Below the pieces are notes generated by a model that was given only the letters and a program-made list of their open reading frames with translations, was not told the origin of the DNA and made no database searches. Position numbers and translations under genes: made by a program. A stretch of DNA of 64,000 nt, taken from the NCBI RefSeq assembly GCF_002160135.1, contig NZ_NFJZ01000009.1, positions 96,150 through 160,149 on the forward strand, read 5' to 3'. The DNA is from Lachnoclostridium sp. An196. GTDB lineage: Bacteria > Bacillota > Clostridia > Lachnospirales > Lachnospiraceae. Position 1 is the stretch's first letter; each line of letters opens with the position of its first letter. This document shows, in pieces, positions 1-64,000 of the stretch.

Positions 1-2
1 AT

Positions 3-263
3 CCGGACGCTCTGGGACATGCGGAAGAGGAACGGATCCGCAATCTGGTCCAGGTAATGGACGGATATTTTGATCAGGGAGCGCATCACCTGAACGTAAA
101 TGTGTTCGGAAGAGAGAAACTGATCGACGCCATGGAGCACCCCGAGAAAGAGGAGTATGCCAATTTCACGATCCGGGTGTCCGGCTATGCGGTGAAATTT
201 ATCGATCTGACGAGAGAGCAGCAGATGGATGTGATCGCGAGAACCTGCCATGCAAGGATCTAG
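3..263 (+). CDS. pflB: Pyruvate formate-lyase, C-terminal part (cut by window edge)
   Basis: This is the last 86 or so codons of a glycyl radical enzyme; the frame is open to the left edge. Pyruvate formate-lyase cleaves pyruvate with CoA into acetyl-CoA and formate in the cytoplasm under anaerobic conditions. The tail contains the glycyl radical loop RVSGYAV, preceded by [12 protein letters not shown] and the MEHPEK segment and followed by LTREQQ and VIARTCH, which is the conserved PFL ending. The activating enzyme starts inside the last codons of this gene, so the two are translationally coupled. The identity is strong; whether it is a classical PflB or a close paralogue cannot be decided from the tail alone. 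Confidence 0.93.
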
Positions 264-1011
264 TGTGGAAGGATATATTCATTCTATAGAGACGTTCGGC
301 CTGGTAGACGGGCCGGGCGTCCGCTTTGTGGTCTTTTTGCAGGGATGTCCCATGCGGTGTCAGTACTGTCACAATCCTGAGACCTGGAAGATGAAAGAGG
401 GAGAGCTCTGGACGGCAGAAACTCTGTTTGCCAGAGCCTGCCGGTACCACAGGTACTGGAAGGGAAAACGGGGAGGAGAAGTGACCGGAGGAATCACCGT
501 GAGCGGCGGCGAACCGCTTTTGCAGATGGAATTTGTAACCCGTTTTTTCCGGCTGGCGAAAGAACGGGGAGTGCACACGGCGCTGGACACATCCGGGGCT
601 TTGTTTTCCATGAAAGATCCGTTCCGGGGAAGATTTTGTTCTTTGATGGAGGTGACGGATCTGGTGATCCTGGATCTGAAAGAGATGGACAGTGAGAGAC
701 ACCGGATACTGACGGGGCATGGAAATGAAAATATCCTGCAGATGGCAAAGACTTTGTCGGACATGGGGAAAGATATGTGGATCCGCCATGTGCTGGTGCC
801 GGGAGTGACGGACAGCCGGGAAAGCCTGCTGGCACTGAGAGACTTTCTCGGGACACTGGAGACGGTACGAAGAGCCGAGATCCTGCCATATCACACCATG
901 GGACAGATAAAATGGGAGCAGATGGGACTTCCTTATGCCCTGGACGGAGTGCGCCCTCCGTCGGAGGAAGAAGTCCGCCGGGCAGAAGAACTGACAGGCA
1001 TGCGCGCGTAG
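250..1011 (+). CDS. pflA: Pyruvate formate-lyase activating enzyme (radical SAM)
   Basis: A 253-residue radical SAM protein that installs the glycyl radical on PFL using S-adenosylmethionine and a 4Fe-4S cluster. The cluster ligands are Cys33, Cys37 and Cys40 in [12 protein letters not shown]. Further family marks are [13 protein letters not shown] just before the cluster, [10 protein letters not shown] near residue 88, and [13 protein letters not shown] near the C-terminus. Length is normal for PflA. The ATG overlaps the pflB stop by 14 bases and has no obvious Shine-Dalgarno sequence, which fits translational coupling to pflB. A strong hairpin follows directly. Confidence 0.95.
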
Positions 1012-1013
1012 AA

Positions 1014-1047
1014 AAACAGCTTCCCGGGATTACCTGGGAAGCTGTTT
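1014..1047. terminator. Bidirectional terminator between pflA and the DtxR-type gene
   Basis: A perfect 12-bp inverted repeat (1014-1025 with 1036-1047, AAACAGCTTCCC arm) with a 10-base loop. A- and T-rich ends flank it on both sides, so it can end transcripts in both directions. The stop codon of the leftward regulator gene lies in the loop. Confidence 0.8.
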
Positions 1048-1389
1048 GATCTTTTCAAAGCTCTCGTCGCTGATTACATGCTCCATGCGGCAGGCGTCTT
1101 TCTTGGCGACTTCTTCGTCCACGCCGATGGAGATCAGGAACTGGGACAATACCAGATGACGCTCATAGATTTTCAGGGCGATGGAGAGACCGGAACCGGT
1201 CAGCATCAGGTTGCCGTGGTCGTCCAGCGTCACATATCCATTCTCGCGGAGGCGCTTCATCGCCACGCTGATGCTGGGCTTGCTGTAGCCCAGATGATTC
1301 GCCACATCGATGGAACGCACGTTTCCTAATTCTCTGGAAAGGACCAGGATGGCTTCCAGATAGTCTTCCGGCGATTCCTGCATTTTCAT
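1030..1389 (-). CDS. DtxR/MntR-family metal-dependent regulator
   Basis: A 119-residue protein with the N-terminal winged helix-turn-helix of the DtxR/MntR family (SPEDYLEAILVLS, then SIDVANHLGYSKPSISVAMKRLRENGYV) and a short metal-binding/dimerisation part with DACRMEHVISDE. Relatives sense Mn2+ or Fe2+ and repress uptake genes. It lacks the SH3-like domain of full-length DtxR, as MntR-type members do. It is transcribed alone, convergent with pflA, and its target genes are not visible here. Manganese versus iron specificity is not decidable from the sequence. Confidence 0.85.
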   Translation of the reverse strand: MKMQESPEDYLEAILVLSRELGNVRSIDVANHLGYSKPSISVAMKRLRENGYVTLDDHGNLMLTGSGLSIALKIYERHLVLSQFLISIGVDEEVAKKDACRMEHVISDESFEKIKQLPR

Positions 1390-1478
1390 AGATGAATTCC
1401 CCCTTTCTGTATTTTAAGTGTTATTATTCGCACTGCAATCAGTAAGTCAAGCATAACACAGGAAATCCCGGAATGCAA

Positions 1479-1507
1479 TTGCAAATCCCGGAGAAACAGG
1501 GTACAAT
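1479..1507 (+). promoter_or_regulatory. Candidate promoter of the VWA/MoxR operon
   Basis: TTGCAA (1479-1484) and TACAAT (1502-1507) with a 17-bp spacer. The -10 box ends only six bases before the ATG at 1514, so transcription would start at or next to the start codon. Confidence 0.5.
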
Positions 1508-1513
1508 GGGCGT

Positions 1514-2851
1514 ATGAAATCTGAGGAAAAAATATTTGTCCGGGAAGTGCTGAAGCTGATCCGGGGAGACCTGCAGACTGTTTTCCCTTATCTTGGCGAG
1601 GCGCTGGCGTTTCCGGAATGGAAAGAGACGGCGGGGAATCCGGGGACGGACGGTCTTAGTCTGTACTGGAATCCGGCGGAGGTTCTTGCGCAGTTTCGCA
1701 AAGATACAGAAAGTCTCCGGCGCGTCTATCTGCATCTTATCTATCATAACCTTTACCAGCATCCGCTGCGAAGGGCGGAGGAGGAGCAGTCCGTCTGGGA
1801 CGCCGCCTGCGATCTGATGACAGAATACCGGATTGACCGCCTGTATCTGGAGGAGGCCGGCAAGACAATCCCCGGGGACAGAAGCAGGGTGTACCGGACA
1901 CTGAGAAAAAACGGCGGCCTTTTTTCCGGCAAGAAGCTGCTTTCCTGGCTGTCTTCACGGACGGCGGAAGAACTGGAGCAGTTAAGACTGCTTTTTGGCA
2001 GAGACAGTCATGAATACTGGCTTTCCGGTATGGATGACGATGCAGGGGAAGGCGCCGGATCATTGAGGCGGGAGCGTATGCCGGATCAGGCGGACGCCGG
2101 ACAGAGAATCAAGGCGCTGCATCGCTGGAGAACGATTTTTGAACAGCTTCCCGTCAGGGAGGCGGAGCACCGGAGACAGGCGGGGGGAAGCGCCGGATCA
2201 GGGGATGTTTCCATTGTCCTGGAAAAAGAACGCGGGCATGATTTCCGCCGGTTTTTGAAACGCTTTGCGGTGCAGAGAGAAGAAATGTGTCTGGATATGG
2301 ACAGTTTCGACTATATCCCTTATGATTACAGCCGGAGAATGTACGACCGGCTGGTTTTTCTGGAACCGCTGGAGTACAGAGAGATGAGGAAGCTTCAGGA
2401 GTTCGTGATCGCTATCGACACGTCCGGTTCCTGTTCGGGAGAGATTGTCCGCAGCTTTCTGGAGGAAACCTGGGAGATTTTAAGCGAGCGCGAAAATTTT
2501 TTCCGGGAAATGGAGATTCACATTATTCAGTGTGACTGCCTGATTCAGGAGCATGTGAGGATCACCTGTGAAGAGGAGTGGAAGGAGTACCTGGAGCATA
2601 TCCGGATCAAGGGACATGGAGATACGGATTTCACGCCGGTTTTCCGGCTGGTGGACCGGCTGGTGAGTGAAGGAGATCTCCGGAACCTGAAAGGCCTTTT
2701 GTATTTTACAGACGGGGATGGCGTCTACCCTTCGGAGGCGCCCTCCTATGATACGGCTTTTGTATTTTTAAATGAAAAATTACGGAAAGGGAAGGCTCCT
2801 GACTGGGCGATTTCCCTGACCCTGGACCGGGAATTGGAGAGACGGGAATGA
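1514..2851 (+). CDS. VWA-like protein with N-terminal metallopeptidase-like domain (DUF2201 type)
   Basis: A 445-residue soluble protein. The N-terminal half carries a zinc-protease-like stretch (HLIYHNLYQHPLR near residue 75) typical of DUF2201 proteins; the C-terminal third is a von Willebrand A fold with the MIDAS start FVIAIDTSGSCSG near residue 298 and HGDTDFTPVF and FTDGDG later. It is followed with a 4-base overlap by a MoxR-type AAA+ ATPase. In known MoxR/VWA pairs the ATPase and VWA protein act together in chaperone-like or metal-insertion steps; the client here is unknown. No clear Shine-Dalgarno precedes the ATG, and the promoter lies so close that the mRNA may be leaderless. Confidence 0.8.
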   Translation: MKSEEKIFVREVLKLIRGDLQTVFPYLGEALAFPEWKETAGNPGTDGLSLYWNPAEVLAQFRKDTESLRRVYLHLIYHNLYQHPLRRAEEEQSVWDAACDLMTEYRIDRLYLEEAGKTIPGDRSRVYRTLRKNGGLFSGKKLLSWLSSRTAEELEQLRLLFGRDSHEYWLSGMDDDAGEGAGSLRRERMPDQADAGQRIKALHRWRTIFEQLPVREAEHRRQAGGSAGSGDVSIVLEKERGHDFRRFLKRFAVQREEMCLDMDSFDYIPYDYSRRMYDRLVFLEPLEYREMRKLQEFVIAIDTSGSCSGEIVRSFLEETWEILSERENFFREMEIHIIQCDCLIQEHVRITCEEEWKEYLEHIRIKGHGDTDFTPVFRLVDRLVSEGDLRNLKGLLYFTDGDGVYPSEAPSYDTAFVFLNEKLRKGKAPDWAISLTLDRELERRE

Positions 2852-4326
2852 ATATAGAAGAAGCAAAAGAAGAGATTATCCGGAGTGTGCGCGCCTATAC
2901 CGCGAAAGACGCATACGGATGCAGCCGGATACCGGTGCCGAAACAAAGGCCGCTGCTCCTGATAGGACCGCCCGGTGTGGGGAAGACCGCGGTCATGGAG
3001 CAGGCGGCCGACGCATGCGGAGTAGGACTTCTCGCTTATACCATGACGCATCATACCAGACAGAGCGCGGTAGGGCTCCCTCAGTTGGCAGAACAGGAAT
3101 ATGAGGGAAAGAAATACACGGTGACAGAATACACCATGAGCGAGATCATCGGTGAGATCTATACGTATATGAAACGTACTGGATACCGGGAAGGGATCCT
3201 GTTCCTGGACGAGATCAACTGTGTGTCAGAGACTCTGGCTCCCACCATGCTCCAGCTCCTTCAGTATAAGACTTTTGGAAATCACCGGGTACCGGAGGGC
3301 TGGATCATAGCCGCCGCGGGAAATCCGAAAGAATTCAACCGTTCTGTGCGCGATCTGGATATGGCTTCGCTGGACCGGGTCCGGGTGATCCAGGTAGAGG
3401 CGGATTTTGGAGTCTGGAAAGATTATGCGTGGAAAAAAGGCGTGCATCCGGCGGTGCTGTCCTATCTGGAGACACATCCGGAGCATTTTTACCGGGTGAA
3501 CCAGGAACATGGAAAAAGGGAGTTCGTGACCGCCAGAGGATGGGAGGACCTCTCGGTGGTGCTTACGGAATATGAGCGGCAGGGGATGGAGACGGGCAGA
3601 GATTTTATGGCCGGATTTCTCCGCTGCCCGGAGATCGCCGGCGATTTTGCCTCTTATTATCAAATGTACTGCTCTATGACCGGAAAATACCGGATCGCGG
3701 AACTGGCGGACGGACGGCTTGAAGCTGCGGAAACGGATGCGCTGAAGGCATCTCTTCAGAATGTTCCGGCAGACGCCCGGTGCGTGTTTATCAGACATCT
3801 TCTGGCGGCAGCCGGCGCGCAGATGACGGAATACGGCAGGCGGCGCAGATATCTGTCCCGGAGGCAGGAGGTCCTGGAACAGTACCGGAGCAGACAGGGA
3901 GACGGGCAGGACGCGGAGGATTTTCTCAGGCAGCGGGCGCATGCTCTGAAGGTCAGGAAAGAAAACGGTCTGTTAAAGCCGGGCGAAGAAGGCCTGGAGC
4001 GCCGGGTGGATGACAGCCTGAGAGAGATCCTGTACGGTCCGGGAGATGACTCTGATATCGGAAAAGAGACGGAAGATCTGAAAAGGCAGAAAGAGGAGAT
4101 TCTGAAGAACCTGAACCGGCTGACAGATTTTGTCAGAGACGCGTTCGGGGAAGACCTGGAACTGGCGGAATGGCTCCGGGGAATCGAAAACCACGGGGAC
4201 GCGCATGCTCTGGGATTTTCCAGGCCGGAATACGCCGTACTCCTGGACCGTAAAGGACAGGAGGCGGCTCTGAAAGAAAAAATAAAAACATTGGAGGAAC
4301 AATATGAAACTGCTGATTGCATCTGA
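2848..4326 (+). CDS. MoxR-type AAA+ ATPase partner of the VWA protein
   Basis: A 492-residue AAA+ ATPase. The Walker A motif GPPGVGKT lies near residue 40, Walker B ILFLDEIN near residue 118, and sensor-type AAAGNPKEFN follows near residue 153. The C-terminal 200 residues are charged and helical (many E/K/R). The start overlaps the VWA gene in an ATGA, and the stop overlaps the phosphoesterase gene by 23 bases, so three genes form one operon. The likely job is ATP-driven remodelling of a client with the VWA partner; this is inferred from the family. Confidence 0.85.
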   Translation: MNIEEAKEEIIRSVRAYTAKDAYGCSRIPVPKQRPLLLIGPPGVGKTAVMEQAADACGVGLLAYTMTHHTRQSAVGLPQLAEQEYEGKKYTVTEYTMSEIIGEIYTYMKRTGYREGILFLDEINCVSETLAPTMLQLLQYKTFGNHRVPEGWIIAAAGNPKEFNRSVRDLDMASLDRVRVIQVEADFGVWKDYAWKKGVHPAVLSYLETHPEHFYRVNQEHGKREFVTARGWEDLSVVLTEYERQGMETGRDFMAGFLRCPEIAGDFASYYQMYCSMTGKYRIAELADGRLEAAETDALKASLQNVPADARCVFIRHLLAAAGAQMTEYGRRRRYLSRRQEVLEQYRSRQGDGQDAEDFLRQRAHALKVRKENGLLKPGEEGLERRVDDSLREILYGPGDDSDIGKETEDLKRQKEEILKNLNRLTDFVRDAFGEDLELAEWLRGIENHGDAHALGFSRPEYAVLLDRKGQEAALKEKIKTLEEQYETADCI

Positions 4327-4849
4327 TATTCACGGTTCTGCATATTATTGCAGGAAACTGCTGGAAGCTTATAAAAAGGAAGAGGCGGACAAATTGATTT
4401 TACTGGGGGATATCCTGTATCATGGCCCCCGGAATGATCTGCCCGAAGAATATGCGCCCAAAGAGGTGATTGCCATGCTCAATCCCATGAAGCAGGAAAT
4501 CCTGTGCGTACGGGGAAACTGCGATACGGAGGTTGATCAGATGGTGCTGGAATTCCCGATCCTGGCGGATTATGGTTTCCTGTACGAAAGGGGACGCATG
4601 ATCTTCCTGACCCATGGACATGTGTTTAACGAAAACCATCTTCCGATGCTGAAAAAAGGGGATATCCTGCTCCACGGGCATACCCATGTGCCCGTATGCA
4701 GAGAGCATGAGGAGTATATTTATATGAATCCAGGCTCCGTATCCATTCCGAAAGAAGGAAGCGAGCACAGCTATATGACGTACGAAGACGGAATATTCAT
4801 TTGGAAGAATCTGGACCGGGAAGCGTATCTGGAGTATCGGGTCGGTTAA
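4304..4849 (+). CDS. yfcE: YfcE-like metallophosphoesterase
   Basis: A 181-residue calcineurin-like phosphoesterase of the YfcE/MJ0936 group. Metal-binding motifs appear in order: SDIHGS (residue 7), LLGDILYHGPRND (residue 34), VRGNCD (residue 67), THGH and LLHGHTHVP (residues 104-127), and NPGSVS close to the end. E. coli YfcE hydrolyses phosphodiester model substrates; the physiological substrate is unknown. It overlaps the upstream ATPase gene by 23 bases and has a good Shine-Dalgarno (ggaggaac), so it is the third gene of that operon. Confidence 0.85.
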   Translation: MKLLIASDIHGSAYYCRKLLEAYKKEEADKLILLGDILYHGPRNDLPEEYAPKEVIAMLNPMKQEILCVRGNCDTEVDQMVLEFPILADYGFLYERGRMIFLTHGHVFNENHLPMLKKGDILLHGHTHVPVCREHEEYIYMNPGSVSIPKEGSEHSYMTYEDGIFIWKNLDREAYLEYRVG

Positions 4850-4868
4850 TAATTGCTGTCGATAATTG

Positions 4869-4897
4869 TTGAATTTGCCGGTGGAATTTCGTATAAT
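4869..4897 (+). promoter_or_regulatory. Promoter of the ferredoxin gene
   Basis: TTGAAT (4869-4874) and a perfect TATAAT (4892-4897) with a 17-bp spacer, upstream of the ferredoxin start at 4941. Confidence 0.7.
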
Positions 4898-4940
4898 GAC
4901 TTTATACGATAAAAAGTCTCAAATACGGAGGAACATCGAC

Positions 4941-5327
4941 ATGAAAAAACTGACAGTTAGAAAAGACAAAGAGTGCATGGCCTGTCTGGCGTGTGTACAG
5001 GCCTGCTCCGAAGCCTTTTACAAGGTGATGGATCCGGGAAAATCCTGTATCCAGATCGTGGAAAAGAACGGGGTTGTAAAACCGTCTGTCTGCGTGCAGT
5101 GCGGAAAATGCGCGAAAGCCTGCGAAGCAGGAGCGATTACCCAGAACGCAAAGGGCGTGTACATGATTAACAAAAAACTCTGTACCGGCTGCGGCAAATG
5201 TGTGGAGGTCTGTCCGTTCCATGTAATGGTGAAAGCAGAAGATTCACCGGTAACGAGCAAGTGTATCGCATGCGGTATATGTGCAAAAGCCTGTCCGATG
5301 GATGTACTGGAAGTCGTAGAGAAATAA
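4941..5327 (+). CDS. Polyferredoxin-like 4Fe-4S protein
   Basis: A 128-residue iron-sulfur protein with four Cys clusters arranged along the chain: CMACLACVQAC (about residue 13), CVQCGKCAKAC (51), CTGCGKCVEVC (81) and CIACGICAKAC (109). Such small proteins carry electrons between oxidoreductases. The chosen ATG has Shine-Dalgarno GGAGG nine bases upstream; an in-frame ATG at 4866 exists but lies upstream of the promoter and lacks a ribosome site. It is a single-gene unit with its own promoter and terminator, and no partner enzyme is adjacent. Confidence 0.85.
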   Translation: MKKLTVRKDKECMACLACVQACSEAFYKVMDPGKSCIQIVEKNGVVKPSVCVQCGKCAKACEAGAITQNAKGVYMINKKLCTGCGKCVEVCPFHVMVKAEDSPVTSKCIACGICAKACPMDVLEVVEK

Positions 5328-5345
5328 ACCGGAGATACCGGATTA

Positions 5346-5377
5346 AAGGGGCCGTCCTGATGTGACAGCCCTTTTTT
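5346..5377 (+). terminator. Terminator after the ferredoxin gene
   Basis: Stem AAGGGGCCGTC with GACAGCCCTTT, one C-A mismatch, loop of seven bases, followed by a T run. Confidence 0.7.
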
Positions 5378-5412
5378 ATGCAATTTTTTTGAAAATATAT
5401 TCAGAAAAAGAC

Positions 5413-5440
5413 TTGCATTAACGGAACTTTGCATTATAAT
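5413..5440 (+). promoter_or_regulatory. Promoter of the amino-acid ABC transporter operon
   Basis: TTGCAT (5413-5418) and TATAAT (5435-5440), spacer 16 bp, about 50 bases before the binding-protein gene. Confidence 0.65.
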
Positions 5441-5492
5441 AAAATAGGTTTATGAGAATTAAAACCAGTTCAAAGTGAGGAGAATGATGATT

Positions 5493-6335
5493 ATGAAAAA
5501 GAAAGTAGTAAGTGTGATGCTGTGTGCAGCCATGACAGCTGCAGTGCTGGCCGGCTGTGGAAGCAGCAGTGCTGAGACCGTCTCAGAGGATACATCGGCA
5601 GCTGCGGAAGAAACTGAGGATGTAGCTGCGGAAGAGACCGCAGAGACCGCCGAGGCTGATACAGAGGAAAGCGCGGGCGGAACCCTGGTAATGGGTACCA
5701 ACGCAGAGTTCCCGCCGTATGAGTATTATGAGGGACAGGAGGTTGTCGGAATCGATGCGGAGATGGCTGCGGCAGTAGCTGAGAAGCTGGGGATGGAGCT
5801 GAAAATTGAGGATATGGCATTTGACTCTCTGATTCCGGCGCTTTCTTCCGGTAAGGTAGATATCGTGGCAGCAGGTATGACTGTAACAGAGGACCGCCTG
5901 GCTTCTGTAAACTTCTCTGATACCTATGCGACCGGTATTCAGGCAATTATCGTAACAGAAGACAGCGACATTGCATCCGCAGACGATCTGGTCGGAAAGA
6001 CCATTGGCGTTCAGCAGGGAACTACCGGAGACTTGTATGCGACAGATGTGGAAGGCGCTACGATCGAGCGCTATGCGAAAGGTATGGAGGCAGTGCAGTC
6101 TCTGTCCCAGGGCAAGATCGATGCGGTGATCATCGACAACGAGCCGGCAAACGTATTTGTGTCTGAAGTAGAAGGACTCAAGATTCTGGATGAAGCATTT
6201 GCAACCGAAGATTATGCGGTGGCAGTTGCGAAAGACAATGAAGAACTTCTGGAGCAGGTCAATACCGCTCTGGCAGAGCTGAAAGAGGATGGAACTCTTC
6301 AGGCAATCGTTGACAAATATATTACGGCTGAATAA
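5493..6335 (+). CDS. Amino-acid ABC transporter substrate-binding lipoprotein
   Basis: A 280-residue family 3 solute-binding protein anchored outside the membrane as a lipoprotein. It opens with MKKKVVSVMLC, a hydrophobic stretch and the lipobox LAGC, then a 40-residue acidic, Glu/Thr/Ala-rich linker. The binding fold follows: GTNAEFPPYEYYEG, VGIDAEMAAAVAEKLG, VDIVAAGMTVTEDR, and GVQQGTTGDLYA. Polar amino acids are the usual ligands, but the exact one is not readable. The start at 5493 has GAGGAGA nine bases upstream; in-frame ATGs at 5484 and 5487 lie too close to that site. It is the first gene of a binding protein-permease-ATPase operon. Confidence 0.9.
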   Translation: MKKKVVSVMLCAAMTAAVLAGCGSSSAETVSEDTSAAAEETEDVAAEETAETAEADTEESAGGTLVMGTNAEFPPYEYYEGQEVVGIDAEMAAAVAEKLGMELKIEDMAFDSLIPALSSGKVDIVAAGMTVTEDRLASVNFSDTYATGIQAIIVTEDSDIASADDLVGKTIGVQQGTTGDLYATDVEGATIERYAKGMEAVQSLSQGKIDAVIIDNEPANVFVSEVEGLKILDEAFATEDYAVAVAKDNEELLEQVNTALAELKEDGTLQAIVDKYITAE

Positions 6336-6366
6336 TCAGCCGGCTGATACAGGCAGAGGATAAATC

Positions 6367-7053
6367 ATGAGTTTTCAGGAACATTTTTATTTAAACTTTA
6401 TTAAAGATAACCGTTGGCTGTATATTTGGGACGGACTGAAAATAACGCTGACGGTGACGTTGTTCGCTACGCTGCTCGGTATTGTAATTGGTTTCGTTAT
6501 CGCGATTATCCGATCTACACATGACCGCACGGGTAAGTTTAAGGTGCTGAATTTCATCGCCCAGATTTATCTGACTGTGATCCGGGGAACGCCGGTGGTA
6601 GTACAGCTGATGATTATTTATTATATAATCTTCGCATCAGTGGATATCAATAAAGTGATCGTGGCCGTGCTGGCGTTCGGTATCAACTCAGGGGCGTATG
6701 TGGCAGAGATCTGTCGTGCCGGTATTATGTCTATCGATATCGGCCAGCTGGAAGCGGGGCGCAGCATCGGTTTCAGCTACGCCCAGACTATGTGGTATAT
6801 TATTCTGCCCCAGGCGTTTAAGAATATCCTGCCTGCATTGGGCAACGAGTTTATTGTGCTCCTGAAAGAAACGTCCGTATCTGGTTACATCGCGCTGCAG
6901 GATCTGACAAAGGGCGGAGATATTATCCGAAGCCGTACTTATGATGCTTTCTTCCCGCTGATTGCCGTGGCTTTGATTTATCTGGTGATGGTTATGATCT
7001 TTACCAAACTGGTATCCATGCTGGAAAGGAGGCTGAAGCAGAGTGAACGATAA
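6367..7053 (+). CDS. Amino-acid ABC transporter permease
   Basis: A 228-residue inner-membrane permease of the His/Glu/Gln/Arg/opine family. Hydrophobic segments occur near residues 22-45, 60-100 and 190-215. The conserved cytoplasmic EAA loop is [20 protein letters not shown] near residue 130, the contact with the ATPase. Only one permease is encoded, so the channel is probably a homodimer. The gene ends inside the start region of the ATPase gene (11-base overlap). Confidence 0.92.
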
Positions 7054-7780
7054 TGTGGCGATCCGTGCAGAGGGTGTCTGCAAAAGCTTTGACGGAAAAG
7101 GTGTTCTGAAAGGAATCGACCTGGATATTCATAAAGGTGAAGTGGTCGTGATCATCGGCCCGTCCGGTTCGGGAAAGAGTACATTTCTTCGATGCCTGAA
7201 TATGCTGGAAGTTCCGGATGCAGGACATATATGGTTTCATGATGTGGATATTACCGAGAAGAAAGTGAACATTGACCATCATCGTCAGAAGATGGGCATG
7301 GTGTTCCAGCACTTTAATCTGTTCCCGCATATGGATATTTTGAAGAATATGACCATCGGCCCGGAGAAACTGCTGAATCTTCCTAAAGAAGAGGCGGAAA
7401 AAGAGGCTATGGCTCTTCTGGAGCGCGTAGGTCTGGCGGATCGGGCGCATTCTTATCCCAGTCAGCTTTCCGGCGGACAGAAGCAGAGAATCGCTATCGT
7501 GAGAGCCCTCTGCATGAAACCGGAAGTGATGCTGTTTGATGAACCTACATCTGCGCTGGATCCGGAGATGGTAGGTGAAGTGCTGCAGGTTATGAAGGAT
7601 CTTGCCAGAGAGCATATGACCATGGTGGTTGTCACTCATGAGATGGGATTTGCCAGAGAGGTGGCGGACCGGGTAGTGTTTCTGGACGACGGGATCCTGA
7701 TGGAGCAGAATCGACCGGAAGAATTTTTCGGCAATCCGCAGAATGAGCGTTTAAAAAGCTTCCTTGGAAAAGTTTTATAA
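7043..7780 (+). CDS. Amino-acid ABC transporter ATP-binding protein
   Basis: A 245-residue ABC ATPase of the GlnQ/HisP type that powers uptake of the amino acid. Walker A is GPSGSGKST (near residue 39), the signature is LSGGQKQR (near 147), Walker B is [12 protein letters not shown] (near 168) and the switch histidine is in VVTHEMGFA. Start is GTG at 7043 with Shine-Dalgarno AAAGGAGG ten bases upstream; it overlaps the permease gene. Confidence 0.93.
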
Positions 7781-7789
7781 AAGCCGTGG

Positions 7790-7818
7790 TTGAAACTGCT
7801 GTCGGTTTGTGTTAGAAT
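7790..7818 (+). promoter_or_regulatory. Promoter of the secG-rnr-smpB operon
   Basis: TTGAAA (7790-7795) and TAGAAT (7813-7818), spacer 17 bp, just after the ABC operon. Confidence 0.6.
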
Positions 7819-7848
7819 ACAACTGTTTGACACGTAGGAGGTGTGAAA

Positions 7849-8085
7849 ATGGGAATTCTGAGAATCGTACTTACGGTTGTCTTTGTATTAGTCAGCATTG
7901 CGTTGGTAGTGCTTGTTCTGATGCAGGAAGGTAAATCAGCAGGTCTGGGTGCGATCGCAGGCGCGGCGGAGACATACTGGGGCAAGAATAAGGGACGTTC
8001 CATGGAAGGGACTCTGGTAAGACTTACAAAGATTCTTGCTGCGGCGTTTATTCTGCTGGCAGTGATTTTGAATCTGAATTTTTAA
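7849..8085 (+). CDS. secG: Preprotein translocase subunit SecG
   Basis: A 78-residue protein with two membrane helices (about residues 3-22 and 57-76) joined by a loop containing MQEGKSAGLG and a Gly/Ala-rich stretch, the SecG pattern. It assists the SecYEG channel during protein export. ATG 7849 has Shine-Dalgarno TAGGAGGTG; an upstream in-frame GTG at 7843 overlaps that site and is not preferred. The order secG, rnr, smpB, ssrA is widespread in Firmicutes. Confidence 0.92.
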   Translation: MGILRIVLTVVFVLVSIALVVLVLMQEGKSAGLGAIAGAAETYWGKNKGRSMEGTLVRLTKILAAAFILLAVILNLNF

Positions 8086-8099
8086 AACGACTGGATTTT

Positions 8100-8127
8100 G
8101 GGCACTCTTGTATTGACAAGGGTGCCC
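8100..8127 (+). terminator. Hairpin between secG and rnr
   Basis: A 12-bp stem (GGGCACTCTTGT with ACAAGGGTGCCC, one T-G wobble) and loop ATTG, followed by ATTTTGTTG. The T tract is imperfect, so it may only partly stop transcription before rnr. Confidence 0.55.
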
Positions 8128-8154
8128 ATTTTGTTGTTCTAGGGAGGTGAAGGG

Positions 8155-10290
8155 ATGACGCAGGAAGAATTAAAACAGAAAAAAGAAATGGTATACGGAT
8201 TGATCTGCAGCGATTTCTATGTGCCTATGAAGATCAAGGAGATGGCGATTTTTCTGCAGGTTCCGAAAGAACGGCGCCAGGAACTGCAGGAGGTGCTGGA
8301 CGCGCTTCTGCAGGAGGGGAAGATCGAAGTGTCGCAGAAAGGGAAATATCAGAAGAGCAGAGGCGTATTCCTGACGGGAGTCTTCACGGCGCATCCCAAA
8401 GGCTTCGGCTTCGTGTCTGTGGACGGTATGGAGGAGGATGTGTTTATCCCTGAGGATCAGGTCCACGGCGCCATGCATCAGGACACGGTACAGATCACGG
8501 TGAAACCGGGACAGAGCGGGAAACGCCGGGAAGGCGCGGTGAACCGGATCGTAAAGCGCGGAACAGACCGGATCGTCGGACTTTATCAGGAGAGCAGGAA
8601 TTTCGGGTTCGTGATCCCGGACAATGAGCGGTATACCCGGGATATCTTTGTGCCGAAAGAAGATTCCGGAGGAGCCGTGAACGGCCACAAGGTAGTGGTG
8701 GAACTGGTCTCCTACGGGACGGACAGAAAGAGTCCGGAAGGGAAGGTCGTGGAGATCCTGGGCCATATCAGTGACCCGGGTACAGACATATTGTCCATTG
8801 TGAAAGGTTACGATCTTCCGGTAGAATTTCCCGAGAAAGTCATGCGCCAGGCGGAGCGGGTGCCGGAGCGGATCAGTGAGGCGGACATGCAGGGACGGAC
8901 GGATCTGCGGGATGTGCAGATGGTGACCATTGACGGCGAGGACGCCAAGGATCTGGATGACGCGGTCTCTCTGGAGATGAACGGCGGTCAGTATATCCTG
9001 GGCGTCCATATCGCGGATGTGGCAAATTATGTACAGGAGGGGAGCGCGCTGGACAGGGAAGCGTTTGAGAGGGGAACCTCCGTGTATCTGGTGGACCGGG
9101 TGATTCCCATGCTGCCGCGCCGCCTGTCCAACGGGATCTGTTCCCTGAACGAAGGACAGGACCGGCTGGCTCTTTCCTGCATTATGACCATCGATCAGAA
9201 GGGCAAAGTGCTGGACCATGTGATCGCGGAGACGGTGATCCGTGTGGACCGCAGGATGACTTATACCAGTGTGAAGAAGATCCTGGAGGAGCAGGACGCG
9301 GAGGAATCTGCCCGTTATGAGGAACTCGTCCCCATGTTTCAGAGGATGCAGGAACTGGCCGGGCTGCTCCGGGCGCGCAGAAGAGCGCGCGGTTCCATCG
9401 ACTTTGACTTTCCGGAGACAAAAGTGATCCTGGATGAGAAGGGAGAGCCGGTGGAGATCCTGCCCTATGACCGTAACACGGCCACAAAGATCATCGAAGA
9501 CTTTATGCTGATCGCCAACGAGACCGTGGCGGAGGACTATTTCTGGCAGGAACTGCCGTTCGTATACCGGACTCATGAAAATCCGGATCCGGACCGCATG
9601 AAAAAGCTGAGCACATTTATCAATAATTTCGGTTACTCTATCCGTTTCCGGGAGGATGAAGTACATCCCAAGGAACTTCAGAAACTTCTGGAGAGACTGG
9701 AAGGGACTCCGGAAGAGACGCTGATCAGCCGGCTGACCCTGCGCTCCATGAAGCAGGCGAAATATACGACGGAGTGTACCGGACATTTTGGCCTGGCAGC
9801 CAGATATTACTGCCATTTTACTTCTCCGATCCGCCGTTACCCGGATCTTCAGATCCATCGGATCATCAAAGACTCCCTGCGGGGCAGGATGAATCAGGAG
9901 AAGATCGAACACTACCGTAAGATTCTGGATGAAGTGGCGAAACAGTCCAGTGAACGGGAGCGCCGGGCAGACGAGGCGGAACGGGAAACGATCCGGCTGA
10001 AGAAAGCGGAATATATGAGCCGGCACCTCTGGGAAGAATACGACGGCGTGATCTCCGGAGTGACCGGATGGGGATTATACGTGGAACTGCCGAATACGGT
10101 CGAAGGCTTGGTGCATGTGGCCTCTTTACAGGGAGATTATTTTGAGTATAATGAAAATGCATACGAGATGGTCGGCCAGCGTACCGGAAAGACATACCGC
10201 CTGGGGCAGACAGTCCGGGTGCAGGTGGTAAAAGCGGACCGGACGACCCGGACCGTAGATTTCGAGCTGGCAGAACAACAGGAAGAGTGA
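8155..10290 (+). CDS. rnr: Ribonuclease R
   Basis: A 711-residue 3'-to-5' exoribonuclease that degrades structured RNA and works with tmRNA-SmpB in clearing stalled messages. Domain order: N-terminal helix-turn-helix and cold-shock domains (GFGFVSVDG near residue 84, NFGFVIPDN near 148), the RNB catalytic domain with [16 protein letters not shown] near residue 260 and [15 protein letters not shown] near 323, and a C-terminal S1 domain ([18 protein letters not shown] near 630). Length is normal. Shine-Dalgarno GGGAGGTGAAGG precedes the ATG. SmpB follows seven bases downstream. Confidence 0.95.
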
Positions 10291-10297
10291 GGAATTC

Positions 10298-10765
10298 ATG
10301 GGGAAAGACAGTATTAAACTGATAGCGAACAATAAAAAGGCGTATCACGATTATTTTATAGAAGATACCTATGAGGCGGGGGTGGCTCTCCACGGAACGG
10401 AGGTGAAATCCCTGCGCATGGGAAAATGCAGCATCAAGGAATCTTTCGTGCGCATAGAAAAAGGAGAAGTGATCGTCTACGGCATGCATATCAGTCCGTA
10501 TGAAAAAGGAAACATTTTCAATAAAGATCCGCTACGGCCGAAGAAGCTTCTGATGCACCGGTACGAGATCAATAAGATCACCGGGAAGATCGCGGAAAAA
10601 GGGTACACGCTGGTGCCCCTGCGGGTTTATTTCAAAGGCAGTCTGGTGAAAGTGGAGATCGGCCTGGCCCGCGGCAAGAAGCTCTACGACAAACGGCAGG
10701 ATATCGCGAAAAAAGATATGCGCCGGGAGGCGGAAAAAGAGTTCAAGGTGCGGAATCTGTACTAA
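10298..10765 (+). CDS. smpB: SsrA-binding protein SmpB
   Basis: A 155-residue tmRNA-binding protein needed for trans-translation. Typical motifs: [20 protein letters not shown] near the start, [18 protein letters not shown] near residue 34, and the C-terminal [20 protein letters not shown] tail that folds into the decoding centre. It lies directly downstream of rnr and 88 bases upstream of ssrA. Confidence 0.96.
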
Positions 10766-10769
10766 ACAC

Positions 10770-10796
10770 TTGACATTTTCGTGCCCAGCGTATACT
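10770..10796 (+). promoter_or_regulatory. Promoter of ssrA
   Basis: A consensus TTGACA (10770-10775) with TATACT (10791-10796) at 15 bp, or TACTAT at 17 bp. It lies between smpB and the tmRNA 5' end. Confidence 0.6.
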
Positions 10797-10853
10797 ATGA
10801 AGTGACAGCGAGACGATGAGATTTCTTCAGCATATCTGACTTTACCTGTTTTC

Positions 10854-11190
10854 GGGCTTGTAAAGGTTTCGACGGGGGTTTTGAAGTTGGAGCAGCCATC
10901 CGAAGGTACCGCGTAAGGTGCAAACTTAAATATAAACGCTGAAGATAATTTAGCAGTCGCTGCCTAACGGCAGCTGTCTGACGCAGAGCACCTGCACTTT
11001 GCGGCCCAGGCATCGACGATGCAGGAAACGACATATGCTAAGCTTTGCGCATATGGGCGTATCATGAAGCTACTGAAGCCGTAAGCCTGCCGGTTGGCGT
11101 ACGGCGGAGGGAATGTCAAATAAGCGGCTGTGATGGGAGATACTGCAATGGATGGGCTTTCGGACGCGGGTTCGATTCCCGCCAGGTCCA
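10854..11190 (+). ncRNA. ssrA: tmRNA (SsrA), prophage integration target
   Basis: The 5' end GGGCUUG pairs with the 3' CAGGUCC to form an alanine-type acceptor stem with the expected G3-U70 wobble; A73 is at 11190. The T arm GCGGG-TTCGATT-CCCGC is perfect. The tag reading frame is 10920-10967: resume codon GCA, peptide ANLNINAEDNLAVAA, stop TAA. The CCA end is not encoded, neither here nor in the reconstructed empty site. The gene rescues stalled ribosomes and tags proteins for degradation. The prophage joins at the last four bases (TCCA), leaving the RNA intact but separating it from its own terminator, which is now near 48908. Confidence 0.93.
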
Positions 11191-12621
11191 GTAATCGGGC
11201 CGTACTCGAACACTCGAGTGCGGTCCTTTTTCTCTGATATTGTAGAAGATCAGAGCCTCATTGTTGCGGAGCTCGACTCGGGCGATGAACGTGTCAACCA
11301 ACCGAGCGCGGAAGTCGTCATCCGTGACGTCTCCGACGCGGAAGGAGCGCAGCCAGGCCTCGACCACCTCATGGGTGAGTCGGGGTCTTTTTATTTCTGC
11401 CCGCTGGATCTCCAGCACCAGCTGCTCCTCCTCTTCCTCCAGGGCAGCCAAACGAGAGACCAGGCCACGGGCCCCGCCTTCTTCTATCGCGTCCAGCAAG
11501 TTCCGCTGGCGCTTTTGGTTTGAGTCAAGACGCCGACGCAATCCCACCACGGGATCGTCGGCGTTTTCCTGTTCCTGGACTTCCAGGATCCGGACGGTCA
11601 GCTTCTCGATCATCTCATCGGTCAGCATATCGTTCACCGTGGCCAGGATGATCGCGTCCTCCAGATGGTCCTTCGGGAACGGCTTCAGCTCGCAGGCCTT
11701 CCCACGCTTTTTGTCTCCGCACTTGTAATACCGGTACACCTTCCCCAGCTTCCCGGTGCCGGCCTCTGCATTGATCATCGAGCCGCAGTACCCGCAGAAC
11801 ATTTTACAGCTCAGCAAATAGTTCACCTTCGCCCTCCCTGCCGCATTGTTGCGGCTCGTTTTGAAATGCTGGGCCGCCTCCTCGAAGGTGGCCTTGTCAA
11901 TGATCGGCTCCACGTTCAGCTTCACGTCCTGGATGTAGAACTCGCCCAGGTACTTCTCATTCCGCAGCATACGATAGACGACCGCATTGGAGACCGGCTT
12001 CCCGCGCCGGCCCATGATCCCGCGGTCGGCGAACAGCTGGACGATGTCCCGGATCTGGCCGCCGGCGATGTGGAGCTTGAACGCCTCCCGGACAACTGCC
12101 GCCTCGCGCTCATCCACGACGATGTGGCGCTCGGCGTCTACTTTGTAACCTATCGGCAAAGACTGGCCGCAATACTGGCCCTTCTTCGCCGTTTCTCTCA
12201 TGCCTCTGATGACCTTCTGACGCAGGTCGGCGGAGTAATACTCGGCCAGGCCTTCCAGCACGCTCTCCAGGATGATCCCCTCCGGGCCCTCCGGAACGCT
12301 CTCCCGGGCGTACATCAGCTTGACGCCGGCCCGCTTCAAGGTCATTTTTCCCATGGCAATGTCCTGGCGATCTCGGCCGAAGCGGTCGATCTTCCACACC
12401 AGGACGCAGTCGAAGCGCCCCTTCTCCGCGTCGCGCAGCATCCGCTGGAGCTCGTCGCGGCCGACGACGCTCTTGCCTGAGACCTTCCGGTCTGCATATA
12501 TCTCTATGATGTCAATGCCGTGCTCCTCAGCATACTGCTGGCAGTCGGCAACCTGGCCCTCGATGGACTGCTCCGTCTGGCGTGGGCCAGGTGAATATCT
12601 CGCATAAATGACGCCGCGCAT
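11116..12621 (-). CDS. int: Large serine recombinase (phage integrase)
   Basis: A 501-residue site-specific recombinase. The N-terminal catalytic domain has the nucleophile Ser10 in YARYS and the GRDRQDIAMGK region; a recombinase domain (YRMLRNEKYLGEF near residue 213) and a zinc ribbon (CKMFCGYCG, then YYKCGDKKRGKAC near 272-314) follow, with a coiled coil near 360-400. It integrates and, with a directionality factor, excises the phage. In the prophage its last 23 codons are read from the antisense strand of ssrA. Rejoining the two prophage ends across TCCA gives a different 24-residue ending, starting SPRDGTRTPK and stopping at 48825. Shine-Dalgarno GGAGG precedes the ATG. It is the last gene of the leftward lysogeny operon. 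Confidence 0.93.
   Translation of the reverse strand: MRGVIYARYSPGPRQTEQSIEGQVADCQQYAEEHGIDIIEIYADRKVSGKSVVGRDELQRMLRDAEKGRFDCVLVWKIDRFGRDRQDIAMGKMTLKRAGVKLMYARESVPEGPEGIILESVLEGLAEYYSADLRQKVIRGMRETAKKGQYCGQSLPIGYKVDAERHIVVDEREAAVVREAFKLHIAGGQIRDIVQLFADRGIMGRRGKPVSNAVVYRMLRNEKYLGEFYIQDVKLNVEPIIDKATFEEAAQHFKTSRNNAAGRAKVNYLLSCKMFCGYCGSMINAEAGTGKLGKVYRYYKCGDKKRGKACELKPFPKDHLEDAIILATVNDMLTDEMIEKLTVRILEVQEQENADDPVVGLRRRLDSNQKRQRNLLDAIEEGGARGLVSRLAALEEEEEQLVLEIQRAEIKRPRLTHEVVEAWLRSFRVGDVTDDDFRARLVDTFIARVELRNNEALIFYNIREKGPHSSVRVRPDYWTWRESNPRPKAHPLQYLPSQPLI
11187..11190. other. attL core (TCCA) at the ssrA 3' end
   Basis: The left prophage junction. TCCA is shared with 48899-48902; bases to the left belong to ssrA by acceptor-stem pairing, bases to the right are phage. 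A two- to four-base core is normal for serine recombinases. Confidence 0.75.
11198..11231 (+). terminator. Phage-supplied terminator downstream of ssrA
   Basis: Arms 11198-11209 and 11214-11225 form a 12-bp stem with two G-U wobbles, loop ACAC, then CTTTTT. It lies eight bases after the tmRNA 3' end and is embedded antisense in the 3' part of the recombinase gene. It replaces the native ssrA terminator displaced to the right end of the prophage. Confidence 0.75.
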
Positions 12622-12625
12622 GGCA

Positions 12626-13066
12626 TCAACCTCCGATCTTCTTTAGTGCTTCATCGTGTAGATCCTGGACCAGCCTGGCGTTCTCGTCAGACATCCGGAA
12701 GAAATAAGGCTCCAGAGAGGTCTGGAACTTCTCGAACTGGCCGCGCTTCCCCTTCTCTGTCTTCACTTTTTCGGCGTTTAGCATCGCCTTCTGGAAGCAG
12801 CGAAGGATAAAGTTCCGGGTGGCAGCTTCCTCCTGATCTCTGGCCATCCGTAGCACCTCGGCGGGCTTCGTGCCCTTCATCTTGACATACTTCGACGCCA
12901 CGGTCAGCTTTTCCGCCAACTCTTTCAAACTATCATACTCCGTAAAAAATGCATCTGGATCCGTTGTCCTGTTTACAATGTCCCTGGCTTTTTGCATATC
13001 CCTTAGCCAGATCGGAGCAATCAGCTCCGCGTTTTTCTTTTTCTCACTGCGCCCGAACATAGCCAT
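12626..13066 (-). CDS. Unknown protein between repressor and integrase
   Basis: A 146-residue soluble, charged and largely helical protein with no signal peptide or membrane segment. It starts MAMFGRSEKKKNAEL and has several Lys/Glu-rich helices and a C-terminal DLHDEALKKIGG. I do not recognise a family. It touches the repressor stop by one base and ends four bases before the recombinase start, so it is co-transcribed with both. A role in lysogeny control or recombination is possible from position only. Its last residues (KKIGG) resemble the end of the repressor gene (SRKIGG). Confidence 0.7.
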   Translation of the reverse strand: MAMFGRSEKKKNAELIAPIWLRDMQKARDIVNRTTDPDAFFTEYDSLKELAEKLTVASKYVKMKGTKPAEVLRMARDQEEAATRNFILRCFQKAMLNAEKVKTEKGKRGQFEKFQTSLEPYFFRMSDENARLVQDLHDEALKKIGG

Positions 13067-13494
13067 CAGCCTCCGATCTTCCGGGACTTTCTCATAATAC
13101 CACCGAGGAGAAGATCCAAATATACCGCCATCTGAGACTCTAGCTCTTTTATGTCATTTTCTGTTATCTCATAGTCGGCTCCCTCATAGGACAGAATAAC
13201 ATCCCCCTCTGTAGTGTATGTCAAACTGTACCCAATGACAGCCATTTGTTGCTCCACGCAATAGCTGAAGCTGTTCCGAGCCCGCTCTTCCGTCCAACCC
13301 GTCAATGCCTCTTTAGTTGTGCCAAGGGCGGCAGCGAAGGCCTCGATCCTGGACTGCGGAAGATCTACGAGACCGGCCTCTATTTTTGCTATCATAGATT
13401 TATCAGCATATCCCAGCTTCTCCGCAAGATCCGACTGGGTCATTTTTAACTCTTTACGACGAGATTTAATATTTTTATGAATGGTCTTCAACAT
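13066..13494 (-). CDS. CI-like HTH repressor
   Basis: A 142-residue XRE-family regulator. The helix-turn-helix spans about residues 6-60 (KNIKSRRKELKMTQSDLAEKLG, DKSMIAKIEAGL). The C-terminal part (ERARNSFSYCVEQ through YLDLLLGG) is not a LexA-type protease domain, so induction is probably not by simple RecA cleavage. The start at 13494 has GGGAGGCG at good spacing; an upstream in-frame ATG at 13524 has none. It is first in the leftward operon and faces the early promoter, the standard position of the lysogeny repressor. The antirepressor at 14501 may oppose it. Confidence 0.82.
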   Translation of the reverse strand: MLKTIHKNIKSRRKELKMTQSDLAEKLGYADKSMIAKIEAGLVDLPQSRIEAFAAALGTTKEALTGWTEERARNSFSYCVEQQMAVIGYSLTYTTEGDVILSYEGADYEITENDIKELESQMAVYLDLLLGGIMRKSRKIGG

Positions 13495-13657
13495 ATCAAT
13501 CGCCTCCCATGCGTATCGTATCATAAAAATGAAATAAATTCAACATTTTTGAAAAATACACTTGACATTTATTTTTGACTCTGCTATGCTTATTCACGAA
13601 AGTTGAATTAAATGCAACTTCCAAACAAGAGAACACACCACCGATAGGAGGACACAC
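13495..13657. promoter_or_regulatory. Divergent lysogeny/early control region with candidate operators
   Basis: The rightward early promoter is TTGACA (13562-13567) and TATGCT (13585-13590), spacer 17 bp. Downstream lies an inverted repeat AAGTTG-N9-CAACTT (13600-13620). The heptamer GTTGAAT occurs at 13602-13608 and in reverse at 13538-13544, and again at 15489-15495 beyond the Cro-like gene. A leftward -10 TATGAT may lie at 13520-13525. These are the expected repressor/Cro binding sites, but the exact operator is inferred. Confidence 0.55.
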
Positions 13658-14257
13658 ATGAACACTTACAAGATCACCTTCACCCGCGAAAACGGGACCC
13701 AGGGCACCGACCACTTCGCCGCCATCAACGAGCGCCAGGCCCGCAAAGACTTCGGCGAGTGCTACCGTCACAGCACGGCCACCATCATCAGCATCGAGCT
13801 GGCCAGCACCAATACCCCGGCCACCAAACAACAGGAGCGCGACACCCTGGAGAAGATCCGGAAGATGGTCGAGCAGCTGGGCCCGGACTCCTACCTGGCC
13901 ACCGCCTTCGAGGGCTGCTTCGACCTGGCCGCTGAGAACATCGACAACGACTGGGCCTGCTCCATGGCTGACCGCGCCCGCAGCGCTGAGAAGTGCGTCG
14001 CAGAACTGGAGGATAAGCTGTCCGAGGCCGTGAAGGACTACGAGGCCGCCCATGCGGTCGCCGAGGAAAAGGACGCCGAGATTGCAAGGCTGAAGGATCA
14101 GCTGAAGCAGATCCAGGAGACCGCCCGCTGGAATGGCCAGAGATGTGATGAGGAAGCGACCGCCGCTGGAGAGGCCCAGCGTCGTGCTGAGACCGCCGAG
14201 GCCGAAGTCATCCAGCTGAAGGCTAAGCTCTACGACCTGCTGGTCGCCGGGAAGTAA
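13658..14257 (+). CDS. Early phage protein with C-terminal coiled coil, unknown function
   Basis: A 199-residue protein, the first rightward early gene. The N-terminal 45 residues (MNTYKITFTRENGTQGTDHF) form a small compact part; residues 90-195 are a long heptad-rich coiled coil full of Ala/Glu/Lys. No membrane segment or catalytic motif is seen. Shine-Dalgarno AGGAGGACACACA precedes the ATG, a leader shared with many genes of this operon. No function can be assigned. Confidence 0.75.
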   Translation: MNTYKITFTRENGTQGTDHFAAINERQARKDFGECYRHSTATIISIELASTNTPATKQQERDTLEKIRKMVEQLGPDSYLATAFEGCFDLAAENIDNDWACSMADRARSAEKCVAELEDKLSEAVKDYEAAHAVAEEKDAEIARLKDQLKQIQETARWNGQRCDEEATAAGEAQRRAETAEAEVIQLKAKLYDLLVAGK

Positions 14258-14273
14258 GGGAGGACACACAACC

Positions 14274-14486
14274 ATGACCCGCTTCAAATTTTATTCTAAC
14301 TATATCGCCTGCCTGCTGGGCACTCTGATCGCCTTCGAGCTCTGCTGGATCGGCGCCAAGTACGTCATCGAGGGCGAAGTGGTGCACACCTACCTCGACC
14401 ACTTCATCGCCGTGTGCGGCGCCTGGTATCTGGCCCGCGACACCATGAGGCTCTGGCTGAAGCTCCAGAAGAAGGCCCAGCACTAA
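14274..14486 (+). CDS. Small membrane protein, unknown
   Basis: A 70-residue protein with two hydrophobic stretches (about residues 9-27 and 42-55) and a basic C-terminus ending KLQKKAQH. It has the operon's usual GGAGGACACAC ribosome site. Small early membrane proteins in prophages sometimes act in exclusion or immunity, but nothing here shows that. Coding is supported by the G/C third-position bias and tight spacing. Confidence 0.65.
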   Translation: MTRFKFYSNYIACLLGTLIAFELCWIGAKYVIEGEVVHTYLDHFIAVCGAWYLARDTMRLWLKLQKKAQH

Positions 14487-14500
14487 GAAAGGAGAAACGC

Positions 14501-15265
14501 ATGAACGAATTACAGATTTTTAACAACCCCGAGTTCGGAGAGATCAGAACGATCAGCGAGAATGGCGCCGTGCTATTCTGCGGCAGTGATGTCGCTCGCG
14601 CCCTCGGCTACACCAATCCGAGCAAGGCTCTCACCGATCACTGCAAGGGTGACCTAACGAAACGTTACCCCATCACTGACACCCTCGGAAGATCCCAGGA
14701 GGCTATCTTCATCCCAGAGTCCGACCTCTATCGTCTGATCTTTCGCTCAAAGTTACCCAGTGCCGAGCGCTTCACTGACTGGGTGACTGCTGAGGTGCTC
14801 CCCTCCATTCGGAAGAACGGCGGCTACATCGCCCAGCAGGAGACACTGAGCCCCGAGGAACTGATGGCCAAGGCGCTCATGGTCGCACAGCAGACCATCG
14901 CAGACCGCGAGGCTCGCATCCAGGCCCAGGCCGCTGAGATCTCTGCACTCACCGTGGACAAGCAGATCATGCAGCCAAAGGCCGAATATTTTGACGACCT
15001 GGTAGACCGCAACCTGCTAACCAACTTCACGGAGGCGGCCAAGCAAATCGGGGTCAAACGCAAAGCCCTGATCGGCTTCATGGTAGACCACGGCTACCTC
15101 TACCGGGACAAGAAGGGCAACCTGCTCCCCTACGCCAACAAGAAGTCGGACGGCCTCTTTGATGTGAAGCAATCCACCAATCAGAAGACCGGCTGGGCTG
15201 GCTGCCAGACACTACTGACCCCGAAGGGCGTGGAGACCTTCCGACTGCTCTGCCTGGGACTGTAA
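14501..15265 (+). CDS. ant: Phage antirepressor (BRO-N / KilAC domains)
   Basis: A 254-residue antirepressor. The N-terminal BRO domain includes VLFCGSDVARALGYTNPSKAL, IFIPESDLYRLIFRSKLPSA and FTDWVTAEVLPSIRKNGGY; the C-terminal KilAC/ANT domain includes TNFTEAAKQIGVKRKALIGF and a final LLTPKGVETF. Such proteins bind the phage repressor or DNA and favour lytic growth. ATG 14501 is chosen because AAAGGAGAAA lies just upstream; the frame extends further left without a ribosome site. Confidence 0.9.
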   Translation: MNELQIFNNPEFGEIRTISENGAVLFCGSDVARALGYTNPSKALTDHCKGDLTKRYPITDTLGRSQEAIFIPESDLYRLIFRSKLPSAERFTDWVTAEVLPSIRKNGGYIAQQETLSPEELMAKALMVAQQTIADREARIQAQAAEISALTVDKQIMQPKAEYFDDLVDRNLLTNFTEAAKQIGVKRKALIGFMVDHGYLYRDKKGNLLPYANKKSDGLFDVKQSTNQKTGWAGCQTLLTPKGVETFRLLCLGL

Positions 15266-15279
15266 GAGAGGAGGATTGT

Positions 15280-15486
15280 ATGACGAACACAGTGCTGCTC
15301 AGACAGCGTATCAAAGCCAGCGGCCTGAAGCTCCAGCACATCGCTGATTATCTGGGCATAAGCCGGGCCGCGCTAACTATGAAAATCGAGAACGTCTCGG
15401 ACTTTCGCCAGAACGAGATCAAGAAACTCTGCGAGCTGCTGCACATTGAAAGTGCAGAAGAAAAGTCGCTTATTTTTTTAGAATAA
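15280..15486 (+). CDS. Small Cro-like helix-turn-helix protein
   Basis: A 68-residue DNA-binding protein with one helix-turn-helix: LKLQHIADYLGISRAALTMK followed by FRQNEIKKLCELLHI. It has no other domain and is downstream of the antirepressor, as a Cro-type or early regulator would be. A GTTGAAT operator-like element follows directly at 15489. Shine-Dalgarno GAGAGGAGG. Confidence 0.8.
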   Translation: MTNTVLLRQRIKASGLKLQHIADYLGISRAALTMKIENVSDFRQNEIKKLCELLHIESAEEKSLIFLE

Positions 15487-15488
15487 AA

Positions 15489-15504
15489 GTTGAATGTTAT
15501 TCAT
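15489..15504. promoter_or_regulatory. Operator-like dyad downstream of the Cro-like gene
   Basis: GTTGAAT followed by GTT and ATTCAT, with a perfect 5-bp core TGAAT/ATTCA. It repeats the heptamer seen twice in the divergent control region at 13538 and 13602. Confidence 0.35.
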
Positions 15505-15525
15505 CTTTTGATGGAGGACAAGCGC

Positions 15526-15657
15526 ATGGAAGACATTGACCTGACAATGCTGGCCCGCTCGGCCTACCGGGCGATCCTGAGAAGCATGGAAACCGCAGAG
15601 GCCGAGGAGTCTGAGACTGTGAAGGAGGTGGTGCCTATGGCTGCGCAAAAAGATTGA
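15526..15657 (+). CDS. Small hypothetical early protein (43 aa)
   Basis: A 43-residue frame with a clear Shine-Dalgarno (TGGAGG, ten bases upstream) in the operon's GGAGGACA context. It starts MEDIDLTMLARSAYRAILRS and ends with PMAAQKD; it is acidic in the middle. No family is recognised. Coding is supported by the ribosome site and position only. Confidence 0.5.
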   Translation: MEDIDLTMLARSAYRAILRSMETAEAEESETVKEVVPMAAQKD

Positions 15658-15728
15658 GCCCCGGAGCTAATGCCCCGGAGCCCAAGAGAACACAGCCCCA
15701 TTATAGCACAAACAAGGAGGAAATAAGC

Positions 15729-16178
15729 ATGAAGATCACCGTCGAATTTGCAAATCTGGACGAGTTCAAGCAGTACATGGGCATCGAGTCCCCGAGCCTG
15801 CTCGCCCAGGCACCCAAGGAAGCCGCAGACGCTCCGGCACCTGCACCCGCTGAGGCCGTCCAGGAGCCCCAGGAAGCACCTGAGACCCCTGCCCCTAAGA
15901 AGAACGCCAAGAAGACCGAAAAGGCCGCCCCTGCGGCAGCTGAGCCCGCTCCTGAGCCTGCTGACGACCCTGCACCCGATGAGAGTGCTCCGGCAGTGAC
16001 CGAGGACTTCCGCATCACCGTCCGCAAGCAGCTCGCGGCCCTCAACAAGAAGTGCGGCTACAACCGCGCGGCGGAACTCATCAACGAGCAGACCGGCAAG
16101 GGCAAGCTCACCGAGGTCGCACTCGCTGACCTGCCGAAGCTCATGGAAGCAGCAAAGGAGGAAACCAATGCCGACTAA
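15729..16178 (+). CDS. Rrp5-like phage protein with Ala/Pro linker
   Basis: A 149-residue protein. The N-terminal piece MKITVEFANLDEFKQYMG and the C-terminal helical piece (VRKQLAALNKKCGYNRAAEL, then LPKLMEAAKEE) match small phage proteins often labelled 'rRNA biogenesis protein Rrp5' although no ribosomal role is shown. Residues 28-90 are an Ala/Pro/Glu-rich flexible linker. The gene sits immediately upstream of, and overlaps by 11 bases, the DUF2800 gene, its usual neighbour. ATG 15729 has AAGGAGGAAA upstream. Confidence 0.7.
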   Translation: MKITVEFANLDEFKQYMGIESPSLLAQAPKEAADAPAPAPAEAVQEPQEAPETPAPKKNAKKTEKAAPAAAEPAPEPADDPAPDESAPAVTEDFRITVRKQLAALNKKCGYNRAAELINEQTGKGKLTEVALADLPKLMEAAKEETNAD

Positions 16179-17346
16179 GCACGCCCGCTGCTCCGCGTCG
16201 GCCGCGTACCGCTGGATCAACTGCCCCGGATCCGTCGCCCTGTCTGATCAGTGCCCGGATCCCGGCTCCAGCAGCTACGCCGACGAGGGAACAGTCGCCC
16301 ACAACCTGGCAGAGCTGAAGCTCCGCCACGTCCTGCATGAGATCACCGACGCCCAGTACAAGAAGCGCCTGGCCAAGATCCAGCAGGACGACTACTACAA
16401 CGGCGAGATGGACGAGGCCACCGACTTCTATGTCGAGACCGTCCTGGAGGAGTTCGTCGCAGCCGGCGAAGGCGCCGAGCTGATGATCGAGCAGCGCCTC
16501 GATCTCTCCCAGTGGATCCCGGAGGGCTTCGGCACTTCCGACGCCGTGATCATCGGCGGCAGCATGATCCAGGTCATCGACCTGAAGTACGGCAAAGGCA
16601 TCAAGGTCGAGGCCAAGAACAACCCCCAGTTCCGCCTCTACGGCCTGGGCGCCGTCTCTCTGTTCGGCGATCTCTACGACTTCGACACCGTGAAGACCAC
16701 CGTCGTGCAGCCCCGCCTCGATCACGTTGACAGCGAGGTCGTCATCCTGAAGGAGCTGCTGCTCTGGGGCGAGGAGGAAGTCGCGCCCCGCGCCATCATG
16801 GCCATGGAGGGCTCCGACTACTTCGTGGCCGGCGACTGGTGCCGCTTCTGCCCGGCGAAGGCCCGCTGCCGCAAGCGTGCCGAGTTCAACCTGGATCTGG
16901 CCCGGATGGAGTTCCAGAAGCCCCCGCTGCTCTCCAACGAGGAGATCGGCGAAGTGCTGGCCAAGGCCGACCACCTGAAGAAGTGGGCCGAGGAGGTCAG
17001 CGAGTACGCTCTGGAGCAGGCCCTGGCCGGTGAGCACTTCGACGGCTGGAAGCTGGTCGAAGGCCGCAGCAACCGCAAGTACGCCGACGAGATCCAGGTG
17101 GCCGACAAACTGAAGGCCGCCGGCTTCGACGAGGCGATGCTCTACCAGCGCAAGCTCTACGGCATCACCGAGATGGAGAAGCTCGTCGGCAAGAAGAAGC
17201 TGGCCGCCACCCTGGGCGACCTGCTGATCAAACCAGCAGGCAAGCCGGTCCTCGTGCCGGAGTCTGATAAGCGCGAAGCCATCAACACAACCGAAGCGGC
17301 CAAGGCCGACTTCACCACCGGCGACGACGAAGTCGCGCCGTTCTAA
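16168..17346 (+). CDS. DUF2800 protein, PD-(D/E)XK-type nuclease-like
   Basis: A 392-residue phage protein of the DUF2800 family, related to Cas4/RecB-like nucleases. It begins with the small-residue/Trp segment SASAAYRWINCPGSVALS and has DEGTVAHNLAEL, the core VIDLKYGKGIKV near residue 137 (Asp and Lys of a PD-(D/E)XK site) and a Cys motif CRFCPAKARCRKR near residue 228 that may bind Fe-S. With the DUF2815 protein and DNA polymerase that follow, it probably serves phage recombination or replication. The biochemical activity is inferred. Confidence 0.8.
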   Translation: MPTKHARCSASAAYRWINCPGSVALSDQCPDPGSSSYADEGTVAHNLAELKLRHVLHEITDAQYKKRLAKIQQDDYYNGEMDEATDFYVETVLEEFVAAGEGAELMIEQRLDLSQWIPEGFGTSDAVIIGGSMIQVIDLKYGKGIKVEAKNNPQFRLYGLGAVSLFGDLYDFDTVKTTVVQPRLDHVDSEVVILKELLLWGEEEVAPRAIMAMEGSDYFVAGDWCRFCPAKARCRKRAEFNLDLARMEFQKPPLLSNEEIGEVLAKADHLKKWAEEVSEYALEQALAGEHFDGWKLVEGRSNRKYADEIQVADKLKAAGFDEAMLYQRKLYGITEMEKLVGKKKLAATLGDLLIKPAGKPVLVPESDKREAINTTEAAKADFTTGDDEVAPF

Positions 17347-17364
17347 ATTAAGGAGGATTATAAA

Positions 17365-17913
17365 ATGTCTACTACCAAAGTTATCACCGGAAAAGTTCGT
17401 TTCAGCTATGTGAACATCTTCAAGAGCCGCGCCTTCCAGGCTGGCCAGGACGCCAAGTACAGCGTGTGCCTGCTGATCCCTAAAGAGGACAAGGCCACCA
17501 TCAAGAAGATCAAGGCAGCCATCGACGCAGCTGTCCAGGACGGTATCAGCTCCAAGTGGGGCGGCAAGAAGCCTGCCAACCTGAAGCTGCCCCTGCGCGA
17601 CGGCGACGCCGAGCGTGCTGACGAGGCTCCTGAGTACGAGGGTATGTACTTCCTCAACTGCAACAGCACCCAGAAGCCCGGCATCGTGGACAAGGATCTG
17701 AACGAGATCCTGGACCCCGACGAGGTCTACTCCGGCTGCTGGGGCCGCGCCTCCATCAACTTCTTCCCCTTCAACACCAACGGCAACAAGGGCATCGGCG
17801 TCGGCCTGAATAACATCCAGAAGCTGAAGGACGACGACCGCCTGGGCGCTGCCCGTGCTTCCGCCGAGTCCGACTTCGGCGGCGACGACTTCGAGGACGA
17901 CGAGGACTTCTAA
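17365..17913 (+). CDS. DUF2815 protein, likely ssDNA-binding/annealing
   Basis: A 182-residue protein of the DUF2815 family, thought to be an OB-fold single-strand DNA binding protein. The N-terminus has VITGKVRFSYVNIFKSRAF; the C-terminus is a highly acidic tail (DFGGDDFEDDEDF), as in SSB proteins, which recruits replication partners. It lies between DUF2800 and the DNA polymerase, the common clostridial phage order. Confidence 0.78.
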   Translation: MSTTKVITGKVRFSYVNIFKSRAFQAGQDAKYSVCLLIPKEDKATIKKIKAAIDAAVQDGISSKWGGKKPANLKLPLRDGDAERADEAPEYEGMYFLNCNSTQKPGIVDKDLNEILDPDEVYSGCWGRASINFFPFNTNGNKGIGVGLNNIQKLKDDDRLGAARASAESDFGGDDFEDDEDF

Positions 17914-17926
17914 GGAGGACATACAG

Positions 17927-19900
17927 ATGCACCGAGTTATGGGCGTGGATATAGAAACCTATAGCTCCGTGGATCTGACCGAGGCGGGCGTCTACGCCTA
18001 CGTGGAGGCGCCTGACTTCGACATCCTGCTCATCTCGTACATCTTCGACGACTGGGGCGAGGACGACGTCAAGACCATCGACTGCTTCGATGCTGATCCT
18101 GACATGATGGCCGAGTTCTGCGAGGCCCTCCTCGATCCCCAGATCGTCAAGACCGCCTTCAACGCGAACTTCGAGCGCACCTGTCTGGCCAAGTGGCTCC
18201 GGAAGCCCATGCCGCCGGAGGAGTGGCGCTGCACAATGGTCAAGGCGCTGACGCTGGGCCTGCCGGGCAACCTGGCAGGCGCCGGCGAGGCGCTGGGCCT
18301 TCCTCCCGAGAAGCTAAAGGATCCCCAGGGCAAGGCCCTGATCCAGTTCTTCTCGAAGCCGTGCAAGCCGACCCGGACCAACGGCCAGAGGACGCGCAAC
18401 CTCCCGCAGCATGATCCGGCCAAGTGGCAGCTCTACAAGGGCTACAACCGGCAGGACGTCGTGACAGAGCAGGAGATCCTACGGAAGCTATCCATCTACA
18501 AGACACCGGAGTCAGAGCAGGAGCTCTGGGCTCTGGACCAACACATGAACGACAACGGCGTGGCGCTCGACATCCCCATGGTCGAGAAGATCGTCGAGTA
18601 TGACACCCGGCGCCGGCAGGAGCTCCAGGAGGAAGCCCAGGAGCTCACCGGACTGAAAAACCCGAACAGCCTGGCCCAACTGAAGCGCTGGCTCGCAGAG
18701 CAGGGCGTGGAGATGACCAGCGTCACCAAGGACACCATCGCCGAAGCGCTGCGAGATCCGGAGCTCCCGGACGTCGTCCGGAGAGTGCTGGAGATCCGCA
18801 CCGCCCTGGGCAAGACCAGCGTGGCCAAGTACAGCACGATGCTGGTGGCACACTGCCAGGATCACCGGCTGCGAGGCATCCTTCAGTTCTACGGCGCCAA
18901 CCGATCCGGGCGCTGGGCCGGCCGCCTGGTGCAGACGCACAACCTGGCCAAGAACACGCTGCCGGATCTGGCTCTGGCCCGCGAGCTGGCGGCCGAGGGA
19001 GACTTCGAGACCATGGGCACCCTGTTCGGCGAGACGGCCTTCGTCTTCTCCGAGCTGATCCGGACGGCCTTCATCCCATCAGAGGGCTGCCGCTTCGTGG
19101 TCTCTGACTTCTCGGCCATCGAGGCCCGCGTGCTGGCGTGGATCGCCGGCGAGGAATGGACCCTGGAGGCTTTCCGGCAGGGCAAGGACATCTACTGCGA
19201 GACCGCCTCCATGATGTACCACGTGCCCGTGGAAAAGCACGGAGCCAACAGCCACCTCCGCCAGAAGGGCAAGGTCGCCGTGCTGGCCTGCGGCTACCAG
19301 GGCGGCGTCGGCGCCATGAAACGCATGGACAAAGGCGGCACCATCCCGGAGGACGAGCTCCAGAGCGTCGTGGACCAGTGGCGGGGGGCCAACCCCAACG
19401 TGGTGAAGCTCTGGCGCAACTGCGAGCTGGCAGCCAGGACAGTCATCGAGGAACACCGCACCGTCCGGCTGAAGAACGGCATCGCCTTCGGCTACATCAA
19501 CAGCAACCTGTTCATCAAGCTGCCCAGCGGCCGGAAGCTCTGCTACTGGAACACCCGCCTGAAGATGGACCCGAGGGACGGCCGCGAGCACATCGTCTAC
19601 ATGGGAGTCAATCAGGAAACCAAGCAATGGGGAGAGACTGAGACCTACGGCGGCAAGCTGGTCGAGAACATCACCCAAGCCATCGCCAGAGACTGCCTGG
19701 CCATATCCATGCAGAGGGTCGCAGCTCTGGGCTATAACATCGTGATGCACGTCCATGACGAGATGATCGTTGACGTGCCAATCGAAGACGCCGACGCGCT
19801 GGAGCGGATCAACGCCTGCATGGGCGAGGCGATCCCCTGGGCGCCCGGTTTACCATTACGGGGTGACGGCTACGAGACCCCGTTCTACATGAAAGACTAA
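17927..19900 (+). CDS. polA-like: Phage DNA polymerase I-type (family A) with 3'-5' exonuclease
   Basis: A 657-residue replicative polymerase. The proofreading exonuclease begins at once with GVDIETYS (Asp8, Glu10) and FNANFERTCLAKW. The polymerase domain has motif A SDFSAIEARVLAWIAGEE (near 393), motif B RQKGKVAVLACGYQGGVGAM (near 445) and motif C MHVHDEMIVDVP (near 606). No 5'-3' exonuclease domain is present, as usual in phage enzymes. ATG 17927 follows AAGGAGGACATACAG; an earlier in-frame start at 17855 would overlap the upstream gene and lacks a ribosome site. Confidence 0.93.
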   Translation: MHRVMGVDIETYSSVDLTEAGVYAYVEAPDFDILLISYIFDDWGEDDVKTIDCFDADPDMMAEFCEALLDPQIVKTAFNANFERTCLAKWLRKPMPPEEWRCTMVKALTLGLPGNLAGAGEALGLPPEKLKDPQGKALIQFFSKPCKPTRTNGQRTRNLPQHDPAKWQLYKGYNRQDVVTEQEILRKLSIYKTPESEQELWALDQHMNDNGVALDIPMVEKIVEYDTRRRQELQEEAQELTGLKNPNSLAQLKRWLAEQGVEMTSVTKDTIAEALRDPELPDVVRRVLEIRTALGKTSVAKYSTMLVAHCQDHRLRGILQFYGANRSGRWAGRLVQTHNLAKNTLPDLALARELAAEGDFETMGTLFGETAFVFSELIRTAFIPSEGCRFVVSDFSAIEARVLAWIAGEEWTLEAFRQGKDIYCETASMMYHVPVEKHGANSHLRQKGKVAVLACGYQGGVGAMKRMDKGGTIPEDELQSVVDQWRGANPNVVKLWRNCELAARTVIEEHRTVRLKNGIAFGYINSNLFIKLPSGRKLCYWNTRLKMDPRDGREHIVYMGVNQETKQWGETETYGGKLVENITQAIARDCLAISMQRVAALGYNIVMHVHDEMIVDVPIEDADALERINACMGEAIPWAPGLPLRGDGYETPFYMKD

Positions 19901-19913
19901 GGAGGACACACAA

Positions 19914-20471
19914 ATGAAAATCACCCGCACCATGACCATCGAAACCAACGAGATCCAGATCGGCGACCGCATCGAGGTCGGCCATTACACTGCCACCTGC
20001 CAGAAGCTGGTCGGCGAGGGCCTGGCCCTGTTCCTGCTGGATCAGTATCTGGACAAGGCCATGCAGATGAACAAAAAGAACACCAACGCGGGCGGCTACG
20101 ACGCCAGCGATCTCCGCAAAGAGCTGAACAGCGGCAAGATCCTCGACGAGTTCGCGCCCCTGGAGCTGGTGCCCTTCAAGAATGGCGACCTGCTCCGCCT
20201 GCCCTTCTACGGCGAGCTGTTCGGGCACGACGACTGGTACAACTCCGGCGCCGTGGAGCCTGACGACTGCGAGCAGTGGCCTCTGATGAAGGAACGCGCC
20301 AACCGCATCGCCGAACGCAAGGGCGAGAGCTACGAGTGGGGATGGATCCAGAACATCCGCCAGGGGTCCGCGACGTATTTCTGCATTGTCGACAGCGACG
20401 GCAATGCCTACTACTGGGGCGCCTCGCACTCCTTCGGCGTCCGCCCGGCTTTCCTGATCAAATTATCATAA
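19914..20471 (+). CDS. DGR target protein 2, C-type-lectin-like (DUF6273-like), in replication module
   Basis: A 185-residue protein whose C-terminal part has the DUF6273/C-type-lectin-like ending (YYWGASHSFGVRPAFLIKLS). The last 35 codons contain a variable repeat that matches the DGR template at 44760-44847. All 11 differences in 83 bases fall on template adenines, changing nine of ten template Asn codons (to Y, I, D, S, D, Y, Y, G, H; one N kept) and one Ile to Phe. No signal peptide or membrane segment is seen. It stands between DNA polymerase and the primase/helicase, far from the tail genes, so it may act in the cytoplasm, or after lysis. The ligand is unknown. Confidence 0.85.
   Translation: MKITRTMTIETNEIQIGDRIEVGHYTATCQKLVGEGLALFLLDQYLDKAMQMNKKNTNAGGYDASDLRKELNSGKILDEFAPLELVPFKNGDLLRLPFYGELFGHDDWYNSGAVEPDDCEQWPLMKERANRIAERKGESYEWGWIQNIRQGSATYFCIVDSDGNAYYWGASHSFGVRPAFLIKLS
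20366..20448 (+). repeat. DGR variable repeat VR2
   Basis: 83 bases aligned without gaps to template 44765-44847. 11 of 22 template adenines are substituted (to T, G or C); none of 61 other bases differs. The 3' part CGGCGTCCGCCCGG is identical and is the likely initiation-of-mutagenic-homing segment. Confidence 0.92.
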
Positions 20472-20475
20472 ATCC

Positions 20476-20494
20476 CGGGGGCCTCGTGCCCCCG
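20476..20494. other. GC hairpin just after VR2
   Basis: CGGGGGC (20476-20482) and GCCCCCG (20488-20494) with loop CTCGT, 27 bases after VR2 and just past the stop codon. No T run follows. DGR targets in other phages carry such a hairpin 3' of VR that aids homing. Confidence 0.6.
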
Positions 20495-20527
20495 CCATAG
20501 ACTATCTACAAAGCAAGGAGGACAACG

Positions 20528-21016
20528 ATGGAGCCTATCACTATACGCTGGGAGACCGGCCACATGACCATCAACCCGGACGCCTTTTTCCCAACAAGTG
20601 CAGCCAGGATCCGGAAGCTCCTCCGGGTGGTCGCCCTGGACTTTGAGCATCAGGACGTCATCCGGATGCAGCTGGCCGGGGCCTGCGAGAGCCGAGCCCA
20701 GGAGCTCCTGGACGGCCGCAAGAGCCTCGCCAACGAGGCAGTAAACCACCACCAAAAAGCAGCGGACCTGGAGCCGCAGATCGAGACGGCCAAGCGCCGG
20801 ATCACTACCCTCCGGGCCTGCATCAAAGAGCAGCCGAAGAAGGCCCGACAGCTGGGCTACCCTGAACGGCTGCACGAGGAGCGGGAGCAGCTGAAGAAGC
20901 TGACCGCCGAGCGCTCCGGAGCTCTCTCAGCCTTCCGGAAGAAAAAGCGCGAGTTCGAGGCCGCTGAGGCCACAGCTGAGAAATTAAGACAGAACGCGGA
21001 GGTGCTGAGACCATGA
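20528..21016 (+). CDS. Coiled-coil early protein, unknown
   Basis: A 162-residue protein with a short N-terminal part (MEPITIRWETGHMTINPDAF) and long amphipathic helices from about residue 35 to the end, rich in Glu, Lys, Arg and Ala. No catalytic motif. It overlaps the start of the VapE-like gene in an ATGA, so the two are coupled; a helper role in replication is possible from position only. Shine-Dalgarno AAGGAGGACAACG. Confidence 0.7.
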   Translation: MEPITIRWETGHMTINPDAFFPTSAARIRKLLRVVALDFEHQDVIRMQLAGACESRAQELLDGRKSLANEAVNHHQKAADLEPQIETAKRRITTLRACIKEQPKKARQLGYPERLHEEREQLKKLTAERSGALSAFRKKKREFEAAEATAEKLRQNAEVLRP

Positions 21017-23484
21017 CCAACACAGCGGAAAAACTCACCCTGCCCCTGTTCAGGGTCAAGTACAACGGCGACCTCCTGATCTCGACCGGCCGCAGCCGCT
21101 TCGAGACCTCCTGGAAAAATAAGACCATGAGCTGGGCGGCTCTCCTGAATAAACTCTCCCGCTCCATGGAGACCACGGAGACCCACGCCGAGTACATGAA
21201 GATGAGCAAGGAGCAGCAGGACAAGATCAAGGACATCGGCGGCTTCGTCGGCGGTCATCTGAGGGATGGCCGCCGCAAGACCGGCTACGTCACGGCCCGC
21301 CAGCTGCTCACCCTCGACCTGGACTTCCCTCCGGCCGAGTTCTGGGACAACATCATCGACAACCTGGAGATCGACAACGCCCTGGCGGTCTACTCCACAC
21401 ATAAGCACACCAAGGCGAAGCCCCGCTACCGTCTGATCATGCCCCTCGACAGAGAGGTCACGCCGGACGAGTACGAGGCCATCGCCCGCAAGATCGCCGA
21501 GAAGATCGGCATCGACTACTTCGACGACTCCACCTTCCAGCCGACCCGTCTGATGTACTGGCCGAGCCATAGCGTGGATGTCGAGCCCTTCTTCCAATAT
21601 TACGACGCCCCCTTCCTGGCGGCCGACTCCATCCTGGCCGAGTACCCGGACTGGACCGACACCAGCTACTGGCCGGAGTCGTCCCGCATGGCCGGGATCC
21701 GAAAGCGCCAAGCAGACAAACAAGGCGACCCGCTGGCCAAGAAGGGCATCGTGGGCGCCTTCTGCCGCACCTATACGATCACCCAGGCCATCGCCAAGTT
21801 CCTGCCGGACGTCTACACCCAGACGGCCAAAGAGGACCGCTACACCTACGCAGCCGGCTCAACTGCTGCCGGCCTCGTGGTCTATGACGGCGACGTCTTC
21901 GCCTACTCCAACCACAGCACCGACCCGGCCGGCGGCCAGCTCTGCAACGCCTTCGACCTCGTCCGCCTCCACAAGTTCAGCGACCTGGACGACGGCAAGG
22001 AGGACAGGAGCGGCAGCGAGCGCCCCAGCTACAAGGAGATGGCCAAGTTCGCCGCGGAGGATCCGAGCGTTCGCATGACGCTCGCGAGCGACGCCAGGGC
22101 GAAGGCCGTGCTCGACTTCGAGGGCGAGCCGCTGCCGGAGCCAGAGGAAGACTGGGAAACCAAGCTCGTCCTCTCTGAGAGCGGATCCATCAAGCCGCTG
22201 ATCACCAACGCCGTGCTGATCCTGGAGAACGACCCCGCCCTTCAGGGGATCCGGCACAATGAGCTGAGCGGCGCCATCGAGGTCAAGGGCAAGCTGCCCT
22301 GGAGCCGCCCGAGCAAATACTGGCGCGACGCTGACGACGCCCTCCTCTATGGATATGTGGTCGACCAGTACGGCGTCCAGTTCCCGGAGAATCGCTTCAC
22401 CAAGGCGCTGACCATCGTCACGGACAAGCGCCGCTTCAACCCGCTGCGGGAGTACATCCAAAACCTGCCCGAGTGGGACGGCGTGCCGAGAGTGGACACG
22501 CTGTTGGTCGACTATCTGGGCGCCGAGGACTCCGCCTACGTCCGCGCCGTCACCAGGAAGACCCTGATCGGAGCCATCCAGCGCGTGCTGGAGCCTGGCT
22601 GCAAGTTCGACACGGTCCTGGTCCTGGATGGCAAGCCCGGCATCGGCAAGAGCACCCTGCTCCGGAAGCTGGGCGGGAAATGGTTTAGTGACTCCCTCAG
22701 TCTGGCCGACACCAGGGACAAGACCGCAGCTGAGAAGCTGCAAGGCGTCTGGATCATGGAGATCGGCGAGATGCAGGGCACCAGGAAGGCCGACGTCGAC
22801 GTCATGAAGGGCTTCATCAGCCGCCAGGTGGACGAGTACCGCGCAGCCTACGGCCGCGTGGTGGAGCGCCACCCGAGGACAGCCATCATCTGCGGCACCA
22901 CAAACAGCACCACCGGCTTCCTGAGAGACGCCACCGGCAACCGGCGCTTCTGGCCCGTCACCGTCAACGGCGGGGGCTCACTCTCTGTCTGGGATATGAC
23001 CGAGGAGACCCGCAGCCAGATCTGGGCCGAGGCCATGATCTTCGTGGCGGAGGGCGAGACCTCCTACCTGGACGCAGCCATGGAGAAGGAAGCGGCCAAG
23101 GCGCAGCAGGCGGCGCTCATGTACGACGAGCGCGAGGGCCAGGTCATCGACTACCTGGACACCCTGCTCCCGGAGGACTGGTACAACTGGGACCTGAATC
23201 AGCGCGTGGACTATTTCCAGCAGCGTGACGTTCTGAGCCCGGACACCAAGGGCACCATGCAGCGCACGAAAGTCAGCGCCATGGAGATCTTCTGCGAGTG
23301 CTTCGGACGCCCAAAGAACTACTGGACAAGGAAGGACGGCGACGAGATCGCCGCCATCATGGCAAGGCTGCCAGAGTGGGAAAGACCATCAAACGCCACC
23401 ATGAGGATCAAGGACTACGGCAAGCAGCGCGTGTTCGTCCGGGCTGCTGGTAACGGTAACGAGGCCCCAGGATCGGGATCGTGA
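21013..23484 (+). CDS. VapE-family phage primase/helicase
   Basis: An 823-residue virulence-associated E type protein. The N-terminal half is a primase-polymerase-like region (VTARQLLTLDLDFP near residue 97, then YRLIMPLDREVTPDEYEAIA). The C-terminal half is a D5/VapE-like AAA+ ATPase with Walker A DGKPGIGKSTLLRKL near residue 538, WIMEIGEM (Walker B region) and GTTNSTTGFLRDATGNRRFW. It would unwind and prime DNA at the phage origin. A cluster of GGTAAC repeats starts in its last codons and continues downstream. Confidence 0.88.
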   Translation: MTNTAEKLTLPLFRVKYNGDLLISTGRSRFETSWKNKTMSWAALLNKLSRSMETTETHAEYMKMSKEQQDKIKDIGGFVGGHLRDGRRKTGYVTARQLLTLDLDFPPAEFWDNIIDNLEIDNALAVYSTHKHTKAKPRYRLIMPLDREVTPDEYEAIARKIAEKIGIDYFDDSTFQPTRLMYWPSHSVDVEPFFQYYDAPFLAADSILAEYPDWTDTSYWPESSRMAGIRKRQADKQGDPLAKKGIVGAFCRTYTITQAIAKFLPDVYTQTAKEDRYTYAAGSTAAGLVVYDGDVFAYSNHSTDPAGGQLCNAFDLVRLHKFSDLDDGKEDRSGSERPSYKEMAKFAAEDPSVRMTLASDARAKAVLDFEGEPLPEPEEDWETKLVLSESGSIKPLITNAVLILENDPALQGIRHNELSGAIEVKGKLPWSRPSKYWRDADDALLYGYVVDQYGVQFPENRFTKALTIVTDKRRFNPLREYIQNLPEWDGVPRVDTLLVDYLGAEDSAYVRAVTRKTLIGAIQRVLEPGCKFDTVLVLDGKPGIGKSTLLRKLGGKWFSDSLSLADTRDKTAAEKLQGVWIMEIGEMQGTRKADVDVMKGFISRQVDEYRAAYGRVVERHPRTAIICGTTNSTTGFLRDATGNRRFWPVTVNGGGSLSVWDMTEETRSQIWAEAMIFVAEGETSYLDAAMEKEAAKAQQAALMYDEREGQVIDYLDTLLPEDWYNWDLNQRVDYFQQRDVLSPDTKGTMQRTKVSAMEIFCECFGRPKNYWTRKDGDEIAAIMARLPEWERPSNATMRIKDYGKQRVFVRAAGNGNEAPGSGS

Positions 23485-23728
23485 CCACCTGGGGCTCGTT
23501 ACCACCGCCAGCGACGGCAAATGGTAACGACGCCGCCGTCGTTACCCCACACGTTACCCCACACGTTACCGCCAAAAAGCCAGCAACCGCAAGGGAAAAA
23601 AGGCAAGCGGTAACGAGGTAACAAGGTTTTTATATAGATTATTAAAAAATTACCCTACACACACGAAAACGGGCACCCGCGAGAGCACATACGCGCATTA
23701 TAGAACTTTTTCCGGGGGCCTCGTTACC
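23449..23728. repeat. Iteron-like GGTAAC/GTTACC array, candidate phage origin
   Basis: Ten copies of GGTAAC or its complement GTTACC occur in 280 bases: 23449, 23455, 23498, 23523, 23541, 23553, 23565, 23609, 23617 and 23723. Three (23541, 23553, 23565) repeat at exactly 12 bp in the context CGTTACCCCACA. Arms 23455-23471 and 23488-23503 form a 16-bp inverted repeat with one bulged G across the VapE stop codon. An AT-rich stretch (23624-23650) follows. The array fills the only sizeable gap in the early operon, right after the primase/helicase. Confidence 0.6.
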
Positions 23729-23744
23729 ACAGGAGGACACACGC

Positions 23745-24026
23745 ATGGAACGCGAACGAGATATTGAAAAATGGATGCGGCAGAAAATCGAGCAAATGGG
23801 AGGCATCGCGCTGAAGTTCACCAGCCCCGGCAATGATGGCGTGCCTGACCGGATCGCAATACTGCCGGGGGGCCAGGTGTGGTTTATCGAACTGAAGAAG
23901 GACGGCGAGGCCCCGACAAAGATCCAGGAATGGCAGATTGAACGACTCCGAAAGCTGGGCTGCAACGTGGCAGTGATCGCAGGCATGAAGGAGGCGCGAG
24001 CCTGGATCTGGGAGGTGATCGGCTGA
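23745..24026 (+). CDS. VRR-NUC domain nuclease
   Basis: A 93-residue stand-alone VRR-NUC protein, a PD-(D/E)XK nuclease fold. The catalytic pattern is visible: FTSPGNDGVPDRIAIL (Asp), then VWFIELKKDGEAPTKIQ (Glu-x-Lys), and the later QIERLRKLG. Family members cut structured DNA; in phages they sit next to helicases. Its stop overlaps the ATG of the SNF2 helicase. Shine-Dalgarno AGGAGGACACACGC. Confidence 0.85.
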   Translation: MERERDIEKWMRQKIEQMGGIALKFTSPGNDGVPDRIAILPGGQVWFIELKKDGEAPTKIQEWQIERLRKLGCNVAVIAGMKEARAWIWEVIG

Positions 24027-25381
24027 TGAAGTACACCCCCCACGACTACCAAACCAGGGCCACCAACTTCATCCTGGAGCACCCGAAGGCCGGGATGCTG
24101 CTGGAGATGGGACTCGGCAAGACTGTCATCACCATGACCGCCATCGACATCCTGATCAACGAGATGTTCGAGGTGGATCGCGTCCTGGTCATCGCGCCGA
24201 AGCGAGTGGCCGAGGACACCTGGACACGAGAGCACGCCAAGTGGGACCACCTTCGCCATCTTCGTGTCAGCAAGGTGCTGGGATCGCCGGAGCAGCGGCG
24301 CCGGGCTCTGGCCACGGACGCCGACATCTACGTCATCGGCCGCGACAACGTGGTCTGGCTGGTGGATCTCTACCAGAAGCTGAAGACCGGCTGGCCCTTC
24401 GACATGATCGTGATCGACGAGCTCTCCAGCTTCAAAAACCCCCAGGCCAAACGCTTCCGGGCTCTCCGGAAGGTCATGCCGAGGGTGAGCAGGGTCGTCG
24501 GTCTGACCGGCACCCCTTCGGCCAACGGTCTCATGGATCTCTGGGCTGAGATCTACCTGCTGGACCGTGGCGAGCGGCTGGGCCAGACGCTGGGAGCCTA
24601 CCGCGAGAAATACTTCCGGCCGGGAGCCCGGAACGGCTACATCGTCTTCAAGTGGGAGCCCCTTCGGGGAGCCAGGGAGAAGATCGAGGCCGCCATCAGC
24701 GACATCTGCATCAGCATGAGCGCGGCCGACTACCTGAAGCTGCCGAAGCGGATCGACAACCGGATCCCGGTCAAGCTGAGCCCCCAGGAGATGAAGCAGT
24801 ACAAGACCATGGAGGCCGAGCAGCTGCTTCACATCGACGACGAGGACGTGGTCGCTCTGAACGCAGCCGCCGTGATGACCAAGCTCCTACAGATCGCCAA
24901 CGGCAGCGTCTACTCCCACGAGGGCAACGTCGTCCGGCTGCATGATGCAAAGCTGGAGGCGCTGCTGGAGATCATCGACACCACCGACAGCCCCGTCCTG
25001 GTATTTTACAGCTACAAGCACGACCTGGCCGCCATCCAGGCAGCGATCCCAGGAGCCCGGACGCTGGACGGCCCGGAGGACATCGCAGAGTGGAACGCTG
25101 GCAATGTCCAGGTGCTCCTGGCGCATCCGGCCAGCGTGGGCTATGGACTCAACCTTCAGGAAGGCGGCCACGTGATCGTGTGGTACGGTCTGACCTGGAG
25201 CCTGGAACTCTACCAGCAGGCCAACGCCCGCCTCTACCGGCAGGGCCAGGAACGGCCGGTTATTATACACCATCTGATCGCGGAGGGCACCGTAGACGAG
25301 CAGGTCATGGACGCCCTGGAGGCTAAGGACACGAGCCAGGCGGCTCTGATGGCAGCACTGAAAGAAAGGAGAACGCAATGA
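24026..25381 (+). CDS. SNF2-family DEAD-like helicase
   Basis: A 451-residue superfamily 2 ATPase. Motif I is MGLGKTVITMTA near residue 28, motif II is VIDELSSFKNP near 130, and the C-terminal helicase motif VI is QANARLYRQGQERPVIIHHL near 398. Coupled by overlap to the VRR-NUC nuclease, with which it probably works on replication or recombination intermediates. Confidence 0.9.
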   Translation: MKYTPHDYQTRATNFILEHPKAGMLLEMGLGKTVITMTAIDILINEMFEVDRVLVIAPKRVAEDTWTREHAKWDHLRHLRVSKVLGSPEQRRRALATDADIYVIGRDNVVWLVDLYQKLKTGWPFDMIVIDELSSFKNPQAKRFRALRKVMPRVSRVVGLTGTPSANGLMDLWAEIYLLDRGERLGQTLGAYREKYFRPGARNGYIVFKWEPLRGAREKIEAAISDICISMSAADYLKLPKRIDNRIPVKLSPQEMKQYKTMEAEQLLHIDDEDVVALNAAAVMTKLLQIANGSVYSHEGNVVRLHDAKLEALLEIIDTTDSPVLVFYSYKHDLAAIQAAIPGARTLDGPEDIAEWNAGNVQVLLAHPASVGYGLNLQEGGHVIVWYGLTWSLELYQQANARLYRQGQERPVIIHHLIAEGTVDEQVMDALEAKDTSQAALMAALKERRTQ

Positions 25382-25584
25382 GCGACCCAAGAAGAAACGA
25401 GGAAGGCTATCTCGATCTGACAGCCTACCACGGAACCAAAAGCATCATACAAGAAGAAAATGAGGCCGAGCGCAAGAGCAAGGACCTGATCCACACCTTC
25501 CGCCTGCTGGCCGACATGGCCGGCTTTGAAATAGTCGGCCGCATCACGATAAAACACAAAAAGACAGGGAGGGTTTTCAGATGA
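25378..25584 (+). CDS. Small conserved-looking phage protein, unknown
   Basis: A 68-residue soluble protein, overlapping both neighbours by four bases. The N-terminus is polar (MSDPRRNEEGYLDLTAYHGT); the C-terminus ends with a short strand-rich stretch GFEIVGRITIKHKKTGRVFR. No known function. Confidence 0.65.
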   Translation: MSDPRRNEEGYLDLTAYHGTKSIIQEENEAERKSKDLIHTFRLLADMAGFEIVGRITIKHKKTGRVFR

Positions 25585-25910
25585 TCGGATATTTAAGCGG
25601 CCCCATTACGGGCCATAAAGACTACAGGCGTCAGTTTGCGAAGGCTGCCGCCGCGCTGAAGGAGATGGGCTACAACGTCATCAACCCCGCCGAGCTGGGA
25701 GCGGCTCTCCCTCTCGACCAGATGAGCTACGAGGACATCATGAAGATCGACATGGAGCTCCTGGCCACTGCCGACTACCTGGTGCAGCTTCCAGGCTGGG
25801 AGGACTCGAAGGGAGCCAACCGCGAGCTGGGCTTCGCCCTGGGCACTGACAAGATCGTCGTGGGCCTGGAGCAGCTTCTCACAAAGGAGGTAGCACTGCC
25901 ATGGACCTAA
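25581..25910 (+). CDS. DUF4406 protein (nucleoside deoxyribosyltransferase-like fold)
   Basis: A 109-residue protein with the DUF4406 pattern: YLSGPITGHKDYRRQFAKAA at the start, then GYNVINPAELG, DADYL-like ATADYLVQLPGWEDSKGANRELGFA. The fold is that of nucleoside 2-deoxyribosyltransferases, which move deoxyribose between bases; phage members might act on nucleotides, but this is not proven. It overlaps both neighbours. Confidence 0.78.
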   Translation: MIGYLSGPITGHKDYRRQFAKAAAALKEMGYNVINPAELGAALPLDQMSYEDIMKIDMELLATADYLVQLPGWEDSKGANRELGFALGTDKIVVGLEQLLTKEVALPWT

Positions 25911-26317
25911 ACGAGACTTATGACTTCCTGATGCAGATCCGCCGCAAGGAGATCATCATCAGACGGAAAGAGACCCAGCGGGACGAGCTGAGGGCCTGCC
26001 TGCTGCCTGGCGCCATCCGCTATGACCGTGACAGGGTCCAGAGCACTCCGACCGATAAGATGGCCGACGTCATCGCCAGAGTGGACGAGCTGGACCGAGA
26101 GATCGAGCAGCTCCGGCGTGAGAAGGCCTCCCTGGTCATCGAGATCAGCGACGCCATCGAGACGCTGGAGGACGACTACGAGAGGACCGTGCTGACCGAG
26201 TTCTACATAGCACGGGCACCAATGACCGAGGTGGCCGACGCCATCAACTACAGCGTCCGCAGGGCGTATCATTTCAGGAAGATGGGCGTCACCCATCTGG
26301 GGGAGGTTTTAGGATGA
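25901..26317 (+). CDS. ArpU/DUF1492-like late-gene transcription regulator
   Basis: A 138-residue protein with an N-terminal helical region and a C-terminal sigma-4-like helix-turn-helix (LTEFYIARAPMTEVADAINYSVRRAYHFRK). It resembles DUF1492/ArpU/RinA proteins that switch on late phage genes. It sits near the end of the early operon, just before the terminase genes and their candidate promoter, which fits that role. Start has AAAGGAGG; it overlaps the upstream gene by ten bases. Confidence 0.75.
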   Translation: MDLNETYDFLMQIRRKEIIIRRKETQRDELRACLLPGAIRYDRDRVQSTPTDKMADVIARVDELDREIEQLRREKASLVIEISDAIETLEDDYERTVLTEFYIARAPMTEVADAINYSVRRAYHFRKMGVTHLGEVLG

Positions 26318-27063
26318 TACGACTCCTGCATGGCGACTGTCTGGCAATGCTGAAAGAGGTGGAGCCTGGCAGCGTGGACCTGATCCTCTGCGATCCTCCC
26401 TACTCCTCCGGCGGAACTCATGCCGGCGACCGCAAGGCCAGCACGACGGCCAAGTACACCGACAACGACTTCAACGGGGCCGCCAGGCTCCCGGCCTTCT
26501 CCGGCGATAACATGGACCAGCGGAGCTTCACGGCCTTTATGCGATGGGTGTGCAGCGAGCTGAGGCAAAAGACAAGGGAGGGGGGGATCCTGGAGATGTT
26601 CGTGGACTGGAGAAACCTCCCCGCGATGACGGACGCCGTGCAGATGGCCGGCTGGGTGTGGAGGGGCGTCGTCGTATGGGACAAGGGCATCAGCAGAAAC
26701 CAGCCGGGACGCTTCCGGAACGACTGCGAGTTCGTGGTCTGGTGCTCTAATGGCGATCTGCCTATTGACTGGAAGGCTGCTAAAGGCACCAAGGCCTTGC
26801 CGGGCGTCTACCATGTCCCCATAGTGGCGCCGAAGCAGCGCTTCCATCAGACTGAGAAGCCCGTGGAGTTGTTGGAGAGCCTTCTGGCCATCTGTCCCCC
26901 GGGCGGCACTGTTCTGGACGCCTTCATGGGATCAGGCAGCACCGGCGTGGCGGCCGTTAAAACCGGCCGGAGCTTCATCGGGATGGAACTGTCCGACCAA
27001 TACTTCGACACGGCCACCAAGCGCATCCAGGAGGCCGAGGACGAGCTGCTGAACGACTTTTAG
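26314..27063 (+). CDS. Orphan DNA methyltransferase (DPPY type)
   Basis: A 249-residue N6-adenine (or N4-cytosine) methyltransferase of the beta group: the catalytic motif DPPY is at residues 27-30 and the SAM-binding motif (LDAFMGSGSTGVAAVKTGRS) is near residue 205, the permuted order of that group. TEKPVELLESLL precedes it. No restriction enzyme gene is nearby, so it probably protects phage DNA or regulates. ATGA overlap with the upstream gene. Confidence 0.9.
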   Translation: MIRLLHGDCLAMLKEVEPGSVDLILCDPPYSSGGTHAGDRKASTTAKYTDNDFNGAARLPAFSGDNMDQRSFTAFMRWVCSELRQKTREGGILEMFVDWRNLPAMTDAVQMAGWVWRGVVVWDKGISRNQPGRFRNDCEFVVWCSNGDLPIDWKAAKGTKALPGVYHVPIVAPKQRFHQTEKPVELLESLLAICPPGGTVLDAFMGSGSTGVAAVKTGRSFIGMELSDQYFDTATKRIQEAEDELLNDF

Positions 27064-27092
27064 AAAGTCGGCGAACATTGCAAATCAGAATG

Positions 27093-27101
27093 TGTTATAC
27101 T
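27093..27101 (+). promoter_or_regulatory. Extended -10 promoter candidate for the late operon
   Basis: TGTTATACT: a TG extension one base before TATACT (27096-27101). No convincing -35 is seen, which would suit a promoter needing the upstream ArpU-like activator. Confidence 0.4.
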
Positions 27102-27118
27102 GGTAAAGTGGACGAATG

Positions 27119-27147
27119 AGAGCAGGACCAAGAGGGCCTGCTCTTTT
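27119..27147 (+). terminator. Hairpin ahead of terS
   Basis: Stem AGAGCAGG (27119-27126) with CCTGCTCT (27137-27144), then TTTA. It lies 18 bases after the candidate late promoter, so it could terminate early transcripts or be a site of antitermination control. Confidence 0.55.
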
Positions 27148-27184
27148 ACGTTTACCGAAACGACGAATAGGAGGCGGCGAGACC

Positions 27185-27886
27185 ATGCCAAAAGCAAGGA
27201 ACTCGAAAGTGGACGAGGCCCTTGCATTGTATCGGCAGGGCCTTAAACTCATAGAAATATCCCGGAAGCTGGACATCCCGGAGGGGACTGTCCGCCGATG
27301 GAAATGCACCTACAAATGGGACGCCCCCGAAGAAACCGAGCGCTCGCAACCTAAAAAACCGAACGCTCGCAAACGAGGAGGGCAGCCAGGTAACAAGAAC
27401 GCCACCGGGCCCCCCGGTAACAAGAACGCCGAGAAGTTCGGCTTCCTGTCCAAGTATCTGCCGGAGGAGACGCTGGAGCTGCTGCATCTCACAGCTGACT
27501 CCTCTCCCTTGGATCTCCTATGGACCCAGATCCAGCTGGCCTACGCTGCCATCATCCGGGCCCAGAAAATCGCCTACGTCAAAGACGCTGAAGACAAGAC
27601 CATCGAGAAGATCGAGGATCGCAGCGGCGCCGAGTCCTGGGGCGAGAAGTGGGAAGTCCAGCAGGCCTGGGACAAGCAAGCCAACTTTATGAAGGCTCAG
27701 GCACGCGCTCAGAGTGAGCTCCGGGGCCTAATCAAACAATACGATGAGATGCTGCACAAGGACTGGGAGGCAGCGACGGAGGAACAGAAAGCACGCCTGC
27801 AGCTGCTGAAGGCGAAGCTGAACGACGGCTCCGATGACGCGGGGAAGGTGGTGATCATCAATGACACGCACGACCCGCATCAGTGA
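27185..27886 (+). CDS. terS: Terminase small subunit
   Basis: A 233-residue DNA-recognition subunit of the packaging motor. The N-terminal helix-turn-helix (LALYRQGLKLIEISRKLDIP, EGTVRRWKCTYKW) is typical, followed by a basic linker with a duplicated GNKNA segment (GNKNATGPPGNKNAEK) and a helical oligomerisation part. ATG 27185 is preceded by GGAGGCG. It overlaps terL by 26 bases. Confidence 0.85.
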   Translation: MPKARNSKVDEALALYRQGLKLIEISRKLDIPEGTVRRWKCTYKWDAPEETERSQPKKPNARKRGGQPGNKNATGPPGNKNAEKFGFLSKYLPEETLELLHLTADSSPLDLLWTQIQLAYAAIIRAQKIAYVKDAEDKTIEKIEDRSGAESWGEKWEVQQAWDKQANFMKAQARAQSELRGLIKQYDEMLHKDWEAATEEQKARLQLLKAKLNDGSDDAGKVVIINDTHDPHQ

Positions 27887-29216
27887 CCTGATCATCCCGA
27901 AGTTCTGGCCGGCCTTCAATGACCGGGAGCACACGCACAAGATCCTGACCTCTGGGCGAGCAGGCACCAAGTCCTCAGAGGCTGCCATCGAGGTCGTGTA
28001 TAAGATCGTCAGCGAGGAAGACTGCTCCGCCGTGGTCATCCGGAAGCGCCACAACAAGCTCCGGAAAACGGTCTACAAAGAAATCAAGCGAGCCATCAAG
28101 CGCCTGGGGCTGCCGGAGAGCCTGTTCAAGATCACGGTCAGCCCCATGGAAATCACATACAAGCCAAACGGCAACACCATCTACTTCACCGGATCCGACA
28201 GCATAGACGACACCAAGGGCATCATCGACGAGAACAAGCCCATCAAGATCGTCCTGCTGGACGAGGTCAGCGAGTTCTTCACTGACGGCGAGGGCGAGGA
28301 CGAGCTCCAGAACATCGAGGCGACCTTCATCAGAGGCAACGCCGAGGGCTTCCAGATGCTCTACCTCTACAACCCACCGAAGAACCCCAACGCCCCCGTG
28401 GTGGTCTGGTGCCGGAAGATGGAGAAGCGCCCGGACTGCATCCACGTCCATGTGGACTACCGGGACGTCCCTCCTGACTGGCTGGGTGCCAAGCTGATCG
28501 AGTCCGCTGAGATCCTCCGGGAGCTCGACGAGCGGCAGTGGCGCTGGCTCTGGCTGGGGCTCTCCATCGGCGTCGATGAACTGATCTATTATATGTTCGG
28601 CGATGCTTCCATCGCCCGACCGTCGCAGGAGCGCTACCGGATCATCGGCGTCGGCGTGGACTATGGCCAGCAGAACGCCACCACCTACCAGGCGGCGGGG
28701 CTCAATGAGTCGCTGCACCGGCTGGAGGGCCTGGGCGAATATTATCACAGCGGCCGGGAGTCCGGCACGCAGAAAAGCCCGAGCGAATACGCCAAGGACT
28801 TCGTCAAGTTCCTGGACGAGCTGCATGAGACCTACTCATGCAGCTATTTTTATACCTTCATCGACCCCTCGGCCCGTGGTCTGATGGAGGAGATCAAGCG
28901 GGCCACCAGGGGCATCGGCTACAACGTGCTGATCCGCGACGCCGAGAACGACGTGGCGCTGGGGATCTCCCGAGTGCAGAAGCTCCTGACCTTCAAGATG
29001 ATGACCGTGTCGCCAGACCAGGAGAACGCCGTCCGGGAGTTCGGTCTCTATGAGTACGACAAGAAAAGCATCGAGAGGGGCCGCGAGGAGCCCGTGAAGC
29101 AGGACGATCATGGCATGGACGCCATCCGCTACCTGGTCATGGGAATGTGGTCGAAAATCAAGAACTACCTGCCCGTTAGGGATAAAGAGGAGGAGCCGGA
29201 AGGAGTCATAAAATGA
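27861..29216 (+). CDS. terL: Terminase large subunit (PBSX family)
   Basis: A 451-residue packaging ATPase/nuclease. Walker A-like LTSGRAGTKSSEAA near residue 31, Walker B KIVLLDEVSEF near 129, and the RNase H-like nuclease acidic residues in GVGVDYG (near 265), YTFIDPSARG (near 330) and DDHGMDAIRY near the end. It pumps DNA into the prohead and cuts it. It overlaps terS and, by ATGA, the portal gene. Confidence 0.94.
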   Translation: MTRTTRISDLIIPKFWPAFNDREHTHKILTSGRAGTKSSEAAIEVVYKIVSEEDCSAVVIRKRHNKLRKTVYKEIKRAIKRLGLPESLFKITVSPMEITYKPNGNTIYFTGSDSIDDTKGIIDENKPIKIVLLDEVSEFFTDGEGEDELQNIEATFIRGNAEGFQMLYLYNPPKNPNAPVVVWCRKMEKRPDCIHVHVDYRDVPPDWLGAKLIESAEILRELDERQWRWLWLGLSIGVDELIYYMFGDASIARPSQERYRIIGVGVDYGQQNATTYQAAGLNESLHRLEGLGEYYHSGRESGTQKSPSEYAKDFVKFLDELHETYSCSYFYTFIDPSARGLMEEIKRATRGIGYNVLIRDAENDVALGISRVQKLLTFKMMTVSPDQENAVREFGLYEYDKKSIERGREEPVKQDDHGMDAIRYLVMGMWSKIKNYLPVRDKEEEPEGVIK

Positions 29217-30661
29217 ACATTTTCGAGTATTTCAAAAAGAAGGGCATCGACACCATCGACAGCTCCTTCTACAGCAAGATCGCCATGTGGGACAGCTGGT
29301 ACAGGGCGAACGTCAAGCGCTTCCACCAGTACCGTGTCTACCATGGCACCGGGCAGTATGAGCGCTGCCATCGCAAGAGCCTGGGCATGGCGAAGAAGAT
29401 CTGCGAGGACATCAGCGACCTGCTGCTGAACGAGCGCGTCACCATCACCATCAAGGACGAGGCCACGGCCAAGTTCGTCCGCAGCGTTCTCGATGCTGCG
29501 AACTTCACCGTGCAGGGCAACGAGTACCAGGAGCGCAAGGCTGCCTGCGGCACCGTGGCCTATGTCCCGTATTTGACCAACATGGAAGTGGCCGAAGACG
29601 GCAGCGTCCTGAGCGCTGACATCAAGCTGGACTATGTGGTGGCCAAGAACATCTACCCCACAGCCTGGGAGAACTCCAGGATCACCGAGGTCATCTTCGC
29701 ATTTCCGAAGACATACAAGCGCAAGAAGTACGTCCAGCTCCAGCACCACAAGCTGGAGCCCTGGCAGGACGAGGACGGCAACGATCTCGGCTATCAGTAC
29801 GTCATCGAGAACAGCGTCGTGGAGTGCTCCTCCGGTGCTGGCCGAGATCTGACGCCCGCTGAGTGGAACGCGATCCCGCACTTCGAGGGCCTGGCTGCCA
29901 GAGTCGAGACCGGCTCCAACCAGCCCCAGTTCATCATCGACAAGCTGAACATCGCGAACAATGTGGACGAGGACGACACCAACCCGATGGGCGTGGCGCT
30001 TTTCGCCAACAGCATCGACGTCCTGGCCAAGATCGACCTGGAGTACGACAGCTACGCCAACGAGTTCACCCTCGGCCGCAAGCGCATCTTCGTGGCGCCT
30101 GAGATGCTGACCGACGCCAACGGCTCCCAGGTATTCGACCCCGACGACAGCGTCTTCTACACGCTGCCGGAGGACTACTTCAAGAACACCAAGGAAGCGC
30201 TGCATGAGGTCAACATGGAGCTGAGGACCGAGCAGCACGAGCAGGCCATCAACAACGACCTGAACCTGCTCTCCTTCAAGTGCGGCTTCGGCACCCAGTA
30301 TTACCGCTTCGAGCGCGGCACGGTCGCGACGGCCACCCAGGTCATCAGCGAAAACTCCGATATGTACCGCACGATCCGCAAGCATGAGATCATCCTCCAG
30401 GACGTTCTCACCGATCTGATCCGCACGATCATCCGCCTGGGCAAGACTGCCAACGTGCCCGGCCTGGTGGAGAACACCGACATCGTGATCGACTTCGACG
30501 ACTCCATCATCGAAGACAAGCAGACGGAAAGAGCCGAGGACCGCAAAGACGTCGCCATGGGCGCCATGGGCCTGCCGGAGTACCGCGCGAAGTGGTACGG
30601 CGAGACGGAGGAGGTCGCAGCCGGCAAGCTGCCTGACCAGTCCGCCGGCGTTCTGATGTAA
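29213..30661 (+). CDS. Portal protein (SPP1 gp6-like)
   Basis: A 482-residue portal, the dodecameric ring through which DNA enters the head. Features of the SPP1 gp6 family include NIFEYFKKKGIDTID, the long wing region, LALG-like IPHFEGLAARVETG and a C-terminal helical region with ATATQVISENSDMYRTIRKH. Position after terL and before the minor head gene is standard. Confidence 0.9.
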   Translation: MNIFEYFKKKGIDTIDSSFYSKIAMWDSWYRANVKRFHQYRVYHGTGQYERCHRKSLGMAKKICEDISDLLLNERVTITIKDEATAKFVRSVLDAANFTVQGNEYQERKAACGTVAYVPYLTNMEVAEDGSVLSADIKLDYVVAKNIYPTAWENSRITEVIFAFPKTYKRKKYVQLQHHKLEPWQDEDGNDLGYQYVIENSVVECSSGAGRDLTPAEWNAIPHFEGLAARVETGSNQPQFIIDKLNIANNVDEDDTNPMGVALFANSIDVLAKIDLEYDSYANEFTLGRKRIFVAPEMLTDANGSQVFDPDDSVFYTLPEDYFKNTKEALHEVNMELRTEQHEQAINNDLNLLSFKCGFGTQYYRFERGTVATATQVISENSDMYRTIRKHEIILQDVLTDLIRTIIRLGKTANVPGLVENTDIVIDFDDSIIEDKQTERAEDRKDVAMGAMGLPEYRAKWYGETEEVAAGKLPDQSAGVLM

Positions 30662-31986
30662 TGGATCAGAGCTACCACGACCTACTGGCTGCCGGCGTCG
30701 AGAAGCGCTTCCGGGACCTGGAGATGGCGATCATGGACGACATCATCCGCCGGATCCGGAAGGCCGGCACAATCACCGACTCGGCCGACTGGCAGATCCA
30801 GCGCCTCATCATCCTGGGCAACAGCACCCAGGACATCGAGGACCTGATCCGGAAGGCCGTGGACGGAAACGAGGAGGAAGTCCGCCGGCTCTACGCTGAG
30901 GTCATCGAGCGGGAATATACCCGCGACCGCAGCCTCTACGAGCAGATCGGCAAGGAGTTCATCCCCTACGAGCAAAACCCCGAGCTCCAGCAGATCACGG
31001 ACGCCCTGGTGCAGCAGTCCAGCGAGGAGCTCTACAACATCACCAAGAGCACCGGCTTCATGCTGGACAATGGCCACGGCGGGAAAGTCTTCACGCCCCT
31101 GGCCGATGTCTACAACGGCTACCTGGACGACGCCATCACCGGCATGGCCAACGGCGCCTACGACTACAACACGCTGGTCCGCCGCATGGTCAGCCAGATG
31201 ACAGCCTCCGGGCTCCGGACCGACCACGCCTTCAGCGATGGCGGCAGCGACTACGGCGTGGACTACGCCAGCGGCTGGCACAATCGCGTGGACGTGGCCG
31301 CCCGTCGTGCTCTGCTCACTGGCTTCGGCCAGCTCACCGGTCACGTCACTGATCTGAACGCCCAGCGGCTGGGGACCAACTACTTCGAGGTCACATGGCA
31401 CGCCGGGGCTCGTCCGGATCACGCTGCATGGCAGGGCAAGGTCTACACCAAGGAGCAGCTGACGACCAAGTGCGGCCTGGGCACCGGTCCGGGCCTGCTG
31501 GGCTGGAACTGCCGCCACACCTACTACCCCTTCATCCCCGGAGTGAGCGAGCGGCTCTACACCGACGAATGGCTGGAAGAACAGAACGCCAGGGAGAACA
31601 CTCCGCGCCGCTTCCGTGGCAAGGAGTACACCACCTACGAGGCCACCCAGAAGCAGAGGCAGATGGAGACGGCCATGAGGGCCCGGCGTGAGCAGGTGCA
31701 GCTCCTTCGTGCCGGAGGGGCTGACAAGGAAGACATCACCATCGCCCAGTGCAAGTACCAGGCCCAGCTGGAGCAGTACCGCAGCTTCTCGAAGGCGATG
31801 GGCCTGGAGGAGCAGACGGAGCGCATCTACACGGGACGCACCCCGGGCAGGATCTCACCGAGCCCGCAGGTCTACGCGCAATGGCAGGCCGAGCAGGCGG
31901 CCAAAGCGGCCAACCGTGCGAAAGAACGCGCCGAGAAGCAGCGCAGAGCGGCCCAGGACGCCGCTCAGAAGGGGGCAAGCACATGA
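30661..31986 (+). CDS. Phage minor capsid protein 2 (SPP1 gp7/Mu F-like region)
   Basis: A 441-residue minor head protein. The mid-C-terminal segment EVTWHAGARPDHAAWQGKVY and LLGWNCRHTYYPFIPG is the signature of the minor capsid 2 family, related to the Mu F/SPP1 gp7 ejected head proteins. The last 80 residues are basic and Ala-rich (RAKERAEKQRRAAQ). It begins at the portal stop and its stop overlaps the prp start (ATGA). Confidence 0.88.
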   Translation: MDQSYHDLLAAGVEKRFRDLEMAIMDDIIRRIRKAGTITDSADWQIQRLIILGNSTQDIEDLIRKAVDGNEEEVRRLYAEVIEREYTRDRSLYEQIGKEFIPYEQNPELQQITDALVQQSSEELYNITKSTGFMLDNGHGGKVFTPLADVYNGYLDDAITGMANGAYDYNTLVRRMVSQMTASGLRTDHAFSDGGSDYGVDYASGWHNRVDVAARRALLTGFGQLTGHVTDLNAQRLGTNYFEVTWHAGARPDHAAWQGKVYTKEQLTTKCGLGTGPGLLGWNCRHTYYPFIPGVSERLYTDEWLEEQNARENTPRRFRGKEYTTYEATQKQRQMETAMRARREQVQLLRAGGADKEDITIAQCKYQAQLEQYRSFSKAMGLEEQTERIYTGRTPGRISPSPQVYAQWQAEQAAKAANRAKERAEKQRRAAQDAAQKGAST

Positions 31987-32276
31987 TCCGGATAAACGTC
32001 AAGGACACCGGGATCACCGTCTCAGGGCACGCACAGCGGCTCCCTGGGGCGTCTCCCGGGCACAACATAATTTGCGCCGGCGTCTCGGCGCTGACCCTCA
32101 CACTGATCGAGGGGCTGCGCGAGGTGGCGGGCATCGAGATCCAGGAGAGCGTCAGCCCGGGCAGCACTGTCATCAGCTGGTCGGATCTGAATGAGATCGG
32201 CCAGGCGCTGGTCCGCACTTATGTCCTGGGCCTGGAAGGCATCCGGGACAGCTATGGAGAAATAACGATAATTTGA
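31983..32276 (+). CDS. prp: Prp-type cysteine protease (phage-encoded)
   Basis: A 97-residue protein of the ribosomal-processing cysteine protease family. The catalytic pair is His16 in VSGHA and Cys31 in GHNIICAGVSALTLTL. Host Prp trims a short N-terminal extension of ribosomal protein L27; the same motif is used by staphylococcal phages in capsid and scaffold proteins. Here the gene lies right before scaffold and capsid genes whose products start MKKHFNLQLF and MKKYFNLQLF, so it probably trims them. The His-Cys gap is three residues longer than in the S. aureus enzyme. ATG 31983 overlaps the upstream stop. Confidence 0.85.
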   Translation: MIRINVKDTGITVSGHAQRLPGASPGHNIICAGVSALTLTLIEGLREVAGIEIQESVSPGSTVISWSDLNEIGQALVRTYVLGLEGIRDSYGEITII

Positions 32277-32297
32277 GCGCCGCGAGGCGCTTTTATT
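32277..32297 (+). terminator. Short terminator between prp and scaffold genes
   Basis: GCGCC-gcga-GGCGC followed by TTTTATT. A 5-bp stem only, so probably partial; it may lower transcription into, or mark a processing point before, the scaffold gene. Confidence 0.5.
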
Positions 32298-32367
32298 ATG
32301 AGCAGACGCCGGGCTCTGAGCCGGCGGGAATGTTCACGACACATTACAAAAACGGAGGAATGACCCA

Positions 32368-32988
32368 ATGAAAAAGCATTTTAACCTTCAGCTCTTTGAC
32401 AACGGCGGCGAGGGCGGCTCTGGCGGAGGCCAGGGTGGAAACGCTGGGAACGGCAACGGCAGCCAGGGAAATGCCGGGAATAATGGAGGCGCCGGAGGCT
32501 ACAGCTTCCAGCAGGCCGAGGAGATCGCCCAGGCTCGTGCAGAACGCGCCGAGAAGGCCGCTCTCAGCTCCTACTTCAAGCAGCAGGGCATGAGCGAGGA
32601 GGAAATCAACCAGGCGATCAAGGACTTCAAGGCCAACCGAGAGAAGCAGCGCCCCAATGTGGACGCCATCACGAAAGAGCGCGATGACGCGCTCGCAGAA
32701 CTGGCCCAGATGAAGAACAGCCAGATCCTCGCCCAGAAGGGCGTCCGCGCTGAGGACACCGACTACGTCATGTTCAAGATCACGGCCCTGATGAAAGAGG
32801 ACAGCAAGCTCGACTTCGAGAAGGCCGCCACCAAGTTCCTGAAAGAAAACCCCCGCTTTACTACCAGCGGCAGCGGGTCCTACCGCGTGAAGACCGGCAC
32901 GGAAAGTTCCGGGGCGGGCAGCTCTGGAAATCAGAACAGCAACGACTTCATCAACGCTGCCATCCGCAGAAAAGCGGGCCGCAACTAA
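32368..32988 (+). CDS. Capsid scaffolding protein (DUF4355 type)
   Basis: A 206-residue scaffold. It begins with the Prp-like motif (MKKHFNLQLFD), then a 45-residue Gly/Asn-rich segment, a charged coiled coil (AEEIAQARAERAEKAALSSY, EEINQAIKDFKANREKQRP) and a C-terminal part with GSGSYRVKTG and the basic end IRRKAGRN, where scaffolds bind coat protein. It is immediately upstream of the capsid gene, its normal place. Shine-Dalgarno ACGGAGGAATGACC. Confidence 0.85.
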   Translation: MKKHFNLQLFDNGGEGGSGGGQGGNAGNGNGSQGNAGNNGGAGGYSFQQAEEIAQARAERAEKAALSSYFKQQGMSEEEINQAIKDFKANREKQRPNVDAITKERDDALAELAQMKNSQILAQKGVRAEDTDYVMFKITALMKEDSKLDFEKAATKFLKENPRFTTSGSGSYRVKTGTESSGAGSSGNQNSNDFINAAIRRKAGRN

Positions 32989-33011
32989 CAAAATTATGGA
33001 GGAATAACCAC

Positions 33012-33986
33012 ATGAAAAAGTATTTTAATCTTCAGCTTTTTGAGACCGACGCTCAGATCATTGACAGATCCGGCGCCGAGTCTCTGATCCCCGAGGACCG
33101 TGCTGCGGAAATCATCCAGGGCGCCATCGCCCAGTCCGCTGTCCTCTCCATGGGCCGCCGTCTGGCCAATATGACCGCAGCCCAGACCCGTCTCCCTGTT
33201 CTGGACGCTCTGCCCATCGCCTACTTCGTGAACGGCGACACCGGTCAGAAGAAGACCACCAGACAGGCATGGGACAAGAAGACCATCATCGCCGAGGAGA
33301 TCGCGGTCATCGTCCCCATCCCCGAGGCAGTTCTGGACGACGCCGACTACGACATCTGGGGCGAGGTCCGTCCTCGTATCCAGGAGGCCTTTGGCCAGGT
33401 CATCGACGCCGCCATCCTGTTCGGCACTAACAAGCCCGCAACCTGGCGCGAGGGTCTGGTGCCCTCCGCTACTACTGCCGGCGCAGTGAAGCAGATCTCC
33501 GCTGATCTCTACACTGACCTGCTCGGCGAGGGCGGCATCATCTCCAAGGTGGAGGAGTCCGGCTACTTCGTGTCCGGCCATGTGGCCGACATCGGTATGC
33601 GTGCTAAGCTGCGCGGCCTGAAGGACGGCAACGAGCGTCCTCTGTTCCTGAACTCCATGCAGCAGGCTGGCAACTATACCCTGGACGGCTCCGCCATCCA
33701 GTTCCCTCGTAATGGCGCCTTCGACAAGACCAAGGCCCACATGATCTCCGGCGACTTCTCTCAGCTGGTTTACAGCATCCGCCAGGACATCACCTTCAAG
33801 CTGTTCACCGAGGGCATCGTGCAGAACACTGACGGCACCATCGCCTACAACCTGATGCAGAACGACATGGTGGCCCTTCGTGCTGTCATGCGTCTGGGCT
33901 GGGAGATCCCGAACCCTGTCAACGCCATGGCCAAGGAAAAGGCGAAGCGCTTCCCGTTCGCCGTGCTGACCCCTGCCGGCGCCTAA
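33012..33986 (+). CDS. Major capsid protein (HK97 fold)
   Basis: A 324-residue coat protein. It starts with the Prp-like motif MKKYFNLQLFE. HK97-type features follow: SLIPEDRAAEIIQGAIAQSA, MGRRLANMTAAQTRLPVLD, the E-loop/P-domain region with AEEIAVIVPIPEAVLDDADY, and DAAILFGTNKPATW near residue 135. No long N-terminal delta domain is present, in line with a separate scaffold protein. Third-position bias is strong, as expected of a highly expressed gene. Confidence 0.92.
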   Translation: MKKYFNLQLFETDAQIIDRSGAESLIPEDRAAEIIQGAIAQSAVLSMGRRLANMTAAQTRLPVLDALPIAYFVNGDTGQKKTTRQAWDKKTIIAEEIAVIVPIPEAVLDDADYDIWGEVRPRIQEAFGQVIDAAILFGTNKPATWREGLVPSATTAGAVKQISADLYTDLLGEGGIISKVEESGYFVSGHVADIGMRAKLRGLKDGNERPLFLNSMQQAGNYTLDGSAIQFPRNGAFDKTKAHMISGDFSQLVYSIRQDITFKLFTEGIVQNTDGTIAYNLMQNDMVALRAVMRLGWEIPNPVNAMAKEKAKRFPFAVLTPAGA

Positions 33987-34005
33987 GTAAAGGAGGTGCA
34001 GCCTG

Positions 34006-34431
34006 ATGTACGTCTCCTATGATTTTTACAAGCAGACCTTCGGGGACACGATCCCCGAGGCTGACTTCTCCAAAGTCGAGGCCAAAGCGGAGGCGGTCAT
34101 CGGCTACCTGACCTATATCAACGGGGACATCTTCGCCAAAGAGGACAACCGCGTGAAGCTCGCGGTCTGCGCTGCGGCGGAGGTCGTCCATTATCATAAC
34201 AACCAGGCCAGTGCAAACGGCAACCAGGCTGCAGGTGTGAAAAGCGAGACCAACGACGGCTACTCCGTGACCTACATCACGGAGGGCCAGGATGGCCAGA
34301 CCGCTGAGGAGCTGCTCCGCAAGAAGATCCTCGAAGCGGTCCGCGTCTACCTGCTGCCGACCGGATGGCTGAGCCGATCCCTGAAGGGAGGCTGCCGCCA
34401 TGTATGTGCAGACTGCGATAACAGTCTTTAA
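34006..34431 (+). CDS. Head-tail connector (gp6-like adaptor)
   Basis: A 141-residue protein with the helical pattern of head-tail adaptors: YDFYKQTFGDTIPEADFSKV at the start, RVKLAVCAAAEVVHYHNNQ in the middle and LRKKILEAVRVYLLPTGWL near the end. It follows the capsid gene with Shine-Dalgarno AAAGGAGGTG. The next gene starts within its last 32 bases. Confidence 0.8.
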   Translation: MYVSYDFYKQTFGDTIPEADFSKVEAKAEAVIGYLTYINGDIFAKEDNRVKLAVCAAAEVVHYHNNQASANGNQAAGVKSETNDGYSVTYITEGQDGQTAEELLRKKILEAVRVYLLPTGWLSRSLKGGCRHVCADCDNSL

Positions 34432-34825
34432 CAAACGCCTGGGCGCTGATCGGCGCGAGGTCTACTTCCCGACCTGCATCCGCAGCGCGTCCTTCCTGGA
34501 GAACAAGAGCTCCGGCCACTCTACGGACGGAGCTCACTCCCAGAGCCTCGCCTACAAGCTGAGGATCCCGCTGGGAGCGAAGATCCAGGACGGCCGGAGC
34601 TACGTCCCGGCGGATAAGTTCCGCCAGCTGGACGAGGATGCAGCCGCCAAGGCGTGGACGCTCCAGACCGGCGACTATGTGCTGCCTATGGCGACCGAGC
34701 TGACGGCTCCGGTCGATCAGAAGCAGATGGAGGCGCTCGGCCATCTGATCTACGTCAAGGAGTACGCGGACAACACCATCAGAGGCTCGGCCGCCGTGAA
34801 GCACTGGAGGATCGGAGGCGAGTAA
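34400..34825 (+). CDS. Probable head-closure protein
   Basis: A 141-residue protein, mostly beta-rich in pattern (VQTAITVFNKRL, REVYFPTCI, YKLRIPLGAKIQDG, DYVLPMATELTAP). Position second after the capsid, between connector and tail-completion genes, fits a stopper or head-closure protein, but I do not recognise a specific family motif. It overlaps the connector gene by 32 bases. Confidence 0.65.
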   Translation: MYVQTAITVFNKRLGADRREVYFPTCIRSASFLENKSSGHSTDGAHSQSLAYKLRIPLGAKIQDGRSYVPADKFRQLDEDAAAKAWTLQTGDYVLPMATELTAPVDQKQMEALGHLIYVKEYADNTIRGSAAVKHWRIGGE

Positions 34826-34826
34826 A

Positions 34827-35201
34827 ATGGCGTTTAAGCCTATCACCAACCCCAGGGGCGCCATCATCCAGGGAAAGAACGGCAAGGCCGAGCTGATCTG
34901 GAACGCCGGCTGCGCCCCGAGAATGAACGAAGTGCTCAGCAAGAAGCAGGAGATCATAGACAGCGAAGTGCTCCGGCTCTGCGCTCCGATGGTCCCTAAA
35001 CGGACCGGCGCCCTGGAACGATCCGGCACCCTGGGCACAGTCATCGGCTCCGGCGAGGTGAAGTACATCGCACCATACGCCCGGCGTCAGTATTACAACA
35101 CCAGCACGACCCGGAGCTATGACTCCAGGCGTGGCGGTATGTGGTTTGAACGAATGAAAACCGCACACAGGACGCAGATCCTGAAGCTGGTCAACAAGTA
35201 A
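34827..35201 (+). CDS. Minor capsid / neck protein (HK97 gp10-like)
   Basis: A 124-residue protein with the gp10-like pattern: LRLCAPMVPKRTGALERSG, then VKYIAPYARRQYYNTST and RGGMWFERMKTAHRTQIL. In this family the PxRTGxLxxS and Y-A-hydrophobic segments are conserved. It helps complete the head-tail joint. One base separates it from the previous gene. Confidence 0.78.
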   Translation: MAFKPITNPRGAIIQGKNGKAELIWNAGCAPRMNEVLSKKQEIIDSEVLRLCAPMVPKRTGALERSGTLGTVIGSGEVKYIAPYARRQYYNTSTTRSYDSRRGGMWFERMKTAHRTQILKLVNK

Positions 35202-35213
35202 AGGAGGCCCGAA

Positions 35214-35639
35214 ATGGTCAAGTCAATCATCGAGGGCGTCGCTGACTTCTTCAAGGACTGCCCTCTCCTCAATGCCGGAGTGTTCCGCGTGGACGCCCTG
35301 GGAGACCAGCCGCAGGAGTACACCATCGAGACGGGGATTTTCAACCCCATCATCGAGACGTACATCGATGGCAGCTCTGACCGGCGCTACCAGTTCAACT
35401 TCGGCAGCCGGGAGTATTACAGCATGGACCGGCTCCAGAACATCGCCAACAGCACCTTCTACGAGGACTTCGCCAACTGGGTCGAAGATCAGGAGGCGGC
35501 CGGCAATTTTCCGGAGCTGCCGGAAGGTATGCACCCGGAACAGCTCAGCGTGCTCTCGTCTGGCTATATGTTCGACGAGTCCATGAGGAACGCACGCTAT
35601 CAAATCCAGTTAGAACTCATCTATCACAAGGAGGCATAA
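35214..35639 (+). CDS. Tail terminator-like neck protein
   Basis: A 141-residue protein just before the tail-tube gene. Features are a helical start (VKSIIEGVADFFKDCPLL), then YTIETGIFNPIIETYIDG, FGSREYYSMDRLQNIANS and YQIQLELIYHKEA. Position and size match the tail terminator/minor capsid gene of PBSX- and SPP1-like phages. Function is inferred from position. Confidence 0.65.
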   Translation: MVKSIIEGVADFFKDCPLLNAGVFRVDALGDQPQEYTIETGIFNPIIETYIDGSSDRRYQFNFGSREYYSMDRLQNIANSTFYEDFANWVEDQEAAGNFPELPEGMHPEQLSVLSSGYMFDESMRNARYQIQLELIYHKEA

Positions 35640-35643
35640 GCAC

Positions 35644-36186
35644 ATGAAAAAGTTTGATCTTCAGCTCTTTGACGAGAGTCGTGCTGCCCTGCTCCGCAAC
35701 GCCATCGCGGACTATGCCGAGATCGACGGCACCTACGAGCTCATGGGCACCGGCTTCACCACTCTGGACGAGAGCCCCAACGCACAGACCGACAGCGAGA
35801 CCTACATCAACGAGGTCACTGCCACCACTGACATCACCAGCTACGAGACAGAGTTCTCCTATGAGTCCCGTCTGATCCCTTCCCAGAAGGCGATCTATAA
35901 GCTCTGGAAGATGGGCCGCGATCATGCGACCGGCACTGACGCCCAGCTGAAATACGTCCGCGTCGAGCTTTTCAACCCTATCGGCGAAGCCACCGAGGAT
36001 GCTGCCGAGTTCACTGCCCGCCAGTTCACCGTGGCCAATGAGGTCAGCGACAACTCCGGCGCTGGTGGCGAGAAGATCAGCGTCTCCGGCGTGCTGCACG
36101 CGGTCGGCGATCCCGTTCAGGGCAAGTTTGACACCGTGACCAAGCAGTTCACGGCCGGCAACTTCAGCGGCAAGTACGACGCCTAA
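35644..36186 (+). CDS. Major tail (tube) protein
   Basis: A 180-residue tail-tube subunit. It starts MKKFDLQLFD, a third copy of the Prp-like N-terminal motif seen in scaffold and capsid. Beta-rich segments follow (MGTGFTTLDESPN, ITSYETEFSYESRLIPSQ, FTARQFTVANEVSD, ISVSGVLHAVGDP). A strong terminator follows, common after this highly expressed gene. Confidence 0.85.
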   Translation: MKKFDLQLFDESRAALLRNAIADYAEIDGTYELMGTGFTTLDESPNAQTDSETYINEVTATTDITSYETEFSYESRLIPSQKAIYKLWKMGRDHATGTDAQLKYVRVELFNPIGEATEDAAEFTARQFTVANEVSDNSGAGGEKISVSGVLHAVGDPVQGKFDTVTKQFTAGNFSGKYDA

Positions 36187-36239
36187 CAACGCAACAACTG
36201 GCTCCGCGCGACTGGCCTAATCAGGCAGTGAGCGACCAG

Positions 36240-36280
36240 GCACCAGCAGGCCAAACGGTGCAGCCTGCTGGTGCTTTTTT
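36240..36280 (+). terminator. Terminator after the tail-tube gene
   Basis: Perfect 11-bp stem GCACCAGCAGG (36240-36250) with CCTGCTGGTGC (36264-36274), followed by six T residues. It would reduce transcription of the downstream tail genes relative to the tube gene. Confidence 0.85.
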
Positions 36281-36311
36281 ATAGCACCGACCAATGGAGG
36301 AAAACAGAATA

Positions 36312-36716
36312 ATGGAATTGATTATTAACAATGTCAAGCTCGAAGGCGATCTTATGGACGCCGACTTCATGGAGAAGTTCGAGACCGCGATGATCAAAAT
36401 GCGCGACACGGCTCAGCAGAAAAGAGGCGAAAACTTCCCGACTGCTGCGGCCAACTACCGCGCACAGTGCGAGGTGGTCAATGTCTGCTTCGACGAGATC
36501 TTCGGTGCCGGCACAGCGGCCAAGCTGTTCGGCGGCAAGATGAACGTCATGGAGCACCTGAAGGCCATCGAGAAGGTGAGCGAGTGGGCTGCGGGAGAAC
36601 GCAAGACCCTCAACGACTTCACCAACCGCTACACCCAGCGCCAGCAGAACGCCGTCCGTAATATGCAGACCGCGCAGTTCGTCTCTCAGAAGCACGGCAA
36701 GGGTAAAAAGCACTGA
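36312..36716 (+). CDS. Tail assembly chaperone (gpG-like)
   Basis: A 134-residue protein between the tail tube and Gp15-like genes. Segments: ELIINNVKLEGDLMDADFME, NYRAQCEVVNVCFDEIFGAG, AAKLFGGKMNVMEHLKAIEK; C-terminus basic (KHGKGKKH). Position matches lambda gpG. Its end reads GGT AAA AAG CAC TGA, and the Gp15 frame lies one base back, so a -1 slip on AAAAAG could fuse the two. ATG 36312 is taken rather than 36294, which overlaps the Shine-Dalgarno. Confidence 0.78.
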   Translation: MELIINNVKLEGDLMDADFMEKFETAMIKMRDTAQQKRGENFPTAAANYRAQCEVVNVCFDEIFGAGTAAKLFGGKMNVMEHLKAIEKVSEWAAGERKTLNDFTNRYTQRQQNAVRNMQTAQFVSQKHGKGKKH

Positions 36717-36721
36717 ATTTA

Positions 36722-37357
36722 TTGATCGACGGACTGCCGGAACAGGTCGAGATCGCAGGCCAGCAGGTCCCGATCAGCAGTGACTTCCGCACGGGCATTT
36801 TGTTCGAGGAACTACTGCAAGACCCAGGGCTGGACGACCTGGAGAAGCTCCAGACCGCTCTGCACCTGTATTTCCCCGGCGTCGTCTTCGACTATGACGT
36901 GCTCGACGAGGCCCTCAGCAGGCTGGTCTGGTTTTACCGCTGCGGCACGGATCCCGCAGAGACGACGGGCGAAAAGTCCGGAGCCGCCGAAGAAGATCCG
37001 CCTTTTTCCTACGAGCACGACGCTGACTATATTTACTCCGCGTTTATGCAGGCCTACGGTCTGGATCTGGCGCGGCATCCCCTCCACTGGTGGCAGTTCC
37101 GAGCACTCTTTAGATCGCTCCCGGAAGACACTCAGCTGGTCAAGATCATCGGCTACCGCACGATGAAGATCCCGGCCAAGATCTCCAAGGAGCAACGGCA
37201 GCACTATGAGCACATGAAGCGCGTCTATGCGCTCCCTCAGTCGGCTGACCGACAGCAGCTCGAAAGTGACCTTAACAAACTACTTATGAACGGCGGAAAC
37301 CCCGCCGCACTTTTGAATGGTAGCGAGGTACGGTCATGGCATCAGATGGAACCCTAA
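36722..37357 (+). CDS. Tail assembly chaperone, Gp15 family
   Basis: A Gp15-family protein of about 211 residues (IDGLPEQVEIAGQQVPISSD, FRTGILFEELL, HWWQFRALFRSLPEDTQLVK, RTMKIPAKISKEQRQHYEHM). The usual family start MNLL is here CTG AAT TTA TTG from 36713, so translation begins at CTG 36713 or TTG 36722, or arises only by -1 frameshift from the preceding gene. No good Shine-Dalgarno is present. It overlaps the tape measure gene by 22 bases. Confidence 0.8.
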   Translation: MIDGLPEQVEIAGQQVPISSDFRTGILFEELLQDPGLDDLEKLQTALHLYFPGVVFDYDVLDEALSRLVWFYRCGTDPAETTGEKSGAAEEDPPFSYEHDADYIYSAFMQAYGLDLARHPLHWWQFRALFRSLPEDTQLVKIIGYRTMKIPAKISKEQRQHYEHMKRVYALPQSADRQQLESDLNKLLMNGGNPAALLNGSEVRSWHQMEP

Positions 37358-40155
37358 GATTTGATACAAGCCTGGACTCCGGCGGTCTACAGTCGGGGAT
37401 GGGCAAGGTCGCGAACATCGCCCAGCAGGCGCTGGGCGTGTTCAGCGGCCAGATGATGACCAGGGCAGTCGATAGCCTGGTCAACCTCGGTAAGACGGCC
37501 CTCGATAGCGTGGGCGCTCTCGAACAGAACGTGGGCGGCGTCGAGACGCTGTTCGGCAACACAGCCGACGCAGTCATCGCCGCAGCAGACAGAGCCTACC
37601 AGACGGCGGGAATGTCTGCCAACGATTACATGAGCACGGTCACGAGTTTCTCGGCGTCCCTGCTCCAGTCCCTCAGCGGAAATACTGAGGAAGCCGCCAA
37701 GGTGGCGGACATGGCCATCATCGACATGGCCGACAATGCGAACAAGATGGGCACCTCCATGGACCGCATCCAGGACGCCTATCAGGGCTTCGCAAAGCAG
37801 AACTACACCATGCTGGACAATCTGAAGCTGGGCTACGGCGGCACGAAGACCGAGATGGAGCGACTGCTGGCCGACGCTCAGGAGCTGACGGGCGTCAAGT
37901 ATGACATCAACAACCTGAACGACGTATACCAGGCGATCCATGTCATCCAGGAGGAGATGGGGATCACCGGCACGACAGCGAAAGAGGCATCGGAGACCCT
38001 GGAGGGCTCTCTGGCTTCCGCCAAGGCCGCCTGGGATAACTTTATGAATGGGTCGAGCGACGCCGACCAGCTGGCCGACGCCTTCGCCACAGCCGCCGAC
38101 AACGTCGTCAGAGTTTTGGGCGAACTCATCCCGCGCTTCGCTGAGACGCTGCCGGCTCTGGCTGGTGCCATCGTGAAGCAGATCCCGGATCTGGTCTCTG
38201 CCATCGTGCCTGCCGTGCTTTCTGCCGGCAAGAGTATCATGGAGCAGCTCCGTGACGTCGTGCAGAACTTTGACTTTGTGGCTGCTGCCGAGACAATCGT
38301 CGAAGGCATCACGGACTTCATCAGCAGCGACGGCCTGGGCTCTTTCCTGGGCTGCCTGGTGGATATTTTCACCGGTATCGTCAACGGCATCAGCTCCATG
38401 CTGCCGACATTACTGCCGGCCCTCGTCGAGCTGATCGCCTACACCGTGACCACACTGATCGACCAGCTGCCGGCGATCCTGGACTGCGCTCTCCAGCTGA
38501 TCATGGGCCTGGCGGACGGCATCCTTGCAGCGCTTCCCGTGTTGATCGACGCCCTGCCGGAGATCATCAGCGCCATCGTGCAGTTCCTGATCTCGGCCGT
38601 CCCGCAGATCATTGACGCCGGCATCGAGCTCCTGATGGCACTGGTGGACGCCCTTCCCGTCATCATCGACGCGCTGGTAGACGCCCTTCCGCAGATCATC
38701 GAGTCCGTCGTGACGACTCTGGCGGCATCCGCGCCCGATATTCTGGCGGCTGGCATCGAGCTCCTGATGGCTCTGATCGAGGCCATCCCGACTATCGTCA
38801 TCGAGCTGGTCGCAGCTCTGCCCGACATCATTACGGCAATCATTGACGGCCTCATCGCGGCCGGTCCGCAGGTCCTGGAGAGCGCCAAAGAGCTCTGGGG
38901 CCAGATCAAGGAGGCCGTGCCGGATATTATCGCCAAGATCGGCGAGGCCGTGCCAGAGATCATCAACGGCATCGTGACTGGACTGGCCAACGGAGCCTCC
39001 CAGGTATGGGACGCAGCGTGTGAGCTGGGCAGCAACATCCTCAACGGCATCAAGGACTTCCTCGGCATCAACAGTCCGAGCACGGTCATGGCCGAACAGG
39101 GTGGCTACATTGTAGACGGTCTGATCAATGGCCTGGCAACTCTGCCCGATCAGGTGGCTCAGGTATTTTCTGAGATCCTGGCGGACCTTCAGGAGTGGGG
39201 CGCCGACATGGCGACCAAGGCTCAAAAGGCCATCACCGACATGGGCACCAAGATCTCCAACGTCCTGAGACAGCTGCCGGGACAGGTGTGGACGCACCTG
39301 GTCAACGCAGTGACCAAGGTCGTGCAGTGGGGCCAGCAGATGCTCAGCAACGCCTCGACCGCAATGAGCAATATGCTCAGCAAGGTCAACAGCATCATCC
39401 AGGAGCTGCCCGGAAAGATCTGGACGCACCTGGTCAATGCCGTCAATAAGGTGGTGGCATGGGGCCAGCAGATGGTCTCCAACGCTTCGACCGCTGCGAG
39501 CAATATGCTCAGCAAGGTCGCCAGCACGCTCCAGCAGCTCCCGGGCAAGGTCTGGGACTATCTGAGCCAGGCGGCCCAGAAGGTCGTCACCTGGGGCACT
39601 CAGCTGGCTCAGAAGGGCGCCGCAGCGGCGACCCAGCTGTTCAACTCCATCGTCAACGGCCTGGCAAGCCTGCCGAGCAAGATGGCGGAGATCGGCAGCA
39701 ATATCATCAGCGGCATCTGGAACGGCATCAGCTCCGGCTGGAGCTGGCTGACGAATAAGGTCAGCAGCCTGGCCAGCAGCCTGCTGGACGCAGCGAAGGA
39801 CGCCCTCGGCATTAACTCTCCGTCTAAAGAGTTCGCGGACGAGGTCGGCCGCTGGATCATGCCCGGCGTGAGCAAGGGGCTGGACAAGTCTATGCCTGCG
39901 ACACTGAAGGACATGGAAGCCAAGGCCAGCGAGCTCGTCAGCGCCATGCGGGCCGAGATGTCGGCGACCGCCGGCAAGCTTTCCGTCGGAGCCTCGCACG
40001 CAGCGGGGCTGAGGATGGCAGGCGCCGGCACCACCGTCTACTATGACAATCGCATGGAGCAGAGCAACACCTACAACGTGCCCGTGGCTACACCTTCCGA
40101 AGTGGCCAAGACACAGCGGGAGGCTCTGCGGAACATGGTCGGAGGTGTGAAATGA
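37336..40155 (+). CDS. Tail tape measure protein
   Basis: A 939-residue tape measure that sets tail length and is ejected with DNA. The N-terminus has MTRAVDSLVNLGKTALDSVG and the conserved block with GGTKTEMERLLADAQELTG. Residues about 250-560 are very hydrophobic (Ile/Ala/Leu-rich helices), a membrane-inserting region. Three 44-residue tandem repeats lie at about 646-777. At roughly 0.15 nm per residue the tail would be near 140 nm; this is an estimate from the general rule. Confidence 0.93.
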   Translation: MASDGTLRFDTSLDSGGLQSGMGKVANIAQQALGVFSGQMMTRAVDSLVNLGKTALDSVGALEQNVGGVETLFGNTADAVIAAADRAYQTAGMSANDYMSTVTSFSASLLQSLSGNTEEAAKVADMAIIDMADNANKMGTSMDRIQDAYQGFAKQNYTMLDNLKLGYGGTKTEMERLLADAQELTGVKYDINNLNDVYQAIHVIQEEMGITGTTAKEASETLEGSLASAKAAWDNFMNGSSDADQLADAFATAADNVVRVLGELIPRFAETLPALAGAIVKQIPDLVSAIVPAVLSAGKSIMEQLRDVVQNFDFVAAAETIVEGITDFISSDGLGSFLGCLVDIFTGIVNGISSMLPTLLPALVELIAYTVTTLIDQLPAILDCALQLIMGLADGILAALPVLIDALPEIISAIVQFLISAVPQIIDAGIELLMALVDALPVIIDALVDALPQIIESVVTTLAASAPDILAAGIELLMALIEAIPTIVIELVAALPDIITAIIDGLIAAGPQVLESAKELWGQIKEAVPDIIAKIGEAVPEIINGIVTGLANGASQVWDAACELGSNILNGIKDFLGINSPSTVMAEQGGYIVDGLINGLATLPDQVAQVFSEILADLQEWGADMATKAQKAITDMGTKISNVLRQLPGQVWTHLVNAVTKVVQWGQQMLSNASTAMSNMLSKVNSIIQELPGKIWTHLVNAVNKVVAWGQQMVSNASTAASNMLSKVASTLQQLPGKVWDYLSQAAQKVVTWGTQLAQKGAAAATQLFNSIVNGLASLPSKMAEIGSNIISGIWNGISSGWSWLTNKVSSLASSLLDAAKDALGINSPSKEFADEVGRWIMPGVSKGLDKSMPATLKDMEAKASELVSAMRAEMSATAGKLSVGASHAAGLRMAGAGTTVYYDNRMEQSNTYNVPVATPSEVAKTQREALRNMVGGVK
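39271..39666 (+). repeat. Three 132-bp tandem repeats in the tape measure gene
   Basis: Units start at 39271, 39403 and 39535, exactly 132 bp (44 codons) apart. Each begins (Q/E)LPG(Q/K)(V/I)W and includes a KVV-WG block. The first two are close (WTHLVNAV in both); the third is more diverged. Confidence 0.85.
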
Positions 40156-41072
40156 CAGTAAATACATTAACCATAGAGCTGACCTGTAACGGCAAGACCC
40201 TCAAAATGGGACCGGGCGAGGACATCGACATCACTGCCGTGTCCGGCCTGGAGTCCTCCGAGGTCGAGATCAGCACATCAGACAACGCCCTGGTGGACGG
40301 GGCGTCCGTCGATGGCAAGAAGATCAAGCCAAGGCCCATCCACATCGAGGCCAGTTTTAGAAGCAACAAAAACAACCCGGAAAACCGGGCGAAAGTGATC
40401 AAGTTTTTCAATCCGAAGTACACCGGCAAGGCGCGCATCACCAACATGGGCGTCAGCCGCAACATCGAGTACGAGCTGGAGGGCTGGACCTTCGCGGCCA
40501 TGAAAAACCTGGACAACAAGCTGAAGATCCTGGTGGATCTGATCTGTCCGGACCCGTATATGCTCAACGTGGACAACTTCGGCAAGAACATGGCGAACAT
40601 CTCGCCGCTGTTCGCTTTCCCCTGGAGGATGCTCAGTAAAAGGATGGAGACGGGCAAGCTGGACTACAAGGCCGAAGCCCGTGGCCTCCTCCTGGGCGGC
40701 AGCACGATGGGCTATAGAACGCTGCACAAAGAGGTGGTGCTGAGCAATGACGGCGACGTTCCGACAGGCGTCCAGATCCAGTTCATCGCCACCAGGGGCG
40801 CCGTGGTCAACCCTAAGATCACAAACACCGGCACGGGCCAGTTCATGCGCGTGAATGTCACGATGCAGACCGGCGACGTGCTTCTCATCGACACCAACGA
40901 CCGGCACCAGGTCATCACTCTGAACGGCGTCAACTATTACCAGCACATCGACCGCCGGAGTGAGCCCTTCAAGCTGGAAGTGGGCGACAACTATCTGGAG
41001 TACGACGCAGATGAGAACTACACCAACCTGGACGTCAATCTGTTCTACACTCCGAAGTATTTGGGGGTGTAG
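40152..41072 (+). CDS. Distal tail protein (Dit-like)
   Basis: A 306-residue protein right after the tape measure, where the distal tail hub Dit is encoded. N-terminal beta-rich domain (LTIELTCNGKTLKM, DGKKIKPRPIHIEASF, NIEYELEGWTFAAMKN) and C-terminal galectin-like part (GDVLLIDTNDRHQVITLNGV, YQHIDRRSEPFKLEVGDNYL). It connects tail tube to the tip. Starts by ATGA overlap with the tape measure. Confidence 0.85.
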   Translation: MTVNTLTIELTCNGKTLKMGPGEDIDITAVSGLESSEVEISTSDNALVDGASVDGKKIKPRPIHIEASFRSNKNNPENRAKVIKFFNPKYTGKARITNMGVSRNIEYELEGWTFAAMKNLDNKLKILVDLICPDPYMLNVDNFGKNMANISPLFAFPWRMLSKRMETGKLDYKAEARGLLLGGSTMGYRTLHKEVVLSNDGDVPTGVQIQFIATRGAVVNPKITNTGTGQFMRVNVTMQTGDVLLIDTNDRHQVITLNGVNYYQHIDRRSEPFKLEVGDNYLEYDADENYTNLDVNLFYTPKYLGV

Positions 41073-41075
41073 CGC

Positions 41076-42185
41076 ATGAATTTGATCATCCTCGACCAGA
41101 ACTTCGACACGCTGGGCGTCGTCAGCGTGTTCAATACACTCATCTGGGACCGCCGGTATTATGCCTCGGGCCTTTTTGAATTGCATACTCCCGCCGAGTT
41201 TTTCGAGCTGATGAACATCGGCCGCTATCTCTACCGGAACGACCGGAAGGACCTGGGCGTGATCCGAGAGGTCAACTTCGCCAGGGACGCCAAAGGCGCC
41301 CGGACAGCCTATTGCAAGGGCTACTTCTGCGAGGAGCTGCTGAACGACCGTGTGATCCATCCCCAGGTCAGCCTCTCCGGGACGCCGGAGAGCATCGGTC
41401 GGAAACTGGTGGACCGCTGCGTGATCAACCCGGCCGACACCAACCGCGGGATCCCACAGATACAGCTGGGGGCTCTGACAGGCGTCGGCACGAGCGTCAC
41501 GGTCACGGCCACCGGCGACAAGCTGGGCGACAAGCTCTACGAGATCGAGAAGACCCAGGAGCTCAGCCATCGCCTGGTCTACGACTACCTGACCAACACC
41601 CTCAGCTTCGAAGTGTGGAAAGGCAAGGACAGAACGGATGACCAGACCGAGAACAGCTGGGCGATCTTCTCCGACAGCTTCTACAACGTAAAAAATGCCG
41701 TGTATGACCGGGACGAGTCCGACTGCAAGAACTACGCCTACGTCGCCGGCGAGGGCGAAGGCTCCGCCCGCGTCATTGTGGAGGTGGATCTCCGCCAGAG
41801 TGCGGACGAGGAACGCCGGGAGCTCTGGGTGGATGCTCGGGATCTCCAGAGCACCTACCAGGACGAGGACGGCAACGAGCAGACCTACACGGCCGCACAG
41901 TACCAGGCGCTGCTCTACCAGCGCGGTCTGGAAAAGCTGGCAGAGTACGAGAAAATCGAGACGGTCAACAGCGACGTGGATCCCAGCGCCAACCTGACCT
42001 ACGGCGTGGACTTCGACCTGGGCGACCTCTGCACCTACCGCTACGCCGACGTCGGCATCGAGACCACCAAGCGGATCACTGAGATCCAGGAGGTCTACGA
42101 GGGCAGCAAGCAGACCCTCTCCGTTGTCTTCGGCAATGACCAGATGACCAGTATCACGAAAATCATCCAAAGGGAGGTATTTTAA
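41076..42185 (+). CDS. Tail-associated protein, ReqiPepy6 Gp37-like (Tal)
   Basis: A 369-residue protein of the siphovirus Gp37-like family: NTLIWDRRYYASGLFELHTP near residue 20, KGYFCEELLNDRVIHPQ near 85, and the C-terminal TYGVDFDLGDLCTYRYADV and KRITEIQEVYEG. It caps the tail tip and is next to Dit. No peptidoglycan hydrolase domain is attached. Confidence 0.85.
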   Translation: MNLIILDQNFDTLGVVSVFNTLIWDRRYYASGLFELHTPAEFFELMNIGRYLYRNDRKDLGVIREVNFARDAKGARTAYCKGYFCEELLNDRVIHPQVSLSGTPESIGRKLVDRCVINPADTNRGIPQIQLGALTGVGTSVTVTATGDKLGDKLYEIEKTQELSHRLVYDYLTNTLSFEVWKGKDRTDDQTENSWAIFSDSFYNVKNAVYDRDESDCKNYAYVAGEGEGSARVIVEVDLRQSADEERRELWVDARDLQSTYQDEDGNEQTYTAAQYQALLYQRGLEKLAEYEKIETVNSDVDPSANLTYGVDFDLGDLCTYRYADVGIETTKRITEIQEVYEGSKQTLSVVFGNDQMTSITKIIQREVF

Positions 42186-42186
42186 C

Positions 42187-43164
42187 ATGGCCATGAGATA
42201 CGGCTATTTTGACTCGGAGATCACCGGCGTGGACTCCGAGGGTATGCCTATTTTTGACAGAGCAGAGACGTCGGAACTGTTCCGCCTGCTCTTTTCCAAA
42301 CTGTTGACCAATGGCGTGCTGGCCAAGCCTGCCGACTGCTTCAAAGTTCTGGCAGGCGACACGGGCCTCACTGTTAAGGTCCAGCCCGGCTTCGGCCTGA
42401 TTAACGGCGCCTTCGCCTATGACCCCGCCGTCGCCATCTTCGAGCTGGCCGCAGCTCCTACGAGCTACAGCCGCATCGACCGCATCGTGCTGCGCTGCAA
42501 CTACCTGGAGCGCCTCTGCGAGATCATCGTGAAGACCGGCACGGCAGCGGCAACGCCCCAAGCTCCGGAGCTCATCCAGCCCGTCAGCGGCGACTACTAC
42601 GAGCTGGGCCTGGCGAATGTGACGATCAGCGCCAACCAGACCGTCATCACCCAGAGCTCCATCAGCGACACCCGCCCCAACAGCGCAGTCTGCGGCTACA
42701 TCACCCAGTTCATCGACAGCATCGACACCGAGGCCTTCTATGACCAGTTCAATGCCTTCTATGCTGAATTTGTGGCCAAGTCCAACGCCAGCTACTCCCA
42801 GTTCGAGCAGATGGCCAGGGCAGCCTATGACGGCTACACGGCCGCCATCGACGAGTACATCGAGGCGCTGGAGAACAAGGGCAACGCAGACCTGACCGCC
42901 ATCACGGAGGATCTGAAAGAGTTCCAGCGCACCAGCCAGAACGCCTTCAACGAGTGGTTTGCCACCGTGCAAGGCCTTCTGAACGAGGACGTGGCCGGCG
43001 AGCTCATCAACAAGACGAGCAACCTGGACGAGCGCCTGACCGCGCTGGAGTACATGATCATCCACAACGATCTGTTCACTCACATCGTTGACGATGACGG
43101 CAACCCGATCCTGGACGACGATGGCAACGCGATCATCGGCGACTGGAAATATAAAACCGCATAA
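42187..43164 (+). CDS. Tail-tip/baseplate fibre protein
   Basis: A 325-residue structural protein. The N-terminal 180 residues form a compact beta-rich part (MRYGYFDSEITGVDSEGMPI, VKVQPGFGLINGAFAYDP, SRIDRIVLRCNYLE) similar in pattern to upper baseplate proteins; residues 185-300 are a coiled coil; the end is acidic (DDDGNPILDDDGNAIIGDWK). It probably links the tail tip to the variable protein encoded next. Confidence 0.78.
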   Translation: MAMRYGYFDSEITGVDSEGMPIFDRAETSELFRLLFSKLLTNGVLAKPADCFKVLAGDTGLTVKVQPGFGLINGAFAYDPAVAIFELAAAPTSYSRIDRIVLRCNYLERLCEIIVKTGTAAATPQAPELIQPVSGDYYELGLANVTISANQTVITQSSISDTRPNSAVCGYITQFIDSIDTEAFYDQFNAFYAEFVAKSNASYSQFEQMARAAYDGYTAAIDEYIEALENKGNADLTAITEDLKEFQRTSQNAFNEWFATVQGLLNEDVAGELINKTSNLDERLTALEYMIIHNDLFTHIVDDDGNPILDDDGNAIIGDWKYKTA

Positions 43165-43175
43165 GGAGGAACATT

Positions 43176-44147
43176 ATGCAGATTGACGTAACAAACGGCA
43201 AACGCTTCACCGAGTACGACGCGCTGGCTGCCGTGGCCAGCGAGGAGGACGTTCTCCTGGTACGACTCGCAGACGGCACAGGCGTCAAGAGGATCCCTAT
43301 CAGCGCCATCAAGGCCTTCATCAACGGAGACCTGGATACGCTGGAAACTGAGGACAAGACCAGCCTGATCGCCGCCATCAACGAAGTCTTCGGCCTGGTA
43401 GGCACCAACGCCCAAGACATCAAAGCCCTGAAGGAGCTGACCGCAATGCTCGGCCAGACCGGTGCGTCCAGGGCCAACTCCTTCATCTATGAGCACGATC
43501 TCGGTGCCAGCTTCACCGCTGAGCAGTCTGCCGACATTCGTGCTGGCAAGTTCGAGAAGGTCCGCACCGGCGGCTACTGGACCATCAACAGCCGAAAATA
43601 CTGGGCCGCCCATGCTGACTATCGTCTGCACTGTGGGGACACAGAGCTGACTACCCATCATATGCTGGTCATTCCCGACAAGTCCTTCTATAACGGCGTG
43701 ATGAATGACGCCAACGACACGACCGGCTCCTACTACGGCAGCAAGATGAAGACCTCCGGCCTGGCTGATGCTCTGGCCACCATCAAGGCTGACTTCGGCG
43801 CAGACCACATCCTGACTCACAGGGCTCTCCTGGCCAACGCTATCAGCAATGGCGCCAGCTCCGGCTGGGCATGGTACGACAGCCAGATCGACCTGATGAA
43901 CGAGCACATGGTCTACGGCTCCTACGCATGGGGCGGCGGAGCGCAGAACGGCTACGACACTGGCATCGACAAGAGCCAGCTGGCTCTGTTCCAGGCACGC
44001 CCGGATCTGATCACGAACAGAGAGAACTGGTGGCTGAGAGACGTCCAGTCCGCGACGGCTTTCTGCGATGTCCCCAACTACGGCATTGCCTACAACTGTT
44101 ACGCCTCGTACTCCATCGGCGTCCGCCCGGCTTTCCTGATCTATTGA
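43176..44147 (+). CDS. DGR target protein 1: variable tail-tip receptor-binding protein
   Basis: A 323-residue protein that carries the main variable repeat. Residues 1-100 are a stalk (TEYDALAAVASEEDVLLVRL, then a helical stretch); the rest is a C-type-lectin-like/DUF6273-like domain (GGYWTINSRKYWAAH, HHMLVIPDKSFYNGV, NWWLRDVQSATAF) ending SYSIGVRPAFLIY. The last 35 codons match the DGR template; eight of ten template Asn codons differ (A, D, P, Y, I, Y, Y, Y). It follows the tail fibre gene and precedes avd, TR and RT. It most likely binds the host surface, by analogy with phage BPP-1 Mtd. Confidence 0.92.
   Translation: MQIDVTNGKRFTEYDALAAVASEEDVLLVRLADGTGVKRIPISAIKAFINGDLDTLETEDKTSLIAAINEVFGLVGTNAQDIKALKELTAMLGQTGASRANSFIYEHDLGASFTAEQSADIRAGKFEKVRTGGYWTINSRKYWAAHADYRLHCGDTELTTHHMLVIPDKSFYNGVMNDANDTTGSYYGSKMKTSGLADALATIKADFGADHILTHRALLANAISNGASSGWAWYDSQIDLMNEHMVYGSYAWGGGAQNGYDTGIDKSQLALFQARPDLITNRENWWLRDVQSATAFCDVPNYGIAYNCYASYSIGVRPAFLIY
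44043..44130 (+). repeat. DGR variable repeat VR1
   Basis: 88 bases aligned without gaps to the template (44760-44847). Over the 83 bases shared by all three copies, 10 of 22 template adenines differ and one of 61 other bases (TGG in TR, TGT here). The 3' segment CTCCATCGGCGTCCGCCCGG is identical. Confidence 0.95.
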
Positions 44148-44155
44148 TCAAAAAT

Positions 44156-44176
44156 CCCGGCCCCTTGTGGGCCGGG
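44156..44176. other. GC hairpin just after VR1
   Basis: Perfect 8-bp stem CCCGGCCC (44156-44163) with GGGCCGGG (44169-44176), loop CTTGT, 25 bases past VR1 and eight past the stop codon. No T run follows. Same layout as the hairpin after VR2, including a C-T-x-G-T loop. Confidence 0.7.
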
Positions 44177-44203
44177 TAAATCTAATCAAGGAGATAAGAT
44201 AGC

Positions 44204-44731
44204 GTGTCAGACATCCCTAAAAGTAAACGGGCCCATTCTAATCTGGAAGCGCACCATCAGGCGCTCACGATCCGGAGGATGATCGCGGTCGAGCTCCTCA
44301 GCAGCTTCGCCTATAGCGAGAAGAAGCTGGAGGCAGCTATCAGAAAACAGACCGCACACGTCCAGGATCCGGAGCACCGGGAGGAAGTCGCTGCGGCCAT
44401 CCGCAGCCTGGAGGACGACTACGCCTGCTGGTTTATCAAGAGACACCGCGACCGTGTGGACGATCTCTGCTGCGACATCGCCCAGCATCTCAGGGCTGCC
44501 AATACTATCTGGCCGTCGTACCGCTTCGAGTATGACGACAGACGCAACGAGCTCAATCAGGCGCTGAAGTGCTGCAACCAGCTCCAGGACGAGCTCCAAT
44601 ACATCGCCGAAGCGCTGCCGGCCGACAAAAACCGGTATATGAACATCGTGCTCGAAGTCGAGAAGCTGTTCAACATGGTGAAGAAGCTCCGGCAGTCTGA
44701 CAACCGCTTCCTGAAGCACCTGAAAACCTAA
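44204..44731 (+). CDS. avd: Avd-like DGR accessory protein
   Basis: A 175-residue, almost wholly helical basic protein between VR1 and TR, the place of the accessory variability determinant. The C-terminal 110 residues (DLCCDIAQHLRAANTIWPS, RRNELNQALKCCNQLQDELQ, IVLEVEKLFNMVKKLRQSDN) fit the four-helix bundle of Avd, which binds the reverse transcriptase and template RNA. It is longer than typical Avd (about 110-130 residues) by an N-terminal helical segment. GTG start with AAGGAGATAAG upstream. Assignment rests on position and helical pattern. Confidence 0.8.
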   Translation: MSDIPKSKRAHSNLEAHHQALTIRRMIAVELLSSFAYSEKKLEAAIRKQTAHVQDPEHREEVAAAIRSLEDDYACWFIKRHRDRVDDLCCDIAQHLRAANTIWPSYRFEYDDRRNELNQALKCCNQLQDELQYIAEALPADKNRYMNIVLEVEKLFNMVKKLRQSDNRFLKHLKT

Positions 44732-44759
44732 CACCTATAGGGTGGCCTCTGTTTGTGCC

Positions 44760-44847
44760 GTCCAGTCCGCGACGAATTTCTGCAATGTCAACAACAACGG
44801 CAATGCCAACAACTGGAACGCCTCGAACTCCATCGGCGTCCGCCCGG
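44760..44847 (+). repeat. DGR template repeat TR
   Basis: The invariant template. Read in the frame of the targets it has ten AAY (Asn) codons among about 28, including AAC AAC AAC. It matches VR1 over 88 bases and VR2 over 83, with changes almost only at A. It lies in the 260-base gap between avd and RT; the flanking bases (44732-44759 and 44848-44991) probably belong to the template RNA. Confidence 0.95.
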
Positions 44848-44991
44848 ATTTCACAACCGCACTACATTCTACGGGCAAAGCTCCCGCATGCGGCTATGGG
44901 AAAGGAGAGGCCATCCGTCCAGCGTCCTCGCTGGTAAATACTAACCAGGACGCTCCCGGTTACGACCGATGGGGCTAACGCGTGGTTTTTT

Positions 44992-46293
44992 ATGAATGTA
45001 TTCTATGATGCAAATTTAATTTATGACGCCGGCACCAAGGCCATGAAAAGCAGCAAGTTCAAGCGCAGCACCCAGCTGTTCGAGATGACGCAGCTGCTGA
45101 CCACGGCCCACATCCGGCGCGACTTTATGGACGGGGCATACCGCCCAGATCCCGGGACCAAGTTCCCGATCAACGAGCGCGGGCATCAGCGCTACATCAC
45201 CAGCAACACCATGGTGGATAAGACCGTCAACCACCTCCTCTGTGACGAGGTCCTGACTCCGGCGATCAGCAAGTATCTGATCTACGACAACGGCGCCTCC
45301 CAAAAGGACAAGGGCGTGGCCTTCCACCGCAGACGCTTCGAGGCGCATCTGCATCGGTATTACATGGAACACGGCTCCAACGAGGGCTACATCCTGCTGG
45401 TGGATTATTCCGGCTATTATGCCAACATACCGCACGACAAGTGCATCGAGGTCCTCGACCAGTTTCTGGAGCGAGAGGTCGAAGATCCGGAGACGCTGCT
45501 GATCGCTGAGATGCTGACGCGCCTGATCTTCAAGACCTTCGAGCAGGACGTCTCCCGCTTCTCAGACGAGGAGATCGCGGCCATGATGACCGGCAAGGTC
45601 AACCCGATGCTCAACTGCGGCGTGGATCCGGAGCTGCTGACCGGCGAGAAGATGCTCAGGAAGGGCGTGGACATAGGCTCGCAGCCTTCCCAGAACATCG
45701 GCATCATCTACCCCTACCAGGTGGACAACTACGCCAAGATCGTCCGGAGCATCCGCCACTATGGCCGCTACACCGACGACTTCTACGTCATCGCAGACTC
45801 CAAGGAGTTCCTGCTGAATGTGCTGGAAGGCTTCAGGAAGGAGGCTGCAGCGTATGGCCTGATCATCAACGAAAAGAAGACCCGGATCGTGAAGCTCTCC
45901 TCTCAGTTCAGACACCTGCAGGTGTGCTACTCACTGACGGAGTCCGGCCGCCTGATCCGGAAGATCCACCCGAAGAACATCACCCGGGAACGCCGGAAGC
46001 TGAAGGCGTACAAGCGCCTGCTGGACGCCGGTCGGATCGACTACCCAACCGTCGAGAACTCGTTCAAGTCCTGGCTGGGCAGTCACTACAAAATTATGTC
46101 ACACGACCAAATCTACAACATGAGCAGCTTCTACTATGAGCTGTTCGGAAGGAGACCAAAATGGAAAAAAGGACATGGAAGATTACACTGGCTGATGGCA
46201 CATCCCTCGACGGCCTCAACCTCAACGGGAACAACTTCATCAGCTCCACCGCTGTCACCGAGGACACCTTCGCCGGCAAACTCTCCAGCGTGA
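44992..46293 (+). CDS. rt: DGR reverse transcriptase
   Basis: A 433-residue reverse transcriptase. The catalytic aspartate motif A is YILLVDYSGYYANIPH (Asp138); the DGR-type motif 4 GSQPSQ is at 229-234; motif C is YTDD (260-263). It copies the template RNA with errors at adenines, giving cDNA that replaces VR. From about residue 390 the frame overlaps the next gene by 133 bases, and its Ser/Thr/Pro-rich end looks like an out-of-frame reading of that gene, so the functional protein probably ends near YYELFGRRPKW. No maturase or other domain is attached. Confidence 0.94.
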   Translation: MNVFYDANLIYDAGTKAMKSSKFKRSTQLFEMTQLLTTAHIRRDFMDGAYRPDPGTKFPINERGHQRYITSNTMVDKTVNHLLCDEVLTPAISKYLIYDNGASQKDKGVAFHRRRFEAHLHRYYMEHGSNEGYILLVDYSGYYANIPHDKCIEVLDQFLEREVEDPETLLIAEMLTRLIFKTFEQDVSRFSDEEIAAMMTGKVNPMLNCGVDPELLTGEKMLRKGVDIGSQPSQNIGIIYPYQVDNYAKIVRSIRHYGRYTDDFYVIADSKEFLLNVLEGFRKEAAAYGLIINEKKTRIVKLSSQFRHLQVCYSLTESGRLIRKIHPKNITRERRKLKAYKRLLDAGRIDYPTVENSFKSWLGSHYKIMSHDQIYNMSSFYYELFGRRPKWKKGHGRLHWLMAHPSTASTSTGTTSSAPPLSPRTPSPANSPA

Positions 46294-46511
46294 CCATCGA
46301 GGGGCCCGACGGCACCGAGATCCACGAGGACATGAAGCTGGTCCAGATCAGCAAGGTCGGCAAGAGCTACTGGTTTATCCTGGCCGAGAAGACGGCTGAG
46401 GAAAAGCAGAAGGAACTCGCCGCAGCTGCTCTGGCCACCAACGCCAACAGCATCACCGACCTTCAGCTCGCTCTGGCTGAGGTCTATGAAATGATTATCG
46501 GAGGTAAATAA
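46161..46511 (+). CDS. Small phage protein after the RT, unknown
   Basis: A 116-residue protein with a beta-rich start (KRTWKITLADGTSLDGLNLN, VTIEGPDGTEIHEDMKLVQI) and a helical end (EEKQKELAAAALATNANSIT). It resembles proteins between tail and lysis genes of clostridial phages. Start has GGAAGGAGACC at good distance, so it is real although it overlaps the RT frame by 133 bases. Function unknown. Confidence 0.75.
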   Translation: MEKRTWKITLADGTSLDGLNLNGNNFISSTAVTEDTFAGKLSSVTIEGPDGTEIHEDMKLVQISKVGKSYWFILAEKTAEEKQKELAAAALATNANSITDLQLALAEVYEMIIGGK

Positions 46512-46513
46512 CT

Positions 46514-46615
46514 ATGGCTAAAGTTTACGCAGCCCTCATCAAGAAGGGGCTCAAAACCATCGACGACGTGCCCGAAAATCTGCGCGACGAAGTCCGCGCG
46601 CTCCTGGAGGAGTAA
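46514..46615 (+). CDS. Tiny CD1375-like phage protein (33 aa)
   Basis: A 33-residue protein beginning MAKVYAALIKKGLKTIDDVP and ending RALLEE. It matches the pattern of CD1375-type mini-proteins (Y-x-x-LI-x-KG-x-x-T-x-x-DVP). GGAGG lies upstream at 46499-46503. A second copy of the same pattern follows at 46662. Confidence 0.7.
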   Translation: MAKVYAALIKKGLKTIDDVPENLRDEVRALLEE

Positions 46616-46661
46616 GATGATCCGGCGCTTCAGATCCTGGCTCAGAAAGGAGGTGAACAAC

Positions 46662-46790
46662 ATGGCAGTCATCTACGTCGCCCTGATCGTCAAGGGCAAG
46701 CGTACCTACGACAGCGTCCCTGACCTGATCAAGCCCCAGGTCAAGGAGATGCTGATCGACCTGGAACTGGCAGAGCTCGTCACTGAGTAA
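46662..46790 (+). CDS. Second tiny CD1375-like protein (42 aa)
   Basis: A 42-residue paralogue of the preceding protein: MAVIYVALIVKGKRTYDSVP, then an acidic end LAELVTE. A strong Shine-Dalgarno AAAGGAGGTGAAC precedes ATG 46662; the frame is open from an ATG at 46617 but that has a poorer site. Confidence 0.7.
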   Translation: MAVIYVALIVKGKRTYDSVPDLIKPQVKEMLIDLELAELVTE

Positions 46791-46799
46791 AGCCCACAA

Positions 46800-46827
46800 T
46801 GCCCCCACGGAGATATTCGTGGGGGCA
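46800..46827. other. Hairpin before the holin gene
   Basis: Perfect 10-bp stem TGCCCCCACG with CGTGGGGGCA, eight-base loop, no T run. It may stabilise or process the mRNA ahead of the lysis genes. Confidence 0.5.
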
Positions 46828-46864
46828 TAATTCTAAGCAAATAAAAAGAAGGAAGGTACACAAC

Positions 46865-47305
46865 ATGAAAACTGGAATTTGCACAGCAGTGGGAGTCGTG
46901 GGCGGCTTCATCGCCAGCCTTTTCGGAGGCTGGGACGCAGCTCTGACCACGCTCCTGATCTTCATGGGCGTGGACTACGCCACCGGCCTCATCGTTGCCG
47001 GCGTGTTTCACAGATCCCAGAAGTCCACAGACGGCGCCCTGGAGAGTCGCGCCGGATGGAAGGGTCTCTGCCGTAAGGGCACGACTCTCCTGGTGGTGCT
47101 GGTAGCCTGCCGCCTCGATCTGGTCACGGGCTCCACATTCATCAGAGACACGACGATCATCGCCTTCATCGCCAATGAGACGATCAGCATTATCGAAAAC
47201 GCCGGACTGATGGGCGTGCCTATCCCTGCCGTTGTGGTGAAGGCCATCGACATCCTGAAACAGAAGGCAGAGGGCGACGCTAACACCAGCCCAGGCAAGG
47301 AGTAA
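46865..47305 (+). CDS. Phage holin (toxin secretion/phage lysis family)
   Basis: A 146-residue membrane protein of the Cph1/TcdE-like holin family. Hydrophobic segments lie near residues 5-22 and 25-46 (TTLLIFMGVDYATGLIVAG), 75-90 and 100-130, with ESRAGWKGLCRKGTTLLVVL and AIDILKQKAEG typical of the family. It makes holes that let the endolysin through. Shine-Dalgarno AAGGAAGG precedes ATG 46865; the endolysin gene begins four bases after its stop. Confidence 0.9.
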   Translation: MKTGICTAVGVVGGFIASLFGGWDAALTTLLIFMGVDYATGLIVAGVFHRSQKSTDGALESRAGWKGLCRKGTTLLVVLVACRLDLVTGSTFIRDTTIIAFIANETISIIENAGLMGVPIPAVVVKAIDILKQKAEGDANTSPGKE

Positions 47306-47308
47306 GCC

Positions 47309-48760
47309 GTGAAGGCGACAGGGTCCTCCACCGAGAGGACCATCTGGAACTACTTCTGCTGCAAAGGTTTCAGCCCGGCCGGTGTGGCCGGGCTGATGGG
47401 CAACCTCTACGCCGAGAGCGGGCTCAATCCGATAAACCTCCAGAACACCTACGAGAAGCGCCTGGGCCTCACGGACGCCGAGTACACGGCCGCCGTGGAC
47501 TCCGGGAGCTACTCCAACTTCGTCCGAGACAGCGCTGGCTACGGCCTCGCGCAGTGGACATACTGGAGCCGCAAGGAGGCCATGCTCAACTACGCCCGGA
47601 AGACCGGCGCGTCCATCGGCGACCTAATGATGCAGCTCGATTTCATGTTCCAGGAGCTGAAGGGCTACGTGGCCGTCTTCCAGGTGCTCCGGACAGCCCG
47701 GACCGTGAAGGAGGCGTCCGACATTGTGCTGACCAAGTACGAGCGCCCGGCCAACATGAGCAACGCCGTCAAGGTAAAACGGGCCGGCTTCGGCCAGGCA
47801 TACTATGACGCCTACGCAAACACTACAGCAACCCCAGAGAAGGAGGAGATTACCATGAGCAACAGCCCTCTGGTAACGTACACCAACATCACCAAGAACA
47901 AGACCAGCCCCCGCAACCACGCCATCGACACCATCACGATCCACTGCATCGTGGGCCAGTGGACGGCGAAGCAGGGCTGCGACTACTTCGCCACTACCGA
48001 CCGCGAATGCTCCGCCAACTATGTCGTCGGCAAGGATGGCTCCATCGGTCTGTCCGTCGATGAGGCAGATCGCTCCTGGTGCACTTCCAGCCGTGAGAAC
48101 GACAACCGCGCCATCACCATCGAAGTCGCCAGCGACACCGAGCACCCCTACGCTGTCACCGACGCAGCCTACGCCGCACTGATCAAGCTGGTGGCCGACA
48201 TCTGCAAGCGCAACGGCATCAAGAAGCTGGTCTGGTCCACCAACAAGACCGACCGCGTCAACCACGCCAACGGCTGCAACATGACCGTGCACCGCGACTA
48301 CGCCAACAAGGCCTGCCCGGGCCAGTACCTCTACGACCGCCACGGCGCCATCGCTGCGGCCGTCAATGAGATCCTGGGCCCCGGCACTACCCAGGCGCCG
48401 GAAGCGGCTCCGGAGCCCGTCCAGGGCTTCCCTGCGACGCCCTTCACTGTCCGCGTCATCATTCCGGATCTGAACTACCGCAAGGGCCCTGGCATGAGCT
48501 ACGCGGTCAGAGGCCAGACCGGCAAGGGCGTCTTCACCATCACCGAGGTGCAAGACGGCTGGGGCAAGCTGAAAAGCGGCGCCGGCTGGATCTACCTCGA
48601 AAACCCTGACTACTGCACCATCCAGGGCGTCGCAGCGAAGCCGGCCGAGCCGGATCCTGCCGACGTGCTGGCGCAGGAGATCGCCGGCAAGGTGAAGGCC
48701 TCCGGCCTGGATCCTGCTGACGTTCTGAACAGGGTCGAGAAGATCCTGGGCGTGGCATGA
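47309..48760 (+). CDS. Two-enzyme endolysin: lysozyme-type domain + amidase + SH3
   Basis: A 483-residue cell-wall hydrolase. Residues 1-170 are a phage tail lysozyme-type domain (GVAGLMGNLYAESGLNPINL, GYGLAQWTYWSRKEAML). Residues about 185-370 are an amidase_2 N-acetylmuramoyl-L-alanine amidase (DTITIHCIVGQW, NRAITIEVAS, HRDYANKACPG). Residues 385-440 are an SH3-like binding domain (LNYRKGPGMSYAVRGQTGKG) and the end is helical. GTG start with AAGGAG. An internal ATG at 47855 has a better Shine-Dalgarno (GAAGGAGGAG) and would give a 301-residue amidase-SH3 protein. Confidence 0.92.
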   Translation: MKATGSSTERTIWNYFCCKGFSPAGVAGLMGNLYAESGLNPINLQNTYEKRLGLTDAEYTAAVDSGSYSNFVRDSAGYGLAQWTYWSRKEAMLNYARKTGASIGDLMMQLDFMFQELKGYVAVFQVLRTARTVKEASDIVLTKYERPANMSNAVKVKRAGFGQAYYDAYANTTATPEKEEITMSNSPLVTYTNITKNKTSPRNHAIDTITIHCIVGQWTAKQGCDYFATTDRECSANYVVGKDGSIGLSVDEADRSWCTSSRENDNRAITIEVASDTEHPYAVTDAAYAALIKLVADICKRNGIKKLVWSTNKTDRVNHANGCNMTVHRDYANKACPGQYLYDRHGAIAAAVNEILGPGTTQAPEAAPEPVQGFPATPFTVRVIIPDLNYRKGPGMSYAVRGQTGKGVFTITEVQDGWGKLKSGAGWIYLENPDYCTIQGVAAKPAEPDPADVLAQEIAGKVKASGLDPADVLNRVEKILGVA

Positions 48761-48782
48761 TGGCGCTGCCAGCAAATACATG

Positions 48783-48828
48783 ATAAAGCAAAAGAACCCC
48801 GGCACCCGCCGGGGTTCTTTTGCTTTAT
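48783..48828. terminator. Long bidirectional terminator at the right prophage end
   Basis: A perfect 21-bp inverted repeat with loop ACCC: ATAAAGC..CCGGC (48783-48803) and GCCGG..GCTTTAT (48808-48828). T-rich and A-rich outer ends allow termination both ways. It ends the lysis operon and, in the circular phage, would also end the recombinase gene, whose reconstructed stop is at 48825-48827. Confidence 0.9.
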
Positions 48829-48898
48829 ACGGCAATTCTGAGGACGACATAGTCCCGCAGCACGATGATCTTCGGGGTTCGAGTACCGTCGCGCGGGC

Positions 48899-48902
48899 TC
48901 CA
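48899..48902. other. attR core (TCCA)
   Basis: Right prophage junction, sharing TCCA with 11187-11190. To its right lies the displaced ssrA terminator, which places the host/phage border here. The inferred empty site reads AGGTCCATAAAGAGC. Confidence 0.75.
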
Positions 48903-48907
48903 TAAAG

Positions 48908-48932
48908 AGCGCCGTTTTTACGGCGCTTTTTT
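48908..48932 (+). terminator. Displaced native ssrA terminator
   Basis: AGCGCCGT (48908-48915) with ACGGCGCT (48920-48927), loop TTTT, followed by TTTTT. In the reconstructed empty site it would start five bases after the tmRNA end. Confidence 0.85.
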
Positions 48933-49015
48933 GCTGCCCAGAAAAAATAATTTGTCTGCAACTATTTGCCGACTTCGGGAATCTATATAACAGAAAGAAA
49001 AAGAAAGGAGCAGAT

Positions 49016-49507
49016 ATGGAAAAGGATTTGTACGAGATTCTGATAGAGTATATCCTGGAGGATCAGAACCGGTTCTACCGGCTGGCTTACAGTTATGTGC
49101 AGAATAAAGACGACGCGCTTGATATTGTGCAAAACGCCATATGCAGAGCGCTGGAACGGTATGAAACACTGCGTGACGCCGGAGCAGTCCGGGCCTGGTT
49201 TTACAGAATTCTGGTAAACGAGAGTCTTGCCATGTTGAGAAAGAGGAAGGAAGTGCCTCTGCCGGATGATGGTACCGGAGCAGAGATCCCGTATCATGAA
49301 AAAGGTTACGACATACAGGATGATCTCTATGAGCAGATCAATCGGCTGAACGAGGAGGTGCAGACCGTAATCAAGCTGAGATTTTATGAAGAACTGACCC
49401 TGCAGGAAATAGCGCAGATCACAGAGACAAATCTGAATACGGTAAAAGCCAGGTTGTATCGTGGACTGAAAACTTTGAAACAGAATATACAGGAGGTGGA
49501 CGCATGA
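49016..49507 (+). CDS. ECF-type RNA polymerase sigma factor
   Basis: A 163-residue sigma factor with regions 2 (FYRLAYSYVQNKDDALDIVQ, then AVRAWFYRILVNE) and 4 (VIKLRFYEELTLQEIAQITE, LNTVKARLYRGLKTLKQ) only, the ECF layout. It is coupled by ATGA to an RsiV-like anti-sigma gene, so it is probably a SigV/ECF30-like envelope-stress factor. TGCAAC at 48957-48962 could be the AAC-type -35 of an autoregulated promoter; this is a guess. AAAGGAG precedes the start. Confidence 0.88.
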   Translation: MEKDLYEILIEYILEDQNRFYRLAYSYVQNKDDALDIVQNAICRALERYETLRDAGAVRAWFYRILVNESLAMLRKRKEVPLPDDGTGAEIPYHEKGYDIQDDLYEQINRLNEEVQTVIKLRFYEELTLQEIAQITETNLNTVKARLYRGLKTLKQNIQEVDA

Positions 49508-50379
49508 CCCAGATATCAGACGCAAAAAAAAGATACGATGAGATCCCGATTCCGGAAGAACTGTCCGACGTTGTCCGGTCGGCGATTGATTATTCGGCAG
49601 TGCGGAAGAAAAAAATCCGGAAACGGCAGAACTTCAGGATCGGAAAGAGAGTACTGGCAGCTGCAGCAGCGCTGGCCGTTGTGTTTACAGTGGGACTGAA
49701 TACCAGTACGGCTTTTGCGGAGAGCGTGAGTGAACTTCCGGTAATAGGCACCATTGCCAGAGTCCTGACTTTCCGGTCTTATGAAAAGACGACGGAAGAT
49801 TTGTCGATCTCTGTGGATATTCCCAGTGTGGAGATGATCGGAGAGGACAGCGGTCTTGCTGACGCCTTAAATGAAGAGATTTACGCGCGCTGCGAAGAAT
49901 ATGCGCAGGAAGCCATTCAGCGGGCGGAGGAGTACAAAGAGGCGTTTATGGCGACCGGCGGTACCGAAGAAGAGTGGGCCGCCCACAATATTGAGATAAA
50001 AGTGTGGTACGAGATCAAATCTCAGACAGAGCAATACCTGTCCTTTGCGGTCATGGGTGCAGAAAACTGGGTGTCTGCGTATAATGAGACAAGGTATTAT
50101 AATCTGGATTTGTCTACCGGTAAGACGGTGACGCTGCAGGATCTTCTGGGTGATGATTATATCCGTATCGCTGATGAAAGTATTAGAAATCAGATGGAGG
50201 AAAGAATCGCTGCCGGTGAAGCAGTCTTCTTTACAGAAGCGGAAGGCGGGTTCGCCGGAATCACTGAGAATGCAAAATTTTATATCAACGAGGCGGGAAA
50301 TCCGGTCGTTGTGTTTGACCAGTATGAGATTGCGCCGGGTTCCGAGGGAATGCCGGAGTTTGAAATTGTGAAAGAATAA
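49504..50379 (+). CDS. rsiV-like: RsiV-like transmembrane anti-sigma factor
   Basis: A 291-residue protein: cytoplasmic N-terminus (residues 1-50, basic KKKIRKRQNFRIGKR), one membrane helix (VLAAAAALAVVFTVGL, about 51-70) and a large outside domain with the DUF4179/DUF3298-like pattern (TRYYNLDLSTGKTVTLQDLL, NPVVVFDQYEIAPGSEGMPE). RsiV in Bacillus holds SigV and is cut when it binds lysozyme; whether this one senses lysozyme is not shown. It overlaps the sigma gene by four bases. Confidence 0.87.
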   Translation: MTQISDAKKRYDEIPIPEELSDVVRSAIDYSAVRKKKIRKRQNFRIGKRVLAAAAALAVVFTVGLNTSTAFAESVSELPVIGTIARVLTFRSYEKTTEDLSISVDIPSVEMIGEDSGLADALNEEIYARCEEYAQEAIQRAEEYKEAFMATGGTEEEWAAHNIEIKVWYEIKSQTEQYLSFAVMGAENWVSAYNETRYYNLDLSTGKTVTLQDLLGDDYIRIADESIRNQMEERIAAGEAVFFTEAEGGFAGITENAKFYINEAGNPVVVFDQYEIAPGSEGMPEFEIVKE

Positions 50380-50398
50380 TCAGTAGGAGGAAAAAAAG

Positions 50399-51019
50399 AT
50401 GAAAAAGATGAGACTTGTTTTGGCGGGAATACTGACGGCGTTCTGCCTGACGGCGTGCGGAGGCCAGGCGAACATGGCAACTACCGTAGAAACTATAGAT
50501 ATGTCGAAAAATACAGAGCAGGATGAGACGGAAGCCACAGCGCAGGATGAGACGGAAACTGCGGCACCGGAAGAAGAGGAAGCCGCAGTATCGGGAGAGA
50601 CAGCAGAAACGCCTGCGGAGCAGGAAAGTGATGCGGAGGACAGCGCCCCGGCAGAAGAGGGACAGACTTCGGGAGGACTGGACAATTTCGATGTGGATCA
50701 GGAAGAAGTGGAAGCATTTGCGGAAAAGATCAAAGAGGCAGTGGCTGCTCAGGATCTGGAAGCATTGGCTGATCTGACGTCTTTCCCGGTATATGTGGGC
50801 GTTTCTGAGAACGGCGTCGTGGAAACGAGAGAAGATTTTCTGGCGCTGGGAGCAGACACGGTGATCACGCCGGAACTTCAGGAAGCGGTGGAAGGAACGG
50901 ATGTGACCGCGCTCTCCGCCAGCATGGCAGGATTTACCATGATGACGGAAGGAGTCAGCGGAAGCATTACTTTCAGTATGACCGCGGACGGATTGGCGAT
51001 TACCGGCATCAATTACTGA
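50399..51019 (+). CDS. Lipoprotein with acidic linker, unknown
   Basis: A 206-residue secreted lipoprotein: KKMRLVLAGILTAFCLTAC signal with lipobox LTAC, a 65-residue Glu/Thr/Ala-rich linker, and a C-terminal globular part of about 100 residues (VEAFAEKIKEAVAAQDLEAL, FPVYVGVSENGVVETREDFL). Third gene after the sigma/anti-sigma pair and probably part of that regulon. Family not recognised. Its last seven bases overlap the convergent iron-sulfur gene. Confidence 0.75.
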   Translation: MKKMRLVLAGILTAFCLTACGGQANMATTVETIDMSKNTEQDETEATAQDETETAAPEEEEAAVSGETAETPAEQESDAEDSAPAEEGQTSGGLDNFDVDQEEVEAFAEKIKEAVAAQDLEALADLTSFPVYVGVSENGVVETREDFLALGADTVITPELQEAVEGTDVTALSASMAGFTMMTEGVSGSITFSMTADGLAITGINY

Positions 51020-51846
51020 TGCTTTCCAAAATGGATGCAGGACGCGGGGCAGGCCGCGCGGCAGGCTCCGCATCGGATGCATTCGGGGGAGACGGAGATT
51101 TCTTCCGGCTTCAGATCCAGAGGACAGGCCCGCTGGCAGGACATGCAGGAGATGCATTTTTCCTTTTCCCAGCGTATCTGCACCAGGCTGAAACGGTTGA
51201 ACCATCCGTAGACAGCGCCCAGAGGGCAGAGATACTGGCAGAACGGGCGATATACTTTGATGGATAAACATAGAATACCGACCAGGATACCCAGTTTCCA
51301 GAAAAACAGCGGGCCGATCTGGCCTCGAAGGCTTTCATTGGCAGCGAGCAGAGGCAAGGCTCCGAAAAAGGTGCCTGACGGACAGAGATATTTGCAGAAA
51401 GCAGGTATCTTTGCGAAACTGCCGCCAAAGAGGAACCAGGATCCGATACATACCAGCAGAAGAAGAACGGCGTACTTTCCATATTTCAGAATATGGTGGA
51501 AAGGAAGCCGTTTTCTTTTGCGGAACAGAGGAATCTTGTGCAGGAGATCCTGCACAAGCCCGAACGGACAAAGCCAGCCGCAGACAAAACGTCCCAGCAG
51601 ACTGCCGAATACAAAGAGAAATCCCAGTACCGCGAAAGGAATCTCATATCCCTGACGGTTAAGGAGCGCCTGCAGCGCGCCGATGGGACAGGAAGCCAGA
51701 GCGCCAGGACAGGAATAACAGTTCAGGCCGGGAACACAGACATATTTCAGGTTTCCCCGATAGATCTTTCCGCTCAGGAAACCATAGGCATAGCCATTGG
51801 TGATAATTGTATAAAGAAGTTGTACAGTAAATCTTATCCGTTTCAT
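51013..51846 (-). CDS. Membrane 4Fe-4S protein (NapH/CcoG-like)
   Basis: A 277-residue membrane protein with about four to five hydrophobic segments and the paired CxxxCP loops of the NapH/NosR-type family (CGWLCPFGLVQDLLHKIP near residue 90, CQYLCPLGAVYGWF near 207). An upstream CYSCPGALASCP lies near 43. At the end are two ferredoxin-type clusters, CISCMSCQRACPLDL and CIRCGACRAACP. It could pass electrons across the membrane to the thioredoxin-like lipoprotein made by the same operon; this is inferred from context. Confidence 0.85.
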   Translation of the reverse strand: MKRIRFTVQLLYTIITNGYAYGFLSGKIYRGNLKYVCVPGLNCYSCPGALASCPIGALQALLNRQGYEIPFAVLGFLFVFGSLLGRFVCGWLCPFGLVQDLLHKIPLFRKRKRLPFHHILKYGKYAVLLLLVCIGSWFLFGGSFAKIPAFCKYLCPSGTFFGALPLLAANESLRGQIGPLFFWKLGILVGILCLSIKVYRPFCQYLCPLGAVYGWFNRFSLVQIRWEKEKCISCMSCQRACPLDLKPEEISVSPECIRCGACRAACPASCIHFGKHQ

Positions 51847-51850
51847 AGTT

Positions 51851-52018
51851 TTACCCGATCCCGATGCATTCCAGACAGATCATGACTGCTTTCCGGAAAA
51901 TAACTGTAAATTCGCCGTGGACTGCGCCGGCTGCAAGAAACAGGATGCCGGTCAGAACCCCGGCGGTCCATCCCGGGATGCGCCCGGGTATTTTTATATT
52001 ATTCTTCCAGGTAAACAT
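51851..52018 (-). CDS. CD1871A-like CxxC mini-protein (55 aa)
   Basis: A 55-residue protein, MFTWKNNIKIPGRIPGW at the start, a hydrophobic helix (AGVLTGILFLAAGAV) and the conserved ending KAVMICLECIGIG with a CxxC pair. It matches the CD1871A family of small CxxC proteins found in clostridial redox operons. It overlaps the end of the TlpA-like gene by 20 bases and stops four bases before the iron-sulfur gene. Its role is unknown but the context suggests disulfide or electron transfer. Confidence 0.8.
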   Translation of the reverse strand: MFTWKNNIKIPGRIPGWTAGVLTGILFLAAGAVHGEFTVIFRKAVMICLECIGIG

Positions 52019-52586
52019 CGATGAGCTCCTTCCAGGCGTCTTTCTCTTTGGAACCGAGAACCGTATCCAGGATCCTGCCTTCAGAGTCCACGAAAAAAGT
52101 GGTGGGTACGGCGGTTACATCGGTCAGCATGGCCGTATATAAGGATTCATTCAGGAGCAGGTGCGTATAGGTATCCGCACCGGTCTCGCTGATCAGAGAG
52201 AGGGCAGTCTGGAGCGTGTCTTCATCGCCTTCCATCACATCGCTGATGATTCCGATGATCTGGAAATCTTCCGGGGAGTATTCGGCTGCCAGCTCACCCA
52301 GGTAAGGCATTTCCATCAGACAGGGGTTACAGTAAGTGGCCCACACATTGACCATGGTCAGCCGGGAATCGGCGAATATATCGGAAGTGACAGTTTCACC
52401 GTCTGCAGAAACAGCCTCAAAGGTGACCGGAGGCGTAAATGGTTCCAGCTCGACAGAGCCGTCTGACGCATCCGGGGAGGACTCTGCGGTTTCGCCGGAT
52501 CCGGTGTCTGCCCCGCATCCGGACAGCGAAGCAGAAAATGTTGCGGCTGCCAGGAGCAGCATGAGAACAGTTTTTCTCTTTTTCAT
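51999..52586 (-). CDS. TlpA-like thioredoxin-fold lipoprotein
   Basis: A 195-residue extracytoplasmic thiol-disulfide oxidoreductase. Signal MKKRKTVLMLLL with lipobox SGC, an acidic linker, then a thioredoxin fold with the active-site NVWATYCNPCLMEMP (CxxC), DFQIIGIISDVMEGD and the cis-Pro loop AVPTTFFVDSEGRIL. Start 52586 has AAGGAGAACC; the frame is open further upstream but overlaps the promoter region of the response regulator gene. First gene of the leftward redox operon. Confidence 0.88.
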   Translation of the reverse strand: MKKRKTVLMLLLAAATFSASLSGCGADTGSGETAESSPDASDGSVELEPFTPPVTFEAVSADGETVTSDIFADSRLTMVNVWATYCNPCLMEMPYLGELAAEYSPEDFQIIGIISDVMEGDEDTLQTALSLISETGADTYTHLLLNESLYTAMLTDVTAVPTTFFVDSEGRILDTVLGSKEKDAWKELIDVYLEE

Positions 52587-52731
52587 AAGGTTCTCCTTGT
52601 GTTTTCCAAAATAATATAGGAAAATAATATAGGAAAACAGAAAAGTTTTCAAGTAAATCCTGCGGGCGCAGGATTCACAAAATGTACATAGAGCGCTGAT
52701 ACAATAAAGAAAAAAGAAAGGGGCCGAAAAT
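52587..52731. promoter_or_regulatory. Divergent promoter region with dyad and tandem repeat
   Basis: Contains two abutting copies of AAAATAATATAGG (52608-52620, 52621-52633), a perfect 8-bp dyad AATCCTGC-gggc-GCAGGATT (52656-52675) and a rightward -10 TACAAT (52700-52705) with no clear -35. The dyad could be a binding site for the response regulator encoded next. Confidence 0.45.
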
Positions 52732-53415
52732 ATGGAAAAGCTTAAAGTACTGGTAGTAGATGATGAAAGCCGTATGCGCAAGCTGGTCAAGGATTTTCTT
52801 GTGAAAGAGAATTTTGAAGTATTGGAAGCAGGAGACGGAGAGGAAGCGCTGGATGTTTTCTTCCAGGAAAAAGATATTGCCCTGATCCTGCTGGACGTGA
52901 TGATGCCGAAAATGGATGGATGGCAGGTCTGCAAGGAAATAAGGAACTATTCTAAAGTGCCTATTATTATGTTGACAGCAAAGGGAGACGAGAGAGACGA
53001 GCTGCAGGGGTTTGAGCTGGGGGTTGATGAATATATTTCAAAACCGTTCAGTCCGAAGATTCTGGTCGCGCGCGTAGAAGCGATCCTGCGAAGATCCAAT
53101 CCGATGATGAGCGAAGACATCTTGTCGGCAGGGGGAATCGATCTGAACAGATCCGCGCACCAGGTGACGATTGACGGCAAAAATATAGAGCTGAGCTATA
53201 AAGAATTTGAACTGCTGGCATATTTTATGGAGAATCAGGGGATCGCCCTGTCCAGGGAAAAGATCCTCAATAATGTGTGGAACTATGATTACTTCGGAGA
53301 CGCCAGGACTATAGACACCCATGTGAAGAAACTCCGCAATAAGCTGGGCGAAAAAGGTGATATGATCAAGACAATCTGGGGAATGGGCTATAAATTTGAA
53401 CCGCAGGAGGCATAA
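52732..53415 (+). CDS. OmpR/PhoB-type response regulator
   Basis: A 227-residue response regulator. The receiver domain has the acidic pocket (VVDDE near residue 8), the phosphorylation site Asp in LILLDVMMPKMDGW near 53 and the conserved Lys in DEYISKPFSP near 104. A C-terminal winged helix (LSYKEFELLAYFMENQ, LNNVWNYDYFGDARTIDTHV) binds DNA. No kinase gene adjoins it; a matching-type histidine kinase lies 8.4 kb downstream at 61789, beyond the Mo-cofactor/fdh cluster. moeA starts three bases after its stop. Confidence 0.93.
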   Translation: MEKLKVLVVDDESRMRKLVKDFLVKENFEVLEAGDGEEALDVFFQEKDIALILLDVMMPKMDGWQVCKEIRNYSKVPIIMLTAKGDERDELQGFELGVDEYISKPFSPKILVARVEAILRRSNPMMSEDILSAGGIDLNRSAHQVTIDGKNIELSYKEFELLAYFMENQGIALSREKILNNVWNYDYFGDARTIDTHVKKLRNKLGEKGDMIKTIWGMGYKFEPQEA

Positions 53416-53418
53416 GAG

Positions 53419-54624
53419 ATGGACACAGTATCAGTGGAGCAGGCTACAGAGCTGATCCTGGAGAGGATAAAAGCGATCGATGAGACGGAAGAGATAGAGG
53501 TAGAAGACGCGCTGGGACGCATCCTGGCGGAAGATATGAGGTCGGAATTTGACAATCCTCCGTTTGACCGTTCTCCCATAGACGGCTATGCCTGCCGGAG
53601 TGTGGATATAGCGGGCGCTTCTGAAGAACGTCCGGTCCGCCTGAAAGTGGTAGAAGAAGTATATGCCGGAGCCTATACGGACCGGGAGGTCCGGAAAGGA
53701 GAGGCAGTGCGGATCATGACCGGCGCGCCGGTGCCGGCGGGCTGCGACTGCTGCGTGCGGCAGGAGGACACGGATTATGGGGAAGAGGTGGTCCGTATCT
53801 TCAGGCCGGAAAAAGAATGGGGTAATTACTGCTTCAGGGGGGAGGATTTTAAAGCCGGGAGCGTGCTGATGAAAAAGGGAAGCCGGATCGGCTTTGTAGA
53901 GATGGGCGTCCTGGCAGGCATGGGACGCGGGACAGTTCCGGTCTACCGCCTTCCGAGGGTGGTGATCCTGACCACCGGGGATGAAGTGGTGACGCCGGGG
54001 GATCCGCTTCTGCCGGGAAAGATTTATGACAGCAACAGGATGCTTCTGACGGGACGTCTGACGGAACTGGGAGTGCGGCCTTCGCTGGTAAGATGGGTGG
54101 AGGACCGTCCGGAAGCGATGGCGGATACACTGCGGGAGGCGGCACAGAAAGCCGATCTGATCCTGACGACAGGAGCCGTCTCTGTGGGGAAAAAGGATAT
54201 CATGCACGAAGCGCTGAAGATGGCCGGAGCCGAACGTGTATTCTGGAAGGTGAAAGTAAAGCCGGGGATGCCGACGCTGTTTTCCGTGTACCAGGGAGTA
54301 CCGGTTTTAAGCCTGTCCGGCAATCCGTTCGGAGTCGCGGCGATTGTGGAGCTTCTGGTGAGACCGGCTATCCAGAAGATGAAGAGGGACGACTCTGTCC
54401 GTCTGGTGCGGGTGAAAGGGATCATGGCGGATACCTTTCCCAAGCCCAGCAAAGGGCGCAGGCTGATCCGGGCATATTGGGAGAACGGAATGTTTCATCT
54501 TCCGAAAGGACTTCATTCCAATGGAGTGTTGGCATCCATGATCGGCTGCAACTGTCTGATCGACATGCGGCCGGGAGATCCGGAACTGAAAGAAGGAGCC
54601 CCCGCGGAGGCTATCCTTCTGTGA
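53419..54624 (+). CDS. moeA: Molybdopterin molybdenumtransferase MoeA
   Basis: A 401-residue enzyme that inserts molybdate into adenylated molybdopterin. Typical segments: FDNPPFDRSPIDGYACRS near residue 46, VRIMTGAPVPAGCD near 95, GDEVVTPGDPLLPGKIYDSN near 190, TTGAVSVGKKD near 253, KVKVKPGMPTLFSVYQGVPV and LSGNPFGV near 300. Length is normal. It opens a run of cofactor genes leading to formate dehydrogenase. Confidence 0.94.
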   Translation: MDTVSVEQATELILERIKAIDETEEIEVEDALGRILAEDMRSEFDNPPFDRSPIDGYACRSVDIAGASEERPVRLKVVEEVYAGAYTDREVRKGEAVRIMTGAPVPAGCDCCVRQEDTDYGEEVVRIFRPEKEWGNYCFRGEDFKAGSVLMKKGSRIGFVEMGVLAGMGRGTVPVYRLPRVVILTTGDEVVTPGDPLLPGKIYDSNRMLLTGRLTELGVRPSLVRWVEDRPEAMADTLREAAQKADLILTTGAVSVGKKDIMHEALKMAGAERVFWKVKVKPGMPTLFSVYQGVPVLSLSGNPFGVAAIVELLVRPAIQKMKRDDSVRLVRVKGIMADTFPKPSKGRRLIRAYWENGMFHLPKGLHSNGVLASMIGCNCLIDMRPGDPELKEGAPAEAILL

Positions 54625-54633
54625 CGAGGAAAA

Positions 54634-55218
54634 ATGATGGGAGAAAAAGGAACTTCATACGTGTTCGCAGTCAGCGGCATCAAAAATTCCGGAAAGACGA
54701 CTCTGATCACTCGTGTGCTTCCGATCCTTGCAAGGCATGGCATCAGGACGGCAGTGATCAAGCATGACGGCCACGATTTTGAGGCAGACGTGCCGGGGAC
54801 GGACAGTTACCGCCATTTCCAGGCAGGAGCATATGGAACGGCTGTTTTTTCCGGTGAAAAATATATGGTTGTGAAGAGACAGAAGCAGACGTCAGAGGAG
54901 GAATTGATGAACTTATTCCCCGAGGCGGATCTGATTCTGCTGGAAGGATTCAAGGATTCCTTCTATCCGAAGATCGAAGTGATCCGCAGGGGAAATTCCG
55001 GAAAAAGTGTATGCAGGGAAGGGCTTTGGGCAGTGGCTACAGATCTTCTGCCGGAGGAGCTTCCGGACATAGACGCGCCGCTTCTGAATCTGAATGCTCC
55101 GGAGGAGATCGCGGCGTTTCTTATGGATGCGATGTCCATGGAGCGCCCGCGAACAGCTTCATCCGGTCCCGCCTTGCCGCGCAGATCAGGGTCAGATGGT
55201 ACTGCCGGGCCAGACTGA
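54634..55218 (+). CDS. mobB: Molybdopterin-guanine dinucleotide biosynthesis protein MobB
   Basis: A 194-residue GTP-binding protein with P-loop GIKNSGKTTLITRV near residue 13, then HDGHDFEADVPGTDSYRHFQ and LILLEGFKDSFYPKIEVIRR, the MobB pattern. It helps MobA make the guanine dinucleotide form of the cofactor. The last 98 bases overlap the convergent fdhD gene, and its C-terminal 30 residues are of low complexity. ATG 54637 is an alternative start. Confidence 0.9.
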   Translation: MMGEKGTSYVFAVSGIKNSGKTTLITRVLPILARHGIRTAVIKHDGHDFEADVPGTDSYRHFQAGAYGTAVFSGEKYMVVKRQKQTSEEELMNLFPEADLILLEGFKDSFYPKIEVIRRGNSGKSVCREGLWAVATDLLPEELPDIDAPLLNLNAPEEIAAFLMDAMSMERPRTASSGPALPRRSGSDGTAGPD

Positions 55219-55858
55219 TGGCTTCTGCAGTGGGGGAAGCCTTGCTGGCAAACACAGGAATGCCTGCCCGGATCGCTTTCAGGACCATGTCTGCGGGAGC
55301 CCTGCCGCTGGAGTAGAGAATACATGATCCAAGCGGGATCCCGCGGCGCAGCGCATAGCCGACTGCTTTATCGACGGCATTATGACGGCCGATATCCTCG
55401 CATTGGAAAAGGAGCCGGTCTTCCCGGGCGAGAAAACAGCTGTGCGTGGCAAAGGTCTGACTGTGCAGCGGCATACCGCCGGAAAAACGGTCTGCCAGAG
55501 AGAAGATCTGAGACGGGGACCAGGGGATAGGCGCCGGCGGTTCAGGTGCATTGACGGCAGGGAGCGGTTCTTTTAGTATGGCGTCGGCAGTTTTCAGGCT
55601 GCTGTCGATCCTGATCTCTTCCACATCGTCTGCGGATGAGATCAGGCCGCTGGTGAGCAGTCTTCCGAGTATCAGTTCAGGCAGATATTCCGGAATGCAT
55701 ACGACGGAAAAAGAATATGCATGGGAAACCTGTACCTTCATATGGAGTTCACACAGTACCTGTTCCTGCTCCGTACGGCAGATGCCGTCACGGCCAATAT
55801 AGGTATATTCGCGCCTCTGTGTGAGAGGTGCTCTGGATAGCGGTTCTTGTATGCGCAT
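55121..55858 (-). CDS. fdhD: Formate dehydrogenase accessory sulfurtransferase FdhD
   Basis: A 245-residue protein that moves sulfur from a cysteine desulfurase to the molybdenum cofactor of formate dehydrogenase. Motifs include ELHMKVQVSHAYSFSVVCIP, LILGRLLTSGLI, THSCFLAREDRLLFQCEDIG, GRHNAVDKAVGYAL and LYSSGRAPADMVLKAIRAGI. The active loop THSCF has one Cys rather than a CxxC. Start 55858 has GCAGGAGGAAAAGAC. It is the only gene of this cluster on the minus strand and overlaps mobB tail-to-tail by 98 bases. Confidence 0.93.
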   Translation of the reverse strand: MRIQEPLSRAPLTQRREYTYIGRDGICRTEQEQVLCELHMKVQVSHAYSFSVVCIPEYLPELILGRLLTSGLISSADDVEEIRIDSSLKTADAILKEPLPAVNAPEPPAPIPWSPSQIFSLADRFSGGMPLHSQTFATHSCFLAREDRLLFQCEDIGRHNAVDKAVGYALRRGIPLGSCILYSSGRAPADMVLKAIRAGIPVFASKASPTAEAISLARQYHLTLICAARRDRMKLFAGAPWTSHP

Positions 55859-55928
55859 GTCTTTTCCTCCTGCTTTTTCTGCATTATACAATTCCTGTTT
55901 TCAGGTGTCAAAAGGAGAATATATCGGT

Positions 55929-56498
55929 ATGGAATTTTCGATGATCGTGCTTGCGGGCGGAAAGAGCAGCCGGATGGGACGGGATAAGTCAGACCTTCTC
56001 CTGGGCATGGATACATTTCTCAATGTCCAGATCAGGAAGGGGACAGAACTGGGGATCCGGGATATCCTGGTATCCGGTTACCGTGGGGAGGACTGTCCGG
56101 TCCCGGTGATAAGAGACCGGTTGGAGGGAAGAGGCCCCCTGGGCGGACTGGAGGCATGCCTGCGGCGCGCCGTCCATGATAAAGTGCTGGTGCTGGGAGT
56201 GGACATCCCATTGGTCCCGGCTGCCGAATTGAGGCAGTTGATGGAACAGTCGGCCGGAAACCGGGAAGCCGTGACGATCCTGTCCCACGGGGGAAAGGAA
56301 GAACCGCTGATCGGTGTCTATGAAAAAAGTCTGGCGGATGCCATGAGGAAAGAAGTGATCCGCGGAAGGGGATCCGTATTCGCATTTATCAATCATACGG
56401 GCTATGATATTTTTTGCAGCAAGGCTCCGGAAGCCTGTTTTTCTAACGTGAATTGTGAAGAAGATTACACGCGTCTGCGGGAAGAAAATATTATCTAA
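55929..56498 (+). CDS. mobA: Molybdenum cofactor guanylyltransferase MobA
   Basis: A 189-residue nucleotidyltransferase that joins GMP to molybdopterin. The nucleotide-binding start MIVLAGGKSSRMGRDKSDLL is diagnostic, with RGPLGGLEACL near residue 76 and VLVLGVDIPLV near 92. Start 55929 has AAAGGAG 11 bases upstream. It is divergent from fdhD, with 70 bases between the starts. Confidence 0.93.
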   Translation: MEFSMIVLAGGKSSRMGRDKSDLLLGMDTFLNVQIRKGTELGIRDILVSGYRGEDCPVPVIRDRLEGRGPLGGLEACLRRAVHDKVLVLGVDIPLVPAAELRQLMEQSAGNREAVTILSHGGKEEPLIGVYEKSLADAMRKEVIRGRGSVFAFINHTGYDIFCSKAPEACFSNVNCEEDYTRLREENII

Positions 56499-56528
56499 AA
56501 TAAGGATAATAAAGGAAATAAAAACAGA

Positions 56529-56557
56529 TTGTTTTTGAAGATAAAGCAATCTATAAT
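56529..56557 (+). promoter_or_regulatory. Promoter of the formate dehydrogenase operon
   Basis: TTGTTT (56529-56534) and TATAAT (56552-56557), spacer 17 bp, about 50 bases before the NuoE-like gene. Confidence 0.65.
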
Positions 56558-56607
56558 GATGATTGTAGAATATTTCAATAAAAAACAGACAGAGGAGGTA
56601 AGAGGGT

Positions 56608-57090
56608 ATGCTCGATCAGTCCTATTATGCCAAAGCGGATGAGATCATCGACCAGTACGGCGGGGAGCCGGCGTCCCTGATCCCGATTATGCAGGCAATA
56701 CAGGGGGAGTATCGCTATCTTCCAGGTGAACTGCTGACATATGTTGCAGGAAAAATCGGGGTTACAGAGGCAAAGGCATGCAGTGTTGCCACATTCTATG
56801 AGAATTTCTCGTTTGATCCGAAGGGGAAATACGTGATAAAGGTATGCGACGGTACAGCCTGTCATGTGCGGAAATCCATGCCGGTGCTGGAAGCATTATA
56901 TGAGAAGCTCGGACTGAGCAGGGAGAAAAAGACCACGGACGATATGATGTTTACCGTGGAGACGGTATCCTGCCTGGGCGCCTGCGGACTGGCGCCGACA
57001 CTGATGGTGAACGATGAAGTTCATCCGAGGATGACGCCGGAGAAAGCAAGAGACTTGATCGACCAGCTGAGAGGGGGTGCCGGAGCATGA
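56608..57090 (+). CDS. NuoE-like 2Fe-2S subunit of NADH-linked formate dehydrogenase
   Basis: A 160-residue thioredoxin-like ferredoxin subunit. The four 2Fe-2S cysteines occur in KVCDGTACHVRKS (two) and SCLGACGLAPTLMVND (two), with the N-terminal helical domain (SLIPIMQAIQGEYRYLP, ATFYENFSFDP) of NuoE/HndA/HylC. It links the NADH-binding subunit to the rest. It overlaps the NuoF-like gene by four bases. AGAGGAGGTAAGAGG precedes the region of the start. Confidence 0.92.
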   Translation: MLDQSYYAKADEIIDQYGGEPASLIPIMQAIQGEYRYLPGELLTYVAGKIGVTEAKACSVATFYENFSFDPKGKYVIKVCDGTACHVRKSMPVLEALYEKLGLSREKKTTDDMMFTVETVSCLGACGLAPTLMVNDEVHPRMTPEKARDLIDQLRGGAGA

Positions 57091-58964
57091 TTCAGGATAG
57101 AAACGCGCTGAAACAGGCAAGAGAGAATGCGGAAAAAGTGCTGGACTCTTATGCCTGCAGGATTTTAGTCTGTTCAGGAACCGGATGTATCGCCACGGGT
57201 TCCGAGAAGATCTATGAAAAATTTCTGGAGATTACCAAAGATGCTCCGGGCGTAACGCTGGAGTTCGCTCCCCATGATGAGAAAGCGCATCTGGGTGTAA
57301 AAAAGACCGGATGTCAGGGAATCTGCGAGCTGGGTCCGCTGGTCCGGATACAAAAAGGCGGCGAGACTATCCAGTACACGAAGGTACAGCCGGATGACTG
57401 CCGGGAGATTTTTGAAAAGAGCGTGCTGGGAGATGAGATCATAGAACGGCTGCTGTACCAGAAAGGCGGACTGCACTGCAAACGTCCGGAAGATATTCCG
57501 TTTATCGCGAAGCAGACCCGCATTGTTCTGAAAAACTGCGGAAAATACGACGCGGAATCCCTGGAAGAATATATTGCCAGCGGCGGATTCCGCGCTTTGG
57601 AGAAAGCCATGTTCGAGATGAATCCGGATCAGGTCATCGCGGAAGTGGATAAGTCCGGACTTCGGGGAAGAGGCGGCGGCGGATTTCCGGCCGGCCGGAA
57701 ATGGATCCAGGTGGCGCGTCAGAAAGAGACGACCCGGTATGTGGTATGCAACGGCGATGAGGGAGATCCGGGCGCGTTCATGGACGGTTCGGTCATGGAA
57801 GGAGATCCTTACCGGATGATCGAAGGCATGATTCTGGCCGCCTATGCGGTACAGGCTCAGAACGGTTACATCTATGTGCGCGCGGAGTATCCCAATTCTG
57901 TGGCGCGCCTCAGACATGCGATCGGGGTACTGGAGGAGCAGGGGCTTCTGGGAGACCATATTCTGGGAACGGATTTCAGTTTCCGCTTACATATCAACAG
58001 GGGCGCGGGCGCGTTTGTATGCGGTGAAGGCAGCGCGCTTACGGCGTCTATTGAAGGCAACAGAGGCATGCCCAGAGTGAAGCCTCCGCGGACAGTAGAG
58101 CAGGGACTTTGGGCAAAGCCTACGGTTCTGAATAATGTGGAGACCTATGCCAATGTACCGGAGATTATTTTAAAGGGAGCGGACTGGTATCGGACCATCG
58201 GAACGGAAGGCTCTCCGGGAACGAAGACCTTTTCTCTGACCGGAAGTATTGAGAATACCGGTCTGATTGAAGTGCCTATGGGTACGACGCTTCGGGAGAT
58301 TATCTTCGACATCGGCGGCGGATTGAAATCCGGCGCTAAGTTTAAAGCGGTACAGATCGGCGGACCTTCAGGCGGCTGCCTGACGGAAAAGCATCTGGAT
58401 GTGCCTCTGGATTTCGACTCGGTGAAAAAATACGGGGCAATCGTCGGTTCCGGCGGCCTGGTGGTAATGGATGAGAATACCTGTATGGTGGAAGTGGCGC
58501 GGTTCTTCATGAGCTTTACTCAGAGAGAATCCTGCGGCAAATGCGGTCCATGCCGTATCGGCACCAAACGTATGCTGGAGATCCTGGAGAAGATTGTGGA
58601 TGGCAGAGGAGAGCCGGAGGATCTGGAAAAGCTGGAGCATCTGGCGCATTTTGTCAAAGACCGTTCTCTCTGCGGACTGGGCAAGAGCGCGCCGCTTCCG
58701 GTGCTCAGCACCATCGAGAATTTCCGGGATGAGTATATGGAACATATCGTGGAAAAGAAATGCGCTGCTCATGTCTGCAAGGCTATGCGAGTATACGCGA
58801 TCGATCCCGAGAAATGCAAAGGCTGCACAAAATGTGCGCGTAACTGTCCGGCGGGAGCGATTACCGGCAATCGGAAAGAACCGCATGTGATCGATGCATC
58901 CAAGTGCATCAAATGCGGCGCATGTATGGATAACTGCGCATTTGGCGCGGTTTATGTGGAATAG
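57087..58964 (+). CDS. NuoF-like NADH/FMN-binding subunit (HylB/HndC type)
   Basis: A 625-residue flavoprotein. N-terminal 2Fe-2S thioredoxin-like domain (CSGTGCIATGS near residue 32, TGCQGICELGP near 73); central FMN/NADH domain (GRGGGGFPAGRKW near 192, CNGDEGDPGAFMD near 220, GAGAFVCGEGSAL near 310); the 4Fe-4S site ESCGKCGPCRIGTKRM near 477; and two C-terminal ferredoxin clusters (CKGCTKCARNCP, CIKCGACMDNC). This full set is that of electron-bifurcating-type hydrogenases and formate dehydrogenases. It would pass electrons between NAD(H), ferredoxin and the FdhF-like subunit. Confidence 0.93.
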   Translation: MIQDRNALKQARENAEKVLDSYACRILVCSGTGCIATGSEKIYEKFLEITKDAPGVTLEFAPHDEKAHLGVKKTGCQGICELGPLVRIQKGGETIQYTKVQPDDCREIFEKSVLGDEIIERLLYQKGGLHCKRPEDIPFIAKQTRIVLKNCGKYDAESLEEYIASGGFRALEKAMFEMNPDQVIAEVDKSGLRGRGGGGFPAGRKWIQVARQKETTRYVVCNGDEGDPGAFMDGSVMEGDPYRMIEGMILAAYAVQAQNGYIYVRAEYPNSVARLRHAIGVLEEQGLLGDHILGTDFSFRLHINRGAGAFVCGEGSALTASIEGNRGMPRVKPPRTVEQGLWAKPTVLNNVETYANVPEIILKGADWYRTIGTEGSPGTKTFSLTGSIENTGLIEVPMGTTLREIIFDIGGGLKSGAKFKAVQIGGPSGGCLTEKHLDVPLDFDSVKKYGAIVGSGGLVVMDENTCMVEVARFFMSFTQRESCGKCGPCRIGTKRMLEILEKIVDGRGEPEDLEKLEHLAHFVKDRSLCGLGKSAPLPVLSTIENFRDEYMEHIVEKKCAAHVCKAMRVYAIDPEKCKGCTKCARNCPAGAITGNRKEPHVIDASKCIKCGACMDNCAFGAVYVE

Positions 58965-58979
58965 AGGAGGGTAGATGAT

Positions 58980-61688
58980 ATGATTCATTTGACCATAGAC
59001 GGCATCCCGGCAGAGGTGAAAGAGGGTACGACGATCCTGCAGGCGGCGGAACAGATCGGAGTGAAGATTCCTACTCTGTGTTATCTGAAAGACGTACTGC
59101 CGGACGGATCCTGCCGCCTCTGTGTGGTTGAAGTGGCCAACAACGGAAGGACTAAATTTGATACGGCATGTACGCTTCGCTGCTCGGAGGGAGATGAAGT
59201 ACAGACCATGTCGGAGAAGGTGGTGGCATACCGGAAGGATACGCTGGACCTTCTGCTTTCAGACCACCGGGTTCACTGTTTCTCCTGTGAGGCCAACGGA
59301 GACTGCAAGCTTCAGGAATACTGCTTTGAATATGGAGTGGAAAAGACCAGTTATCCGGGAGAGATGAAAGATATGCCGGTGGACGACTCCAATAAATTTT
59401 TTACTTATGATCCAAGTCTGTGTATTCTCTGTCACAGATGCGTAAATACCTGTAAAGAGATCGTAGGACGCGGAGCTATCGATACGATGAACCGTGGATT
59501 TGAGTCTGTAATCGGCGCCCATTATAAGAATAAATGGGATCAGGGCATCTGCGAATCCTGCGGAAACTGTGTGCAGGCATGTCCTACAGGCGCTCTTTCC
59601 ATGAAGCGCAGAAAGAAATACCGTTCCTGGCAGGTAGAGAAAAAAGTGCTGACGACATGTCCTCACTGCGGAACGGGCTGCCAGTTCTATCTGGTGGTCA
59701 AGGACGGCAAGATCGTAGATACGGAAGCGTATAACGGAGCGCCCAATAAGGGATTGCTCTGCGTAAAAGGACGGAGCGGAAGCTTTGATTTTGTCAATTC
59801 TCCGGACCGTCTGAAATATCCACTGATTAAGAATAAGGAGACCGGTGAATTTGAGCGCGCCACCTGGGATGAGGCGCTGGATCTGGTGGCCTCCAAATTC
59901 ATGGAGATCAAGAAAAAATACGGCCCGGACTCACTGGCCGGATTCGCATGTTCCCGTTCTCCGAATGAAGACATCTATATGGTGCAGAAGATGGTACGTA
60001 CCTGCTTTGGAACGAATAACACGGATAACTGCGCCCGCGTATGCCATTCCGCGTCTGTGGCGGGACTTTATATGACGCTGGGTTCCGGCGCCATGACCAA
60101 CCCGATCGAAGACATTACCCGCAACGCAGATCTGATCATGCTGATCGGATCCAACCCGGAAGAAGCACATCCGGTGATCGGTATGCAGATCCGTCAGGCG
60201 GTGAACCGCGGCTGCAAACTGATCGTAGTAGATCCGCGTGACATTGATCTGGCAAAGAAGGCGGACATTCATCTGAAGCTGAGACCTGGAACCAACGTGG
60301 CATTTGCCAACGGCATTATGCATGTGATCATCGAAGAAGGGCTTCAGGACCAGAAATTCATCGAAGAGCGGACGGAAGGATACGAAAAGATCCGCGATAT
60401 CGTAAAAGAATATACGCCGGAGCGTGTGGCCGGGATCTGCCATATTGATCCGGAAGACCTGCGCCGTGCCGCGATCATGTACGCGAAAGCGGACCGCGCG
60501 CCGATTATTTATTGCCTTGGTGTTACGGAGCATTCTACCGGTACAGAGGGCGTTATGTCCATGTCCAATATGGCTTTGCTGGTGGGCAAACTGGGGCGTC
60601 CGGGATGCGGCGTCAACCCCCTGAGGGGACAGAATAATGTGCAGGGAGCCTGTGATATGGGCGCGGTTCCCACAGATTTTCCGGGCTATCAGAAGATCAA
60701 TACCCCGGGGGTAGTGGAGAAATTTGAAAAGGCATGGGGCGTGCCGCTGAATCATGAAGTGGGTACGCATGCGACCGATGTTTTCCCGAAAGCAATCAAA
60801 GGGGAGATCAAAGGACTTTATATCTATGGGGAAGATCCCGTAGTTACCGACCCGGATACTTCGCATGTGATCAAAGCACTGGAAAGCCTGGATTTCTTTG
60901 TGGTTCAGGAATTGTTCATGACTGAGACCGCAAAATACGCGGACGTAATATTGCCGGGTATGAGTTATGCGGAGAAAGAAGGGACATTCACCAATACGGA
61001 ACGCCGTGTCCAGAGGGTCCGCAAGGCCGTGAGCGTGGACGGAGACATGAGACTGGATACAGATATTATTATCGACCTGATGAACCGTATGGGTTATCCC
61101 CAGCCGCATCTGACTTCAGCGCAGATTATGGACGAGATCGCCTCCGTGACTCCGAGTTTTGCCGGCATCAGCCATGAGCGGCTGGACAGTGAAGAAGTGG
61201 GCGGAAGAGGACTGCAATGGCCATGTACTTCGAAAGATCATCCGGGCACGCCGATCCTTCATGTGGGCAAATTCACCCGCGGGCTGGGATGGTTTTATCC
61301 CGCAGAATATGTACCGTCCGCGGAACTTCCGGATGATGAATATCCGATTATCCTGATGACGGGGCGTATATTGTATCATTATACAACCAGAGCCATGACG
61401 GGAAGAACGCCGGAGCTGATGGAGATTGAAGGGAAATCTTTCATCGAGATGAATGAAGAAGACGCGGAGAGACTTCATATCAGCAACGGAGAAAAAGTTC
61501 GTGTGTCTTCCAGAAGAGGAAGTATTGAGACGACTGCCCGTGTGGGAACAAAAACTTCTCCGGGAGAGAGCTGGATGCCATTCCATTTCCCGGATGGAAA
61601 CGCGAACTGGCTGACGAATGCCGCGCTGGATAAATACGCAAGAATACCGGAATATAAAGTATGCGCGGTTAAGATTGAGAAGCTTTAA
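58980..61688 (+). CDS. fdhF: Formate dehydrogenase alpha subunit, Cys-type, with NuoG-like N-terminus
   Basis: A 902-residue molybdo-bis(MGD) enzyme that oxidises formate to CO2 or the reverse. The N-terminus has a 2Fe-2S domain (KIPTLCYLKDVLPDGSCRLC), a His/Cys cluster (HCFSCEANGDCKLQEYC), and two 4Fe-4S sites (CILCHRCVNTC, CESCGNCVQACP). The catalytic domain begins with CPHCGTGCQFYLVV near 222. The active-site residue is Cys, in NCARVCHSASVAGL near 347, where many relatives have selenocysteine. The C-terminal cofactor-binding domain ends WLTNAALDKYARIPEYKVC. With the NuoE/F-like subunits it forms an NADH-linked complex. A terminator follows. Confidence 0.94.
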   Translation: MIHLTIDGIPAEVKEGTTILQAAEQIGVKIPTLCYLKDVLPDGSCRLCVVEVANNGRTKFDTACTLRCSEGDEVQTMSEKVVAYRKDTLDLLLSDHRVHCFSCEANGDCKLQEYCFEYGVEKTSYPGEMKDMPVDDSNKFFTYDPSLCILCHRCVNTCKEIVGRGAIDTMNRGFESVIGAHYKNKWDQGICESCGNCVQACPTGALSMKRRKKYRSWQVEKKVLTTCPHCGTGCQFYLVVKDGKIVDTEAYNGAPNKGLLCVKGRSGSFDFVNSPDRLKYPLIKNKETGEFERATWDEALDLVASKFMEIKKKYGPDSLAGFACSRSPNEDIYMVQKMVRTCFGTNNTDNCARVCHSASVAGLYMTLGSGAMTNPIEDITRNADLIMLIGSNPEEAHPVIGMQIRQAVNRGCKLIVVDPRDIDLAKKADIHLKLRPGTNVAFANGIMHVIIEEGLQDQKFIEERTEGYEKIRDIVKEYTPERVAGICHIDPEDLRRAAIMYAKADRAPIIYCLGVTEHSTGTEGVMSMSNMALLVGKLGRPGCGVNPLRGQNNVQGACDMGAVPTDFPGYQKINTPGVVEKFEKAWGVPLNHEVGTHATDVFPKAIKGEIKGLYIYGEDPVVTDPDTSHVIKALESLDFFVVQELFMTETAKYADVILPGMSYAEKEGTFTNTERRVQRVRKAVSVDGDMRLDTDIIIDLMNRMGYPQPHLTSAQIMDEIASVTPSFAGISHERLDSEEVGGRGLQWPCTSKDHPGTPILHVGKFTRGLGWFYPAEYVPSAELPDDEYPIILMTGRILYHYTTRAMTGRTPELMEIEGKSFIEMNEEDAERLHISNGEKVRVSSRRGSIETTARVGTKTSPGESWMPFHFPDGNANWLTNAALDKYARIPEYKVCAVKIEKL

Positions 61689-61714
61689 AAAAAACGGGAA
61701 CAGAGTTATAATAG

Positions 61715-61744
61715 AAGGCGGAGCACATCGGAGCTCCGCCTTTT
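61715..61744 (+). terminator. Terminator after fdhF
   Basis: Ten-bp stem AAGGCGGAGC (61715-61724) with GCTCCGCCTT (61733-61742), eight-base loop, followed by TTTTG. Confidence 0.85.
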
Positions 61745-61788
61745 GTAATAACTGAGAAAAAGCAGAATATTGGGACAGGTGATAAAGA

Positions 61789-63279
61789 GTGAAAAAAACC
61801 AGAAAACATTCGATTCGTACCAGAATGACGATTATATTTACGGTAATCCTGCTTGCTGCGCTGGCGGCCTGCTGGCTGCTCAATCATTTCTTCCTGCAGC
61901 GCTATTATATGAACAATAAAGAGAAGGTGCTTGTGGAGGCTTTTGATTATTTGAATGATGCGTCAGGCGGCGGCAACCTGGAAGCTGATGACTTTGTGCA
62001 GGAACTCAGTAATCTTTGTGAGACTAATAATATCAGTCTTTATGTTATGGGAAGCGATGGGCAGGGTATCCTCAGTACGGTCCGGGATTCGGGCGTGCTG
62101 CAGCGACGGCTGTATATGTATCTGTTTGCCCAGGATAATACTTCCAACGACATTGTCATGCAGGAGACGCAGAATTTTTCGATTCATGTGAGCGCTGATT
62201 ATTTTACTGATATAGAATATCTGGAGATCATCGGTTTTTTACAGGGGGGAGAAACACTTGTGGCGAGAACTGCTCTGGAGCCGATCAGGGAGAGCGTGGA
62301 ACTTGCCAACCGGTTTTTCGCGCAGGTAGGTCTGACGGCTCTGGTTATAGGGGCGGTCATTATATGGATTCTGTCGGGCAAGCTGGCGGGACCCATTCTG
62401 GAACTGGCAAAGTTGTCGGAACGTATGAGCAACCTGGATTTTAATGTGAAATACAGCGGAGGAAAAGACGCAGAGGTGGATTTCCTGGGGCATCATATGA
62501 ACCAGCTTTCAGAAAAACTGGAAAAAACCATTTCAGAACTGAAGACGGCGAACAATGAACTGCAGCGGGATATCGAACAGCGGGAGAAAAACGACGAGAT
62601 GCGCCGGGAGTTTTTGTCCAATGTGTCTCATGAGCTGAAGACGCCGATTGCTTTGATTCAGGGGTATGCGGAAGGTCTTCAGGCATGCGTCAATGACGAT
62701 CCGGAAAGCAGGGAATTTTACTGTGACGTGATCATTGACGAGGCGGGGAAGATGAATACGATGGTCAAAAATCTGCTCACGCTGAATGAACTGGAGTTTG
62801 GCAATGAAGTGGTAGAGATGGAACGGTTTGACTTGACAGGTATGATCCACAATATGCTTCAGTCCACAAAGATTCTGTTTGAACAGAAAAATGTCCGGCT
62901 TGTGTTTGATGTGGGAGAACCCGTCTATGTATGGTCCAATGAATACAAACTGGAAGAAGTAGTGACCAATTATGTAAGCAATGCCCTGAATCATGTAGAA
63001 GGAGAAAATGTGATCAAGGTAACGATTGAAAAACAGAAAAAACAAGTGCGCGTCGGCGTGTTCAATACCGGAAAGCCTATCCCGGAGCAGGATGTGGAGC
63101 GGATCTGGGATAAGTTTTATAAAGTGGACAAGGCAAGGACCAGGGAATACGGCGGCAGTGGCGTAGGATTGTCTATTGTAAAAGCAATCATGGAATCTAT
63201 GCATCAGAAATATGGCGTGGTGAATTATGAAAATGGTGTGGAATTCTGGTTCACGGTAGATGCGGAAGCAGAAGGATAA
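61789..63279 (+). CDS. Membrane sensor histidine kinase
   Basis: A 496-residue kinase. Two membrane helices (about residues 12-35 and 182-203) flank an outside sensor domain of about 145 residues; a HAMP linker (LAGPILELAKLSERMSNLDF) follows, then the phospho-acceptor helix FLSNVSHELKTPIALIQGYA and the ATPase domain (NYVSNALNHVEG, GGSGVGLSIVKAIMESM). GTG start with weak ribosome site. No regulator gene adjoins it; the OmpR-type regulator at 52732 is the likely partner, with the fdh/Mo genes in between. Confidence 0.92.
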   Translation: MKKTRKHSIRTRMTIIFTVILLAALAACWLLNHFFLQRYYMNNKEKVLVEAFDYLNDASGGGNLEADDFVQELSNLCETNNISLYVMGSDGQGILSTVRDSGVLQRRLYMYLFAQDNTSNDIVMQETQNFSIHVSADYFTDIEYLEIIGFLQGGETLVARTALEPIRESVELANRFFAQVGLTALVIGAVIIWILSGKLAGPILELAKLSERMSNLDFNVKYSGGKDAEVDFLGHHMNQLSEKLEKTISELKTANNELQRDIEQREKNDEMRREFLSNVSHELKTPIALIQGYAEGLQACVNDDPESREFYCDVIIDEAGKMNTMVKNLLTLNELEFGNEVVEMERFDLTGMIHNMLQSTKILFEQKNVRLVFDVGEPVYVWSNEYKLEEVVTNYVSNALNHVEGENVIKVTIEKQKKQVRVGVFNTGKPIPEQDVERIWDKFYKVDKARTREYGGSGVGLSIVKAIMESMHQKYGVVNYENGVEFWFTVDAEAEG

Positions 63280-63354
63280 TTATTCATTTCGGAAAAGAAT
63301 ACCTGCTCCGGAGCCTTAAGAGCATGCAAAACAAAAAAAGAAGGGAGAATGATC

Positions 63355-63828
63355 ATGGAAAGAGTGAAAAAAGTGTCGGAGTCCAGGACAGAGCAGACGT
63401 ATCTGATTATGAACCGTCATATCAACGGATATGGCAGGCTGTTCGGCGGGCAGTTAATGGAGTGGATAGACGAGCTGGCCGGCGTTGTGGCAAAGAGACA
63501 TTCTGAGTGTGAGATAACGACTGCATGCGTAGACCAGTTGAATTTCAAGACGGCGGCATACTTAAATGATATGGTAGTGTTGATTGGAAGAATTACTTAT
63601 ACGGGCCGCACCTCTATGGAGGTGCGGGTAGACACTTACGCAGAGTCGCTGAAAGGACAGCGCCGGTTGATCAATACAGCTTATCTTGTGGAAGTGGCCA
63701 TCGATCAGGAAGGAAACGCACTGGAAGTGCCAGGGCTGATCAGGGAAACCGCAGAGCAGGAGATGGAATGGGAAGGCGGAAAGCGCCGATATCAGTTGAG
63801 AAAACAGCGCAAAAAAGAAGGATTTTAA
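63355..63828 (+). CDS. Acyl-CoA thioesterase, hotdog fold (YciA/YkhA-like)
   Basis: A 157-residue hotdog-fold protein. The family motif is near the start (RHINGYGRLFGGQLMEWIDE, residues 19-38), followed by TACVDQLNFKTAAYLNDMV and SMEVRVDTYAESL. It hydrolyses acyl-CoA esters; substrate length is unknown. ATG 63355 is preceded by AAGGGAG at eight bases; ATG 63349 lies too close to it. The last 20 residues are basic (GGKRRYQLRKQRKKEGF). Confidence 0.88.
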   Translation: MERVKKVSESRTEQTYLIMNRHINGYGRLFGGQLMEWIDELAGVVAKRHSECEITTACVDQLNFKTAAYLNDMVVLIGRITYTGRTSMEVRVDTYAESLKGQRRLINTAYLVEVAIDQEGNALEVPGLIRETAEQEMEWEGGKRRYQLRKQRKKEGF

Positions 63829-63877
63829 TTTCTGCTGTCGGATAAAAAAGAAAAACAAAAAAAGTTGAAAAATGTTG

Positions 63878-63909
63878 TTGACAATCCTGAAAAGCAGTGG
63901 TATTATAAT
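63878..63909 (+). promoter_or_regulatory. Strong promoter at the right edge (P1)
   Basis: TTGACA (63878-63883) with TATTAT (63901-63906, spacer 17) or TATAAT (63904-63909), after an A-rich tract at 63842-63864 like an UP element. Confidence 0.65.
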
Positions 63910-63973
63910 CGAGCTGACTCCGAAAGGGGTAAGCAAAGAAGCCAAAACGGTTCAAGAAAAAATAAAAAAGTTC

Positions 63974-64000
63974 TTGACAATGAGAAAGAGTTTTGGTAAA
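63974..64000 (+). promoter_or_regulatory. Second strong promoter cut by the window end (P2)
   Basis: TTGACA (63974-63979) after an A-rich tract; the -10 would begin at 63997 (TAAA...) and is cut. Two such promoters in tandem suggest a stable-RNA operon just outside the window. Confidence 0.5.

Follow-up and report, generated by a model that had tools for sequence, protein, structure and literature searches.

Which proteins does the retroelement of this prophage rewrite, and where would its products act? A complete diversity-generating retroelement (DGR) lies at 43176-46293 within a prophage of Lachnoclostridium sp. An196 (all positions are those of the window, the whole 64,000-nucleotide stretch that was analysed). 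We consider it likely, with a probability of about 0.85, that a single TR rewrites both a target in the tail module and a remote target by adenine-mutagenic reverse transcription; two binding surfaces would vary as a result, of which the first is predicted to belong to the tail and the second to act inside the cell. A previous sequence-only reading had described a complete DGR in a prophage, in the order target gene with VR1, hairpin, Avd-like gene, TR and reverse transcriptase (RT). Each element was recovered in that order, but the description was incomplete, as it missed a second target outside the tail module. The relevant features are:

11116..12621, minus strand: integrase, left side of the prophage (phrog_95 integrase, 3.5e-99)
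17855..19900, plus strand: DNA polymerase A family gene (DNA_pol_A, 7e-23; phrog_17)
19914..20471, plus strand: target 2, a 185-aa single-domain DUF6273 protein, predicted to be C-type-lectin-like (DUF6273, AlphaFold and fold matches)
20366..20453, plus strand: VR2, the third copy of the repeat, 24.4 kb from the TR (TR/VR comparison)
20476..20494, plus strand: GC hairpin CGGGGGC-CTCGT-GCCCCCG behind target 2
21013..23484, plus strand: VapE-like gene downstream of target 2 (VapE-like, 1.2e-75; PHROG primase/helicase families)
37336..42185, plus strand: tail genes upstream of the cassette, namely tape measure, Dit-like and minor tail (phrog_58, 2.4e-105; phrog_33, 8.4e-24; phrog_538, 1.4e-87)
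43176..44147, plus strand: target 1, a 323-aa tail-module protein (ORF) whose C-terminal DUF6273 domain, predicted to be C-type-lectin-like, carries VR1
44043..44135, plus strand: VR1
44156..44176, plus strand: GC hairpin CCCGGCCC-CTTGT-GGGCCGGG behind target 1
44204..44731, plus strand: putative Avd-type accessory protein of 175 aa, predicted to fold as a helical bundle
44760..44852, plus strand: TR, with ten AAY codons and an IMH*-like 3' end, without a GC hairpin behind it
44849..44991, plus strand: TR end and TR-RT spacer, conserved RNA structure (11 sequences)
44992..46293, plus strand: DGR reverse transcriptase, 433 aa (RVT_1, 5.6e-12; IGSQPSQ and YTDD; 8ub7_A)

Target 1 scores just below the cut-off against DUF6273 (2.3e-4), matches a tail fibre PHROG over residues 49-77 (9.3e-4), and occupies the same place as in phage Fontainebleau; the tail module itself is confirmed by the tape measure, Dit and minor tail genes upstream, and target 1 may, as the earlier reading proposed, sit at the tail tip and allow a change of host receptors. 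The 3' end of the integrase overlaps a tmRNA gene (10854-11190). No flanking direct repeats of at least 14 nt were found between 10.5-13.5 and 47-52 kb, so the att sites and the right prophage end were not placed.

Both VRs depart from the TR at template adenines and hardly anywhere else. The alignment of TR with VR1 is free of gaps, as previously read, with an offset of 717, and over 88 bases (TR 44760-44847) the two differ at 10 of 23 adenines and 1 of 65 other bases (Fisher p 2.4e-6). Over the 82 bases common to all three copies (44766-44847), VR1 differs at 10 of 22 adenines and 1 of 60 other bases, where 10 of 22 against 1 of 61 had been counted in a span one base different; VR2 differs at 11 of 22 adenines and at 0 of 60 other bases (p 5e-8). 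VR1 and VR2 are in the same reading frame, in which the TR has the ten AAY codons attributed to it. A further adenine difference at TR position 44848 (GAT in the TR, GCT in both VRs) looks like a fixed IMH/IMH* difference and not a mutated site. The cassette has an IMH in the VRs and an IMH* in the TR (GGCTTTCCTGATC in both VRs, GGATTTCACAACC in the TR), and a GC hairpin follows VR1 and VR2, unlike the TR. A repeat elsewhere in the genome (C30:5618), considered as a third VR of this TR, was rejected, being the TR of a second, distinct DGR.

The RT adjoining the TR is, judged by its sequence, of the DGR kind. The GSQPSQ motif (from residue 229) and YTDD (at 260) are both present, as the sequence-only reading had it, and we take IGSQPSQ to be a DGR-type motif. 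As a lone query the window RT matched 8ub7_A, by its entry title the RT of a solved DGR ribonucleoprotein, at 2.2e-6, and a maturase at 3e-4; a profile of six DGR RTs, the window RT included, gave 4.8e-37 for 8ub7_A, 6e-17 for the best group II intron RT and 1e-5 for retron Ec86. Grouping with group II intron or retron enzymes, the outcome that would have told against a DGR, did not emerge from these comparisons, in which 8ub7_A was the best PDB match. Pointing the other way, the best NCBIfam model was a group II RT/maturase (group_II_RT_mat), though its 50.1 bits fall well short of the curated cut-off of 300; for retron RTs the window RT likewise fell below the cut-off (retron_St85_RT, 16.8 bits against 235). 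The window RT has xGxxxSQ, and another RT of the same genome (L040) has QGSGVSP and is presumably, from this motif, of group II type. A profile of the Avd-type protein retrieved no DGR protein among PDB sequences (best match mL100, 0.0023).

The hairpins behind the two VRs recur in relatives. We found a perfect hairpin of 5-10 bp behind VR2 in 31 of 31 loci, and behind VR1 in all 30 loci in which VR1 was found. The stems are often short, with just five pairs in 13 of the 31 VR2 hairpins, and stems of at least five pairs with at least four G/C occur in 1106 of 5000 random prophage 75-mers. Hairpins whose loop has the form CYYG[TC] follow VR2 in 28 of 31 loci and VR1 in 29 of 30, against 23 of the 5000 random 75-mers. 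Loop matching between the VRs of one phage fails partly for Shimadzu and L118 (VR1 CTCGT, VR2 a 6-nt loop). The region holding the target 1 hairpin (44130-44200) has a DNA fold z of -5.6; the 101-nt region around the VR2 hairpin, taken whole, shows no unusual stability (z -0.87). A promoter/terminator scan of 19700-20700 gave no hits, and the VR2 hairpin therefore does not fit the terminator pattern used. The spacer between TR and RT forms 36 pairs with 97.5% of cells paired across 11 sequences, with 17 pairs changed on both sides against 8.0 in shuffles, and is likely part of the DGR RNA; Rfam gave just two chance-level matches in 42000-47000, below the gathering score.

Target 2 scores below the cut-off against DUF6273 (1.8e-4), and its AlphaFold model is confident (pLDDT 93.4); Foldseek alone returned one match below 0.001, with C-type lectins at 0.16 and worse. 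Its gene begins 13 nt behind the DNA polymerase gene and 17-24 kb from the tail genes, and a signal peptide was not evident when the sequence was read by eye. These two features, where the gene lies and the apparent absence of a signal peptide, lead us to infer an in-cell role.

The small-target DUF6273 family comprises 1549 database clusters. A TR fitting the small target was found at 35 of the 53 loci tested (several phages are included twice; 24 are distinct by the first 60 TR bases), and each of the 35 has another VR-like copy within the RT locus. Pooled over these 35, 519 of 863 template adenines differ against 14 of 2248 other bases, a ratio that is partly selected because TR matches were kept if five or more mismatches, making up at least 70% of the total, fell on adenines. 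No fitting TR was found at 18 of the 53 loci, L097 and L102 falling narrowly below the 70% rule. For the neighbour scan, near-duplicate loci L107, L108 and L115 and ten minus-strand ORFs were dropped. The small-target neighbours include DNA polymerase, VapE, SSB, Erf and methylase genes; the commonest, however, is DUF6353 (24 of 98), of unknown function and not a replication gene, so a "replication operon" does not describe the family as a whole.

Alternatively, target 2 could be a second virion protein whose gene happens to lie in the early region, for instance an adhesin of the head or tail, and the DGR would diversify two outer surfaces. We regard this as possible but rather unlikely. The fold does resemble that of phage receptor binders, and the small DUF6273 target of Tentaclin has been suggested to play a receptor role (PMC10743442). 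Many loci have the DUF6353 neighbour, which looks hydrophobic by eye, and cell wall hydrolase and phage metallopeptidase matches each occur once among the 98 neighbours. However, the window copy is a single domain with nothing over for attachment to the virion, and its place directly behind a DNA polymerase gene is far from the tail. In phage Shimadzu the small target sits between methyltransferase and Erf/SSB genes, and the second DGR of the An196 genome has a remote target too, which lies next to a gene matching N6/N4 DNA methylase. Neither the 17 Pfam families nor the first 25 of the 66 PHROG families of the small-target neighbours include a head or tail family.

Variation between haplotypes and among relatives is concentrated at the adenine sites of both VRs. 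Between the window (haplotype A) and an IMG/VR sequence (haplotype B), the TR is identical (0 of 93 differ), whereas VR1 differs at 16 of 93 positions, 15 of them at TR adenines, and VR2 at 14 of 93, 10 of them at TR adenines; RT and Avd differ at 67 of 1302 and 53 of 528 positions. The other four VR2 differences are its first four bases, where haplotype B reads GTCC; this is TR-like, the expected trace of a longer conversion tract, and the VR2 differences overall are what separate conversions would be expected to leave. Among relatives, mean entropy in VR1 is 3.21 bits at AAY codons against 0.145 at the 17 VR codons without adenine (113 of 120 listed tail-target relatives, the 7 that were not 323 aa long left out), which bears out the adenine bias that had been set as a check. 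In VR2 it is 2.71 against 0.079 bits (18 of 120 listed small-target relatives, chosen for a length of 185 aa and for identity at 120 or more of the first 150 residues). Residues at AAY sites are codable by NNY in 190 of 190 cases in VR2 and 1138 of 1140 in VR1. The protein database was clustered at 90%, which favours different VRs among the listed relatives; the contrast between AAY and non-adenine codons within a VR should be independent of this bias.

Ordinary recombination might instead swap sequence between VR1 and VR2, with cDNA entering just one of them. The repeats are near-identical outside adenine sites, and VR2 is nearer VR1 than the TR in some loci (86% against 80% in L072, 86% against 79% in L086). 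Yet of the six adenine sites changed in both VRs of the window, five carry different bases, and the 5' edge of VR2 in haplotype B is TR-like, which makes this exchange improbable. Least probable of all is that VR2 is a fossil of a past VR1 duplication or one old conversion, with targeting since ended: VR2 does share the IMH-side sequence with VR1 beyond the TR, but it differs between haplotypes at TR adenines and at its 5' edge while the TR is identical, all 19 of 19 VR2 strings are distinct, and a hairpin is present behind it in 31 of 31 loci.

If one TR serves both targets, as we favour, the TR RNA, including the structured spacer at its 3' end, would be copied by RT and Avd with errors at adenines, the resulting cDNA would replace VR1 or VR2, and the IMH and hairpin would mark the recipient and spare the TR, by analogy with BPP-1 at each step. 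Target 2 would be made together with replication proteins; its partner would be intracellular, and a host factor that varies, for instance a defence protein, is the most plausible candidate. More speculatively, and with doubt on our part, the DUF6273 proteins of the early region may make up a large class of hypermutated phage proteins that work inside the cell, each binding a host factor that changes fast, for example one used in defence. A single TR may keep such a binder in step with the one that recognises receptors from the tail, and a matched hairpin loop may be how each DGR marks the targets that belong to it.

Targets outside the tail have been described for DGRs but lack an explanation, and a survey of DGRs on short contigs states that remote targets would be missed (PMC8144416). 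The near-constant hairpin loop after both VRs offers a simple sequence rule for finding them. The remote target of this cassette belongs to a family of 1549 database clusters and is compact, a single domain whose model is confident, and what non-structural DGR targets bind can now be asked in a cultured lysogen, for example Acutalibacter muris with phage Fontainebleau.

The family logic previously drawn from BPP-1 (Mtd/Avd/bRT) is supported. The BPP-1 DGR (mtd/avd/brt) and the window have in common TR/VR differences limited to adenines, a DGR-type RT, a putative Avd-type protein between VR and RT, an IMH difference, a GC hairpin after the VR and a target within the tail module. BPP-1 has one target, whereas the window cassette has two. 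The loops also differ, being mostly 5-nt CYYG[TC] in the window family and 4-nt GRNA in BPP-1-type hairpins (PMC3240598). In the literature searched, with subscription papers mostly outside it, the CYYG[TC] loop was not described, and we did not see small early DUF6273 targets treated as a cross-phage family. The closest annotated relative, Acutalibacter phage Fontainebleau (ON453893; RT 61% identical), has both targets, one TR and hairpins behind both VRs, with DNA polymerase I and helicase genes on either side of the small target, as in the window; its VR sequences are different, and both targets are annotated just as hypothetical. Roseburia phage Shimadzu (LR596903) likewise has a tail target and a small DUF6273 target in the Erf/SSB region under one TR, but its annotation shows P2-type tail genes and the loop after VR2 is 6 nt. 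Faecalibacterium phages Lelie and CP11 have large and small DUF6273 targets under one TR (PMC11792537), CP11 being likened to the window by the paper's description. In Lelie the small VR is 16 kb from the TR, away from tail genes; its RT is ~25% identical to ours, and its small target was not found with target 2 as query at 1e-5. A distal second VR is also described in four gut prophage species (PMC12629997), likened to the window by that description. In Quimbyvirus, a single DGR serves two targets, of which one lies next to tail fibre genes and the other in a distal gene that is apparently non-structural; this is a Bacteroides phage with its RT split over three frames, and its second target lies, unlike that of the window, among nuclease and methyltransferase genes (PMC8008677). 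Two-target phage DGRs with a distal target are thus already in print, and the window, with one TR, a VR in the tail module and a remote VR outside it, is of the Quimbyvirus/Lelie type.

The diversity-generating retroelement (DGR) of the prophage has two targets, and the early-region one comes from a widespread family. Every cassette part listed by the sequence-only reading, from the target gene with its variable repeat (VR1) and hairpin to the reverse transcriptase (RT), was found in the window, and both the underlying observation and its interpretation as a BPP-1-like DGR are upheld. The features concerned are:

11116-12621, integrase gene at the left side of the prophage, overlapping the 3' end of the tmRNA
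19914-20471, target 2 (the small target), a 185-aa DUF6273 protein carrying VR2
43176-44147, target 1, a 323-aa tail-module protein carrying VR1
44204-44731, Avd-type ORF
44760-44852, template repeat (TR)
44992-46293, RT
47309-48760, endolysin gene; the prophage extends beyond it on the right

The TR and the two VRs were compared over TR 44766-44847. VR1 differs from the TR at 10 of 22 adenines versus 1 of 60 other bases, in agreement with the adenine bias first noticed, and VR2 at 11 of 22 adenines and none of the 60 other bases (Fisher p 5e-8). Since VR1 and VR2 share a reading frame, the ten AAY codons fall at the matching place in both target proteins. The adenine at TR 44848 is a C in both VRs, a change best read as the IMH/IMH* difference.

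A family scan placed tape-measure, Dit-like and minor-tail genes upstream of the cassette. The right end of the prophage was not located. One IMG/VR contig, 38,392 bases long, has target genes, TR and RT identical to those of the window and, by arithmetic, begins at the same integrase. Directly after the endolysin gene lies an inverted repeat (48783-48828) whose perfectly matched 21-bp arms are 4 nt apart. The RT has an insertion of about 35 residues before its GSQPSQ motif (residues about 190-226, window about 45560-45670), common to the RT of the Acutalibacter phage Fontainebleau and lacking in the four other DGR RTs aligned. Another RT in the same genome (L041, contig C4), with VGNLTSQLF and YMDD, differs from that of locus L040 (QGSGVSP) and from both DGR RTs of the genome.

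Both VRs differ between haplotypes, which points to rewriting of both. Haplotype A comprises the window and one IMG/VR contig, identical to each other; haplotype B comprises six IMG/VR contigs, with VR1 and TR in five and VR2 in four, all identical, so that they are probably one strain. A comparison of A with one B contig shows no difference in the 93 bases of the TR, 16 differences in VR1, 15 of them at TR adenines, and 14 in VR2, of which 10 are at TR adenines and 4 are its first four bases (the TR-like GTCC in haplotype B). Relatives from the protein database were compared for target 1 (113 of the same length as the protein in the window, among 120 listed of 2154 found) and target 2 (18 of the same length and identical at 120 or more of 150 residues, among 120 listed of 1549). 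Among these relatives, mean entropy at the AAY codons is 3.21 bits in VR1 versus 0.145 at its A-free codons, an adenine bias whose absence would have refuted the sequence-only reading by its own criterion, and 2.71 versus 0.079 bits in VR2; over all residues outside A-bearing codons it is 0.225 bits in target 1 and 0.170 in target 2. Counting the window, 113 of 114 VR1 and 19 of 19 VR2 strings are distinct among those listed.

Searching with an alignment of small targets identified 53 viral-contig loci and 33 genome loci, and the RT profile matched 19 of 40 viral records (many of them fragments) and 28 of 30 genomes. A TR was sought for 53 small-target loci that also have an RT locus, including the window and three named phages, retaining only matches with at least 70% of mismatches at adenines. 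A fitting TR turned up for 35 (24 distinct when compared over their first 60 bases); the other 18 yielded none. Pooled over these 35 loci, whose matches were thus preselected for adenine mismatches, 519 of 863 template adenines and 14 of 2248 other bases are changed; in all 35 the RT locus contains an additional VR-like copy. VR2 has 15 adenine mismatches and no other in Fontainebleau and in the Roseburia phage Shimadzu, 15 and one other in Dulem virus 34, and 15 of 17 at adenines in the Faecalibacterium phage Lelie. Twelve of the 17 genome loci with a confirmed TR lie on the contig of the RT, 20-52 kb away, and the other 5 are on a different contig. In a [Ruminococcus] torques genome, small target and fitting TR/RT (L098, L146) are on separate contigs (C35, C26), reflecting either trans targeting or an assembly break. 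Four loci (L064, L091, L095 and L100; L064 and L100 look like the same phage) have two small VR copies each, which would give three targets per TR; some DGRs may serve three targets with one TR. L069 likewise contains a TR and two small VRs. A 215-aa relative of the small target (P0003) has two VR-like stretches in tandem, possibly an assembly artefact.

The genome that contains the window has a separate DGR (contig C30:1-12000) with target, Avd-type ORF, TR and RT. Its nearby VR is changed at 7 of 22 adenines and at no other base (80 bases). Its TR also fits a remote VR on contig C7 (8000-24000, minus strand), changed at 10 of 29 adenines and 0 of 76 other bases (p 7e-7), in a 331-aa protein with DUF6273 (3e-10); the following ORF, of 127 aa, has a match to the C-terminal region of N6/N4 DNA methylases. 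An 8-bp hairpin follows each of the two VRs, and we infer that a single prophage is split between C7 and C30, one half on each.

Hairpins were examined in 31 loci. VR2 is followed in all 31 by a perfect stem, 5-8 bp long (at least 6 pairs in 18), and VR1, in all 30 loci where it was located, by one of 5-10 bp; the TR is followed by no stem in 13 loci and by nothing but an A/T-rich one in 18. Among 5000 random 75-mers, stems of at least 5 pairs with at least 4 G/C occur in 1106, and of at least 6 pairs with five G/C in 330. The loop CYYG[TC], present in 28 of 31 VR2 and 29 of 30 VR1 hairpins versus 23 of 5000 random stretches, is a stronger sign of the presumed recipient mark than the stem. In Dulem virus 34 both VRs are followed by the loop GAAA; in Shimadzu and L118 the VR1 loop is CTCGT and the VR2 loop has 6 nt. 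The TR-RT spacer (44849-44991) has a conserved RNA fold, with both partners changed in 17 of 36 pairs in one or more of the 11 sequences compared, and no Rfam match above gathering score.

Among the 98 genes at most two positions from 27 small targets, the families included DUF6353 (24), DNA polymerase A (7), VapE (7), single-strand binding (4) and Erf (2), with one match each to cell wall hydrolase and phage metallopeptidase; none of the 17 Pfam families, nor the first 25 of 66 PHROG families, is a head or tail family. This position suggests a role of the small target inside the cell, more strongly for the clade of the window than for the DUF6353 clade.

DGRs with two targets, one of them distal, have already been published. 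A similar in-cell role was inferred by Benler et al. for Quimbyvirus (PMC8008677) and, in a 2025 gut prophage paper (PMC12629997), for four species. The hairpins of BPP-1 and its kin have 4-nt GRNA loops (PMC3240598), in contrast to the mostly CYYG[TC] loops of the loci analyzed here. Presumably the machinery of each DGR reads its own loop.
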